From Mytilus galloprovincialis (taxonomy: Eukaryota > Mollusca > Bivalvia > Mytilida > Mytilidae), in contig NC_134839.1 of assembly GCF_965363235.1 (NCBI RefSeq), forward strand, positions 98,909,743 to 98,973,742: a DNA stretch of 64,000 nucleotides, written 5' to 3'. Made by a program: the position numbers and the translations under genes. The notes beneath the pieces are model-generated. The model made no database searches. It was not told the DNA's origin and was given only the letters and a program-made list of their open reading frames with translations. Positions 1 through 64,000 of the stretch are shown one piece after another. Position 1 is the first letter of the stretch. Every line of letters starts with the position of its first letter.

Positions 1-180
1 TTCTCGTTTGAATTGTTTAACATTGTCATTTCGGGGCCTTTTATAGCTGACTATGTGGTATTGGATTTGCTCATGGTTAATATGGACATATGGTGACCTA
101 TAGTTTTAATTGCTGTGTCATTTGGTCACCAGTGGAGAGTTGTATCATTTGGCAATCATACCACATCTTCTTTTTTTATA
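1..180 (-). repeat. Dispersed repeat family A, partial copy at window edge
   Basis: This is the end segment of the most frequent repeat in the window, in reverse orientation. It ends in the diagnostic stretch ATACCACATCTTC followed by a T-rich tract and TATA. The same block recurs near 3.72-4.07, 6.07-6.48, 13.2, 13.5-14.1, 25.6, 29.6-30.0, 33.8-34.2, 43.3, 45.45, 49.6 and 52.6-53.0 kb. I see no coding capacity or tRNA-like head, so the class is left open (non-autonomous element). Confidence 0.8.
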
Positions 181-378
181 TTTATAGTGTAAAACGGCAC
201 ATTTTTTTATAACGTATTGTTGGACCAAAATAACAAAAAGGACATATTGTAGAAAAACAATCAATATTACATAGTACTGGGTATTATTTTCCATTTTTTA
301 CAATATGTCTGTACATCTATCCTTTTAATATCATAAAACAGTGAAAATATGTTTGATTGGGCTATTGCTTAAAGAGCT
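181..378. other. AT-rich spacer, nothing recognised
   Basis: No frame, repeat unit or structure stands out here. Confidence 0.5.
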
Positions 379-1107
379 GGGGCCGGTAACAAGAAATTTT
401 ATTAAGAGAGGTCGTAAGTATTGAATTAAGGGGAAGATAAGATAATTATAAGATCATTCAAAGAGTGTAAATCAAAGCTCCCTCAGGTTGTTCGTAGATC
501 GGTCTTATTTCCCCCCTTAAGTTGCATCGTAATAGTTTTCAAGTTACGAGTTCTTAATAATTTTCTGGCGTCTCCGTTTTTGGTTCCTCGCAAAGATATT
601 AGAATCACCTTAAATGAATCATAAAAACGTTTTAATGAACGATAAAATGCGCATAACAATCAACTACCCATTTAACCTAAGGAAAACAATTCTGGCCTCA
701 GACCACCATTATTCTTCCCCTTTGCTGCAATGCTTTTTTTGATAAAAGTCAAATTGAATTAAAAAAATTGCACCGCTTCAAACATGAAATTAATTTAATT
801 GCTTATAGACCATTATTATTTTAATAAAAATATGCTTGTCTCAGGACAATCCATCAGTGCTTTTTCATTTGAGTGCCCAATTATTCACCAGGCCAATGGT
901 AGGATTTGAATCTTGTATAAATGACGAAGGCTTACTTTTCTATTCTACTTTCATTTCGGTCAAATCACTACTATAATGGTTTACTTTTATAAATTGTTAT
1001 TTGGATGGAAAGTTGTCTCATTGGCACTCATACCACATCTTCCTATATCTTTTCACTTTAAACAATATTTTTTTCCTCACATTTTGAAAGCCTTCTTACA
1101 TAAAATA

Positions 1108-1270
1108 AAAAAAACGAATGGACGACACATGTCATATTCCTGACCTGTTACAGACATTTTCAAAGTGTAAAAAAATGATGGATTCAACCTGGTTTAAAGA
1201 GCTGACCTCTCACTTGTATGACAGTCTTATCAAATTCCATTATATTGATAACGATGCGTGAACAAAACAG
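1108..1270 (-). repeat. Family C (PLE-2 tail) fragment
   Basis: Reverse-oriented copy of the repeat whose other copies lie at 12.83-13.12, 17.94-18.19, 30.36-30.56, 34.65-34.85, 36.5-36.75 and 42.4-42.53 kb. Recognised by a 'GGATTcAACCTGGTTT' core and a nearby 'ATATTCCTGACcTG' block. Confidence 0.7.
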
Positions 1271-1317
1271 ACACAATAGGCAAATATGTCAAAAATATGT
1301 GTATAACAGCAATACGA

Positions 1318-1700
1318 CACCCACTAAAAACTGGGGATGATTTCAGATGATCCGGAAGGGTAAGCAGATCCTGCTTCACGTGTTGCGCCCATCGTGTTGC
1401 TCATTATATTACGAAGCCGGTAAATAGTCTAACTCGTTTGGTCACATTCGTGAAAAAGGAATGGGACTGTAGTTATGACATAATGAACATATCTGATACC
1501 ATCTGCATAACGGATATTCCATAACGGTCAACCAACTCATGATTGCTTCCGTAAAATTTGAGAAGTGATGATTTAAACTTCACCATTTGGAACTCTTGTT
1601 TTAATTGAAAAAGGTCACAAATTTCTACTTGCTTTATATTTAACACTTCTCTCAACAAGCCAAAATTGTAATGATTTACAATAAAGAGATCCTCCACACA
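1318..1700 (-). mobile_element. Penelope-like retroelement, 3' fragment (PLE-1)
   Basis: On the minus strand this encodes the C-terminal end of the reverse-transcriptase polyprotein seen more fully at 9.74-11 kb (motif 'KFYG..HELVDRYGISV'). It then runs into the first part of the non-coding tail (family B). It is a decayed fragment, truncated at its 5' side and lacking an RT core. Confidence 0.7.
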
Positions 1701-2154
1701 CATGGCCAAGAAAACACTAATATATAATTTCCTTTTCAGATGAATTAATAATTAGAATAAAAAAGTTCTAAGGTTCACGTATTAACATTTTTTAAGCAAC
1801 TTGTTCTATTATTAACAAGTGAATTTACAGCTAAGAGTAGTCAGTACCACTCTTACAAAAAATGTCAAGTGAAGCTATTGCGAATAGTTCTTGGTACACC
1901 CCTAAGTTGCTAAGTTTGTTTTAAGAACACTTAATAACTGACCAAAATTTAAGAATGATTTTGTGTTAACGGAATTAGTAAGATCACTTTAAGGTGGACG
2001 TAAGAATCGTTCTTAAATCATGCACTTTTTCAAAACATTAAGGGCTGTCAATCAATCTAAGATAGGTCTGAGGTTGGGTCTTGTTACATTCTTAAATCTG
2101 AAGACGCCCTTTAGACGTTCGTAAGACATAAGAATGCTTCTTGTTACCGGCCCC

Positions 2155-2929
2155 TGGTTCGTATTATTCAATTGTAAACTTATCTTAAACGCTTGATGAG
2201 TTTATCGTCAGAATATTGTTATATTTATTCAAAACAAAAACAATAGATATATACTGAAATAATTTCGTACTTAAATGGCTCTACTAAAAGAGAAATTAGT
2301 GACACATTTAGAAAGTTTGTCATAGTTGAAAGGCTATCAAGCTGAAAATTGGTAGGCATTTACTTTTACTTTATCGTTGTAATATTTTAGTAAAATGATT
2401 TACAAAATGCATGTATATACATATATTTAGGTTACCTGTATCGCTTTTAAACCAGTGATAAATAATTTACATACCTGACTTTTAGTTTTAGATTGAAGAA
2501 AAATGAAGGCATGTTAAGGTAAGGAAGCAATGAAAGTAATATTTACAAATGCATACTTTTTATTGGAGGGTCAGGTAAGAAAAAAAAATTCCTTTAATAG
2601 TTTATAAAAATTTGTGCCAAAATAGCTCTATTATGTAAACAAGACTTAGTGCATTTGTAACATAAAATATTGTTTCTCCTGAAATATTGTCGATCGGACA
2701 AAATTCAATATAAAATATTGTCCGCGGACAATTTTCCATACTGAAATACTGTCCAGGACAATAATTTAATCCTGGTATCTATGATGAGTTTATTCACTAT
2801 GAAATATAATACTTTATACGAAATTTTGTCCGATGGAGGACAATATGTTCACTATGAAAAACATTTCTGAATCAAATTATTTCAAAATTTAAAACATTCC
2901 ACAGCATGCACATTTTTTTAAAAAAGATA
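2155..2929. repeat. AT-rich spacer with a TTGTCC-rich repeat block
   Basis: Most of the stretch is featureless and AT-rich. From about 2665 to 2860 the hexamer TTGTCC and its complement GGACAA recur many times in both orientations next to ATATTG. This gives small imperfect inverted repeats. The segment 'AATCCTGGTATCTATGATGA' near 2768 also occurs at about 42.55 kb in repeat family E. No gene seen. Confidence 0.45.
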
Positions 2930-3290
2930 AACAGCCTGTGTCGCTCACCCGACTTGGGTTACTTGGGTTTTTGAAATCATATAAAAAAAGATAAAAAATC
3001 ATAACTGTTACTTTTTAAAAGTAATGATTGAGGCCAAATTTGGTTTAATATTGCATTCCATTCTGTGATTCCTTAAAAGAAGACCTGTGTATGTATTTCC
3101 TATAGGGTCCTATGTTAAACTAAGTCCCTTGCTGGCGGCCATCTTGGATGATGGATCGGCTACAAAGTAACAACACTTGGTCAGCACCTCATAAGGAACA
3201 TTCATGCCATGTTTGGTTCCATTCCATTCAGTGGTTCTCTAGAAGGAGTTCCAAAAATTTGATATTCAGCTTGTGAGCTTATAAACTAAT
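2930..3290. repeat. Dispersed repeat (CCATCTTGGA-type)
   Basis: A block starting near 'CAGCCTGTGTCGCTCACC' and containing 'GGCGGCCATCTTGGA' and 'TTTGGTTCCATTCCATTCAG'. Its end, in reverse complement, also closes the element at 40.39-41.29 kb ('GGTGAGCGACACAGGCTC'), so the two are related. No coding potential is seen. Confidence 0.55.
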
Positions 3291-3714
3291 ATTGGACCAG
3301 TTGTTTTATTTTGGCATGGAGGGGACATGATGAATTGGTACTTTGAAGTGGCAAACGGCTGTTGCATAAGTTTGTTAATATAGATATCCCTCCAATTTTT
3401 TTTTTTAAAGAATCCCATAAAAACAACTTTGTCTTTTTAGAGTTATGGAACTTTTAACTTTTTGATAAGAATTTTTGATATTTTTTGTCAAAGTATAATA
3501 AATTCATACTCTCTTTATAATTTTGATAATTTTCCGAACACTCTCTAATTTATGAGATTTTTTACCTCAAAATAAAATAATAGAAAACAAAAGATATGGA
3601 GTAAGCATCCATGACACAAAATCAGTAAATACACATCAAAACACACAAATGCAAAAAGTAAGGGAACGGCGCTTTAATTGCTGTTCTTCATCTCAAAGTC
3701 ACAAGAAACCCCGA
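3291..3714. other. Spacer with a minor repeat fragment
   Basis: Low-complexity AT-rich DNA. At about 3590-3660 there is a fragment ('AAAAGATATGGAGTA.gCATCCATGACAC') that recurs twice in tandem at about 24.90-24.97 kb. No gene seen. Confidence 0.4.
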
Positions 3715-4066
3715 ATTTACACTATTGTCCCAGGTTAGTGGGTATTTACTAACATGTTCAACCCCGCCACATTCTCTATCTATGTGCCTGTCCCAAGTCA
3801 GGAGCCTGTAATCTATTGGTTGTCGTTTGTTTATGTGTTAAATATTTGTTATTCGTTCATTTTTTGTACATAAATTGGGGTGGTAGTTTTCTCGTTTGAA
3901 TTGTTTTACATTGTCATTTCGCGGCCTTTTATAGCTGACTATGCAGTATGGGCTTTGCTAATTGCTGAAGGCCGTACGGTGACCTATTGTTGGTCATTTC
4001 TGTGTCATTTTGGTCTCTTGTAGAGAGTTGTCTCATTTGCAATCGTACCACATCTTCTTTTTTATA
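3715..4066 (-). repeat. Dispersed repeat family A, near full length
   Basis: Reverse-oriented copy from the 'TGTCCCAGGTTAG' block through 'AACCCCGCCACATTCT' to 'ATACCACATCTTCTTTTTTATA'. The small frames in it are repeat-derived and are also open in other copies. Confidence 0.8.
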
Positions 4067-4139
4067 GGCAAAACACAAGAAATCTAACGACCTGATTAAA
4101 GAAAACAATAAACGAACAGCAAATACTAGTACCAGCATG

Positions 4140-4807
4140 ACATACTAGATAGCAGCAAACGACAACGACTGAATTATTGGATCCTGATTTGTGATAGACA
4201 CACACAGCATGTGACAGTGTTATAAGACTTTATAAGGTAGTTGATTAAAAGGAAGACCGTAGACATATATTCAAAGAACTTCAAAACATAGGTATTCCAG
4301 CATAGAGCACTACTGTAAGGGTCTATCAAAACAATTTATGGATTTTTTAACAACCAGTTATTTAGTGCATATATATTACAATCACTTGAAAACGTCTGTT
4401 TGAATATTGATGAAAAGGCTCCTCCTTCGTTCTCCCAATATCTATTCGTTCAGGACACAAACGACGCAAAGTACACTGCTTTGCTCGCTCAAATATACAA
4501 TACTTTGTTCAGTGACTATTTTAAAAAAATCTCAAAATTCGAATGAACTGGAAAAAATGAATACTAAAGTTACAAAAAGTTTTGTTTCTTGACGATATAC
4601 GTTGTACACAACCAATTTCAGTTGCTCCTTGTTTCCGTGCAGAATGCTTTCCAAGAAACAAATTAGAAAATCGTCATTATGAAACAAGCGCTAGTTTATG
4701 TGTATCATATAGTCTGAGAATGCAAAATATAAGTTAAGGTTAGAAAATGTATATACTTCTTTTACAATCGTTATCTGCCATGTGTAAATCTATTATTTCT
4801 ATTTTAG
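4140..4807. other. Upstream region of the FkbM-like gene
   Basis: No convincing exon was found. Just before the gene a pyrimidine-rich tract ends in TATTTTAG at 4807, an acceptable 3' splice site, so the 46 nt before the ATG at 4854 may be the end of a 5'UTR intron. A 61-codon frame at 4407-4592 has no recognisable features and was not called. Confidence 0.35.
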
Positions 4808-4853
4808 ACGTAGACTAAATTTCTGTACATTTAGTTTATGAAAGGAAGTACTC

Positions 4854-5972
4854 ATGCTCAGGAAAAAGAAAACAGGTGTCTTTATACTAACTGTAATCTT
4901 GTTTTACACCATATTCACGGTTATTGGCTTTGCTGGGATTAATCTGAGCTCAGCAAAAGAAAAGACACAATACAGGGAAAAAATATTCTTTGGTAAGATG
5001 CGTCATACAATACAAATCTCAAATTTAACTCAGAACAATGCACGTTTGTCACAAAACAATGAAGATCCCCTATCTGTTTATAGTTTCACAGGAGGTGGAT
5101 GGAAGTTTTCAAATGTGTGCAACATATCCAAGAAATATTTGAATGATCAAGATTTCTATTTGACTCAAGCTCATTCTGAGGCCGGTTCAGTTAATCTCTT
5201 TGTTCACAATCCTGAGTATGATGCAATATCCGGTACAATTAAACAACGGCGTTCTTTTGAATCAGAGAATGTAGATGCTGTTATGTCAATGTTACGGAAG
5301 GATCAACAGCTGTCTTTGATTGACATTGGAGCCAATGTTGGTATATATGCGTTATCTGCTGCGTTGTTTGGTAGGCAGGTAATAGCAATAGATGCCGCAA
5401 TGGAAAATATACAACACATCTGTGCATCCGTTGAATATGGACATTTTTCTAATAGAGTTGCAATTATATATAATGCATTGTCTGATTCACATGGAAAAGT
5501 TGATTTCAAACATGGAATTAAAGGTGATTTTGGCTTAGGTCATGTAAATGCAGACAGTATTTCCTCAAAAATGGAAACAAAATTCAAGAATTATTTTGAC
5601 AATGGGCGTACAGATGCAGTAGAAGCAGTAAAACTAGACGATTTGCTTAGTCTACCTCACTTAGCCTTTATGAAAAACATCCTCATCAAAATGGATGTAG
5701 AGGGGCATGAACATCGAGTATTGTTAGGTGCTAAACAATTCATGAAACAAAAAATAAAGTCAGTCAGAGGAATTGTTATGGAATGGCAGTGGTTTTCTGA
5801 CGAAGCTGAAAATACAATAAGAAATTTGATGGCTGGATGGAACTTTGCCCCTTACAAATTGAGTGGAATGACAGAACCATTGAAACTAAACCAAACAATG
5901 CACTGGCCAAATGATGTATTGTGGCTTCCAAAATATTCAGCGAAAAATAAGGTCGTTAAATATCATAGGTAA
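4854..5972 (+). CDS. FkbM-type SAM-dependent methyltransferase, membrane-anchored
   Basis: A 372-residue protein read from a single uninterrupted exon. Residues 8-29 are a hydrophobic segment after a basic start (MLRKKK), fitting a type II signal anchor or uncleaved signal peptide. The rest would then face the Golgi/ER lumen; NLS, NLT and NIS sequons at N30, N57 and N90 agree with that. The catalytic domain has the SAM-binding motif I DIGANVG at 157-163, an acidic residue after beta 2 (AID, D180), and the FkbM-family block IKMDVEGHEH at 278-287. FkbM-family enzymes typically O-methylate hydroxyls, often on sugars. Gastropods and bivalves are known to carry O-methylated glycans, so a glycan-modifying role is plausible, but the substrate cannot be read from sequence. 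The ATG is the first in the frame and directly precedes the anchor. An upstream 5'UTR intron is possible. Confidence 0.88.
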   Translation: MLRKKKTGVFILTVILFYTIFTVIGFAGINLSSAKEKTQYREKIFFGKMRHTIQISNLTQNNARLSQNNEDPLSVYSFTGGGWKFSNVCNISKKYLNDQDFYLTQAHSEAGSVNLFVHNPEYDAISGTIKQRRSFESENVDAVMSMLRKDQQLSLIDIGANVGIYALSAALFGRQVIAIDAAMENIQHICASVEYGHFSNRVAIIYNALSDSHGKVDFKHGIKGDFGLGHVNADSISSKMETKFKNYFDNGRTDAVEAVKLDDLLSLPHLAFMKNILIKMDVEGHEHRVLLGAKQFMKQKIKSVRGIVMEWQWFSDEAENTIRNLMAGWNFAPYKLSGMTEPLKLNQTMHWPNDVLWLPKYSAKNKVVKYHR

Positions 5973-6069
5973 TGGAATCATATGAAATGTGTTAGCTATC
6001 CAAAAATCAATGCTCTATTTTTCATTGTAATTTATGACTTACGGGTACATTTTCCTTGTCCATTGTTTA

Positions 6070-6480
6070 TTGCTATATATATAAAAAAAAAGAAATGTGG
6101 TATGAATGCCAATGTGACAACTCTCCACAAGAGACCAAATGACACTGAAATCAACAACTATAGATATTCGGACGGCATTCAACAAAGCCCATACCACATA
6201 GTCAACTATAAAAGGGCTCGAAATGACAATGTTAAACAATTCAAACGAGGTAACTGACGGCCTAATTTATGACAAAAAAAATGAACGAAACACAAATATT
6301 TAACACTTATATGAGAACAACCACTGAAATACAGGCTCCTGACTTGGGACAGGCAAATACATACAGAATGTGGTGGTGATGGTGGTGGTGGTGTGTGTGT
6401 GTGTGTGTGTGGGGGGGTGTTAAACATGTTAGCGGGATCCCAACCCTGCCCTTACCTGGGACAGTGGTGTAATTTGAATG
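6070..6480 (+). repeat. Dispersed repeat family A with internal GT/GGT microsatellite
   Basis: Forward copy starting after an A-rich run with the 'GTGGTATGAATGCCAATG' block. At 6368-6418 a run of GGT then GT then G sits where other copies read GAATGTGGCGGGG. This suggests the microsatellite grew from the GTGG seed inside the element. It begins about 100 bp after the methyltransferase stop codon. Confidence 0.8.
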
Positions 6481-6544
6481 TGCAGACTAATGATTAGGAC
6501 GTTCGTATATTTTATTCATTATTTCCCCAACTCAAGATGCATAG

Positions 6545-6680
6545 ATTTAGTTTTCTATGTTGTACCTTTTGTAGTATTATTTGTCTGTTTGTCTTTTTAT
6601 TTTTAATTATGGCGTTGTCAGTTTATTTTTAATCTATGAGTTCGGCTATCCCTCTGGTATCGTTCGTCCCTTTCTTATAA
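6545..6680 (+). repeat. PLE-1 tail (family B) terminal fragment
   Basis: Carries the terminal non-coding part of the retroelement family ending in 'GGTATC.TTCGTCCCT'. The stretch 'TTTTCTATGTTGT' through 'ATGGCGTTGTCAGTTTATTT' is the same as in copies at 7.8, 11.2 and 61.2 kb. Confidence 0.7.
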
Positions 6681-7039
6681 TGTTATATGGTATATTTATA
6701 ATATTTTTTATCTTCAAATTTATAAAAAATAAATAAAAAATGCTGCACTTACAATTGTTTGGGGAAATCATAGTTGCTTCAAACAGACAACATGTTCGCA
6801 CGTTTGGAACACGTGTATTACAGCAAACAATTCCATGGGAATCAATTGTGCTCTCTCTCTGCCGACTTGCCGAGACTGAAGTTTCTTATAAATAAAGAAA
6901 AGAGCTTATTATCCTTATAATTTTACGTTTCGCTATACAATTGATGTCCTATTACTAAATAATTAAAAGTTTGGTGACTATTTTGAAGACATCTATCCCT
7001 TCGAACTTGGGAAATAAAAATTAAAAATATCTAATATAT
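6681..7039. other. Spacer, nothing recognised
   Basis: AT-rich. No supported feature. Confidence 0.4.
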
Positions 7040-7215
7040 TAACTTATATCTAGAATGAGGGTCGGTTTAAACCAAAAACTTTACGACAAAAGATATGACT
7101 TCAGCGTCCAAATGAGAAACACTCCAGTATCATCAGCATATAGAGTATATATATCCCAGTTCATAAGATATTCCAGGGATTATGCATGTTTACCAGGATC
7201 AGGTTTCTGATCAAC
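7040..7215 (+). mobile_element. Penelope-like RT fragment
   Basis: Short decayed piece matching the post-catalytic part of the RT at 10.65-10.80 kb (residues around 'KLYDKR.DFS' and 'YISQ.IRYSR'). Old and broken, bounded by unrelated sequence. Confidence 0.65.
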
Positions 7216-7686
7216 AATGTTACGTTAACTGGAAAAAAGAACATGCAGAGGAATAAAAGTGCCATAGAAGAAACACTATTTTATGTTCAATAGACAATAT
7301 TGATAGAGAATTAGAAAACTAAGACAATTAACAAAAATAATAGATTGTTTTTCTTTAGATGACCATATACCAAAGAAGACAGTTAGTGTTTGTCATTTTT
7401 CACATGTTTAACACTATAAATGTCGTGACATGTATAACATACTATATTTAGAAATTAACTTTATGTGTCTATTTCAGGTCAGCTTTAAAGACTTCAAGGC
7501 AACAACGCAAAATTAGTTTGATCAAATAAAGAGGTGATGGGTTGAATCTGAGAAGCTACCAGAGAGAACTAGGAACGATTTAAGTCTTATACTAACTTTA
7601 AGAATCAATTAGAATATAATGAAGATGGTAGTGTTTCTATTATGTTTTCTTGTTCCGTGTTATACCATTAAGCCAAACTTGTATCT
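7216..7686. other. Spacer, possible retroelement remains
   Basis: Contains weak traces continuing the RT fragment but nothing that can be delimited. No host exon seen. Confidence 0.3.
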
Positions 7687-7995
7687 AATTTAGAATTAGA
7701 TACCTCAGTATACCAAACACAACCAAGAAGACTGAGCAACATAAACCTGAACAAAACCAGAGGTGATTTTAGGTGCACAGGAAGGGTCAGCAGATCACCT
7801 AAGATCACCCCTTGTTTTTGGTGGGGTTCGTGTTGTTTATTCTTTTATTTTTCTATGTTGTGTCATGTGTACTATTGTTTGTCTGTTTGCCCTATTCATT
7901 TTTAGCCATGGCGTTGTCAGTTTATTTTCGATTTATGAGTTTGACTGTCCTTCTGGTATCTTTCGTCCCTCTTTTAGAAAACTCATAAGTGGTTT
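7687..7995. repeat. Two PLE-1 tails joined head to head
   Basis: About 7705-7790 is a reverse-oriented family B fragment ('AACACAACCAAGAAGACTGA' side). It switches at about 7798 to a forward family B fragment running to 'TCTTTCGTCCCTCTTTTA' at 7976. The reversed piece resembles the copy at 8.32-8.45 kb more than other copies. The junction makes a short hairpin-like arrangement. Confidence 0.55.
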
Positions 7996-8317
7996 TTTTT
8001 TACTCATTTTTTGTGCATAATTCTTAAATGAAAGAGGATCCTCATTGACCTAAATCAATTCGATATTAAAAAGAAGAAAAAACATTATATAATATACTAT
8101 CAGACATATATGTCACATTGAGGATCTTTATTTTCATAGGCCTACAACATCAAAACTAAATTCCTATGATGCTATTCCGTTTCTCATTTTAATGACTAGA
8201 TGCTTAGCTAATCGCAAAAGTCATTACAGCAAGATTGTTGTTCGCCTTAATTGTGTGCGCTATTGTCAGAAATTGCGATATGACTGTAAACTTTTCAGAT
8301 GGCAATGGATAAAAAGA

Positions 8318-8690
8318 AGATTAAAGACCAATAAAAGACAAACATCAGTATACCAAACACAACATAGGAAACTAAAGACTGAGCAACATAAACCTCAACA
8401 AAACCAGAGATGATCTTAGGTGCACAGGAAGGGTCAGCAGATCATGCTCAACATGTAGCATTCTTCGTGTTGGTCATGAAAGTATAAACTCGGTAATAAG
8501 TCTTATTCGGTATGTCGCATTCGGATTCGGTGGGGTGGGGTGGGGGGGGGGGGGCATAACTGTGGTTATGAAGATTGGAATATTATCGTCGTCATCTGTG
8601 TTACAGATAATTTATAACAGTCAACTCGTGATAGCCTCCGTAAAATTTTCAAGGGGATAATTTTACCTTCTCCATTTCATTATATGTACC
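8318..8690 (-). mobile_element. Penelope-like 3' fragment (PLE-1), with G-run
   Basis: Reverse-oriented tail (family B) followed by the reverse complement of the RT C-terminal coding segment ('CTCGTGATAGCCTCCGTAAA'). A G-rich run lies at 8530-8554. Decayed. Confidence 0.6.
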
Positions 8691-8983
8691 ACTTATAAAA
8701 ACCGGAACATCTATACAATCTGCATTACTTAAAAGAGGACCAAAAGGTAGAATGTAATTATTGCATTTTTCAACATAGTAAAGATGAGTTATCATGGATA
8801 TTTAATTTTTGTCAAAAGGTGGAACGATTAAACTCAGATATATTACAACTGTGCGTACGTCTCCGTCAATGTGTTTGGCCAAAGCTATTGTTTAATATGT
8901 TGTTAGAATATCGACAAAATACTGTTGAATTATTTTAAGCCGGAAGAGATTTTATATAAAACAATAGTGCTATGTCCCCGATG
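8691..8983. other. Spacer, nothing recognised
   Basis: AT-rich sequence between two elements. No supported feature. Confidence 0.35.
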
Positions 8984-9566
8984 ATTAAAGTCATAAGAAA
9001 CCTCAAATTAAAAAAATAGTGCATATGTTTTTTTATAACTCAATGGATAGTTTACATTATAAAACTTATGTACATGTACTTTTTTCTGAAGAAAATTCTT
9101 TAATTTATTCATATTTAGAAGAAGTTTACTTTATTTGAATTGCTTCCTTCCAGGAAGCAATTCCCCCCGACATATTTTCCGTATGCAAAGTGACCTCAGT
9201 TTGACCCATCTCGTAAAAATCCGGTGATCGCAATACGCATGTATGTCCTTAAAATAAACTATTATCTGAATTTACATGTTAAACACGTGCTCAATTTCCA
9301 TGCTTTTTTGTTTATTTTTTGTTGATTGTTGACAAACAGGTGACAATCGTTAAACTTCGGCTTCAAAAGACGAACTTTAATTACCTGCCATATTTTCACA
9401 ACAACACTGACCGATAGAGAAAAAAAAATAACGATTGTACGAAATTTATGCGAAAAAAACGAAAAATTCTTGAACAGAAGACTAAGTTTATGATGTTTGT
9501 ATGCATTGGTTCAAGAATTGGAAGAACGTTATTTTTCACCTGTCACTCGTTTCTTATGACTTTAAT
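8984..9566. mobile_element. 583-bp MITE-like element with 18-bp TIRs
   Basis: Begins ATTAAAGTCATAAGAAAC and ends GTTTCTTATGACTTTAAT, perfect 18-bp inverted ends. A shorter inner palindrome lies at about 9140-9165 (GAATTGCTTCC..GGAAGCAATTC). No frame of useful length, so it is non-autonomous. The flanks do not show an obvious target duplication, and the superfamily is not assigned. Confidence 0.7.
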
Positions 9567-9739
9567 TGAGTCATGTGAAAATGTAGGCAATCTCAAAACC
9601 ACATAAATTCATTTTGAAAATGAACATCATTTCATTACTTTAATCATTTGTTTAATAATAATGAAAACACTAAACAAAGGGTATGATAAGGGTTTAACAT
9701 ATTCAAATTCATGATAAAGCTTTATTCTTAACAAAAGTT

Positions 9740-11290
9740 ACTTTTAAATGTCATACTGCATTGACTACATTTTTTGCGGTCCTCCCAGTTGCCACAGTCT
9801 TCGATCGCTTTCTGTTATCAGTTCAGGCTATGTTAAATTTCAACCAAAGATGAAGAACTGGATCTTCCATCACTGTATTGGATACCTAAACTACATAAGT
9901 GTCCTTACAAACAACGGTATATTGCTGGGTATTCCAAGTGCTCCACGAAACCTCTTTCTAAATTATTAACATCTATTTTATCAGCAATCAAAGACGGGCT
10001 TCAAAGTTATTGTGAAACAGCCTATTCTAGAGGGGGCGTGAATCAGATATGTATACTTAAAAATTCCAAAGATCTTTTAGATAACATACAATCTAACTCT
10101 CTTTCATCTTGTAACAGTATTAAAACATTTGACTTTTCTACTCTTAACACTATTATTCCACATTCCAAACTAAGAGAAAATTGAATGAGTTGGTATTGCT
10201 TTGCTTCATAAAACAGAATGGCCAACGTAGATACAAGTATCTTGTCTTAGTGAGGGATAAATCCTACTTTGTAAAGGATCACTCTGATTCAAACAAAAAA
10301 TTCGCTTAAACTGATATTATCAAGATGCTTGATTTCTTGATTGACAACATATTTGTTACGTTCGGAGGACATGTTTTTCAACAGACAATGGGAACAAACT
10401 ATGCCCTCTAGTTGTCGACTTGTTTCTTTATTATTATGAGGCTGACTTCATGCAGGAACTTCTTAGGAAGAAAGATAAGAAGTTAGCAATATCCTTTAAC
10501 TCTACTTTCCGCTATATAGATGATGTTCTTTCACTAAATAATTCAAAATTTGGTGACCATGTGGAACGCATCTATCCCATCGAGCTAAAGATAAAGGATA
10601 CTACAGATACAGTTAAGTCGGCCTCATATCTTGACTTACATCTAGAAATTGACAATGAGGGTCGGTTGAAATCAAAACTTTACGACAAAAGAGATGATTT
10701 CAGCTTTCCAATTGTGAACTTTCCATTTCTAAGTAGCAACATTCCAGCAGCACCTGCATGCGGGGTATATATCTCCCAATTGATATTCCCGTGCTTGCAT
10801 TTCCTATCATGATTTTCTTGATAGAGGGTTGTTGCTCACAAGGAAGCTATTAAACCAATAGTTCCAAATGTTGAAGTTGAAATTATCCCTTCGTAAATTT
10901 TACGGACGCCATCAAGAGTTGGTTGACCGTTAAGGAATAACCGTTTCACAAATGATATCGGATATGTTCCTTTCGTCGGAACTACAAGCCCATTCCCTTT
11001 CATGAATGTGACCTATCGAATTAGACTATTTACCGGATTTGTTATCACATAAGCAACACGACGGGTGCCACATGTGGAGCAGGATCTGCTTACCCTTCCG
11101 GAGCACCTGAGATCACCCCTAGTTTTTTGGTGGGGTTCGTATTGTTTATTCTTTAGTTTTCTATGTTGTGTCATGTTTGCTGTTGTTTGTTTGTCTTTTT
11201 CATTTTTAGCCATGGCTTTGTCAGTTTGTTTTAGATTTATGAGTTTGACTGTCCCTTTGGTATCTTTCGTCCCTCTTTTAAAGTCTTACA
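9740..11290 (+). mobile_element. Penelope-like retroelement (PLE-1), largest copy, decayed
   Basis: This is the longest retroelement piece in the window. Recognisable blocks in order are a palm-region stretch with 'FDFSTL', a partly preserved 'GTNYA'-type motif, the catalytic YIDDVLSLNN around 10514-10543, the 'SASYLDLHLEID' block, and the C-terminal 'VDRYGI' region. The last is followed without a gap by the non-coding tail (family B, about 11000-11277) ending CGTCCCTCTTTTA. The RT style (FDFSTLY, YIDD) fits Penelope-like elements better than LTR or classical LINE RTs, but the assignment is from memory of the family. No GIY-YIG endonuclease was found. The copy is 5'-truncated and interrupted several times. 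Confidence 0.7.
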
Positions 11291-11929
11291 AGAATTCAGT
11301 CCGGTTTTCAGTGAAATCATTGGTGCTAATTTTTTTCATTTTTGTGTAATTATAAGTTTTTAATAATTCGTTCACGTTGTCGTGCTTTTTTTAGATATAT
11401 ATAAAAAGTGAGAGGGTTATCATCATCTCATTTTGTTGATAGATCTTTGATAATTTTGCTATTATCTTTCTACAATAATTTTAAACTCGGGATAATATAA
11501 AACTTAGCAAATTGCAGCAGTCTAAGGCTGAATACTACCCTAATATGTCTTTTTGTTTATTTATGTCGTTTTGTGTATATTTTATCTTAAATGATGTGAT
11601 GCAACTTAATCTAAGATGTACAATTGAATACGTGTTACATAGGGCCCATCCCACACACAGACTATATACACATTTATGTTACAACATACTAGTATAAATA
11701 TCAGTATATGTTTTAGTATGTGTTCTACATTGTTACAAGTGAAAAGGTGGATTGTGACCTAGATAAGAATTTGTCTACAATGTATTAAAAAATGTGTGCA
11801 AGTCCCTAAGTCATCCTCCCGGAAATGAAATCTTATTACAAGGTAGGATGGTTCGAAACATGCACAGTTCTGTTCTGATTATTTACATTAAAGTACAAGT
11901 GTTCTTATGTTTAGACACGTACATTTCAA
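11291..11929. other. Spacer, nothing recognised
   Basis: AT-rich. Short frames only, no repeat family recognised. Confidence 0.35.
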
Positions 11930-12613
11930 AGGCATTAACTATATATGACGAACGATGCGATTTTGATTTTGAAATTATCAATTTCGCCCACCTTAGTAGC
12001 AATATTCCAACTTCACCACTTATTCGGTATTCAAGAGCTTGCAGCTACTATTCAGACTTTGTAAAAACGTCATCAGTGTCTGAGCAAAAGTTGATGAACC
12101 AGGGTATGTCAAAGAACGCCTTGTCCTTTCCAAAAAAAAAAGTTCATCGGTAGGTACCAAGACCTTGTTGATAAACATTTCGTATCAGCATTACAAATAA
12201 TACACGATGTTCTTGAAGTTTAGATTCTGGATACTGACGTTGTTTATCGTCTTAATAACGTGTAAGAGTATTGTTTTATTTGTCTTCATGCATATTACTT
12301 TTACTGTTTAGTCTGTTTTTGTGATATCGATTTGACATGACTCTGTACTTGTATATCCCGTCATGTGTTATTGTTCTATGATACTTTTTGTATTTTTGTT
12401 TTTCATTTTTTGCTAATGAGCTTTGTCTATGTGCCTTTTTATTTTTTTGATACATATGACGGGGCTCAGTACTAATATACATCGCGTCATTGTGTGACTG
12501 TGCTATTGTAAATTTGTGTATTCGTGTTTCATTTATGCTGATGTGCTTTTTCTAGTGCCTTTTTGTGCTTCTATGTTACATCTTTGATTATTTTTGTAGT
12601 GGTTATGATTATA
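11930..12613 (+). mobile_element. Second Penelope-like family (PLE-2), RT fragment and tail
   Basis: About 11945-12165 encodes a stretch related to but distinct from PLE-1 ('NFAHLSSNIPTSP', 'IRYSRACSYYSDF', 'LMNQG'). It runs into non-coding DNA that appears to continue, beyond an inserted MITE at 12614-12813, into family C at 12830. Broken and 5'-truncated. Confidence 0.6.
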
Positions 12614-12813
12614 CTGGGGATTCATTATTATTCGTTGGATACCAATTTTCGTGGGAACAGGTGAACCATGAAAATAAATTTTCAACGAACTACACATTTT
12701 GTATAGGCTTTCTATGCAGAGATTGACAAAACCACGAAATCAAATACCCACGAAAGTTTTCCATATTGCACAAAAATTGATACCCACGAAAATAAATGAA
12801 TCCACAGTAACAC
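12614..12813. mobile_element. 200-bp palindromic MITE inserted in the PLE-2 tail
   Basis: Left end 'GGGGATTCATTATTATTCG' and right end, reverse-complemented, 'TGTGGATTCATTTATTTTCG' are imperfect inverted repeats. 'ATACCAATTTTCGTGGG' on the left mirrors 'CCCACGAAAATAAATG' on the right. No coding capacity. Confidence 0.65.
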
Positions 12814-12829
12814 AATGTTGACGGATGTA

Positions 12830-13125
12830 CCCATATTTGTTTTTACATTTTTACCTATTATGTCTGTATGTTTTGTTTATATCTCGTTGGCAATATAATG
12901 GAATTTGATGCGACTGTCGTAAAAGTAAAAGGTTTAGCTAGCTATAAAACCAGGTTTAATCCACCATTTTCGAAATACGAAATGCCTGTAGGAATATGAC
13001 AGTGGTTATCCATTCGTATGATGTGTTTGAACTTTTAATTAAACCATTTAGTTAGGGAATTTCCGTTTTGAATTTTCCCCAGAGTTCAGTTAATTTGTGG
13101 TTTAACTTTTTTATTTCATTGTGAT
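12830..13125 (+). repeat. Family C (PLE-2 tail)
   Basis: The fullest family C copy: 'TATAATGGAATTTGATGCGA', then 'TATAAAACCAGGTTTAATCC', then 'CTTTTAATTAAACCATTTAG'. Its position downstream of the RT fragment at 11.9 kb is the basis for treating family C as the 3' tail of that element. Confidence 0.65.
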
Positions 13126-13221
13126 GTGATTAGGCTGATAAGAATTGCCATAATGTCAGGACTGTAGACCTAATTAAAATTGTACTAAGACTTCAATATC
13201 ATCCGGACCAAATATAAAAAA

Positions 13222-13440
13222 AAGAAGATGTGGTATGATTGCCAATGAGACAACTCTCCACAAGAGAACAAATTTCACAGAAATAACCAACTATATTAAT
13301 ATATGTACGACCTTCAACATTGTAAAACCTATACCGCATAGTCAGCCTTGAATGCCTTAAAAATGACAAATAAAAAACAATTCAAAACTAATGGTCTGAA
13401 TAATGCATCGTTCGTGTTTTTCGGTCTGGTTTCAAAGTAA
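13222..13440 (+). repeat. Dispersed repeat family A, truncated copy
   Basis: Starts 'AAGAAGATGTGGTATGATTG' and stops around the 'CAAAACTAATGG' equivalent, lacking the second half. Confidence 0.8.
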
Positions 13441-13469
13441 TGACTTTTATTTCGAATTCCTCGATTTAG

Positions 13470-14110
13470 AATAAGAAGATGTGGTATGATCGACAATGAG
13501 ACAACTGTCCACTAGAGACAAAGTTATTAACTATAGGTTACTGTATGGCTTTTAACAATAAGTAAAACACATACCGCATAGTAAGCTTTAACAAAAATTC
13601 GACATGACAAATGTTAAACAATTCAGACTAGAAAACTAACGACTCTTTTCATGTACAAAACAATAGACGAAAAACAAAAATGATAAACAGCAACACATGA
13701 CAACCAAGTAATTACAGACTTTTAACTTGGGTCAAGACATGTAATTACAGGCTTTTAACTTGGGACAAGACAAGTAATTACAGACTTTTAACTTGGGACA
13801 ACCAAGTAATTACAGACTTTTAACTTGGGACAACCAAGTAATTACAGACTTTTAACTTGGGACAAGACAAGTAATTACAGACTTTTAACTAAGTAATTAC
13901 AGACTTTTAACTTGGGACAACCAAGTAATTACAGACTTTTAACTTGGGACAAGACATACAGATTGTGGCGGAGTTAAACGTGTTTGCTGGCGCTTAACTC
14001 TTTTCATATTCCTGATTAGGGTCAGGGGGATAACAGTACAACATAAGAGCAAAGTATAAATCATCAATTGAAAATGGATTAACTCATCGGATCGACACTA
14101 AGAACCGATA
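13470..14110 (+). repeat. Dispersed repeat family A, full copy with internal tandem expansion
   Basis: Forward copy from 'AAGAAGATGTGGTATGATCG' to the 'TTAACTCATCGGAT' end. The middle carries the tandem array described separately. It lies immediately downstream of the minus-strand sulfotransferase 3' end. Confidence 0.85.
13706..13958 (+). repeat. Eight-copy tandem repeat, 32-34 bp unit
   Basis: Eight consecutive units of 'AGTAATTACAGACTTTTAAC' plus TTGGGACAACC or TTGGGACAAGAC. One unit is shortened. Other family A copies have a single version of this segment (ATTACAGGCTCCTGACTTGG), so the array is a local amplification within one copy. Confidence 0.9.
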
Positions 14111-14388
14111 AAAAACATACAAAAACACTATAGACACATATAGTACTGACAGTTACTGAAAGCTGGTTCAAAACCAACAACTTATAAAAAAATCATGTAT
14201 TATAATAATAATATAAGATAATTTTAATGCATTTTTGAAACAAGACTACAGTTTAGCTTTCAAAGTACTAGTAACTTATTCAATATTAAATGATTCAATA
14301 TGATGTGTACATCTGAGTAAATTGTAGTGTCTATATTCTAATCATGGTGAACATGTTATTTGATATAGTAACATATAACTAGTATTAA

Positions 14389-17300
14389 TCATAATTCATA
14401 GAGAAAATTGAGTGTCGTGCCTTTCATGACATCCTTGTAATTTCTGTCAAAAATTTCATTTTGAGCAACTGTGAACCAGTTTTTCCAATCACCAACTTGA
14501 CCTGTAATATAATAATAAACATTATTATAAGTGGTGATCACATGATGATATGTTTTTTTTTCAGTTTAGACTGTGCGAATATCTGAAATATTGTTTACGA
14601 TGATATTCACTTATACATTATGAATGCGATTTATTTTGCTCTGAAGTTCACACTGTGTACATGTATCGGTGGCTCAAAAAAATTTACGGAATGCACCCTG
14701 TGTGTTGTGAAATTTTTTCGGTTTATAAAGTTCTGTGCCCAAAACCATAAAACCTTTTCGATGGATGAACACAGTAATCGTTTTTGGAAAAAAACCTCAG
14801 GAGGATTTTTTTTCTTCAATAACTCACATTGGAACCTTGCAAGGAGATAATTTCAGAAACCATTGTTTATAGAAATCGTAAACAATGGGATTTCATTTTT
14901 TTATGTCATTAAGTTGCAACGTTGTTTTTTAGCGATTAGATTTGACCTGTCTGTAAATGGCATAATCCCCATCATCAGTTTCTAAAAGACAAGATCAGCT
15001 TAAACTCTATAACAAAGGTCCTAGACCCATCGAGTCTCTTGCAATGACATCGGAGACCAATGAACGTAAAACGGGTTGCATGATCAAAAGCCAAGGTAAT
15101 GTCTTAATAGCAAATTATGTGTTTTAGAGTATTTTGTGTGTGTTTTAAAGCTTTTCGAATCATTCTTCGCCTAACTTAACATACACTTTACATTATGAGA
15201 GGAAAGCTCTCTTAATTGTTCACGAACAATTGAATTCTTAATTATAAAATGATTTTGCCTCTGACTAAGATATGTAAATAATTACCCTTTCTAAAAAGTG
15301 TTGATTTTCCACCGTCTGTAAGAAATGATGTTGGGTCTATTCTGTTGGCCTTCAAATTGTCAAAACTACACTTATCAGCTATGGTTTCTGCTAGTTCTTT
15401 GGAACATGATGTTTCAATGAAATCTGCTATTTTTAAAATGTTTCCAGGTAAATCCTAAATATAATGAAAATGATTAGATCCAATTAATAGTAAACATAAA
15501 ATAGAAAAGGATAATTAGCTACGATATAAAAAGAACCCTAAAAATTGAATATGATGTTTTGTTTGTTTATAGCATTTATAAATGCGAATATTGGCGTGTA
15601 AGTTTGGTTAAATTTGGTCAAAATATGCCCCCCCCCCCAAAAAAAAAAAAACAATCGCTGATGTATTATTTGATTACAAGTCAATAATTTAACCTTATTT
15701 GAATTCGTATTGATGTAATCCTAAGATCTCTGAGATGATTTATGTATGAGCTAAACATGTTCGGTAATTAATAGAAGAATCGAAATTACTTCATAAGTAA
15801 AACTGGGAAGCATATAAGAAGAATCATTTCTGTGAAGGATACGGTCCACGAAGAAAACAATCCTTTTAATGCAGGTAAAATGATGATTTTTTTTATATAT
15901 ATATGAGATGAAATCATACAGACCTAGACAAACTATCATTTGCCTTTCTATTTATATTCATATTTGTATTTATATCAGGTGACAAAGCCATCGATAAACG
16001 ATAATCTGGAGGGGACACCTCAAGGTATAATTTGATACGCACAACATAATGATAAATTATATCGACCCCAGGCATTGTTTATTGCTTCTTTTGATATTTA
16101 CAGCAAATGCTACTTTAAGACAGATTATTGATGACAGTAAGAACAATCCCTACACATTTGTAAAACACTGATAAAATAAGAACAATCCCTAAACATTTGT
16201 AAAACACTGATAAAATAAGAACAATCCCTAAACATTTGTAAAACACTGATAAAATAATAATTGTTGTATTGTTGTTTCTATTAGTATGAAATGAGAAAGG
16301 AAATATGCTAAACACTGGGACGTATACACTTTTATTTTTATACATAAAATAAATATTTTTGATGGATCTAGAGGATCGTGTATTTGTTTAAACGACAGGG
16401 CAACGGTGTGTATTTTTTTTTTCTTCATATGAAATCAAATCTATGCACATAGTTATAGTGATATACAAAGGGACAATGTCTAAAAATATTTTTTAAACTA
16501 TATCATAATAGCATTCCAGCGAAAATATGTTGCACTGTGATAAATATAATAATCTGTGATAGATCAATGCTAATTCCTACCTTTTTCATGTCTTCATAAT
16601 ACAACTGTAAGATGTTATCATGACCTAGTTGCTTTTCCCATTCTTTCGTATACTCATACCATCCGCCGTAAAGAGCACCTATAAAGAAATAAACATGATG
16701 ATTTTAAGTTTTTACCATTTTATATCCTGTACTAAACTAAAAGAATTTGATTTAAAAAAAGGTATGATTGGAAATTAGTCCTATAACATAATACTTCAAA
16801 AAGGCTAGTTTATATATCGTTTACTTTTTAGCGTATTTTCGGAGTTTTTTCACCATTCAATGCTGAATCACGTTATCCGGCATTGATAGTAAAAAAATAT
16901 CGGTGGTTCAGCATTGGTTGTAAAAATAAACTAAATATCCGTATCTTTGCCTTGAAAGTAATAAAAATATCCGATAAACAACATTGAAAGCAAACGATAT
17001 GGACCTACGAAGGCTTATATTATACAACTAAATTGCAAATAGGAAAACTATCAATAGAACTGGATAGTTCCAGGTATCTGTACAGTTTTCAACCATGCGC
17101 AAACTAATAGCCTATAGAATACTATCAATAGATTTTAATAATTCCAGGTCAGTGTACAGTCTTCAACTATGTCCAAACTAATAGCCCATAAGAAAGCTAT
17201 CAAAGGCCTTGGTATGACCAAAAGTGAAAAAAAGGTTTACAAAAGAAAACTTACGATCTCATATATTAAAAAGTTAACGAAAATCAAATATGACAGACAG

Positions 17301-20300
17301 CAACCAACGACACCTACTCTAGACAATCATATAAAGAACCTGGTCGGGTTAAACTTTTTTGTGTTGCTCGACCCTCCCGATTCCTGGGTCAATCAGTGGT
17401 GCAAACACATACAGAAAAAACTTTAAAAATCAATTTATTGTGTATCCAATTTCATTATATATATATATGGAAAATACATTGCCCTGTATCGTTTCTTTAG
17501 TTTTGTTATGTAAGTCATGTGTACAAACCTTCGTCTTTAATAACTGTCTTTTCAAAAAATTCCTCCCATGACAAATGTTTTTCAATAGCTGATTTCCCCT
17601 TTTCAAAATTATACAAGGAAACGAAGAGATCTTTAGGATTTCTCTGAACATATACTATCTTCCCTTTTCCATTTTGAAGCTGACTAGGGAGGTATCTATA
17701 TGGCATATGTGTCATGAGAAGTCTTGGTGATGGCATCTTCGTTACACTATCTATAGGGTCGCACATTTCTAAAAGGCCCTTTTGTTTGACCCATAAGTTG
17801 TAGCTCGTCGATTGAGACATTAACATGGATAAAACTTCGTGTGTCCAGTTTGTTCCTACAAAAAAAGCTCAAAATATTTAATAAGCCTCTTTTTTTTAAT
17901 AAGATAAAGCTGTTAAAATCATCGAAGTATCCAAAACGATCTGTGCCAGTACTCTGTTTGTTTTGCAGACACATTGTTGTTAGTATAATGGAATTTGATG
18001 CGACTGTCATACAAGTGAGAGGGTTAGATATAAAACCGTGTTTTATCCAAAATGTTCTCCATATGCCTGCACCAAGTCAGGAATATGACAACTGTTATCC
18101 ATTCGTTTGATATGTTTGAGCTTTTAATTTTGCCATTTGATCAGGGACATTCCCGTTTGAATTATACTCGTGAGTTTTTTTGTGATTGAAGAATGCAGTT
18201 TTAACAGGAAAACGTCAATTATTCATTGAGATTACAGTAGTTTGTTACTTAATTAGAAAAAAATGCAACATTTGTATACAGCTGTACGTTGACATACTGA
18301 TATTTCCAACTGCAAGTTATAAGGGATAGTGCTAGTAATCGTATTGCTCGCCTTATAGCAGTGGGAATGTGTCATGAAAATCCTAAATGTTTAGAATACA
18401 TATACATGTACCGGGGTATTTACATATATTACCTGCTTTTGGAAAGGAGCAAAGATAAACATCAGTATCACGGCATTCCATATCTTGTTTTTCTTTGAAT
18501 TTTTTTTCCGAATCAGGGCACAAACCCGGAAAAGGTGGCCACATCACATTATCATACACAAATGGCCCTCCCATTTTCATTATTTTTTCTCCAAGGCTTT
18601 TCATCTCTCTGAAATGAAATTTGATATACGTTTATACATGTAGCTCTTTTCATAATGCTAGCAAGACAAAGGTTTGTTTGTTTGTTTGACTTAATTCATC
18701 TGCAAACAATATAAGTAAGCGGAGTTCAATCCTGTGTATTATAGTGAAATTTGATAATGTCTAATCAAATTTAAATAAAATGTATACAAGTTTAAAAATG
18801 CCTTTTTATGTACATGTAGTTTTCATGTGTCAACCTTTATTACAATGCTTGAGAAAACATTTATAGAAACTAAGCAAGCAAGTCAAACAAATCTTTGTCT
18901 TGCTAGCATTATGAAAAGAACTGTAACAATTTTTGCTAAATAATCACATGGAAACCTGTCTACATTATGATCGAAGTGCTACAATGAACAACAATGATAT
19001 ATCAACAAAAGTATTGTGAATACAACGTATCTTAACAGTTTGGTATAAAACTTTTACTTCAGCAGATTAATAGGAACTTAAAATATGCACTTACGTTTTA
19101 TATTGTTCCATCTTTGTAAATGAATCAATAATATTATATCATAGCAAATTGTCGTTCAACCTTATGAACCATGGTTATCCAATGAGGCAAACGTTGTACG
19201 ATCATATTTGTTTTGTCTGCAGGAAGTTTATTTATTTAAGGATTTTAAGGAGACATTTCAGTATTAATCATTCTAAATTCAAGTTAAAAAAGTTCAATAT
19301 AAAAGCACCCTACACTGATATGAAGTGTGTTTGATAATAATTGATTAAAATACTAGTAACACTTCGTAAAATGCGTCCGAGGGATTTTTCTCAATTTACC
19401 TTCTTCTGGAACGGTTAAACATAAACTTTGAAAACGAGGGGGGTTAATACAGAGAAAGTTTAACAGCTAAAAAGGGGCTTTGAATAAAAACATGAATAGC
19501 TTAATTCAATTAAGGTCAACTGTGCCCGAGGGAGTCAAAACCTTAACAAGAGTTTTAGTTTTTATGGCGTCTAACTGTTTACTGCATTTAGTTTATTATT
19601 TGATGTATCCTTTCTGTCTGTTTATTTATTTTTGGAATATACCCATATAAAGATTGATTGATTGATTGTTGGTTGCTTAACGTCCAGTGGAAAATATTTC
19701 ATGCATGTTCAGGACGAGAACAGGTTAACCACAAATACAATAAGTAGGTCTTGTAAAAATAGAGGCCATCATGGATGATGGTCTGGGAGATTTGGACTGC
19801 CACTGCTAGGTAGATTGGATAGGGACAGAAATTTTGCCTTTGCTTGCAACAGGCCACCTACGGACCCCTCAAAAAGTTGTTGCAAGGTTTCTTAATGTGC
19901 AAAGAGCATATGATTTAACCCTTTAACCCCCAATCCCGCCTGTAGGCGTGATGGCGACCACCATTCTTTGATGGCCCGTATGACCCTCCATACTTTTTTT
20001 GAACTGCCCCACCTGTCAGGATAGCAGGGACTTCAACCAAGCAGTTCATGGTCCATAAACTCATATACGGACGTCTGTTTATGAAAATATGGCACTTTGA
20101 AAGCCGTTTAAGAGTTCAAAATCGGAAAAACTTGAAAAGTAGCCAAAATCAAGTGGGGGTGGGCATCTTTTGATGGCCATTACGTAACTAGTTGTCATTG
20201 TAGGTATACACTATTATCGTGAATGCATGCATAGGTGATATAGGAACACAAAGAGGTATAATATGGCCATTAGGAAACTAGTCTGTAAAATCTAGGTCAC

Positions 20301-21464
20301 CATTTTGTCAAAAATTCGTATAAACAGACATTTAGGCAGACCTGACTTAACAATAATAATTCGCCAGCAAGACACTTTAAGTCCCATATACTCCCAGTTA
20401 GCATGAATGGACTGCAGTAACTATAGTGTAATACTTGAATGACAAAGAAACACAGTCTGGTCAATGTTTACATCTCAAGGTCGTTTTAAAATCGGAAAAT
20501 AGACGGAAAATGACCATTTTTCAGTGTGGGTGGGTTCAAATCCACGAGAAAATCTTCCACCTCCCACCCTACCCCCCACCCATGCCATCTGCCCCCAAAT
20601 CTCAATATATAGTTTAATAGATGAGCATCAATTACAGCATCAAGAGTCTGCTAATTTGCATATAATTTGCATATGATTACAAATTTTCGAAAATGTCTGA
20701 TTTTCTAGAAACCTCTTGGGGGCGAATGAGTTAACGTCCCAATTCTGACCGGACGTCGCTGCAAACTTGACATATCCCGCACAGCCAAACGGACGCCTCA
20801 CTTTGGCAAGCGTTTTACTGCCGGTCGATAAAAGACAAGGTGACCATATTTCGTGTTTCCAGTCACCCTTGGGGGTCCCATGTAAAGAGACATGGACATT
20901 ACTTTCAAAAAAAGTAAAAAAAAACAATTAATTAAGATGAATTTGTTGCACTTGTGTCTACCAATTGACAAAATGTCGTGGAGTAAAAACCACATACCCC
21001 TGCTAATCTCATTAATTTTTCGTATATTTTCTTGTCTTGATTTATGTTACATGTACTAACTGCTTATACAAAATAAAAATAGAGCATAGAAAAAACGGGG
21101 GAAAAACTTATAATTAACCATTTGTTTCAGTCATTAAATCAATTTTTCAACTGTGAAATTGGACCTTTACAAGTAGTCAAAATGATAATCAGAGACTAAG
21201 TGTTACTACTAAAAAAATATATATCAAATATATCACACTGTCAGACTTAATCGATTGCTGACGTTTACTTTGAGTACTTTATGGTCGCATATATAAGAAA
21301 ATGAAATCATAGGGCACTATTATATGTAGTTGTTCTAATTATGTCTGATTTATTATAGAACTCGTTTTATTCTTAGTAATTATACACAATTGAAACTATA
21401 AGAAAAGAGAAAAATCTTGTATAAGTAGAACATATAAAAAAACTTACTTGTGTGCACTTTCCAT
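14389..21464 (-). CDS. Cytosolic sulfotransferase (SULT1-like), gene 1
   Basis: Predicted PAPS-dependent cytosolic sulfotransferase that transfers sulfate to hydroxyl groups of small molecules. Coding exons in transcript order: 21464-21448, 18608-18433, 17855-17529, 16678-16581, 15454-15286, 14501-14389 (stop TGA at 14391-14389). All junctions are GT-AG and in phase, giving 299 residues, a normal SULT length. Visible motifs: 5'-phosphosulfate loop CSFPKAGTNW (K63), catalytic His in [10 protein letters not shown] (H114), 3'-phosphate block [15 protein letters not shown] (R136, S144), and the C-terminal RKGQVGDWK (R261-K262-G263). The KxxxTVxxxE dimerisation motif reads [10 protein letters not shown]. 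The start ATG sits in a 17-nt exon encoding MESAHK, with TATAAATA 39-46 bp upstream. It is head to head with gene 2 and has the same intron phases. The substrate cannot be predicted. A shorter start at 18604 was rejected because the tiny first exon is conserved in both genes. Confidence 0.9.
14502..15285. other. Last intron of sulfotransferase gene 1
   Basis: Holds a stretch at 14620-14850 that is open on both strands (about 60-76 codons), which is a composition effect and not a gene. No recognised repeat family. Confidence 0.5.
15455..16580. other. Intron 4 of sulfotransferase gene 1
   Basis: AT-rich. Contains a C8/A12 low-complexity junction near 15628-15650 and the 39-bp tandem array at 16139-16255. 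No exon seen. Confidence 0.5.
16139..16255 (+). repeat. Three-copy 39-bp tandem repeat
   Basis: Exact 39-bp period starting at 16139, 16178 and 16217. The unit begins AAGAACAATCCCTAAACATT and ends ACACTGATAAAAT. The first unit differs by one base. Intronic, with no coding meaning, although it keeps one minus-strand frame open. Confidence 0.9.
16679..17528. other. Intron 3 of sulfotransferase gene 1
   Basis: Holds a diverged tandem duplication at about 17045-17200: the block 'CAAACTAATAGCC' with the preceding 'CCAGGT.....TACAGT' occurs twice about 85 bp apart. An 85-codon plus-strand frame (17169-17426) lies in this repeat and was not called. Confidence 0.4.
17856..18432 (+). repeat. Intron 2 of sulfotransferase gene 1, with family C copy
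   Basis: Positions 17935-18190 are a forward family C copy ('AATGGAATTTGATGCGACTG', 'GGAATATGACAACTGTTATC'). The rest is AT-rich. No exon. Confidence 0.6.
18641..18930. repeat. Inverted repeat (foldback) in intron 1 of sulfotransferase gene 1
   Basis: Arms of about 50 bp: left 'CATAATGCTAGCAAGACAAA' at 18653 and its reverse complement 'TTTGTCTTGCTAGCATTATG' at 18894, with about 200 bp between. Outer and inner flanks (TTTGTTTGACTT / AAGTCAAACAAA) extend the pairing. Likely a small non-autonomous element. Confidence 0.75.
19630..20990. repeat. Long dispersed-repeat region inside intron 1
   Basis: Begins with a GATT microsatellite and 'GGTTGCTTAACGTCCAGTGG', a block I recognise as common in mollusc intergenic DNA. 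It is richer in G+C than its surroundings and holds short G- and C-runs. No protein family was recognised in any frame. The boundaries are approximate, and the flanking 18.9-19.6 kb and 21.0-21.4 kb look like plain AT-rich intron. Confidence 0.4.
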
Positions 21465-21502
21465 CTCTAAACATTTATGGTATTCAATAGAACATGTTAG
21501 TT

Positions 21503-21510
21503 TATTTATA
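21503..21510 (-). promoter_or_regulatory. TATA box, sulfotransferase gene 1
   Basis: TATAAATA on the minus strand, 39-46 bp upstream of the ATG at 21464. Same spacing as in gene 2. Confidence 0.7.
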
Positions 21511-21873
21511 TTCTACATAAAATACATATGAAGGTTACACATGACGTGTACACTTTAAAAGTTTAGAAGGTGGAATGATGAATAACCGAGTAATAACAAA
21601 CGATGCTAACCTGATTGTATGATTAATAGTCGACTGGGTAACACATTTTATTTCGTAATGAAATAATCGATTTATAATATACAAATAGAATGATGCTTTG
21701 TGCGAATCTGTTATTATTTACATAGCTTAGACATATGTCGTCCAAACTAAATTCATTATTAGTACATGAATGACGAAATAAAATATGTTACTCTATCATA
21801 CCTACTCTTCACATTTCATTCCACCTTCTGAACTTTTAAAGTGTACGCGTCATTTAGGTATTTCTATGTAGAA

Positions 21874-21881
21874 TATAAATA
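21874..21881 (+). promoter_or_regulatory. TATA box, sulfotransferase gene 2
   Basis: TATAAATA lying 39-46 bp before the ATG at 21920. The spacing predicts a very short 5'UTR. It mirrors the box of gene 1. Confidence 0.7.
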
Positions 21882-21919
21882 CTTTAACATGTTCTGTTAA
21901 ATACCATACATGTGTAGAG

Positions 21920-24900
21920 ATGGAAAGTGCAAACAAGTAAGTTTTTTCTATGATTCTATTTATTCGGGAATTTTCTCTTTTCTTATAACTGTGCTTTTTT
22001 ATTTATTTAGTATAATATGTATGTCATGTAAATCAGACATAAAATGCAATAGTAGAAAAAATAGATAGTGTTTGAAAATTTCTTTTGTCTAAATACGTGA
22101 TCACAAAGTACAAAGGCAATCGATTCTCGTTAACAGTGTGATCTATTTGGTACAATATAGCATTAACTCTTCGTTTTATTAATTTGACTACTTGCAAAGA
22201 CTAATTTCACAGAAAAAATAATTTAATGAGTGAAACAAATAGTTAATGATAAGTGTGTTTTCAGTTTTTACTGTGATCTATTTTATTATGTATTAGCAGT
22301 CAGTAGATGTTAATTTTCTTTTAAAGAATTGACCCCAACAAGAAAATGGAGCTTAGTGGTGGTCCATTTATGTATGACGGTATAATATGGATCCCTTTCC
22401 CAGGGCTTTACCCAGAACCCGAGAAAAAATTTAAACAGATACGAGATATGGAGTGTCGTGATTCAGACGTATTCTTGTGTTCCTTTCCAAAAGCTGGTGA
22501 GTGTTCCTTAGCATGTATAAAATAACGAGATAAAAAATAACAACTTTAGCTCAAACCTTTGCTATATGAACGATTAAAACCTTTGTTTCTGTTCATAGCA
22601 ACGAATATTATAAATCTATATTTTTTTTACTTTCTAACGTCCAATTAATTATTCATTTTGCCTTCACTTCATCAAAGGAAAATTCATCTGTATTTTTTGC
22701 AGGCACACACTGGACCCACGAAATACTATCTATGCTGCTCTCTGGTTCTACACAATACAACCAATACAATACAATTGAAAACATGATTGAAGCAGCTAGC
22801 ACATTAGACAAAATTAATAGTGCACCTTCTAGAAGGCTACTAGTAACACATTTACCTTACAAATATCTCCCTGAACAGTTGCGAAACGGAACTGGAAAGA
22901 TAGTATACGTCCAAAGAAATCCGAAGGATCTTCACGTGTCAATGTATAATCATTTAAAAGGAAAGGGAATCATGAAAGAGGGGACTACATGGAATGAGTT
23001 TATTGAACAAATATTTACCGGTCAATGTAAGTCAAGTTATTAACTGTAGAAATATTACATTTTTTCAACAGGGGCAGTAGTTAGGGGCAGTAACTACTGC
23101 CCATCTAATAGTTGATTGTTAACTTGGGGACAACACATGAGTAGTTACTTCCCATTTTGATGATTTTACTCACATGTTAAAAAATACATTTATACATTTA
23201 AAAATCATCCTTTCATTCATTTGAAGAATGTATGTTTGATTTGCCTTGAAACAGACAAACTATTAAGTGCAGTTGGTGTGCCACTCTCCAATCATGAGGT
23301 TTCCAACCGAACGTGAAAGCATACCCAAAAAGAGCATTTCTATATGAAAACTCTATCGAGTATGTCTCCTAATACAGTATAGCGTATGATCAACTTTATA
23401 TATCCGGGTTTTTTAATTCAGTTGTTTAAATACGGAATGCGTCGAATCTGCTGATAAATTTGATTTAAACATTACACATACAACTATCAGCAATCACATT
23501 TCTATTGTTCAGTGGTTTCTATTCCAATATTAGTGTTTCATAAAAATAATGGTTTTTCTTTCTGTCGCTCTGTCTGAAAAAACTAGATAAAAGCAAATTC
23601 TGCCGTTTGAGTGCTTTATTATCCTCGAATCTTAGGGTTTTGCCTCTACAAATAAAGAAAATGTTATAAACGGTGTTTGCTTTAACGTTTATGTGTTCTA
23701 TTTATAGTGAAAATGTTTGGTGGATGGTTTCAGTTCAGTAAAGATTGGGAAAAAGAAATCGATATAAAGAAGAACATATTGCCATTATATTATGAAGAGA
23801 TGAAACAGGTAAAACAGTCTAACATAATCTAGGCTAAGTGTTGTCGTGTTCAAAGTTGATGTTACTAGTTGTTTTTTTAAATAACTACGCGGAAACTATT
23901 TTGCCATATAACGCCTTAAATTTATAAAGGAAATAATTATCCTAGTTAGATATCATAGAATTGCCCGGTTACCCTTCAGACTGAATCGAAATTTTAATTT
24001 CAAAATACCTATGTTTTGAAATAAAATATCTTCTTCTATTGTCAGGTTTTGTTTATAAAAAGAATAGAACAATTGAAATAAAATATATTTTTTTTTAATT
24101 ATAACCTTAGGACGATAAGATTTCATATAAAACCACACAAAACCTGCTAACACTATAGATAAAATAATTTACTACAAGTCCAAATTTTCTACAAACAAAG
24201 AAATTAATAATAATATTTCAAAATATCGACCGAGAATACCTATATCAGAGATAGCAATTATTAAACATTTTTTTTTCTTTTCAGGACATAACTGGAAACA
24301 TATTGAAAACGGCTGAATATTTGAACGTGCCATGTAAAAACGAATTTGCCATGGAAGTTGGAGATAAATGCAGTTTTGATAAGCTAAAGAACAACAAATT
24401 AGATTATACAGCTTTAGTGGATAAGAACAGAAAGTCAACCCTATTCCGAAAAGGTATTTACTATATAATAATATAATGGAGAAAAAAATGTATCGTATAT
24501 GATTGGGTACATGCAGATACTATTTAACATTTTAATTATTCTATTTTGACACATACACACCCTATCGAAAATATAATGCTTCATGTAAAAAGATAAAAAT
24601 AAGAGGGTTTTTCTCAGTATACCTTTTATCATTATATTGTTCTTAGAATTAAAATGTAGGCATTATCTGAACTTCTTGTCGTTCGTAATTGTTTGCTTCT
24701 ATGAAAATAAGTAGATATTGCGGTGTTGCCTATATGACAACTATCCTACAGACATAAACAATTATAAGCAAAACCAATACAGTTTAGTAAGCTACAAAGA
24801 CGCTAACATGACAATATAGGAATAATAAAGAAAACCAAACGAAAAACAATCAACGAAAAACAAATATGGTAGACAGTAAGAAATACAAAGAAAAACAAAA

Positions 24901-26012
24901 ACAAAAGATATGGAGTACCCATCCATGACACAAAAACAAAAGATATGGGATACCCATCCATGACACAAAACCAGTACATGCACAACATATACAAAACAAA
25001 GGAACAGCGCTTTCGTTGTTGTTTGATATTTCAAAGCCACAGTGAGTCCTTCAACAAGTATGACAGCGCTCACTTTTTTATTCAAGCATCGCGAATTAGT
25101 ATTTTGCAGACGAAACGCACGTCTGCTGTTCAAAATGATAAGCCTAGTATATTTGATGAGTTGTCTCCCTTAACATAGGATAATAGTGTAACAGTACAAT
25201 ATAAGAACAAACTGTACAGTAGGAAAGAGCTTGATTACCTCAAAGTTGTTGTAGTGTTTGCTTTGCTTAGTCTTTTTAAATAATTATCCTATGTAATTTT
25301 TTGTGGACTTGTTTCTCTTTTTGCGTTTTGAGTTTCTCTTCGACTATCTCCATGGTATCTTTCGCAGTTTATTTGGCTTATCAGATTTCCATGTAATGTA
25401 GAAAACTTGTCAAAAAGAAAAAAAATTAGAAAAGTACTAACATACTCACAGTAACTAAACCTAGTAGCCCAAAGCCACTCTCAACAAAAATATACCTATG
25501 TTTCCCACACTAGAATATCAATCAGTATACATCCAGCAGATTTAGTAAAATACATCATGAACATTTTGATAAAAGTATGAAATATTAGTATCGAATAAAT
25601 GTACAAATAGAGAGTAAAGTTATTAAGATAAGAGGATGTGGTATAATTGCCAATGAGACAGCATTCCACAAGAGACAAAATTACACAGACATCAACAACT
25701 ATAGGTAAACGTACGGACTTCAACAATGGCTAAAACCCACACTGCATATTACAGCAACTATAACTTTTTAAGTTACACTTTGGACTGTCAATATGTCATG
25801 TAATCGGTGTGTAGAAAACAACAGAGTTTCAAGGATTTTCAGATTTTGGTAAATCTTGGAGTCAATGTATAAATGAATATATTTCAAAATTTCTTGCAGG
25901 TCAGGTAGGAGACTGGAAGAACTGGTTTACGGTTGCACAAAATGAGTGTTTTGGTGCATTGTATGATGATGAAATGAAAAGTTCCAATCTTAAGTTTACG
26001 TACGAGCAATGA
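21920..26012 (+). CDS. Cytosolic sulfotransferase (SULT1-like), gene 2
   Basis: Paralogue of the divergent neighbour. Coding exons: 21920-21936, 22327-22496, 22703-23026, 23708-23808, 24285-24453, 25900-26012 (TGA at 26010-26012). Every junction is GT-AG and in phase, giving 297 residues. Motifs: PAPS 5'-phosphosulfate loop CSFPKAGTHW (K61), catalytic His in VTHLPYKYLP (H112), [15 protein letters not shown] (R134, S142), RKGQVGDWK (R259-K260-G261), and the dimer motif [10 protein letters not shown] matching KxxxTVxxxE. All catalytic features are intact, so an active soluble enzyme is expected. Exons 5 and 6 have exactly the same lengths as in gene 1 (169 and 113 nt). Exons 2-4 differ by 3 or 6 nt. 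Substrate unknown: the variable loop between the two halves differs strongly between the paralogues, so they may differ in acceptor. A candidate AATAAA lies at 26204. Confidence 0.92.
23027..23707. other. Intron 3 of sulfotransferase gene 2
   Basis: AT-rich intron. A short duplicated 'GGGGCAGTAGTTA' pair occurs near 23070-23090. Otherwise nothing recognised. Confidence 0.45.
23809..24284. other. Intron 4 of sulfotransferase gene 2
   Basis: AT-rich, ends in a strong T-rich tract before CAG. No other feature. Confidence 0.5.
24454..25899. repeat. Last intron of sulfotransferase gene 2, with repeat fragments
   Basis: About 24700-24870 is a worn family A-like copy. At 24895-24970 the block 'ACAAAAGATATGG' with CCCATCCATGACAC is repeated in tandem. 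25040-25140 carries a family E fragment ('GACGAAACGCACGTCTG'). 25622-25760 is a forward family A head ('GATGTGGTATAATTGCCAAT'). No exon. Confidence 0.55.
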
Positions 26013-26203
26013 TAATAACTAGTTTTCCATTATACATTAATACATTATACATTTCAATCAAATATGTAACCAATCTCAATATTTCAGGGAAAATAAATTT
26101 CAGCTACATGTACTTTATCAGTCCATACTGGTGTGTGCTTATTTATGTATACTATTTATAAATGCATGTATGTGTGTTTAGTTATGTATATATTTTTTTA
26201 ATG

Positions 26204-26209
26204 AATAAA
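26204..26209 (+). other. Candidate polyadenylation signal, sulfotransferase gene 2
   Basis: AATAAA 192 nt after the stop codon, in AT-rich DNA and followed by a T-rich stretch, so this is a plausible but unproven signal. Confidence 0.45.
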
Positions 26210-26371
26210 AAAACTATGATATTTTTTTCTGTTTACAAGTTTTTTAAAATTTTTAAATTTTATTCGATATAGTTTATCACGAAATTTACCTGGCAATTTT
26301 ATGGTTATTTCATACATGGTATTAATCAATATCTATTTTGTTTGTTAGTGCAAAGCTACTTAAATTAATAA

Positions 26372-26715
26372 AATTAACGGTACCAATTTTCTTGCACCAG
26401 ATACGCATTTCGACAATACATGTCTCTTCAGTGATGCTCGTAGCCAAAATCTTTGAAATCCAAAGCTTATATTAAAGAATAAGAGCTATAATCCAAAAGG
26501 TCCAAAAAGTATAGCCAAATACGTGAAAGGAATAAGAGCTTTGCATGAGGGAGATACATTCCTTAATTTATAATAATTTATATCATTTTGTAACAGCAAA
26601 TTTTAATAACACAAACAATCTGTATTTTCATGCCAGTACCGAAGTACTGGCTACTGGGCTGGTGATACCCTCGGGGACTAATAGTCCACCACCAGAGGCA
26701 TCGAAATTAAGTTAA
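26372..26715 (+). repeat. Dispersed repeat family E
   Basis: Contains 'TTTTCTTGCACCAGATACGC', 'ACATGTCTCTTCAGTGATGC' and, further on, 'GGCTGGTGATACCCTCGGGG'. The latter part recurs in reverse at 42.58-42.66 kb ('GAGGGTATCACCAGCCCAG'). No coding capacity. Confidence 0.6.
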
Positions 26716-26719
26716 CCCA

Positions 26720-27324
26720 TATTTATATGATTTATTTAAGAGACATTGATTGTTGACATGTGCATTTGTTGCAGAAACAATAGTACCGTTTATGTTATTA
26801 CACACTGAGTGATAATTAACATGGTATATGGTTAGAACGTTTGTCTTGACTTATAGCGATTAAGTTAGGAACATGGATGTGGTTTATTAAGACCCTTAAG
26901 AGCGACGTATTTATATTGGACAATTTTAAAGACTAAGAGTGATTTAGAACATGCTTTTATTTATAGATGTTTTTTTTTTTTTAGTCTGTGAGTTTATTAT
27001 AGAATGATTTTGCCTTTTCACAGTATCGGTTTTGCTCAAGGTCGAAGACCATACAATAAGAGTTTTTTTTCTTCTACACTTTGTATGATTAAGTGTATGC
27101 TAAGGTGTTAACGCTCCAGACTATAAGTAATTCAGACTGAGATGAAGATTTATGTTATGGGTTTTTTCTCTAGATATAGAGTGAAATAATTGTCACTAGA
27201 CGCTAAGCAGGCAACAATCTATCACGAGTAGTATAATTGTTTCTTGTAAATAGTTTCTATATGTTTTTTGATGTTTTAGTCTGCAGAAAAATGGCGCATT
27301 TATTGAAGTCCAACGACAATTAAT
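26720..27324. other. Spacer, nothing recognised
   Basis: Intergenic DNA just outside the large inverted duplication. No feature. Confidence 0.4.
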
Positions 27325-27974
27325 TCATGCATATCAGGAAATGCATATGTCATTGCAATATGAATTTGAACCCTGCTTTGTTTTACACATACAAACTAAG
27401 CCGACTCGTTAACGCCCTTGTTTAAAACGTAACAGCCTACAGGAAGATATGTCATTCTAACTGTTCAATGTTTTTTTTTTAACTCTGAGCCGACCACTCG
27501 TCGTTCACTGCAACTAAAAATCATAGTGATGCCAAAAAACGTACAGCAACGTGTACGGGATCGAATATCAACTCATTTGCCTTTTAACTTTAAAGTCGCT
27601 GAAAAAAACATAACAAGGAGCAGTTGTGGTATAGTTCCTTGTGATAAAATTACCTGCAAAAGACTGCATGAAAGACTCGAAAAATTCAAATACAGATAAC
27701 CACACACCCTTCAACTACAATTGCCAAAACATGGCAGCTATACCATATAGCAGGCTATAGATAATGTTTGCATTGTGTATATCGTTGTATTCTAAGCCTT
27801 CAATCCCTTTGGATTTAAATATGTATTTTTTTATAATAAATATAATTAAGAAGGCTCAAATAACAAAATATAAAACAGATCAAACAGAAATTGCTGAAGC
27901 TTTATTGTTTTAGTATATGTTACCTTTAGCATTCCAAAAATCTATAAACAGAGATCAACTAGAACTTATAAACT

Positions 27975-28330
27975 AGCATTTGTAACAGTGACAAAGACAA
28001 ATAAATAAAGGCAACAGTAGTATACCGCTGTTCTAAAGTCATAAAACGATTGAGAGAAAACAAATCCGGGTTACAAACTAAAACTGAGGGAAACACAACA
28101 AATATAAGAGGAAACAGCAGAAACACTGAAGTGCAACAAAATACCAAAACACATATAGAAACGAACTAAAAGATAACAACTGCCTTTTTCATGACTTGAT
28201 TCAGGACATTTTAAGAAAAATAGTGGGTTGAACCTGGTTTTGCGGCTTGCCAAACCTCGCGCTGTAATGGCAATGTTAAATATAACACTAAAATGACAAC
28301 ATTACGTGACAGGACTACAGTACAACTAAA
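27975..28330. repeat. Repeat family D, first copy, with fused family C scrap
   Basis: Contains 'AGTATACCGCTGTTCTAAAG', 'GGTTACAAACTAAAACTGAG' and 'ACACAACAAATATAAGAGGA'. The same blocks recur at 28446-28620. 'GGGTTGAACCTGGTTTTGCG' near 28225 is family C-like. Absent from the other PGRP arm. Confidence 0.65.
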
Positions 28331-28430
28331 TGAAAAAACATTCCGGACAGAGAAATATACAAATAAACATTACAATAGGACATTTCGACATGCTAATAGT
28401 TATCAAAGGTATCAGACTTATAATTTAATA

Positions 28431-28680
28431 CACCATACGTGTGTTTAGTATACCGCTGTTCGAAATTCATCAATCGATTGAGAAATAAACAAATACAGGT
28501 TACAAACTAAAACTGAGTTGAAACGCATCAAATACAAGAGGAGAACTACGACACAACAGAAACACAACATTAAAATGCAACACACACAGAAACGAACTAT
28601 AATATAACAATGGCCATTGCATAAAACAGCACAAAAAAAAAACATGCACTGTCTCTCACACGACTGAAAAACGCTACAAA
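28431..28680. repeat. Repeat family D, second copy
   Basis: Same orientation as the first copy, about 450 bp later: 'AGTATACCGCTGTTCGAAAT', 'GGTTACAAACTAAAACTGAG', 'CGAACTATAATATAACAATG'. Absent from the right PGRP arm, so it was inserted after duplication or lost there. Confidence 0.65.
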
Positions 28681-29115
28681 AGTGACTTCACGGGTAAATT
28701 TATCTAGAGGTAACAAACAGCAACAGATTATACCAAATCATGTCAACGTTAACTTTATACTAGTTTATACAAGATACTATCATAAGTTTTATCTTCAATC
28801 TGTACACGTTTGTTCATTTTCGTGATCTTTAAATGCTTTATCTGTATTCTATTAAGAATATTTAAGAAGCACGGACAATATATTATATTCCTGATTTATC
28901 ATGTACGTACTAATATTTGGAAACTGTTACAAAAATAAGAATTGAGAGTCGGATTTTTATTCATATAATAATCTAAAGACTCAGACATGTTACTTCGTAA
29001 TTAAAAAAAATAACATTTCAGAAACATTTTTGAAAAAAAAGATAAACACTATAGATTAAATTTATAACAAAACAGGATTCATGCAACGTCTTATTTAATA
29101 ATATCTATGTTTAAG

Positions 29116-31816
29116 GATTTTCATATCAGTGCTCGTTACTTGTTTCATCACTAATGATGCGTACGCAGCCCAGTGCGGGTGTGCAACAGACCCTTTGCAT
29201 GTTCGATCTGGAGCAGGAACAACGCATCGAATTTTAGGAACAGTCCCTGCTGGCGAATGTCACACAGATAAAGGAGGCAGACAAACAGCTAATGGATATA
29301 CATGGGCTAATATTGACTATAATGGACAAGTAAGTTCGATGTATTGCAGAAATTTGAAGGAATAAACAATACTTGATAGAATGTGTTGTGTGCTAAATTA
29401 TGCTTTTGTATTTTCCAAAAGTTTTCTTGTTTTCGTGTAACTGTTGTGTAAGTTTGTAAGAATTATACTAAGCAAGATAATATACTAGCAGATAACACTG
29501 ATTAATTAGCCAAAAAAGGAGAAATGGAAACGAACTTAACCACGTCACTCTGTGTTCTTGTTAGATGTATTTCTATTTGTATCCATCTGATGAGTTAAGA
29601 TTTTATCAACTGATTTTTACAGTTCGTTCTTATTTGGAACGGTTAAACCACTGTCCCAGGTTAAGGGGAAGGTTGTTATCCCGCTAACACGTTAAACTCC
29701 GCCACATTCTGTATGTATGTGCTTTTCTCAAATCAGGAGTCTGTAATTCAGTGGTTGTCGTTTGTTGACTGTCCCTCTGGTATCTTTCGTCCCTCTTTTG
29801 TTGATCTGTTACATGTTTTATTTTCGTTTATTTTTTATTTTTTTGTACACAAATCAGAACACAATTGTTCTCGTTTGAATTGTTTTACATTTGTCATTTT
29901 TTAATTGACTATGCGGTATAAGCTGCTCATTGTCGAAATTTCTGAGTCATTTGGTCTCTTGTGAAGAGTTATTTCATTGCAATCATACAACATCTTCTTT
30001 CTTAAATTCATAAATAATTACCACAGATAGGTATTGTGTAGCGGCATATCGCTACAAGTATAATTTGTGTTTTCACGTTTACTATGATAGGCATACATTT
30101 TAGAAAAAAGCACAAGTAGCCAATGATTTAAACAAAAACCACGATAAACCAAATGTTTATTCAACATTTTAGGATGCTTGGGCTGCAATCAATTGGCTGA
30201 ATTTTAAAGCTTGTCAGAGTAAGTAATACTATAGAATAAGCTAAAAAAACAAACACGGTTGGTAATACCTTATGTTGTCCCTTCTAACGATTGGTTATAA
30301 TTAATTATTCAGGAACGGTAAAGAGACATATATATTGGCATTAATAAAAATGCATTCAAGTGCGAAATTTAGTCAGCCATAAAACCAAGTTAAATCTGCC
30401 TTTTCTACATAAGGAAATGCCGGTTCCATGTCAGGTATATAACAGTTGTTTTCCATTCGTTACTGTTTGAGCTTTTGATTCGGCCATTTTGTAAAAGACT
30501 TTCCGTTTTGAATTTTCCTTTGAGTTCGGTATGTTTGTTATTTTATCTTTCAAACCTTCTTCCAAGAAAAAGTATTGATAAAATTATGTCACTGTTAACT
30601 ATATTTATATGCTTCAAAATAAACGGCAGACGTATTTCCATGTTTGTTTTGTATAAGATATAGAAGACATTTTTGTTGCAGCCAATCAAGCATCTACGTC
30701 TATAGGCTGTCCAAACATTGTATCACGTGCTGGATGGGGTGCTCGTAGTCCAACAATTCCACACTCTCTTTTAACACATACCCCAAATCACGTGTACATC
30801 CATCATGGCGCCTCAGGAGGATGTCATACACAGTCAGCATGTATTTCTAAAGTCAAGGCGTACCAAAATTACCACATGGATGGCCATCGTGAGTATCTGT
30901 AATTTGAATATTTTTTTTGTATAAAGTTACCAATTGACAGCTCTTATAGCTCTCTTACTCCGTTCTTTAGATTTTAATAAGTACGACTCTCTCCAAGATT
31001 ATTTCTTGTCGTGAGCAATGTGATAAGTATATCTTGGAAAAGAAACTAGAATGAAATTCAAAACAGTGTGGCTGTGGCCATTGATTGACACATTAAATTC
31101 ATCCATTGACTGGGACAATTTACATGAACGTTTGTCTGTAACGACCACTGTTCACGACGTACCTACGATAGACATTTAAACTGTGGGGTCACCAAAGGTT
31201 TCTTAACGCCTTTAATTATAAAATAATTCAAAAAATTAATCAGGAATAACCTTTATGTTTTGATTTACATAATTGATATAAATCAAAACATCGTTTTATT
31301 TCTGATTAGTTTTTCGAATTACTTTATTAAGGTGTTGAGAACCTTTGGTGACCCCATAGTTTAAGTGTCTTTAAAAAGTACATAGTGAACAGTGGTCGTT
31401 ACATACAAACGTTCACCTAAATTGTCCCAGTCAATGGATGAATTTAATGTGGCAATCAATGGCCACAGCCACACTGTTTTGAATTTCATTCTATTTGAAC
31501 TTTTGAGCGCAGCATTGGTTTTCAGGTTCATTTCGAGTTACATAAATAATCTTTACATTTTGGTGTAATGGTATTATGCCATCGGTTGTGTGATCAAGTG
31601 ATTTTTACAGCAAATAACAATGAGGGCATTCCGATGCATTTCTACCCACGTGAGTTGCGTTTTTGACTGATTTCGTATTACTGCTCGGATATTATCGAGG
31701 GCACTAAACATTCCTTATCGCTTGTTATATATATATTAATTTCTTCAAAACATATTCATGCAAATAATTTTTTTAGAACATAGATAAACGATATGAAAAT
31801 GTTTTGTCGCGAGAAA

Positions 31817-31878
<62 letters not shown>

Positions 31879-33698
31879 AACAGGGACAAGGTATAATTAA
31901 CAGTTGTCACTACACATAGGCAGACATACTTATATATAAATTTACAGTGATTGTGTGCTTCTAAAATGGAACAGCATCTTGTAGTTATACAGAAGAGATG
32001 AGTAGATGTTCATTTCTGTACACTTAAAAATACTTTATGTATTGCTTCTAATGATGTCCCTGTTTAATTCTACGAGAAGGTAAAACCTCCCGAAACGAAA
32101 GCTGACTTTTATCAGCTATTGTTAAAGCAGGTACTGCAAAGCTAGGCGGTGTCGTCGTAGAACCGTTCGGGGAGGAAGTGAAGAATCAGATCTACTATAA
32201 CATCGTTAGGTTGATTTTCTAGGCACTCTCAACAGAGGTATCTGATATTAATTATAATTCAAGAATAACTAACATTTGTGTAAACGCATGAAGAAGAAAA
32301 TGTTAAGAACGTTTTGCGGGAAAACATGAATGCCTTCTCAAACTCAATCATCATTTTGCACGAACTTTGTGTATAAAAAAAATATATCTATTTACCTTTA
32401 ACTCACTTTTAGATATAGAGATGTGCATTTGTTCTGAGACAAGTGCCTTTGACCATCCACAAGAATGTGAGGCCATCCGATATTCAGTACAGCATTTAGG
32501 TTTCATGGAACCCTTGTCATAATAGGTGTCGATAGTGGTATAGTACAAAGAGGTTATATGGTATTGAAGAGTTTTTGTCATCCTGTTCGACAACAGTGCT
32601 TTACTTGTTATAAGCTGAAGTATTGATGTAGATAATGACAATGTTTCAATACCTTTCAGTTCATGATTGAATAGCAAGATTGGAATAACATTGGACATTT
32701 CAGGTTTATATGACGGACAATACTAATGTGTAAGCTTTATGTTTTTACAGACTGGAGTGATATTGGTTACAGTTTTGTGGTCGGAGAAGATGGTAATGTT
32801 TATGAAGCCAGGGGATGGGACGCAGTGGGAGCTCACACTTTGCATCATAACTATGATGGTCTAGGTAAATGTGTTTCATTAATTAAGCTAATCGGTATAT
32901 TCCATATATTTAGTACGAGACAGTATATACATCTTCCGATGAACAAAAAAGTAACAACAGAGCAGCCACCATGGTATTCATTACGATTAGTAGATGCTGT
33001 GGCTTAAACTCTCACAAAAGCAATATAATCAATCGTAGAATTGATTAAAGGTATGACTACAGAAAAATTATTTATATGTGAGGTCAGACCTATATAAATT
33101 TGGATTTACTCAAATATGACTGCCCCTATTATAGGACTATGAAATTGCATAGAAAAGAAGAAAAAAACTAAAGATTTCGTTTGGTAAAGATAAGAATATT
33201 AAGAGTTCTGTTATTGCAAAGTTGTATAAGTACAATGTAGGTAAAAGCCATATATCAATTTCTTTATAGGACCTATTCTTTTTACATCATTTACTTTTGA
33301 CATGAAGGCTTTGAAATATCGTGGTTTATTGACAGAACTTAATTGAACTGTTTTTTTCTGACTTTGGGAGTCTTCTACAAGAATAAATTCATTAGTCTGG
33401 GATGCATTTACAATATTTTACTTTTGATTGAAACAAATATAAATTACGCGATGACATATTTGACATAAATCACGACTACGTTTTTGCTACAGGTATCTGT
33501 GTCATTGGTAATTTCATGGAACATGTTCCAAATGACGCTGCTCTTAATGCAATAAAGAGTCTTATACAGTGCGGAATCAACAAAGGAAAAATCACAGCCA
33601 ACTATATCCTTAAAGGTCACAGAGATGTCGGACAAACAGCTTGTCCCGGTCAGAAGCTGTATGATTTAATTCAAACATGGCCTCATTATCACCACTGA
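29116..33698 (+). CDS. SH3b-domain peptidoglycan recognition protein, gene 1 (5' exon missing)
   Basis: Secreted innate-immune amidase that cleaves the lactoyl-Ala bond of bacterial peptidoglycan. Coding exons found: 29116-29329, 30173-30218, 30682-30888, 32751-32864, 33493-33698 (TGA at 33696). All are in phase and encode 261 residues plus a split first codon. The start codon must lie in an upstream exon that I could not place, since the frame enters 29116 mid-codon through an AG acceptor. Exon 1 gives a hydrophobic leader (FISVLVTCF) ending AYA-AQ, a good signal-peptidase site, then a bacterial-type SH3b domain ([17 protein letters not shown], finishing in exon 2 with NFKACQ). Exons 3-5 are the PGRP domain. 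Zinc and catalytic residues are all present: first His of YIHHGA, Tyr of GYSFVVG, His of GHRD, Cys of TACPG. It should therefore be an active amidase. SH3b likely binds cell-wall glycan or peptide. The 60-residue C-terminal part closely resembles vertebrate PGLYRP1 (LIQTWPHY). Confidence 0.9.
29637..30005 (-). repeat. Dispersed repeat family A in PGRP gene 1 intron 1
   Basis: Reverse copy from 'ACTGTCCCAGGTTAAG' to 'CATCTTCTTTC'. A short foreign segment 'GACTGTCCCTCTGGTATC' with TTTCGTCCCTCTTTTG (29768-29801) is the terminus of family B, lodged in the middle of family A. Confidence 0.75.
30350..30560 (+). repeat. Family C (PLE-2 tail) in PGRP gene 1 intron 2
   Basis: 'CATAAAACCAAGTTAAATCT' through 'TTTTCCTTTGAGTTCGGTA'. 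Forward, diverged copy. Confidence 0.65.
31048..31492. mobile_element. 445-bp foldback element in PGRP gene 1 intron 3
   Basis: Near-perfect palindrome. It begins AGAATGAAATTCAAAACAGT and ends with the reverse complement, with arms of about 210 bp and a short AT-rich centre that is itself palindromic (TGATTTACATA.TTGATATAAATCA). No coding capacity. The matching intron position of gene 2 (about 41880) lacks it, so it was inserted after the duplication. Confidence 0.85.
31500..32750. other. Remainder of PGRP gene 1 intron 3
   Basis: Includes the (TA)n run at 31820-31876 and AT-rich DNA. A 115-codon minus-strand frame at 32351-32698 has no recognisable domain and no counterpart checked in gene 2, so it was not called. 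Confidence 0.4.
31820..31876. repeat. (TA)n microsatellite
   Basis: About 28 uninterrupted TA dinucleotides in intron 3 of PGRP gene 1. Not seen in the other arm. Confidence 0.95.
32865..33492. other. Intron 4 of PGRP gene 1
   Basis: AT-rich. Recognisably homologous to the last intron of gene 2 (for example 'AAATTTGGATTTACTCAAATATGAC' region against 39.28 kb). No repeats inserted. Confidence 0.55.
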
Positions 33699-33837
33699 TG
33701 AAGAAAGAAATTCAGTAATTAAATATAAAGAGGCTTTTTAATTACTCAATCGAATGTAAAACAAGGTGTATGCCTGTCTAATCCTTGCCTGTATCTCGGT
33801 ACATGGTTCTTAAATTACATATCACGGCTTTGTAAAC

Positions 33838-34200
33838 ATGAGGAGATATGGTATGATTGCCAATGAGAATGAGAAAAGTATCCCCAGAGCTAAAATGAGA
33901 TGATTGTAAGTAATTATAGTCATCTTTACGGCCTTCCAAAATTAGATTAACTCATACAATTTTAGTAGGCAAAAAAGGCCACAGCATGAATGATGAGAAA
34001 AACTCATACCATTTTAGTAGGCAAAAACAACCACAACATAAATAATGAGAAACAATTCAAACGAGAAAACAAACGGTCAAATTTGAAAACATTTCAATTT
34101 ATTACGAAAAACAAATATAACATACAATAAGTTACGACAACCACCAAACTACAGGCTCATTGGTTGGGACAGACATGTAAAGAATGAATTCATTCTCATT
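33838..34200 (+). repeat. Dispersed repeat family A downstream of PGRP gene 1
   Basis: Forward copy starting 'GGAGATATGGTATGATTGCC'. The segment 'TCATACCATTTTAGTAGGCA' with its near match just before (33953-34030) is a local 60-bp duplication. Confidence 0.7.
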
Positions 34201-34549
34201 AATGGGCGATAATCCTATTTGTTTCATCGACTATTAATTTTACATTTACAATAAGTTTACATTGTGTAATCCGATTTTGTATTTTCTCTTTTGAATTTTT
34301 TTTTCTACAGAATATCCATTATGTATTAAGTCTAGCAGAAAAAGGAAGAATTGTGTTGGAGCACTCGGGTACATTTTAGATAAAATGACTGTCCAATTTG
34401 ATTATTTCAACCGATATTTTTGCAATGCCATAAGTAGATGCTTTTCTCATAATATTTACCGGTATTACGTGTTTCCACTAAAAACGTTGAATGTTTACCG
34501 ATTAATACTTTAGTCTTGGAGAATGTGATTTATTCATTAGTTACAATTA

Positions 34550-34850
34550 GTTTTGAGCTCGGTGCTTTGTGTATTAGTTTTGTACCTCGTACCGCCAATT
34601 GCAACGGATTTTAATAGTTTGTTCTTACTCTCAATGTCTAAGGTTGGAGGGAGGTTTGATCGCGCTATAAAACCAGGTTCAATCCACTTTTTATCAACAT
34701 ACGGAAATGTCTGTACCAAGTCAGTAATATGAGAGTTATCCATTCGTTTGACGTGTTTCAGCTTTTGATTTTGCCCTTGCTTAGGATCTTTCCATATGGA
34801 ATTTCCTTGGAGTTCAACTATTCAGTTAAGTCAGTTAAATGTTGTTTGTT
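34550..34850 (+). repeat. Family C (PLE-2 tail) and preceding fragment
   Basis: 'GCGCTATAAAACCAGGTTCA' through 'TTTTGATTTTGCCC'. Preceded by 'TTGTGTATTAGTTTTGTACC', which also occurs near 52.99 kb. Confidence 0.6.
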
Positions 34851-34924
34851 GTTTTTTTTTTCTAGCATGAAAAATATGAAATATTTCAAATTTATATGAC
34901 TGAAGATATGGAATAATATGTGAA

Positions 34925-35660
34925 GGATAGAAGACATTATCGTTTATCTAATTCGGATGTTACTTACCATTAATGTGGTAGGGATCGAGGTTCTGGGAAA
35001 TGAACTTTAACTTTCTTTCCTTATATTTCAATATTTTTAAGAATATATTTTATCATTACCAAATAAGGATTGAATATCGCATCTTACTGCCAGTCACTTT
35101 TATCTGATCTGATTGAAACAAGAATTCATTGAAGACGACTGTCCATGCATCCTTCTTTGAAAGATTTACTAACATTTGCCAAGCACTTTCAGAGAATGAA
35201 GGTTTCATATAAAATTAAAAACATCCTTTACCGTAAAGATTCCACCTAGATACAATTAAAAGACGTTCATTTATTGCGGGTTCAAAACATCCCTCTAACA
35301 ACGTTTAATTATTGCTGGTCGAGTAGATTCAGAAGAGACTAAAGTCTGATTTTCAATAAGGTTGCAACGATAAATATGGGCAACTTATACCGGAATTGTG
35401 TCGCAATGTTTGCCACAATATCAACATTACAAGTTGATCGTTTGTAGAGGTCCCGCCAAAAGATAGTTTAAAAAGTAAAAATGACGACGGATCATGAAAT
35501 GATGATAATATCTCATATGACCATTTAAGTCGGCGAGCTACACGTAAAAACCGAAGCTAATGTTAACATTAATATCTTTCCATCTTACTTTTGCTTAAAT
35601 GATATAAGGTTTTTAGGTCAGAACACAGTATCGTGTATTCCATACATTCGGAGTAGACTC
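34925..35660. repeat. Diverged segmental repeat, copy 1
   Basis: About 730 bp alignable by eye, same orientation, with 53450-54175. Shared blocks: 'AGACGACTGTCCATGCATCC' (35134 and 53668), 'CAAGTAGATTCAGA'-type, 'AAATGACGACGGATCA' and 'CACAGTATC'. Many substitutions and indels suggest an old event. No known family was recognised. Confidence 0.6.
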
Positions 35661-35949
35661 ACCACTTTAATGACAGGTATCCGCACCTGGTAAAACGCAC
35701 ATTCTTTTGAACCCCTTATCAAATCCCCTATTATTCGATAAATTCAAAGAGAAAACTTTTATAAAAGTGACCAATCAAAATCAAATATTGACTCTGATTG
35801 CAAAGTGGTTTTAATTGATCAGAAAAAGTACCTAAATCTATATTAAACGATTTTCGTCATAAAATTGGTTACATCTAAGTTAGAAGAGCTACATGTAGAG
35901 ACTGTTGCTTCTTATCCTTATTTCTTACTATTGCTACACAGTTTTAATT

Positions 35950-36490
35950 GATAATAACACCATAAAGGAGGGACGAAAGATAACAGAGGGACAGTCAAAC
36001 TCGTAGATCGAAGACAAACTGACAACGCCATGGCTAAAAAAGGAAAGAACAAACAGATAGATAATAAAACCCAATACACAACATAGATAACTAAAAACTA
36101 AGCAACACGAACCCCACCAAAAACTGGGGTTGATCTCATGTGCTCCGGAAGGATGAGCAGATCCTGCTCTACATGCGGCACCCGTCATGTAAATTCAAAG
36201 CCGGTAAATAGTGTAATTCGGTAGATCACATTCGTGACAAGGGAACGGAATTGTAGTTATAACATAATGACATAAGGAACATATCCGAAGTCACCTGTGA
36301 AACGGATATTCAATAACGGTCAACCAACTCGTGATGGCGTATGTAAAATTCACTATTTGGAACTCTTGGTTAAAAATGGAAAGGTTACTATTGAGAGATG
36401 AAATCTCTTTTGTCGCAAAGTTTTGTTTTCAAGCGACCCTCATTGTCCATTTCTAGATGTAAGATATGAGGCAGACTTAACTGTATCTGT
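35950..36490 (-). mobile_element. Penelope-like 3' fragment (PLE-1)
   Basis: Reverse copy of the tail ('GAGGGACGAAAGATAACAGA', 'CAACGCCATGGCTAAAAA') followed by the reverse complement of the RT C-terminal region. Decayed fragment. Confidence 0.7.
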
Positions 36491-36494
36491 TAAT

Positions 36495-36760
36495 CGAATG
36501 GAAAAATCAAAAGCTCAAACACATCAAACAATTGGATAAGAATTGTTATATTCCTGACTTGGTACAGATTTTTTTTTATGTAGAAAATGGTGGATTGAAC
36601 CTGGTTTTTCAGCGCTAAACGTCTCACTTGTATGCCAGTAGCAGCTATAACTATTATTTTGACAACGATGTGTGAACAAAACAAATACGGTCCCAACGAA
36701 AACTGGGGATAATAATGCCATAAGAGGAAATTTAACTAAGAAAATCAAAGACTATTTTAA
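36495..36760 (-). repeat. Family C (PLE-2 tail)
   Basis: 'AAAATCAAAAGCTCAAACAC', 'ATGGTGGATTGAACCTGGTT' and 'GACAACGATGTGTGAACAAA'. Lies directly next to the PLE-1 fragment, in the same orientation. Confidence 0.7.
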
Positions 36761-36879
36761 CATATCACATAAAACAAGACTGCACATGCTGAAATGTCTC
36801 GCCTTCTTTACTTACCATTGATATAATTTTGATAGTCCTAAATATAAATATACAACTATCACATAAACTTTGCATGATC

Positions 36880-37720
36880 CAAAAATATGAGGTGAAGGTC
36901 ATATAAACCAAACGAGGAATACATGTACGCCTTACAATCATTCAATTCACTAAATAAAGTTGACCTATTGCTTATAGTTTCTCTAATAAACACCCTTAAC
37001 AAACAAAACTAAATATTGACCAATGAAATATGAAAATGAGGTCCAAGTCAGATTAACCTTGCCAGGCAGACATGTACAGCTTACAATCCTTCCATACACC
37101 AAACTGAGCGATGAATCTTGAAAATGAGATCAAGGTCAATTTAAACCTTCGAGACTGATATGTACATCATTAAATTTTTCCATACATCAAATATAGTTGA
37201 CATATTGCATAAAGTACTAGAAAAAAGACCAATCTCAAAAACTTAACTCTGACCACTGAACCACTGAATTATGAAAATGAGGCCAAGGTCAGAAGACAAA
37301 TTCCAGCTAGACACGTACACCTTTCAATCATTTAATACCCTTAAAAAAGTAGACCTATTGCATACAGTTAAGAAAAACAGACCGAAGCACAAAAACGTAA
37401 CTATAACCACTGCACCATGAACATGAGATCAAGGTCAGATGACACATGTCAGTTAGACATGTACACTTTACAATTATTCCATACACTAAATATACTAGAC
37501 CTATTGCTATTAATATTTTAATATTGACTTGACCACCAAAGGCTAACCTTATTTACTTATCAATGAAATGAGGTCGAGTGAAAACTGTCGGGAATGAGGA
37601 CCTGGAAAGGTACGCATATACCAAATGTTGTTATCTTTTGACAAATATTAAGAGAGAAATTAACATTATAAAATATTTGAATTTTATTTTCAACTATGAA
37701 AATGAGGTCAAGGACATGAG
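36880..37720 (+). repeat. Tandem array of about 150-bp units with AGGTCA-like pairs
   Basis: Successive units carry 'ATGAAAATGAGGTC', 'GACATGTACA', 'TTACAATC.TTCCATACACCAAA' and 'GACCTATTGCATA'. The GAGGTCAAGGTCA-like core occurs at 36889, 37038, 37126, 37279, 37425 and 37704, with a half core at 37570. Spacing is about 88-153 bp. Diverged satellite-like repeat, not coding. Confidence 0.75.
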
Positions 37721-37724
37721 ACAT

Positions 37725-37960
37725 GTGAAAAAGCAAAAACCAACAACCACTGAATTACAGGTTCCCGACTTTGGACAGGCAAATATATACGGAATGTGTC
37801 GAGGTTACACATGTTAGTGGGATCCAAATCCTCCCTCTAATCTGGTACGATGGTGTAACAGTATAACATGATAACGAACTATAATAATCAGTTGAAAGAG
37901 GCATAACTCATCAGATAGATACAAATTGAATACACTTAACAAATACACAGAGTGAACGTG
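37725..37960 (+). repeat. Dispersed repeat family A, second half only
   Basis: 'CCAACAACCACTGAATTACA' through 'GGAATGTGTCGAGGTTACAC' to 'CATAACTCATCAGATAGATA'. The first half is missing, so this is a truncated copy. Confidence 0.75.
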
Positions 37961-38559
37961 GCCGGGTACTTGTATTTAACAACAACAGAAAGACACTTCG
38001 TACAGATCTGCGAGTACTCACAGTCACTGACAGCTAGTACAAAGCCACTAACAACTAATATAGAAGTCATGCATTTCAGACTAAATATAAGCCGATTGCA
38101 ACTAATGAATAAATCCTGTTTTCCCAGACTAAAGTATTAGTATGTAAACATCCATCGTATTTCGTGGAAACATGTCATATCTGAAAATAGTCTGATCATG
38201 AGAAACGAATAATCTTGTGCAATGCCAAAATAACAGTTGAAATAATCAAATTTAACAGTTATTTCATTTACAATGTACCCGAGTGCCCCAATACAAAAAC
38301 AATTTTACTTTTGTTTGCTAGACCCAATACATGATGGATATTCTTCAGACGTTGAAAAACTTTATTTAAAGAAAAAAAAACCAGAATTAACTTATCTATT
38401 GTTGCAGCGTTATAATGTTATTATAATAGGCGATGAAACTCCAAATTCTTATACTGCCCCCCTTTTTTTTATCAAAACTCATTCTAGCCCATTTAAACTT
38501 CGATTCAATCATAATCACGTCGGTAATATATACGAGTATAGTTTAAATGATGTCACAAA
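37961..38559. other. Spacer between the two PGRP arms
   Basis: A 97-codon plus-strand frame (38273-38566) and a 62-codon frame have no recognisable features. No repeat family identified. Confidence 0.35.
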
Positions 38560-38653
38560 GCCGTGATGTGCAGTTTTATAAAACAACTGATTACATAGAT
38601 ACAGGCATTTTGAAAATAATTAATAAGTCTCTATATTTTGTATTCTTTATTTA

Positions 38654-41600
38654 TCAGTGGTGATAATGAGGCCATGTTTGAATTAAATCATACAATTTCT
38701 GACCAGGACAAGCTGTTTGTCCGACATCTCTGTGACCTTTAAGTATATAGTTGGCTGTGATTTTTCCTTTATTGACTCCGCACTTTATAAGATTCTTTAT
38801 TGCATTAAGAGCAGCGGTATTTGGAACATGTTCCATGAAGTTACCAATGACACAGATACCTGTGGCAAAAATGTAGTCGTAAATTATGTCCAATATGTCA
38901 TCGCTCCAAACAATTCGTTGCAAGTAAAATGAACGCATCGGTCTGTATAATTTGAGTTTTTATATGTATTTATTTCAAAAGTAAGATATTGTGAATGGTT
39001 AATGAATCTTTTTTGTAGAAGATTCCAAAAGTTTGAAGAAAAGTTAAACAGTCCAGTTAAGTTCTTTCAACGAATCACGAAGTTGCAAAGATTTCATGTA
39101 AAAGGCAAAAGATGTAAAATAAAGAAGTACTGCGAAGAAATTAACTATTTATAGCTTCTACTTACTTAAAAAACTGTCAAATAACAAATTACTTAATGTT
39201 CACATATTTACCAAACAACTCTTCGTATTTTCCCCTTATTTTTTGAAATGACATAGTCCTATAATAGTGGCAGTCATATTTGAGTAAATCCAAATTATAA
39301 AGGTCAAACTTCACAGATGCATCATTTTTCTACAGTCACACCTTTGATCCATTGTACGATTGTTTATATTGATTTTTGTAAGTGCTGTAGTCGTATGATC
39401 TACTATGCTGATGACTACACTGCTGTCACATGTTTGTTCATTAGAAGATGTATACTAGTATATATTGCTCATACAACATATATGGAATAAACGGATTAGC
39501 TAATTAATCAAATACTTTTACCTAGACCATCATGGTTATGATGCAAAGTGTGAGCTCCCACAGCGTCCCATCCCCTGGCTTCATAAACATTACCATCTTC
39601 CCCGACCACAAAACTGTATTCAATGTCACTATAGTCTGTAAAATACATATAGCTTAATCAATCTTATCGTCCGTCATATAAACTTGAATTCCCAGTCTTG
39701 CTATTCAAATTTGTACAGAGAAGGGGTTGAAACATTGTCATCATCTACATCAATATTTCTTGGATTATTACTTCAGCTTAAAAAAAAGTAAAGCACTATT
39801 GTCGTATAGCACGACAAAAACTCTCCAATACCATACAGTATCTTGATATTTTGTCACTAAAAACACCTGAATATTTGCGATAGAGGGGCGAAAAATATCA
39901 AACTCATAAATCGAAAATAAACTTACAACGCCATGTCTAACAAGGGAAAAGACAAACGGACAAATGATAGAACACAAGATACAACATAGAAAATTAAAGA
40001 CGAAGCAACACGAACCAAACCAGAAACTGGGGGTGATCTCATGTGCCTGGTAAAGGTAAGCAGATAGTGATCCACATGTGGCATCCGTCGTGTTGCTCAT
40101 GTTATTTCAAACCCGGTAAATAGTCTAATTCGGTAGATCACATTCGTGAAAACTGTATGTTGTCCTCTGGAAGTCAATTGATTATGTTTGTTGCTTGTAA
40201 CTTTTTCGTTGACTGATAATTACCAACAAGTATTTACTACATTGCCTTTTTCAAATAATTATCTTAAAATTAGAGGTTACTAGGTTACCAATTAAGCTAT
40301 CAAACATATAATATTTGGGTAAAAATTCTAAAATGTAGCATGATAAGACAACTCTCTTACAGACAAAAACAATCGTTACCTATTTTTAGTTCACCTGGCC
40401 CAAAGGTCCAAGTGAGCTTTTCTCGTCACTTGGCGTCCGTCGTCCGTCGTCGTCGTCGTTAACTTTTACAAAAATCTTCTCCTCTGAAACTCTTGGGCCA
40501 AATTTAACTAAACTTGGCCACAATCATCATTTGGGTATCTAGTTTAAAAAATGTGTCCGGTGAACCGGCCAACCAACCAATATGGCCGCCATAGCTAAAA
40601 ATAGAACATAAGGGTAAAATGTAGTTTTTGGCTTATAACTCTGAAACCAAAGCATTTAAAGCAAATCTGACATGGGGTAAAATTGTTTATCAGGTCAAAA
40701 TCTATCTGCCCTGAAATTTTCAGATGAATCGGACAAATGGTTGTTGGGTTGCTGCCCCTGAATTAGTATTTTTAAGGAAATTTTGCCGTATTTGGTTATC
40801 TTAAATACTATTATAGATAGAGACAAAAGAGGGACGAAAGATACCAAAGGGACAGTCAAACTCATAAATCTAAAACAAACTGGCAACGCCATGGCTAAAA
40901 ATGAAAAAGACAAACAAACAACAGCACACACGACACAACATAGACCTGTAAACAGCATTAATATTCAGTAAAGTAAGATCTAAAAATAAGTCAACATTAT
41001 CAAAATGGTCAGTTGACCCCTCAAGGAGTTATTGCCCTTTATAGTCAATTTTTAACAATTTTCATGAATTTGGTAATGTTTTGTAAATTTTTACAAAAAT
41101 ATTTTTCCTTGTATCTAAAGGGCCAAGTGTATTATAGATAGAGAAAATTGTAAGTAGCAAGACTGTTCAGTAAAGTAAGATGTACAAACACATCACCAAA
41201 ACACAATTTTGTCATGAATCCATCTGTGTCCTTTGTTTAATATGCACATAGACCAAGGTGAGCGACACAGGCTCTTTTGAGCCTCTAGTTCATAAGTGAT
41301 AAGATATTGAAATTTAAGAGAGTATACATGTCTACACACCCGACTGCCTAACTACCGTACACCACTTAATTAATAACCGATATTTTCGTTTGGAAATCAG
41401 GTTTAAAAATCAGTTGAGTTGGGCTTACTTTACTCATAAAATTTTCTACATAGCACAAAAAAATTATAAAACAGCAAAAAATCAAAGTTTGGTTCTAAGA
41501 GTTCTAGTTGTGTGTCTGTAAGTTTTGAAATTTATTGTTTACAATATTTTTCTTTTATTCATGAAGGTTATTAAGTTGTAGGTGCGAGTTCTTTTGGTTC

Positions 41601-44136
41601 TGTTATTCAATTACGATTTCATCTTCGACTGTATCAGTTTCAACGAACACAGTTTGAGTCTGTTATGGATATTATAGAACAAGCTCTTCAATTTGCAAAC
41701 GTGCAGTAATAAGATACTTTTAATGTGTAATAACAGAAATTTATTATTGAATAAAGGCAGACAGGTCACGTGATCACATAACCAATGGCAATATACCATT
41801 ACCCCAACATGTAAAGATTACGTTACTCGAAATGAACCATAAAACCAGTGCTGCACTCAAAAGTTAAAGAAGGTAGAAAGTTATTTTTCCAAAATGTACT
41901 CATCACATTGCTCATGACAAGAAATACTCTTGGAGAGAGTCGTATTCATTAAAACCTTAAAAAAAAGTAAAGGATCAATTGACTACTTGATACACAAAAA
42001 AGAATTCAAATTACAGATACTCACGATGGCCGTCCATGTGCCAATTTTGGTACCCCTTGACTTTAGCAATACATGCTGTCTTCGTATGACATGCTCCTGA
42101 GGCGCCATGATGGATATACACGTGATTTGGGGTATGCGTTAATAGGTAGTGTGGGTGTGTTGGACTACGAGCACCCCATCCAGCACGTGATACAATGTTC
42201 GGACAGCCTGCAGACGATGATGATTGATGGGCTACAACACAAATTCATCTTCTACATCTCATACAAAACAAACATGGAAATAAGTCTGCCGTTTATTTTT
42301 AAGCATATAATTATAGTTAACAATGACATATCTTTTTATCAACATTTAATTTTTGAAAGAAGGGGTGAAAGGTAAAATAACAAGCATACAGAACTCCAAG
42401 TCTTTTATGTTATGGCAAAATCAAAAGCTCAAACACATCTAACGGACCGATTTAGAACAGACATTTACTTGTGTAGAAAATGGTGGATTTAACCAGGTTT
42501 TAAGGCTAACTAAATCTCTCACTTTGCGTAAATATGAAATTTTAATCCTGGTATCTATGATGAGTTTATTAACAACCACCGGGTCGATGCCCCTGCTGAT
42601 GGCGATGTATTTTTCTGAGGGTATCACCAGCCCAGAAGTCAGCACTTCTGTGTTGACTTGAGTTATCATTGATATGTTCATAATAATAAATAAACTCTTA
42701 ACAAAACTTTTAATTTGTGAAGTACCAAGGCTTTTTTAACCTCAGGAATAGATTACCTTAGCTGTATTTGGCAAAACTGTAAGGAATGGTTGGTCCTCAA
42801 TACTCTTCAACTTCGTACGTTATTTGGCCTTTTACAAAATGTTTGATTAGAGCGTCACTAATGAGTCTTTTGTAGACGAAACGCGCGTCTGGCGTAAATA
42901 TAAAATTTTAATCATGGTTTCTATGATGAGTTTAATTTGAATACATTACAATAATGCCAGTATATTTGTCCCTTAACTGGTCATGAATAATTAATTATTA
43001 TAACCAATCGTTAGAAGGAACAACATAAGGTATTACCAACCGTGTTTGTTCTTTAGCTTATTCTAAAGTATGACTTACTCTGACAAGTTTTGAAATTCAG
43101 CCAATTGATTGCAGCCCAAGCATCCTAAAATATTGAATAAAATTTTGTATTAACATTGTTTCATAGATCAAATTTATTCGTTCTGTGATACTAATGTTCA
43201 TATGTCTTTTAATTGGGGTAATCAAATGTATGTTTTTATGTTGTGATGTTACACTATTGCTTCAGATAAAGATAAAGGTTGGTACATATTTAAACGTTCA
43301 AATCCGTTGCATTTGTTTGCACCTGTCCTAAGTCAGGAATCTGATGTTCAGTAGTTGTCGTTTGTTGATATGGTTCATCAGTGTTTTCTCGTTTCTCCTC
43401 TTTTTATATAGACGAGACCGTTGGTTTTCTCGTTTGAATGATTTTACACTAGTAATGTTTGAGGCCCATTATAGCTTGCTGTTCGTTGTGAACCAAGCCT
43501 ACTTGTTGAAGACCGTTCTTTGACCTATAATGGTTTACATTTTACAAATTGTGACTTTGATGGAGAATTGTCTCATTGGTATTCTTACCATATCTTCTTA
43601 TATCTATTGTCTGGATATGCTGCTACACAATACCTACCATGTCTTAATTGTTTTTGTAAGTTTGTTTCCATTTCTTTTTTTTTTAATATAACGTCATTAA
43701 TCAGAGTTATCTACTAGTAAATTATCAAGGTGTAGTGCAATGCTCACAAAAAACACAAAATTTACACGAAACAAGACGAAACAAAATATGTGACGTTCAT
43801 TTCCCTATAGTTTCACTTTGGAAAATACAAAATCATTAATCTGTGTTTTAAGCGTTTAGCACATAACATATTCTATCAATTGTTGTTTATTCATTCAATT
43901 TACGGCAATACATCGAACTTACATGTCCATTATAGTCAATATTAGCCCATGTATATCCATTAGCTGTTTGTCTGCCTCCTTTATCTGTGTGACATTCGCC
44001 AGGAGGGACTGTTCCCAAAAGTCGATGCGTTGTTCCTGCTCCAGACCTCACATGCAAAGCTTCTGTTGCACACCCGCACTGGGCTGCATACGCATCATTT
44101 GTGAGGAAACAAGTAACGATCACGGCTATGAGAATC
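38654..44136 (-). CDS. SH3b-domain peptidoglycan recognition protein, gene 2 (5' exon missing)
   Basis: Convergent paralogue of gene 1. Exons in transcript order: 44136-43923, 43124-43079, 42231-42025, 39635-39522, 38859-38654 (TGA at 38656-38654). Lengths 214, 46, 207, 114 and 206 nt are identical to gene 1. The frame enters the first of these mid-codon, so an upstream start-codon exon is missing here too. Leader ILIAVIVTCF ending AYA-AQ, SH3b domain ([17 protein letters not shown]), then PGRP. Amidase residues are conserved: YIHHGA, Tyr of EYSFVVG, GHRD, TACPG. Odd point: the WSDIGY of gene 1 reads YSDIEY here, so the residue before the catalytic-site Tyr is Glu instead of Gly. Other differences from gene 1 are scattered in exon 3 (HPHYLL for IPHSLL, ACHTKTACIA for [10 protein letters not shown]). 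An AATAAA lies directly after the stop (38647-38652), so the 3'UTR may be very short. Confidence 0.9.
39880..40160 (-). repeat. PLE-1 tail (family B) in PGRP gene 2 intron 3
   Basis: Reverse copy from 'GGGGCGAAAAATATCAAACT' through 'CAACGCCATGTCTAACAAGG' to 'ATTCGGTAGATCACATTCGT'. Carries one end only. Confidence 0.7.
40389..41292. mobile_element. Dispersed element with AGTTCACC / GCCTCTAGTT ends, PLE tail inside
   Basis: Starts 'TAGTTCACCTGGCCCAAAGG' and ends 'GGCTCTTTTGAGCCTCTAGT'. A CGTCGT-rich run lies at 40435-40460. At 40820-40945 a reverse family B tail ('GAGGGACGAAAGATACCAAA') interrupts it, so that retroelement piece arrived later. No coding capacity; class not assigned. Confidence 0.6.
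42390..42530 (-). repeat. Family C (PLE-2 tail) in PGRP gene 2 intron 2
   Basis: 'CAAAATCAAAAGCTCAAACA' through 'GGTGGATTTAACCAGGTTTT'. Gene 1 has a family C copy in the same intron at 30.36-30.56 kb. In gene-relative terms both have the same orientation, so this insertion may predate the duplication. Confidence 0.65.
42541..42935 (-). repeat. Repeat family E in PGRP gene 2 intron 2
   Basis: 'TAATCCTGGTATCTATGATG', 'GAGGGTATCACCAGCCCAG' and, near the end, 'GACGAAACGCGCGTCTGG' with a second 'TCTATGATGAGTTTAA'. The direct repeat of the ATTTTAATC..GG block at both ends brackets the element. Confidence 0.6.
43315..43605 (-). repeat. Dispersed repeat family A in PGRP gene 2 intron 1
   Basis: 'CACCTGTCCTAAGTCAGGAA' to 'ACCATATCTTCTTATATC'. 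Reverse on the plus strand, diverged subfamily (middle reads 'GAGGCCCATTATAGCTTGCT'). Confidence 0.65.
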
Positions 44137-44564
44137 CTTTAAAATAATTATTGTTAAATAAGAGTAGACATTGAATTTTCAACAAATGTTGCATGATCCT
44201 ATTTATTGATTATAATTCAATTTACGTTTTTAGTGTTTATCTCTTTTATCAAAATCGTGTCAGAAATATTGTGTTTTCAACCTACAAAGTAATATGTTGA
44301 AACTTAAGATTTCTGTATGAATAAAAATTTGACTCTCAATTCTTATTTTGTAACAATTTCCGTGTATTAGTACGTACATGACAAATGAGGAATATAATGT
44401 ATTGTCCGTGCTTGTCAAATCTTCTTAATAGATTACAGATAAATCGTTTATAGATCACGAAAATGACAAACGTGTAAAGATTGAAGATAATACTAGACTA
44501 AGTGGCCTGTTAAACTTGTATTAAGTTAACATTGACATGATTTTGACTTCTTCTTTGTTGCTGG

Positions 44565-44605
44565 TTGTTGCTGTTTGTTGCTGGTTGTTGCTGTTTGTTA
44601 CTTCT
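44565..44605 (-). repeat. Short CAACAA-type tandem repeat upstream of PGRP gene 2
   Basis: GCTGGTTGTTGCTGTTTGTT repeated twice. The gene 1 arm has one 'AACAAACAGCAACA' at 28714, so the repeat expanded in this arm only. Confidence 0.7.
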
Positions 44606-45061
44606 TTAGAACTTGCATATATTTTATTTTTCTTTGTGACTGTAGAAATGTTAGATAACAAGCACTAGATCTCTTCTTATATTTTATTAGAACGCTTAAG
44701 GTAACATGTATCTAAAACAATAAAGCTTCAGGATTTTCTTTTTTGATCTGTTTTATATTTTGTTATATTGGGTCTCCTTAATTATATTCATTTATTAAGA
44801 AATGCAAATTTAAACCCATAAGGATCGAAAGCCAAGAATATAACGATATACGCAATGCAGCTTACTACACTGTATATCAGCCATGTTTTAGCTGGTTTGC
44901 GGTTCTCTGTAATTCTTCGGGCCTATCATGTAGTCTTTTGCGAACAATTGACTCATAAGGAACTATAACACATCTCCTCATTGGTATGTTCCTTCAACGG
45001 CATTACTTCGAGTTGCTGTACAACATATTTAAACTTTAAAGTTAAAAGACTAATAATCTCG

Positions 45062-45290
45062 TACACGTTGCTGTATTTCTCGCTTGTTTTACATCACTAT
45101 AATTACATTTGAGGACCTTTGAGGACGACTGATGGCTCCGAGTCAGAACAATGTGTACAGATAGAACGGCATTACACGTTGCTGCATTTCTCGCTTGTTT
45201 TACATCACTATAATTACATTCGAGGACGACTGTTCGGCTCCGAGTTAGAACAATGTATACAGATAGAATGACGATTGTTCGGCTCGGAGT
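45062..45290. repeat. Tandem duplication of about 112 bp upstream of PGRP gene 2
   Basis: 'TACACGTTGCTG.ATTTCTCG' and the following 'TTTTACATCACTATAATTAC' occur at 45062 and 45174. The block ending 'GGCTCCGAGT.AGAACAATG' is also duplicated, with a third partial 'GTTCGGCTCGGAGTCGG' at 45276. The gene 1 arm shows a single equivalent near 27490-27560. Confidence 0.75.
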
Positions 45291-45449
45291 CGGTGTGTAG
45301 ATCTATAGAATGTCTTCCTGTAAACTCTTACATTGTGAACAAGGACGTTAAGCTTAGTTTGTCTGTGTTAAACAATGCAAGCTTCAAATTCATATTGCCA
45401 TAACAAATGCATGTTGTAATTTCCGCTGGACTATAATAAATGAGCTATA

Positions 45450-45720
45450 TAAAAAAGAAGATGTGTTTTTATGATTGCCAATGAGACAACTCTCCACAAG
45501 ACACCAAATGAAACAGAAATTAACAACTAAAGGTCGCTGTATGGCCTTCAACAATGAGTTAAACCCATACCGCATAGTCAGCTATAAAAGGCCCCAAAAT
45601 GACAAATGTAAAATAATTCAAACGAGAAAACAAGCAGCCTGTTTTATGTTAAAAATGAACGAAAAACAAATATGTAACACATCAACATACAACAACCACT
45701 GATTTACACATCAAAACAGA
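45450..45720 (+). repeat. Dispersed repeat family A
   Basis: Forward copy starting 'AAAAAGAAGATGTG' and ending in 'ACAACCACTGATTTACA'. Lies just outside the right PGRP arm. Confidence 0.8.
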
Positions 45721-45724
45721 TTTA

Positions 45725-46830
45725 GTATAAAGACCTCAAATACAGTCAGACAAAAACATGACCTTGTGCAATATCAAATTATAAGTATTGACATTGTGTA
45801 TAACATGTATAACACGTGTTTACATCTGTGTAGGAATACATATGTAGCTATGTTTGAAATTATTTTACTTCCTAACCTGGAAGAGATTTTATAACGATAT
45901 TAGTAAATTGATAACGGAAAGTTAGAACTATTTTTAGTAACCAAACAAGCTAGATGATACAAAACGATAAATAAAGTTTTCATATAATACATGTTTATTT
46001 CATGATTAAACATGATATATTATGATTTAGCTTAGATGTAGTGTAATATAATAATGATTACTAGAGAGTAACCCTGAGTTTCTGTTAAAAAAAACCACAA
46101 AGTCCCTAATCTTTCCGTTTTTAATTTTACTCGGAGTTTAGTATTTTAGTTATTTTACTCTTTACTATAATACTGGATAGTTATCAGCGTGCAATATATT
46201 GTATAATAAAAAAATAATGAAAATTAACAATATTAGAATATTCAAAGATCTTAATACAGTGTTTAAATATGTGTTACCTTGCAGAGAAAGTTTCTTCGAA
46301 AGATAAGTTTTAATGAGTTTTATCTATCGTGTGTATTAACAACATAACCGAAAAAACAAACATGTAAGTCATGTTTGGAATAAGTTTTCAAATCTTTTAA
46401 ACCAAATCTTTTATTATTCGCTACGCTCAAAGAGATCTGAGGTCTAGTGTTGCATAACTGTTTCTAGCGGACTCTGCAGACATATCAGATATTAAGACTT
46501 TTGTGGTATGTTTTTTTTTTAAATTTGGTTAAATTGGATTTCGAGTCATTTCAATTGCCTGCTATAGTGATCTACATAATCCATATTTCAGAATACCACC
46601 GGAAGCCAACAATGCGTTTTCGGTGGCATTTTCGACCAGAAAATTATTTAACTGCAACTCAGTTAGTCTGTTCTACAGATCATAACAGTTCTCGGAAAGA
46701 ATGCAAAATGCTCCTTAAAATTCTTTTTCAAAGAATAATATGGCGTTACAATGTCATCGAATGCCTTCAAACATTAAGAGAAAAACAAAACTTAAACTTC
46801 CGAAATCTTAAAGAAATTGTTGTACGCTAA
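45725..46830. other. Spacer, mostly featureless
   Basis: Contains a family C-like scrap at 46090-46150 ('CTAATCTTTCCGTTTTTAAT'). The 109-codon plus-strand frame at 46501-46830 has no recognisable domain and no splice context, so I did not call it. Confidence 0.35.
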
Positions 46831-47560
46831 AAATGCCGAACAAACTATAAAGGACCCAAAATTACTAGTGTAAGACCATTCAAACGGGAAAACCAACCTT
46901 TGCAGTTTAGCATTAAAATGACATACTTTTCTTGTACTGCTTACAACGTGTTACACCTCAATATGAATTAAAAAGACAACATCGAGTTCTTATACAATAT
47001 TTATATATTGCAAACATGTAACCAACATTTCACATCGAGCAACAACCTTAAAACTGACCAAAATACATTAACTCTGTCTTTATCTTTGAATGTTAAACAT
47101 GTTAGAATAACCAGAAACTTTAAGTGTTCTTCAGTGGCGACTTTACGACCATAGATAAATAGCACTAATTAATTGCGACAGTTCTATAGAGTTCATTTCG
47201 TCTTTGTTTTTTTATACTTACCACTGATCTGGTGAGTCATACCCTTTACTGATTTTTAACAGTTTGTTCTAATTTGCGTTCATACTCTACTAGTTGCTTG
47301 AAGTCAGTAGTTGTCGTTGGTTGTTCTTTGTCTTATTTTTTTTCTGTTTATAGTTATAGTATGAAAAAGGGCCTATTTGTTTTCTACTTCTCAATTGTCT
47401 TACATTTTGCAATCACGGTACCTTTGAAATTTACTAGACAAATATATGAATTGCTGCTTTTTATGGTTGAAAGCCGTACGGTTAGTAGGGGTTTGGTATC
47501 ATACCATCATACAATATATGAGAAAAATATAACCATTATCATGCCAACAACTAATTTTAG
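46831..47560. repeat. Diverged family A-related fragments
   Basis: 46840-46900 ('ACTATAAAGGACCCAAAATT', 'CATTCAAACGGGAAAACCAA') is a forward fragment of the variant subfamily also seen at 62.16-62.35 kb. 47225-47550 is a degraded reverse fragment ('GTCAGTAGTTGTCGTTGGTT', 'TTGAAAGCCGTACGG'). Confidence 0.5.
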
Positions 47561-48205
47561 TATGTATACCTATAAAAACTCACAAGATACGTGTTTTGCC
47601 AACAGGAGACTAGTTCATGGAGCTGAATGGCTAAATCAAAGTTACAAAGTTAAAGAGCATTCATATCCAAAAGTTCCCAAAGGTATAAAAGACTTATTTC
47701 AAACAGGATATCATATCCTCATTTTTATGCCCGCGTCACACTGTCCCGATTTTTATATACGATGGACACCCGAATGCGAAAATTTTAAGTTCGTACGAAG
47801 TTGGTCCCGATCTCGTTAAAATACCAAAAAAGTGACCGAAGCAAGTACGATGAATAACGGAGTCTATACGATGGTGCCGCAATTATATACGATAGCAAAA
47901 GATGGACATACGAAGGTTAACCAAAGACGGGTATTTAAGCTTCATATCTCAGCCGAAGCCTACACGATGGATCGCAAAGGCTACACGATGGATTACGAAG
48001 GCTACACGATGGATTACGATGATGGTGCGATGGCCATACGATGTATAAAAGAAGTCGTGTACAGCTTACGATGCATTTAAATTATGTGGTGTACAGCTTA
48101 CGATGCATTTAAATTATATGCCGAAGGCATCACGCGTTTTAAATTGTTTGATCAATACTGAATATATATTATATTGTACATTTAATTTCTGGTTTAATCA
48201 TAAGA

Positions 48206-49103
48206 CAGAAGACCGTGGCACAGGCACTTGTGTCAGAAAAAAAATTCCTATATACCTTATTATAACACAAGGTACTTAACTTTCATTTTAGAAAAATGTC
48301 AGGTGGTGACGAAGTTCCATGATATGCCGCTTTATAGGCTGTCAACCCCGCTAAAACTTGTTATATCGTAAATCTTAATTGATTTATCTTTACAATGGTG
48401 TATAACATGCCTACATTTGTTGTCGGAATCATCCGTAGCAATCCTACCAAAGTAAGTCAATCGTAATAATTTTGCAAACCGCTGAAGAATTGGCAATAAA
48501 CGCGTCACATCTCCTTGTATATCTCGGTTTCCGATTGGTCAATTCTATGGGAAAGTCTAAATGATTCTCGGAGTTATCTGATCTTGTTTCATTTCATACG
48601 TAAAGTCAAGAGAGAGTCTGCAAGACATTGACGTCATGGGAAAATTTGTAACTTATTAGACATACCACAAACAACACTTGTTAGATTTTTTTCACGGTAT
48701 ATTATACAATTTTACTAACTGTATGATAAGTTCTATTCATACGAAAACTAAGTTTTTTTTTTAAAACAATTTCAAAACAAATCATTTACTGCGGACGTGT
48801 ATTGCCAATTCTTCAGCGGTTTGCAAAATTATTACGATTGACATACTTTGGTAGGATTGCTACGGATGATTCCGACAACAAATATAGGCATGTTATACAC
48901 CATTGTAAAGATAAATCAATTTAGATTTACGATATAACAAGTTTTAGCGGGGTTGACAGCCTATAAAGCGGCATATAACGGAACTTCGTCACCACCTGAC
49001 ATTTTTCTAAAATGCAAGTTAAGTACCTTGCATGTGTTATAATAAGGTATATAGGAAACTTTTTTTCTGAGACAAGTGCCTGTGGACCGTGGGCTTCAAA
49101 AGA
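48206..49103. mobile_element. Long inverted repeat with about 300-bp arms
   Basis: Left arm about 48206-48500 and right arm about 48797-49103 are inverted copies of each other with a unique centre of about 290 bp. Paired blocks include 'GCAATCCTACCAAAGTA', 'CGGAATCATCCGTAGCAATC', 'GGTGTATAACATGCCTA' and 'ATGTCAGGTGGTGACGAAGT'. If transcribed it would form a long hairpin. It is nested in the TIR transposon and has no coding frame. Confidence 0.8.
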
Positions 49104-49557
49104 TTTTAACCACATTTGGTATATTGTTCCTCCTTGTAATGATCTGACATTTTTTACGTTCAAGGCCAAAGGTCAAGGTCATGCAGATGAACTTGTTTTT
49201 TTCTCTTTGAAATAGTATGATACACAGTTAATGGTTGCTCATTTTTTTACCTGCTGGTTCTAAAGACAATATTTAAGGTATTTCCAGTTACTGAATGTTT
49301 TGGTTGGTTTCTAAAAAATAGTTTATGTATCAAATATGCATATTCAATTTACCATTTTCTGCATGTGTCATATACAAATATAGTGTCCATATTTGTCCCA
49401 AATATGTTACATACGAGGGAATGCCACGCTCGGCATTGGCTTGTTTGAACTGTAAAATGTGTGCACTAGTCTGAATAATCACCCGTAATTATGCCCATGT
49501 TTACTGATCTATCTTAAATGTTAAGTAATGGGTTCGTTGATCCATTTTATTCAAAAA

Positions 49558-49655
49558 CAGCGTTGTCCTATAGTTGTTAATGTCTGTGTCATTTTGGTCT
49601 TTTGTGGATAGTTGTCTCATTGACAATCATACCACATCTTCTTTTTTATATCTTT
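49558..49655 (-). repeat. Dispersed repeat family A, end fragment
   Basis: Only the last 100 bp: 'AATGTCTGTGTCATTTTGGT' through 'CATACCACATCTTCTTTTTT'. Nested in the 47.7-50.6 kb transposon. Confidence 0.75.
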
Positions 49656-50615
49656 CCAGGAGAATATCATAATAATATAGACAAAAGGAAGGATGTGGGA
49701 AAAGCAACAAATGCGGCAAAATATGACATATAGAAAACAAAATGGTTTTGGAGTAAACATTCGTGTGACAACAACTAAGACGATACATAAAAAAAAATAG
49801 AATAATGAAGAAAAAGTTGGTTTCCCTATATACGTGTACATGCAGTGTTGGTGTACGAGGCGCGTTTATGATTTTCATTATGTTACTTGATATGGAAAAT
49901 TGACAATAATATTTTACTTGTAAAAGTAAATCCTCAGCCTGTAATAGCTGCTCTACTTGTTCCATTTGAATTAATAGAAACAACGCTGTCGCCTTTATTG
50001 CTCTCATAGAATCATATGATATGAGCTCCATGTTTTGTGAACGTCTTTCTTAACTGTCGTATTAGACTGACCAGTGCATATCGCGCATGGCACTTTAAAT
50101 GTATTTTAGCGCGAAAATTAACTTACATTTAGCTGGATTTATTGCCGTCATAGTTCCATCTTGTCGCCTTCGTACTTTTATTCGATGGCAACACGACGGG
50201 ATTACGAGGTCGTCACGAAGTCGTGTTGCCATCGTAAGACCTTCGGATAGCTTCGTGATTCATTCGTGTAGACATCGTAATGTCAAAACTGCCCGATGGA
50301 AGCGATGGAAACACGAATGCAATACGATGTTCAAAGATGCATTCCCGGTGCCATTACGATGGTGAGGATGGTGATACGAACTCAATACGAACCCTCAACA
50401 TCCGACGCACCTTCGGGATTTTTTAACATGTTAAAAATTTTAGAGCCCTTCCCGAAGTTGTCCCCGAAGGCTAGAAAAAGTTTCCGATGGTTCTACGATG
50501 GTTAAAGATGGCACTACGAATAGCCCGATCTAGATACGATCAGTCCCGATTTTGAAAATTTCCATAATCGTGTTGCCATCGGCGTAAAAATCGGGACAGT
50601 GTGACGCAGGCATTA

Positions 50616-51095
50616 CGGAGATGTTGTTTACTGAACCTGCAAATTAAGAAACGATCCGGGTTAACTTATTGATCCTTTAATAAAACTTAATCTAAAAGTT
50701 TACCGGTTCAACACTGTAATTTTTGAAAATTGTTTTTATTGGTATTAATATTGATTTTGTTATCAGTAAATTAAAAAGCAAACTAAATATTATTGTTATA
50801 TAAATATGCACATGCATAGCCCTACAATCTGTCGATACTTCTGTCTTGACATTGCACAAGGTCGTGATTTTTCTGACTGTTTATGACGTCCCTGCACTAA
50901 ATTCATTGGAAGTTGGATTTTAACTGATTGATAATTTAGTCTAAGATGTACGATTGTTTTATTAGTTTTTATTGGCTTTGAACTAGCTTTCAGTAACAGC
51001 GAGTTTTCTTAAATCTGTACTTTGCATTTTGTTGTTGTTGAAATCTAAAAGCACCCGGTCACATTAGATGTTAGATGTACATTGTACTTCTACTT
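50616..51095. other. Spacer, nothing recognised
   Basis: AT-rich intergenic DNA. No feature. Confidence 0.4.
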
Positions 51096-51099
51096 GTGT

Positions 51100-51525
51100 A
51101 TATAAGAGGGACGAAAGATACCAGAGGGACAGTCGAACTCATAAATCGAAAATAAACTGACAACGCCATGGCTAAAAATGAAAAGCACAAACAGACAAAC
51201 AATAGTACACATGACACAACATAGAAAACTAAAGTATAAACAACACAAACCCCACCAAAAACTAGGGGTGATCTCAGGTGCTCCGGAAGGGTAAGCAGAT
51301 CCTGCTCCACATGTGGCACCCGTCGTGTTATTTATGAGATAACAAATCCGGTAAATAGTCTAATTCGGTAGGTCACATTTATGAAAGGGAAGGGGATTGT
51401 AGTTACGACGTAAGATACATATCCGATATCTTTTGGGAAACGGTTATTCAATAACGTTCAACAAACTCGTGATGGCGTCCGAAAAATTTACGAAGAGATG
51501 ATTTCAACTTCACCATTTGGAACTC
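51100..51525 (-). mobile_element. Penelope-like 3' fragment (PLE-1)
   Basis: Reverse tail ('AAGAGGGACGAAAGATACCA', 'CAACGCCATGGCTAAAAATG', 'CAGATCCTGCTCCACATGTG') followed by the complement of the RT C-terminal region to 'TTCACCATTTGGAACTCTTA'. Among the better preserved tails in the window. Confidence 0.75.
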
Positions 51526-51529
51526 TTAA

Positions 51530-52990
51530 TTTATTTCTACTTGTGTATATCTGATGAGGTTAACCTTTTTCAACTGATTCTCATAGTCTGTTCTTATGTT
51601 GTACTGTTACATCGCTGCTCCAGGTAAGGGAAGGGTTGGGCGCCCGCTAATAGTCCAGTCAAATTAAGATTTAACCTTAAACTAATTGCAACAGAAAATG
51701 TTTTAGTTCTAATCTATAGCATAATGCCCTTAAAATACACAAAAGAAAGTCCCATAAAATATAGCTTGAGGAAAACTCAAAATCAGCATTTTTAATTTCC
51801 TATTGAAATTAACACTGGAAGGGGAGATAACTCCGCAAAAATGAGTCTTTTTTTTTTTTGTCAGTTTTTGGTTGATTTTCTTGAAATTTATGTAAAGTAT
51901 GATAGTTTGATGGGGTTATAAGTTTGCATTTGACTAAATTATATAATCTTCTGCTCATGAAATGTACAAAATCAGTGTTATGGGTAGTTTTATTTTTTTT
52001 GGTGCATTTTTCATTTAAGAAATTGAAAATTTGAAGCTTTGTGACCATTTTGAAAAAAAAATGTGAAAATTTGGTATTGTTTCTGACTGTATATTATATT
52101 TTTTCAGCATCCTACTTATTTTAAGAAACTTTAAACCACAAAAAGAATACTTACTTAATTATTTTTATTAAATCTGAGATTCTTTACCTTGTCATGTTGA
52201 AAAATTCAATAAATGGTTAACTAATGAATTACGAAATCTAGATTATAACTTGATAAAAGATATGAAAACACCTTTAGGGTTGTTTGTTATACTCTAAAGA
52301 CCGCTAAAAAATCAAGAATAAATACATTCTGATGAATAGAAGCGGTGAAGTTATAATTTTGTATCAATTTTTATTGACATTTCTGCCTTTTTGTAAGAGT
52401 TATCTCCCTTTTCAATGCAAATCTCCAGTGGAATTTTAAATGGTGATTTTTTTTAGTCTTCCTCAAGCAAGATTTTTTGGGATTTTTTTCTGTGTATATT
52501 TGGGGTATAATGATAAAGATTAAAACTTAAAAATCTTCTGTTGCAATTACTTTCAGGTTAGGGTCAAATTTAAGATGGATTGACTGGACTATAACATGTT
52601 TAACCCCGCCATATTCTATATGTATCCGTCCCAAGTCAGTAGCCTTTAATTTGGGGGTTGTTCTTTGTTTCCGTTGATAGTGTGCGTTGTTTGTTTATTG
52701 TTTTGTACAGTTCTTATAGTGTTCTTTTCACTTCACCACTATTCCAGGATTAGGGGAACGGATTGGTTTTCGTTCATTATTTTGTACATAAATTATTCCG
52801 TTATGTATCTCGTTTGAATTGTGCTAAAGATTTTATTTCGGGGCCTTTTATAGCTGACTGTGCGGTATGGGGTTTGTTCATAGTTGAAGACCATACGGTG
52901 AGCTAAAGTTGTCAGTTTCTGCATTATTTGGTCTCATGTAATGAATAGTTGTCTCATTGGCAATAACACCACATCTTCTTTTTTATATTT
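51530..52990 (-). repeat. Dispersed repeat family A, split by a transposon
   Basis: The copy runs 51530-51650, is interrupted by the element at 51651-52591, and resumes 52592-52990 to 'CACCACATCTTCTTTTTTAT'. Joining the two parts across the insertion restores the usual GCTAACATGTTTAA order. Confidence 0.85.
51651..52591. mobile_element. 941-bp TIR transposon inserted in a family A copy, TAA duplication
   Basis: Ends are TAGTCCAGTCAA and its reverse complement TTGACTGGACTA. Beyond a short gap the arms match again at ATTGCAACAGAA. Flanks are TAA on both sides (51648-51650, 52592-52594), and the uninterrupted family A reads GCTAACATG with one TAA. A 3-bp TAA duplication fits PIF/Harbinger-like elements. 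The inside is T-rich with no transposase frame. Confidence 0.85.
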
Positions 52991-53079
52991 GAACTAGATG
53001 CTTTGTGTTTATTGCTTTTGTGCCTCATACCGATTGAATGAGCTTAGCCAGTTGCATCTGATTTTTACAATTTGTTCTT

Positions 53080-53340
53080 GTGTTGTGAAGTTAATCACTG
53101 CTCAAGGTTTGAGGAAGGTTCGAGCGCTCACACACAAAATTCATGTTGATCCAAGTCACAATCTTTATCTCGTTTGAATTGTTTCACATTTTTTATGTCA
53201 GGACCTTTATAGTACTACACGGTTACTATTTTTCTCTATGTTGAAGGCCATACACCACCTTTATTTGCATGCAAACATCCGCTTCGTTTAAACTTAGGTG
53301 AACAGTTGATTTATTAGCAATAATACTATATCTCCTTATT
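53080..53340 (-). repeat. Degraded family A copy
   Basis: 'TATCTCGTTTGAATTG', 'TGTTGAAGGCCATAC' and 'CTATATCTCCTTATTGATAT' in the expected order but with many changes. Confidence 0.55.
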
Positions 53341-53449
53341 GATATATCAACTAAAAAATACTATTCAGTTAAGCCGGGACATTATATCGTGTTGTTTTCG
53401 CTAGTGTGAGGGATATTCAATATTTCTTAATATATGAATATTTTTTAGG

Positions 53450-54175
53450 GCAGAAGACAGTATCGTTTATCTTATTTAGGTTTCACTCAACTTTATTGTG
53501 GTAAATATCGCGCTCCGGAGAAATGAGCCCTCACTTTCTCGCCTTTTACCTTATGTTTCAATGAATTGAATGAGAAGATTTTTGAACATTGACTAATTAT
53601 TGAATCTAAGATCGACTGCCATGTATATTTTTTTTTATCAGATATGGATGAAACAAGAATTTATTGTAGACGACTGTCCATGCATCCTTCATTGAAAGAA
53701 TATCTAACATTTGGCGAGTAATTTCAAAGAAAAACGGTTTCAAAAGGAACGATATACATCATTTACTGTAACGTTTCCACAAAACTTCGATTAAAGATTG
53801 TCATTTTTGCAGTGTTAAAACCATCACGCTTACAGTTTAAGCTGGTCAAGTAGATTCAGAGGAGGATATCATACAATCTGATTTTGCATTATGTTGCAAT
53901 GAGAAATATGGGAGACTTATAGTTATGTAGCCATGTTTGCCCCATTATCAACATTAAATAAAGATGGTTTTAAGTCAAAATGACGACGGATCAAGAAGTG
54001 ATGATAATATATTTTTACCTCGTATGAAAATTTAGGTCGGTCGAGGTATATCTGAAAACCGATGTTTCTTAACACAAATTTCTTTCTATCTTACTGTTCC
54101 TCCACTTAGTTATAAGGAATAAGGTTTTTTTTTTTAGGTCAAACACAGTATCATTTTTTTCAATTCAGAGTTGAC
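53450..54175. repeat. Diverged segmental repeat, copy 2
   Basis: Partner of 34925-35660. Blocks in common include 'AGACGACTGTCCATGCATCC', 'TGATGATAATAT' and 'CACAGTATC'. Preceded by a family A copy here, but by family C in the other copy. Confidence 0.6.
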
Positions 54176-54179
54176 ATTG

Positions 54180-54430
54180 TTGCGTCAGTCCCAAGTCAAT
54201 AGCTCCTGGCCTTTGTTCATCTTGCATGGTTTTTTTTTTATTTTGGTTCATTTATATGTTTTGGAGTGTTACGTCCATTTTCGATGAACTAGTACACATT
54301 TTTGTGTACGGACCAACTTAGGTCTGTCTCTTGATGCGGGATTTTCTCACTGTGATAGCCTTGGGATGTTTTCTGTTTTTTGATTGGATTATAATTGTCT
54401 CTTTGACATATGCCTAGTTTCCAATTTGTT
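54180..54430 (+). repeat. Repeat family F fragment
   Basis: 'GTACGGACCAACTTAGGTCT' and 'TAATTGTCTCTTTGACATAT'. A reverse relative ('GGGGAATGTGTCAAAGAGAC') sits at 63818-63880. Confidence 0.5.
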
Positions 54431-55124
54431 TCCAAATTTACACATCAAATTTACAAAATAATCAAAAACTAAAATAAAATTTAACATACAATAGAAAAAA
54501 GGAAGTGGGTTTTTGAAAAAGACAAATCCACAAGTGGAAATTGAACACATATTGTATTGCTTTTATAAATAAATAAGTCATTTTGAAAACATAACTATCA
54601 CTTGATTATGCACCTTGATTCATAGCAAAACGTTATAGCAAAACAATATCACTAAAAGTGTAGATGATTTTGTTAAAATATAATATGTACATACTTGATG
54701 TTAACATTTTTCTGTATTAAACGTACTTATCATCATATTTTCAGATTGCAATTTTAATAAAAATGAAGTAAACATGTCTGTCATGAAAAAAAAAGAATAG
54801 ACATAGCGCTTTAATTTGTCAACCTAAAAACAATCCCCCAAAAAATAGCATCTTAAAAGTAACCACATCAAATACTCAAAATAGTATTAAATTCTATAAT
54901 AACATCGGATTATTTTAAATATTCTTTAACAGTTTCATTGCGGAGATAAATATGCCATTTATTCATGTTTTTGTACAGAATTCCAGTTACTCGACACTTC
55001 ATTTTTATACTTGTGTAACGATTTTTGAACAATCAAGTTTAAACATCTAAAAAATACACACAATCAACACTTAATACTCATCTTAACACTTCAAATGTAT
55101 TAATTGTTTAACGTTTATACGCAT
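54431..55124 (-). other. Probable 3'UTR of the adenylyl cyclase gene
   Basis: AT-rich sequence downstream of the stop codon. A minus-strand AATAAA lies at 54958-54963, about 165 nt past the stop. Further AT-rich candidates exist, so the true cleavage site is uncertain. Confidence 0.4.
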
Positions 55125-58100
55125 TTACACATCCGTAATTTTTTTAGTCAGTCTCGACAGAGGCATATCTAAACTAAACGAATCACTCACAGTTATATTA
55201 TCAATGTTAATATCATCGAAATAGTCGATTTCAGTGTCACTAATTGGATCAGGGACAAATAAAATCTCTTCATCACTTGCCATTCCTGGTCGGTAATTGT
55301 CATATTCAGATTCATATGCGGCTGACCCCGAATCCATATTAATATTTGGGTCACTTCTAGACATTTCACTGCTGCTAGCTATTGACGAAATACTCAGACT
55401 ATCAATTCCGAGAGCATTTCTTCCGGCAAGGTATTGTTCAATTTTCTTCGAAAATAGTGGAAGTACCTCCGCATATGCACGACTCATTTTAGGACTACCA
55501 TAAGTAGACGATGTACATGACGAAGCCCCATCTTCTCTGTCACTTGGTATATAATCTAAGCTTCTACAATAACGAGGTGGCATCGTAAAGTTTCCTCTTC
55601 TTTTTACTTGAAAAGGATTTGGTTGGGGCGGTGACTTTCCAAACTCGCTGCCATCGCTATGTTCAGGTGATGAAACATCTTTCGGGCAAGGTCCCTGTTT
55701 CTGTTTTGTAATTGCTTGGTTTCGTGTAGCTATTCGCTGTTTCACTGTTTCATTACACACTGGTGGTTTCCCATGTGGAAAACTTTTCCGTGTATTTCGA
55801 TCAACATGTCGATTTTCATGAATGTTCTTTCCTGGGCGTTCAGGGTACTGTTGACTAAGATACGATTCAAGTTTCGCATTAGGGTGTTCACTAGCCAGTT
55901 CCTGAAGTAGTTCAGTAAGTGACGACGAGGCTGTAGTCGAAAGCACTGGGAATTTAGGAGTTGCAGGGCATTTCGGGATTCCGTACAAAACATCACTTGA
56001 TCTAGACAAGTTTCGATTGAGATGTGATGGCGTGTAATCTGCACTTGCTAAAAAAGCTCTTGTATATAGTTCATTATTTTCATCCGGACTAGATAATTGC
56101 TTTACTAATGCTGGTCGAGCGAGTTTCAGTTCTATCGGTTGTAGCAATAATACAGAAGACTGATCACTCATTGGTTTTGAGCTGGTAGATTCCTTGTCAT
56201 CGTCTGAATGGGGAAGTACAGCAAGTACTTCTTTCCTCTGCTTTTTCGGTGACGTGAAAGTGACTGGACGTAATCTTGGACTTGAATTGCTCCTGCGAAT
56301 GTCGCTGTACGGTTTAACCTCAACAGTGCGTTCCTTTGTTATATCCGACGGTACCCTTCGAAGTGGTAAAGGTGGTGGCTGTTCTTGATCCGGTGAATTT
56401 GAACTTGGCATTATACACATAGACCTTCCATCAATGCTTACGACCAAGGCAGATGTAGGAGTGAGAGTTGATCTGGATGAACAACTGCTTCCCCTTGAAC
56501 TCTCAGAAACCCGACGTTCATTTGAATGATGTTTAACTGGCGATGTCGGATTAGACGTTTGCTCTACGAAATGTTTGCTCAATTGCTGGTTAGTACTTGA
56601 TGGAGACATGTGCGGACTTGTCAGTGGTGATGGTGTTTTAGCTACATTGGCGGTGATTGGCTCTCTATATGTTGCAGTCACAAACACATCCTCATTTCCA
56701 GAAATTGGTCGTTCTTTTTTCTGTTTTTGTCGACTTAATTTTGGACGATTTGGTTCATCTGGCCTAATTACTTTTCCCAATTCTTTTAAAATGTCATTCA
56801 TTTTTACTTTTCTTTCTGGTGAAATTTCTGATGTCTCTGTTTGATTACCTGCATCAACTGTTATGGCATGTAATGCAGAGTCATAGTCTCCTTGTGGTCT
56901 TTGGTATGGCGCAGCCCTTATCTTATGATGTAATGGTGGCGCAGCGCCCGTTAAAACTAGTGGTGTTGGTCGAATTATTGGAACTGTTGGATTTACAACT
57001 TGACAAGGTTTTGTCATTGGTGGACAACTCACAAACGGCTTTGCTACTTCAAATTTAGCTTTTCGAATCGGCTGAATCTGGGCATATTGCGGCGTATTTT
57101 GTGATTGTCTGGCCAATGACATGCTATCAATCCGACTTTCTCCATGTGACGAAGACTTTTCAGGTGGAGGTTTATTTGGGCGAGGAGGACTTGACACACC
57201 AACTCGTTGTGGGATTTTAGACTGTTTGCTTAACGACCGAGGCTTTGCTGTCTGTAACTGTTCTATTTTGGCAACTTCGCGTTCATTCCCAGTAGATTGT
57301 GTTTGTTGTTCAAAGTATGGCATTTCATAACCTGGCACCTCAGAATAATTATCTTCACGAGTAATACCAGAGTTCGAGTCCGATTTCTGTAAATTTTGAA
57401 ACATTGAGTTTTGTACAGGTGGGCTTGTAGGTGATTTAACATTCATAAAATGTACAGCTGGCAGTTCAGGAGAATCCATCCGTGTATATGTTGATTCGGC
57501 TTCTGAAATATGCCCAGATATGCAATGTGATAGAGCATTACTACTAGATTTCCGTGTAATAGCTCGTGGACTATCAGTACTATTTCTTCTTTTCCGATTC
57601 AAACTTCCAGGTGGTGTTGGTAAACCCTTCGTACTATCAATAGTAGATTGTCTTTCACTTACAAGTGCAGCATAGCACGGTGGTAATCTTGAATTAGATC
57701 TGAATGAGTCATTTCGACCAACATCTTTCGCAGTTGTGCTGTCTTGCGATGACAAGCTAACTGCACTAGGATTTCTTGTTACCCCGTCCCTGCTTCTGTT
57801 AGTTCCAGATTGTGGATTGTGGCTTTGTGATGACTCAGCAGATGGTGGTCTCGGCTGGCCTGGTAATTCGGGTAAAGGTCGATTATAGGATGATGAACTT
57901 GCTGGGGATCCCGGAGAACTAGGCAGAGTAAGAGAGCTGTTAAATGAACCAACGGATGAAGGACTTTGAACGTTTCCAGTTTTTCTTCCAAGTAAGAAAT
58001 ATGTTAACATTTCACCTTTGCCTTTCACTTTTATTTTGCCTCGGCACTGAAACACGTACTTTAATTTCAGTAAATTATAGACTTCTTCGGTTACCTGAAA

Positions 58101-61100
58101 AAATAAATGAAAACATACTATAGTTATAAATAAATTGATATTCCTATTTAGGGACATAATGCATAGATTACATTTCATGAGATATAATTGATTGTTATGA
58201 CAAATAAAAAATCTCAATAACATTTCAATTCAAGAGATTATTAATAATTTTGTTTTATATATCCTGAAAACTGATCAGTTTTGTTGTATTATTTATGTGA
58301 AATGGTTCTTGAGAACAAGTTGGCAAAAAAAAAAAACAAAAAAAGGCAAACATCGTCATTTGAGAAACATATCTCTTAAATTAAATCATCTATTGGTCGG
58401 TCATATCGATATATTTTATGGCCTTGTATCACTGATCAGTTTTGCCATGAAGTTTCATCATGTCTATAATTATCTTTGCGACAATAAGCAAAAACCAGAT
58501 GCTCCGCAGGGCGCAGCTTTATACGACCGCAGAGGTTGAACCCTGAACGGTTGGGGCAAGTATGGACACAACATTCAAGCTGGATTCAGCTCTAAATTTG
58601 GATTGTGATTAAATAGTTGACACAGCATAGGTTTCTGACACAGAATGAATGTGGTCTAATGAACTTAAAAAAAATGTTTGCCTTTGAGCAATTCACTATG
58701 CTGTTGAATATTAATCCTCTCAAAAAAATGTTTGAAGAAATTTTCTTTTTATTTATGAAATCTGAAATGAAAAAAATTGACCCTCCAATTTTTTTTCCAC
58801 ATCCCCCTTTCCCTTATTTCAAAACTGATCTCAATTCAAATTTCTAATGAAGTTTGCAACAATAACTACTCATTTAAATACATCATAAAATATTAAAATG
58901 TAAAAAAGTGCTTGTTATCACTGAATGGTAAAGATTGTTTTAATCAATCTGTTGGTAGTAAAAGTGAATATAAATTGTATATTGTATAAAACAATGATTT
59001 AAGTTGATTTAACTACTATTCTGGACAAAGAAAGATAACTCCAATTGAAATCCAATTGGAATTTCTTGCTATTGCACAATATTGTGCAATTAGATATTTC
59101 TTGCTATTGTGGAATACTGTGCAATTGAAAATATTTGCTATTGCACAATACTGTGCAATTGAAGATTTCTTGCTATTGGACAATACTGTGCAATTGAAGA
59201 TTTCTTGCTATTGCTGAATACTGTGCAATTGAAAATTTCTTGCTATTGCACAATACTTAATATAATAATTTTGGATCCTGATTTGGACCAACTTGAAAAC
59301 TGGGCCCATAATCAAAAATCTAAGTACATGTTTAGATTCAGCATATCACAGAGGCCCAATAATTCATTTTTTTGTTAAAATCAAACTTAGTTTAATTTTG
59401 GACCCTTTGGACGTTAATGTAAACCAATTTTAAAACGGGACCAAAAATTAAGAATCTACATACACAGTTAGATTTGGCATATCAAAGAACCCTAATTATT
59501 CAATTTTTGATGAAATCAAACAAAGTTTAATTTTGGACCCCGATTTGGACCAACTTGAAAACTGGGCTAATAATAAAAAAATCTAAGTACATTTTTAGAT
59601 TCAGCATATCAAAGAACCCCAAGGATTCAATTTTTGTTAAAATCAAACTAAGTTTAATTTTGGACCCTTTGGACCTTAATGTAGACCAATTTGAAAACGG
59701 GACCAAAAATTAAGAATCTACATACACAGTTAGATTCGGCATATCAAAGAACCCCAATTATTCAATTTTTGATAAAATCAAACAAAGTTTAAATCTGGAC
59801 CCTTTGGGCCCTTTATTCCTAAACTGTTGGAACCAAAACTCCCAAAATCAATACCAACCTTCCTTTTATGGTCATAAACCTTGTGTTTAAATTTCATAGA
59901 TTTCTATTTACTTATACTAAAGTTATGGTGCGAAAACCAAAAAAAAATGCTTATTTGGGTCCCTTTTTGGCCCCTAATTCCTAAACTGTTGGGACCTAAA
60001 CTCCCAAAATCAATACCAACCTTCCTTTTGTGGTCATAAACATTGTGTTTAAATTTCATTGATTTCTATTTACTTAAACTAAAGTTATTGTGCATAAACC
60101 AAGAATAATGCTTATTTGGGCCCTTATTTGGCCCCTAATTCCTAAACTGTTGGAACCAAAACTCCCAAAATCAATCCCAACCTTTCTTTTGTGGTCATAA
60201 ACCTTATGTCAAAATTTCATAGATTTCTATTTACTTAAACTAAAGTTATAGTGCGAAAACCAAGAAAATGCTTATTTGGGCCCTTTTTGGCCCCTAATTC
60301 CTAAAATGTTGGGACTAAAACACCCAAAATCAATCCCAACCTTCCTTTTGTGGTCATAAACCTTGTGTTAAAATTTCATAGATTTCTATTCACTTTTACT
60401 AAAGTTAGAGTGCGAAAACTAAAAGTATTCGGACGACGACGACGACGACGACGACGACGCCAACGTGATAGCAATATACGACGAAAAATTTTTCAAATTT
60501 TGCGGTCGTATAAAAACCAACCCAGTAAAACATGTCATAATAGGCTATTACTTTATCATGAGTGATCTGAATCATGCACCTCAAATTTGGTCGACAAACA
60601 TGAAAACTATAACTTCAGCTTAATAAATTTGATGATGGAAGTGTTTAACGACCTTGACTAGCTTTACAGCCATCGCACGGTCGGTAACAAGTTTCATCCG
60701 TCCGAGGCGCTTTTATGGCTAAACCTAAAGAGGAGCGGTCAAAAGTGAAAGCCAATAATGCATAACAACCAAAGCAGTTGAATAACTATTGACCAAAAAA
60801 GCACCCCAAATATATCCCAATACATAAAAGTTGAATTTTGCCTGAGGAAGTTGGAACCTTTGTTTCCCGATAACTAATAATTATAAACGAACATTTTATG
60901 ATAGGTTGGTTATAAATAATGTCATAACTGAACTGAACTGAGGATACCCTCTGCGATTGAAATTCCCCCAGCAGTTGAGTCGATTGACTACTGGAAAAAA
61001 AATTAAAACCAGAACACTTTATAAAAATGTCAGGCATTTTTAACGCTTTCCGCGATTAATCTAGATCAGTAACACATCTAGCCGAATATTTGATTATAGG

Positions 61101-62129
61101 ATGTATAAGAATAAGGGTTATCAACTCGGTGAAGATTTTTGGTGGGTTTCGTGTTGTTTATTCTTTAGTTTTCTATGTTGTGTCATGTGTACTATTGTTT
61201 GTCTGTTTGTCTTTTTCATTTTTAGCCATGATGTTGTCAGTTATTTTTAGATTTATGAGTTTGACTGTCCCTTTGGTATCTTTCGTCCCTCTTTTACTAA
61301 TCGATTACTCGTTTGATTTATCGAGCGTTACTCGAGTATCGAACATGGAGCAGTGAAGATGTGTTTACCTGAATAATGTCTGGTTTTCCAGTACTTTCCA
61401 TTCTACTTGCAACATTGACTGTATTTCCCCAGATATCATACTGTGGTTTTCTGGCTCCTATAACTCCAGCTACCACAGGTCCAATATTAGCACCTACCAA
61501 AATTAATCGTTTATTGCATTATTTAACAAGTAATTTTCTACTTCTACACGCACATTCGTGTAATCGTTTTGTATAGAACAGTTTCATGATCATGCAAGCA
61601 TTTCAAAAACAGTTTAGTTCTAAAACACAGATATACTTAATTTGTTAAAATGCTTATAAATTTATAAAACGTCAAATAATTATTTGTAATTTTATATATA
61701 TAGCTTTATTTAGAGAGAAAACATGACGCACTTTAAAAAACAAAACAATAACATGCGATTACAATACAATACTATGGTAAGTGTTCATGAATGAATTTTA
61801 ATTTTATGATTCATTAATATGTACACTAAAATCAGTGATATAAAATTTTAAAAAAAATATCATAGCACGAAATGTGATTTTTCTAGTTTCCATAAAAGAA
61901 ACCTTCCAAAAGAACTTCAAAGGGAAATTAAAACAAGAAATAAGTAATATAATGCCACGACTGAGCTAATTTTACCTAACACTTTATATAATTGTATAAT
62001 ATACGTACCGACTTTAAGGGCAAAACTGTTGTAGGAATTCTCATTAATTACACGTAATTTTTCCTTCATGGTAAATATAAATTCTATCAGCATTTCCATG
62101 TAACTACTCATTGAAACCTCACTGTCAGC
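55125..62129 (-). CDS. Membrane adenylyl cyclase, ADCY1/rutabaga type, 3' exons (partial)
   Basis: Makes cAMP from ATP at the plasma membrane. Three coding exons in transcript order: 62129-62009, 61493-61369, 58094-55125 (TAA at 55127-55125). Junctions are GT-AG and in phase (121, 125 and 2970 nt). They encode the second half of the C2 catalytic domain: [34 protein letters not shown] with the catalytic Asn and Arg (NVASR), and [15 protein letters not shown] with the ATP-contacting Lys. The wording, notably VTEEV and [10 protein letters not shown], matches ADCY1 and insect rutabaga more than ADCY8. Calcium/calmodulin regulation is therefore likely from family knowledge, but the calmodulin-binding region is outside the window. 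After C2 comes a tail of about 950 residues in one exon: Ser/Pro-rich, probably disordered, with PxxPx[RK] motifs (PPLPLR, PPRPNK), a PKA-type RRNS site and the C-terminus ITDV. N-terminal membrane domains and C1 lie beyond 64 kb. Confidence 0.9.
59080..59265 (+). repeat. Tandem repeat of about 36 bp with a TTGCACAATA..TGTGCAA palindrome
   Basis: Five to six units of 'CTATTGCACAATACTGTGCA' followed by ATTGAAGATTTCTTG. Each unit holds a near-perfect palindrome around the AATAnTG centre. Units differ by one or two bases. Confidence 0.85.
60432..60462 (+). repeat. (ACG)n microsatellite
   Basis: About ten GAC/ACG triplets just before the right end of the 58.5-60.5 kb element. Confidence 0.9.
61125..61300 (+). 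repeat. PLE-1 tail (family B) in the adenylyl cyclase intron
   Basis: 'TTTTGGTGGGTTTCGTGTTG' through 'GACTGTCCCTTTGGTATC' to CTCTTTTA. Ends 69 bp before the splice-donor side of the 61369-61493 exon. Confidence 0.75.
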
Positions 62130-64000
62130 CTAAAACGAGAAAATATTTTCTTTTGACAACAATACATATAGAGAATGTGGTATGAGTGCCAATGAGACAA
62201 CTCTCATCCAAGTCACAATTTGTAGAAGTTAACCATTTTAGGTTGAAGTACGATCTTCAACAAGGCGCATTGAATCACACCGAACAGAAAGCTGTAAAGG
62301 GACCAAAAATGACTAGTTCACACCCATTCAAATGGAGAAACTAACAATATTATCTATATAAACATAGGAATAATATGAATTCGAAAATATTAAAAAGTAC
62401 GATCCATAGTCACTAGACATACAAACAAAGCAATATTCATTAACCAATAGGCTAATACATCAAGGAAACCAATGCAATTATCCTTACAAACTTATTATAA
62501 AGAATTTACGTTGATTAAATCACAGCATCAACTGCATTCAATCCGATATTTAGGTTTAATTTTTCATTGGTTTATTCCTACCTTTTTTGCGAATTTTATA
62601 AAAGAATTTTCGTTACTTAGTACTTGACTTTGGATACGATTCAGAATGTTGACCCACCAGAAAGGAGGCAAACATTGTCTTGTCATGAAGAAAGATAACT
62701 GTCATGTGTCATAAAACGTTCTTATAATGCATCCATCATCTGCATATCTGTCAGCTAACTAAAATAGTCAGTAATGAGTTTTGCAATGTTTTAATTCGAT
62801 GAAGACGAAACGCGCCTAGTATCTTTATTAATAAGACTTGTATCTTTGAAAACTTTTTAAAAGCTGTAATGGTTGACTACAACTACTACAGGACACCTTT
62901 TTATGAATTAAAAGTATTTGTTTATCGCATTGAAACTAGTAAATAAGTTGTGTTAAAATGAAAACCAGGATTTAGAAACTAGAAGCTAAAGCAAGATTGT
63001 TGCAAAATGTTTTTAGAATAGAGCAAATATGAAAATGTGAATATGAAATATCGTAACAAGACCTAATTGATATCATTTACAATCAGATGTTTTTTTCTGC
63101 TTTCCTTTGTGAGGTATTTATGTGAACATTGTAAATTTAAGGAGATATGATATGACTGCCAACACAACAGCTTCCTAGAAAAGTCTAAATCACGTAAATA
63201 TAAGCAATATAGGTAAAATATACGACCTTTGATAAGGAGCTAAACCAATGACGTTTCTAAAAATGTGTTTTGGGTAATACGGTTTCCGACAATACAGCGA
63301 AAGATTCAATTAGAAGTGGCCACCATGCTATATTTTGTTTAATCAAACTGCTTTCAAAGGAGTTACATGTAATTATTTCATTTCTGTTTACCATGTACAA
63401 TGAAATTTATTATGACTTGCTATTACGTATGTATCATTGCATGAGTTATGTTCATAATTAAATCATGCTTAATGTAAATGTCTATGAAGTATGCTGTGTA
63501 TCATAGAGCTAGTGGAGGATATGATATTAAGCAGATGTTAAAAGCATTCCAAGATGAAACAGTGAAACAAGACATAATTGATGTCATTTATAATCAGATG
63601 TATGATTTTTCTGTGCACGCAGACTTTAGCTTTCCATGTGGTTTATTTATATGAAAATCATAAACATAAGGAGATGTTATACAATTGATTATGCTATTCA
63701 TCTGAGTCGAACTCGCATATATATTGCAATTATATTTACAACATGATATTCCATAATGAGAAAAATGTATACCGTAAAGTTAGCAACACAGTATTCTCTA
63801 ATAAAATTGAGAACGGAAATGGGGAATGTGTCAAAGAGACATCAACCCGAATAAAGAGCAAAATAAACAACAGAAGGCCATTCATTGGCCATCAACAGAT
63901 CGAGAATGTTTAATAGAAACCTCCTTGAGATGTAAGATATAGCTTATAAATATTAGGTTATGTGTGCACTAATGAAAAGCTAGATATGCCCCTGTGTAAC
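62130..64000. repeat. Upstream adenylyl cyclase intron (runs off window) with repeats
   Basis: No further cyclase exon was found, so this intron exceeds 1.8 kb. 62163-62345 is a forward copy of the variant family A ('GAATGTGGTATGAGTGCCAA', 'TCAACAAGGCGCATTGAATC'). About 62800 has a family E scrap ('GACGAAACGCGCC'). 63135-63250 is a very worn family A relative. 63805-63900 is family F reversed. Confidence 0.6.

Follow-up and report, generated by a model that had tools for sequence, protein, structure and literature searches.

A mirrored 5′ module at a divergent sulfotransferase gene pair of Mytilus galloprovincialis, probably younger than the genes that carry it

We found that two divergent sulfotransferase genes of Mytilus galloprovincialis, here referred to as L and R, begin with the same 5′ module (i.e., an upstream block, TATAAATA at −46, a 17-nt exon 1 and intron 1), present as mirrored, diverged copies in the 64,000-nucleotide stretch of DNA analysed (henceforth the window). 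Judging from how the copies compare with the rest of the two genes, the common ancestor of this module is probably much more recent than that of the genes themselves (we put the probability at roughly 0.6), owing either to gene conversion or to a later inverted copy.

Two head-to-head paralogues and their inverted arms

Both genes are intact and lie head-to-head, and their products match the full-length sulfotransferase domain (Pfam PF00685, profile positions 1–254 of 255; E = 2.1e-57 for L and 2e-52 for R); the solved structures that match best by sequence are 5x2b (named only Sulfotransferase) and SULT1B1 / SULT1C2. In each gene exon 1 comprises 17 coding nucleotides followed by GTAAGT, and the frame continues into the downstream exon 2. 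The start codons are at 21464 (minus strand, L) and 21920 (plus strand, R), which leaves the 455 bp that the initial annotation had given. Divergent pairs with a bidirectional promoter are customarily delimited by a start-to-start distance below roughly 1 kb, and L and R lie within this limit. The genome holds at least 60 sulfotransferase exon-3 sites; among those listed, 29 of the 31 neighbouring pairs within 200 kb have the same direction, and L/R is the sole divergent pair closer than 37 kb. A tree of exon 3 places L and R as sisters (support 96/93; recovered in 97% of 200 bootstrap trees), and the phase of intron 1 is identical in both.

Table 1. Positions of the genes, arms and associated features within the window
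Feature	Position	Strand	Basis
Gene L, sulfotransferase, 299 aa, six exons	14389..21464	-	Hand-made model, GT-AG introns, open frame
Gene L exons	21464-21448, 18608-18433, 17855-17529, 16678-16581, 15454-15286, 14501-14389	-	
Gene R, sulfotransferase, 297 aa, six exons	21920..26012	+	Hand-made model, GT-AG introns, open frame
Gene R exons	21920-21936, 22327-22496, 22703-23026, 23708-23808, 24285-24453, 25900-26012	+	
Left arm, running from the upstream block through TATAAATA and exon 1 into ~400 bp of L intron 1	21049..21580	-	Inverted alignment to right arm
Right arm, running from the upstream block through TATAAATA and exon 1 across nearly all of R's 390-bp intron 1	21814..22312	+	Inverted alignment to left arm
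Upstream block of left arm, holding GGTGGAATGA and TGACG	21541..21578	-	95% complementary to 21816-21853 over 38 nt
Upstream block of right arm	21816..21853	+	95% complementary to 21541-21578
TATAAATA of gene L, 46 bp before ATG; putative TATA box	21503..21510	-	TATA role inferred
TATAAATA of gene R, 46 bp before ATG; putative TATA box	21874..21881	+	TATA role inferred
Central spacer, symmetry not significant	21579..21815	.	Score reached by 170/2000 dinucleotide shuffles
Part of L intron 1 without counterpart in R	18612..21048	.	Inverted alignment
Dispersed 821-bp repeat within L intron 1	19914-20734		
Short inverted repeat within L intron 1	18642-18696 / 18868-18922		
Exon-1-like site in frame with L exon 2: ATGGAA plus 11 nt, followed by GTAAGT	19095..19111	-	Pattern

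The inverted match between the arms is strong (E = 8e-76 within the window): across 470 aligned sites we counted 399 matches, 71 mismatches and 26 gap events, corresponding to a Kimura two-parameter (K2P) distance of 0.169 or about 85% identity. The inverted arms noted at 21437..21965 are thus real, and they run well beyond those limits, to 21049 and 22310, thereby including nearly all of R's intron 1; the right arm stops about 15 bp short of R exon 2. The inverted string of elements described earlier was also recovered (the GGTGGAATGA...TGACG block, TATAAATA, the 17-nt exon and the GTAAGT donor), so that both arms bear mirrored core-promoter-like elements. The upstream blocks may resemble TEAD or CRE sites, a likeness that we do not claim.

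By contrast, the suggestion that the symmetry extends almost to the centre did not hold. The best inverted match in the central 237 bp is 22 nt long (21638-21659 / 21770-21791), and, although it beat 100 of 100 shuffles under an earlier null in which one copy only was shuffled, the dinucleotide shuffles of Table 1 led us to drop it as a symmetric element. A search of positions 13000-27000 for known RNA families, at a permissive E limit, found none in the arms; its sole match, a chance one, lies elsewhere and scores well short of the family's cut-off. The upstream block had no match in the viral contigs scanned, a result that carries little weight.

Divergence inside and outside the arms

Outside the arms the two genes have diverged extensively. 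Their coding regions share 55.7% amino-acid identity and 34 of 53 fourfold sites differ, which is near saturation, while introns 2–5 and the 3′ flank had no homology above 100 shuffles (introns 2–5 being unalignable). The 71 mismatches in 470 arm sites are far fewer than expected from either the fourfold sites (p = 9e-14) or the third positions of exon 2 (32/56 differ; p = 3e-11), and exon 2 is diverged in this way even though it starts about 15 bp past the right arm. Divergence within the arms is about 0.17 per site across promoter, exon 1 and intron 1. Set against synonymous sites and the other introns of this one genome, which give a relative age and not a date, the arms look younger than the sequence outside them. 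The initial annotation had proposed an inverted duplication of promoter and gene together: the sister relationship of the divergent paralogues agrees with this, whereas a single copying followed by normal divergence is not supported by 0.17 against near-saturated fourfold sites.

To put these values into context, we used 29 other sulfotransferase loci as controls and asked whether introns beside exon 3 align (i.e., over more than 100 bp). They did so in 18 of 21 pairs at an amino-acid identity of at least 77% (13/13 at 0.85 or above and 5/8 at 0.77–0.85), and in 1 of 104 pairs at 0.5–0.77; one candidate intron match, between L030 and L040, measures 183 bp. The identity of R and L over exon 3 is 0.52. 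Given that control introns so rarely align at 50–77% identity, the 5′ module is probably younger than the genes. Five older control pairs had no collinear, non-repeat 5′ noncoding match in the 6–7 kb fetched, but this 5′ control is weak because the position of exon 1 is unplaced in those loci. Segments shared by L023, L025 and L029 (about 2.5 kb before exon 2 in L025 and L029, at a distance not fixed in L023), and a further one common to L025 and L029 just upstream of exon 2, were rejected as counter-evidence: both are dispersed repeats, for which 40 or more copies apiece were scored among 2354 and 1165 candidates, respectively. A third L025/L029 match was not collinear.

The main rival explanation, the earlier proposal widened to take in intron 1, is that one old inverted duplication copied the whole gene, and that strong purifying selection for co-regulation has since kept promoter and intron 1. 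It accounts for the arrangement by a single event and fits the mirroring of TATAAATA at equal distance from both ATGs. Indels are also scarcer in promoter plus exon 1 (2/122) than in intron 1 (24/348; p = 0.036), a hint of constraint there. Substitutions, on the other hand, are spread evenly along the arms (permutation p = 0.43), so that the contrast reported earlier, of conserved blocks against diverged surroundings, is one between whole arms and the sequence outside them. Intron 1 comes close to the promoter in conservation (57/348 vs. 13/105 mismatches, p = 0.36; K2P 0.15–0.22 vs. 0.11–0.15), and its indels per substitution (0.42) are not depleted relative to control introns (0.17–0.34); conservation is thus a weak argument for functional sites, contrary to what had been proposed. 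A simulated uniform process reproduced the arm statistics, as did block models with 75 or 80% of sites constrained, whereas with 60 or 70% constrained, 98.5 and 95.5% of the 200 runs of each model gave stronger clustering than that observed. Constraint would thus have to cover at least about 75% of each arm, and most of some 500 bp, intron included, would need better preservation than coding sequence, at an identity where control introns are hardly ever kept. We consider this account rather unlikely.

A foldback transposon that happened to hold both starts, a notion to which the unrelated centre between inverted arms and the repeat-rich region lend some colour, is highly improbable, given an in-frame coding exon and splice donor within each arm and arm DNA that was found only at this locus in searches of the 1.385-Gb genome (very common words skipped), as was a 34-nt pattern of the upstream block at up to 3 mismatches. 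An assembly artefact through read foldback is argued against by the 15% divergence between the arms.

Possible origins of a younger module

A module younger than its genes could have arisen in two ways. In the first, an old head-to-head duplication would have been followed, after the coding regions had parted, by gene conversion that homogenised the arms of the palindrome, bounded outward by the unshared sequence of L intron 1. This is possible, if tentative. The similarity ends (at 21049) where L intron 1 becomes sequence without a counterpart in R, and the sister relationship and equal intron 1 phase of R and L also speak for it. A precedent comes from the head-to-head heat-shock paralogues hsp16-1 / hsp16-48 of C. 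elegans, which are thought to stem from duplication and inversion, and for which conversion has been put forward to account for a similarity that breaks off at the flanks (PMC3966223); there, entire gene modules are identical, whereas in L/R similarity is confined to the 5′ module and coding sequence is near synonymous saturation. Mammalian X palindromes likewise have inverted arms whose similarity conversion may keep, but those described in PMC8981503 are large and more than 99% identical, compared with about 500 bp and 85% here, so conversion, if any, is past. Indeed, arms that differ by 15% are a poor substrate, and conversion must have ended long ago. It has also left no trace in exon 2, which lies close to the arm in R, and the GC content of the arms (27%) shows none of the rise that prolonged GC-biased conversion might have produced.

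In the second, which we regard as somewhat doubtful, a cassette some 500 bp long, made up of promoter, exon 1 and intron 1, would have been copied in inverted orientation and grafted before the other gene, giving it a new start. The similarity ends sharply on both sides, and an in-frame exon-1-like site at 19111 could be L's former first exon. This identification is speculative: the pattern has no occurrence in 254,062 control strand-bases, but we spotted the site only in hindsight, and the sequence upstream of it resembles the arms no better than shuffles do (69 and 59 of 500 score as high). The copied piece must, moreover, end by chance about 15 bp from R exon 2. It is unlikely, though conceivable, that such a mirror-copied cassette gave an old neighbouring paralogue its new start, with the former first exon surviving in the new intron; such a capture, no less doubtful, would be a regulatory region taken over within a gene family and recorded as a palindrome.

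By either route to a younger module, the copies would afterwards have diverged at a nearly even, neutral-looking rate, and this youth makes their conservation weak evidence for functional sites. With a putative TATA-type core promoter and the same upstream element on each arm, the 455-bp spacer would behave as a pair of promoters placed back to back, and the L and R enzymes would start under similar control.

Relation to other gene pairs and significance

As in the bidirectional promoters of divergent pairs described in PMC2688522, the opposite starts of L and R are a few hundred bases apart; unlike them, the L/R start region consists of two mirror copies, its genes are paralogues and any shared activity is putative. 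A large sulfotransferase family is also found in the scallop Chlamys farreri (83 cytosolic genes reported in PMC5700196), to be set beside the same-direction neighbours that prevail among the listed sites here. In the literature excerpts covered, we found neither a head-to-head sulfotransferase pair with a bidirectional promoter nor a closer case.

Should constraint nevertheless account for the arms, an intron and promoter better preserved than coding sequence would itself be remarkable. If the module is indeed younger than the genes, promoters of paralogues can become alike again after their proteins have diverged, and a likeness between such promoters does not by itself imply binding sites kept by selection. 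Once aligned across other mussel genomes, the locus would then offer a clean natural case in which to separate conversion, grafting and constraint.

Mirrored starts of two divergent sulfotransferase genes

Contig C2 of the 1.385-Gb genome (331 contigs) contains the window, in which two sulfotransferase genes, here called L and R, diverge from 21.46 and 21.92 kb. Both gene models are hand-made predictions from sequence only, and both hold a full-length sulfotransferase domain; compared with solved structures, R best matched 5x2b (named only Sulfotransferase) and SULT1B1/SULT1C2. Among the sulfotransferase exon-3 sites listed (60, a lower bound), co-orientation was the rule for neighbours less than 200 kb apart (29 of 31). 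The exceptions, both divergent, were L/R, whose exon-3 sites are separated by about 5 kb, and a pair on contig C4 with a distance of 37 kb.

Predicted genes and other elements of the window
Feature	Position	Strand	Description
Gene R		plus	six exons, 297 aa; hand-made model, GT-AG introns, open frame
Gene L		minus	six exons, 299 aa; hand-made model, GT-AG introns, open frame
FkbM methyltransferase domain	4842-5969	plus	open frame; PF05050, E = 2e-11
Short inverted repeat	18642-18696 / 18868-18922		~55-nt arms, 88%, size of a small MITE, directly upstream of L exon 2; no other copies among the matches listed, mostly to the 821-bp repeat
821-bp repeat	19914-20734		within intron 1 of L; identity with the other near-full-length copies listed 89-94%; elsewhere in the genome as single copies and tandem rows (period ~0.94 kb on contigs C1 and C160, about 1.06-1.18 kb on C6)
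SINE-like element	25630-25748 and at least 10 further window sites		short, dispersed; many copies in window and genome
Foldback-like inverted repeat	31044-31200 / 31340-31496		157-nt arms, 91% complementary, 139 nt between; a nearby gene may encode a peptidoglycan-recognition-type protein (judged by eye)
N-acetylmuramoyl-L-alanine amidase domain	38657-38959	minus	open frame; PF01510, E = 5e-9
Adenylate/guanylate cyclase domain (end)	55128-58229	minus	1034-codon frame with long low-complexity tail; PF00211, E = 2e-5

As the initial annotation had described, the ATGs of the two 17-nt first exons are 455 bp apart. Each of the two inverted arms carries TATAAATA 46 bp before its ATG and, upstream of this, a 38-nt block with 95% complementarity to its counterpart. 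The mirror had been placed at 21437-21965, but the outer limits of the inverted similarity are 21049 (left) and 22310 (right), so that it covers almost the whole of R's intron 1 (390 bp) and some 400 bp of L's (2839 bp). Nor does the symmetry run almost to the centre, as had been proposed: in the central 237 bp between the blocks it was not significant (170 of 2000 shuffles reached the same score). Global alignment of the arms gave 399 identical sites out of 470 aligned, 26 gap events and a K2P distance of 0.169; a gapped local alignment, gaps counted, gave 73% over 536 columns. That the arms are a foldback element with copies elsewhere is not supported, because three queries (the 529-bp stretch first annotated, the left arm, and a 34-nt block pattern with at most 3 mismatches) matched this locus alone in a genome search that passes over very common words.

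The spacer's position, the two mirror-image copies of TATAAATA and the open reading frames lead us to infer that it would drive both genes. Indels were somewhat fewer in the promoter and exon 1 than in intron 1 (2/122 vs. 24/348, p = 0.036), which would suit a working promoter.

Divergence of the coding regions and of the arms

The coding regions indicate that R and L are old genes. Their proteins share 165 of 296 residues, 34 of 53 fourfold sites differ, and synonymous divergence is 1.40 by LWL85 (dS) and undefined by NG86. The two are sisters (96/93 support; paired in 97% of 200 bootstrap trees) in an exon-3 tree of 31 rows; of the 58 other exon-3 sites listed, 29 were included. In introns 2-5 and 600 bp of 3' flank, R and L showed no more similarity than 100 shuffles did (scores 18, 29, 28, 29 and 25 vs. 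shuffle maxima 33, 33, 42, 33 and 36).

By contrast, the arms differ at only 71 of 470 sites, meaning that they are far less diverged than either the fourfold sites (p = 9e-14) or the third positions of exon 2 (32/56; p = 3e-11), an exon that starts about 15 bp past the right arm's end. K2P distance was 0.109 in the block, 0.153 in the core promoter and leader, 0.062 in exon 1 (17 sites), and 0.150, 0.217 and 0.172 in successive sections along intron 1; mismatches showed no clustering along the arms (p = 0.43).

For calibration, we compared introns beside exon 3 among the same 29 loci, counting them as alignable when more than 100 bp aligned and leaving out the 281 of 406 pairs with amino-acid identity below 0.5. 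Such introns were alignable in all 13 pairs with 0.85 identity or more, in 5 of 8 with 0.77-0.85, and in 1 of 104 with 0.5-0.77. The R/L arms resemble those of a pair such as L018/L020 (introns 85% alike, amino-acid identity 0.86, 6 of 30 fourfold sites different), whereas R/L identity in exon 3 is 0.52.

As a more direct control, we retrieved the 6-7 kb preceding exon 3 at seven loci and examined five older pairs among them (L023/L025, L023/L029, L025/L029, L031/L033 and L009/L026). None of the five had a collinear, non-repeat 5' noncoding match within the sequence fetched: L031/L033 had no 5' match there, and the L009/L026 match overlapped the L009 exon-2 match. One segment far upstream was common to L023, L025 and L029 (at a similar distance from exon 2 in the latter two), and a second, directly before exon 2, to L025 and L029; both were rejected as counter-evidence to a younger 5' module, each being a dispersed repeat of which at least 40 copies were scored. 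This control is weak because exon 1 is unplaced in the control loci and exon 2 is poorly matched in L023 and L026 (with these queries, no match at E ≤ 1e-3 and none at all, respectively).

Origin of the 5' module

The simplest account is that the two copies of the 5' module (upstream block, exon 1 and adjoining intron 1 sequence) shared an ancestor more recently than the genes themselves did. Either of two routes could have led to this, and we make no firm choice between them. One is gene conversion between the arms of an old head-to-head duplication, which would end where unshared L intron 1 sequence, including the 821-bp dispersed repeat, interrupts the homology. Conversion in head-to-head paralogues is reported for C. 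elegans hsp16 (PMC3966223), and expanded sulfotransferases for a scallop (PMC5700196); here, unlike in those systems, likeness is limited to the start regions and the coding regions are far apart. The other is a graft, i.e., a copied cassette set in front of one gene. A third ATGGAA, 11 nt, GTAAGT site at 19111 (minus strand), in frame with L exon 2, would favour it, the pattern occurring 0 times in 254,062 control strand-bases, although this site was spotted after the fact and the sequence upstream of it is no closer to the arms than shuffles.

Rather than being young, the arms may possibly be under strong constraint over at least three quarters of their length. Simulated block models with 75 or 80% of sites constrained fit the arms, as does a uniform process (K 0.20, indel 0.06) on the arm statistics examined; models with 60 or 70% fit poorly, because nearly all runs were at least as clustered as observed (98.5 and 95.5%, respectively, of 200 runs each). 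Intron 1 of R/L shows 0.42 indels per substitution, no fewer than in seven comparisons of control introns (0.17-0.34). Strong constraint on the arms, if true, would be the more surprising biology.
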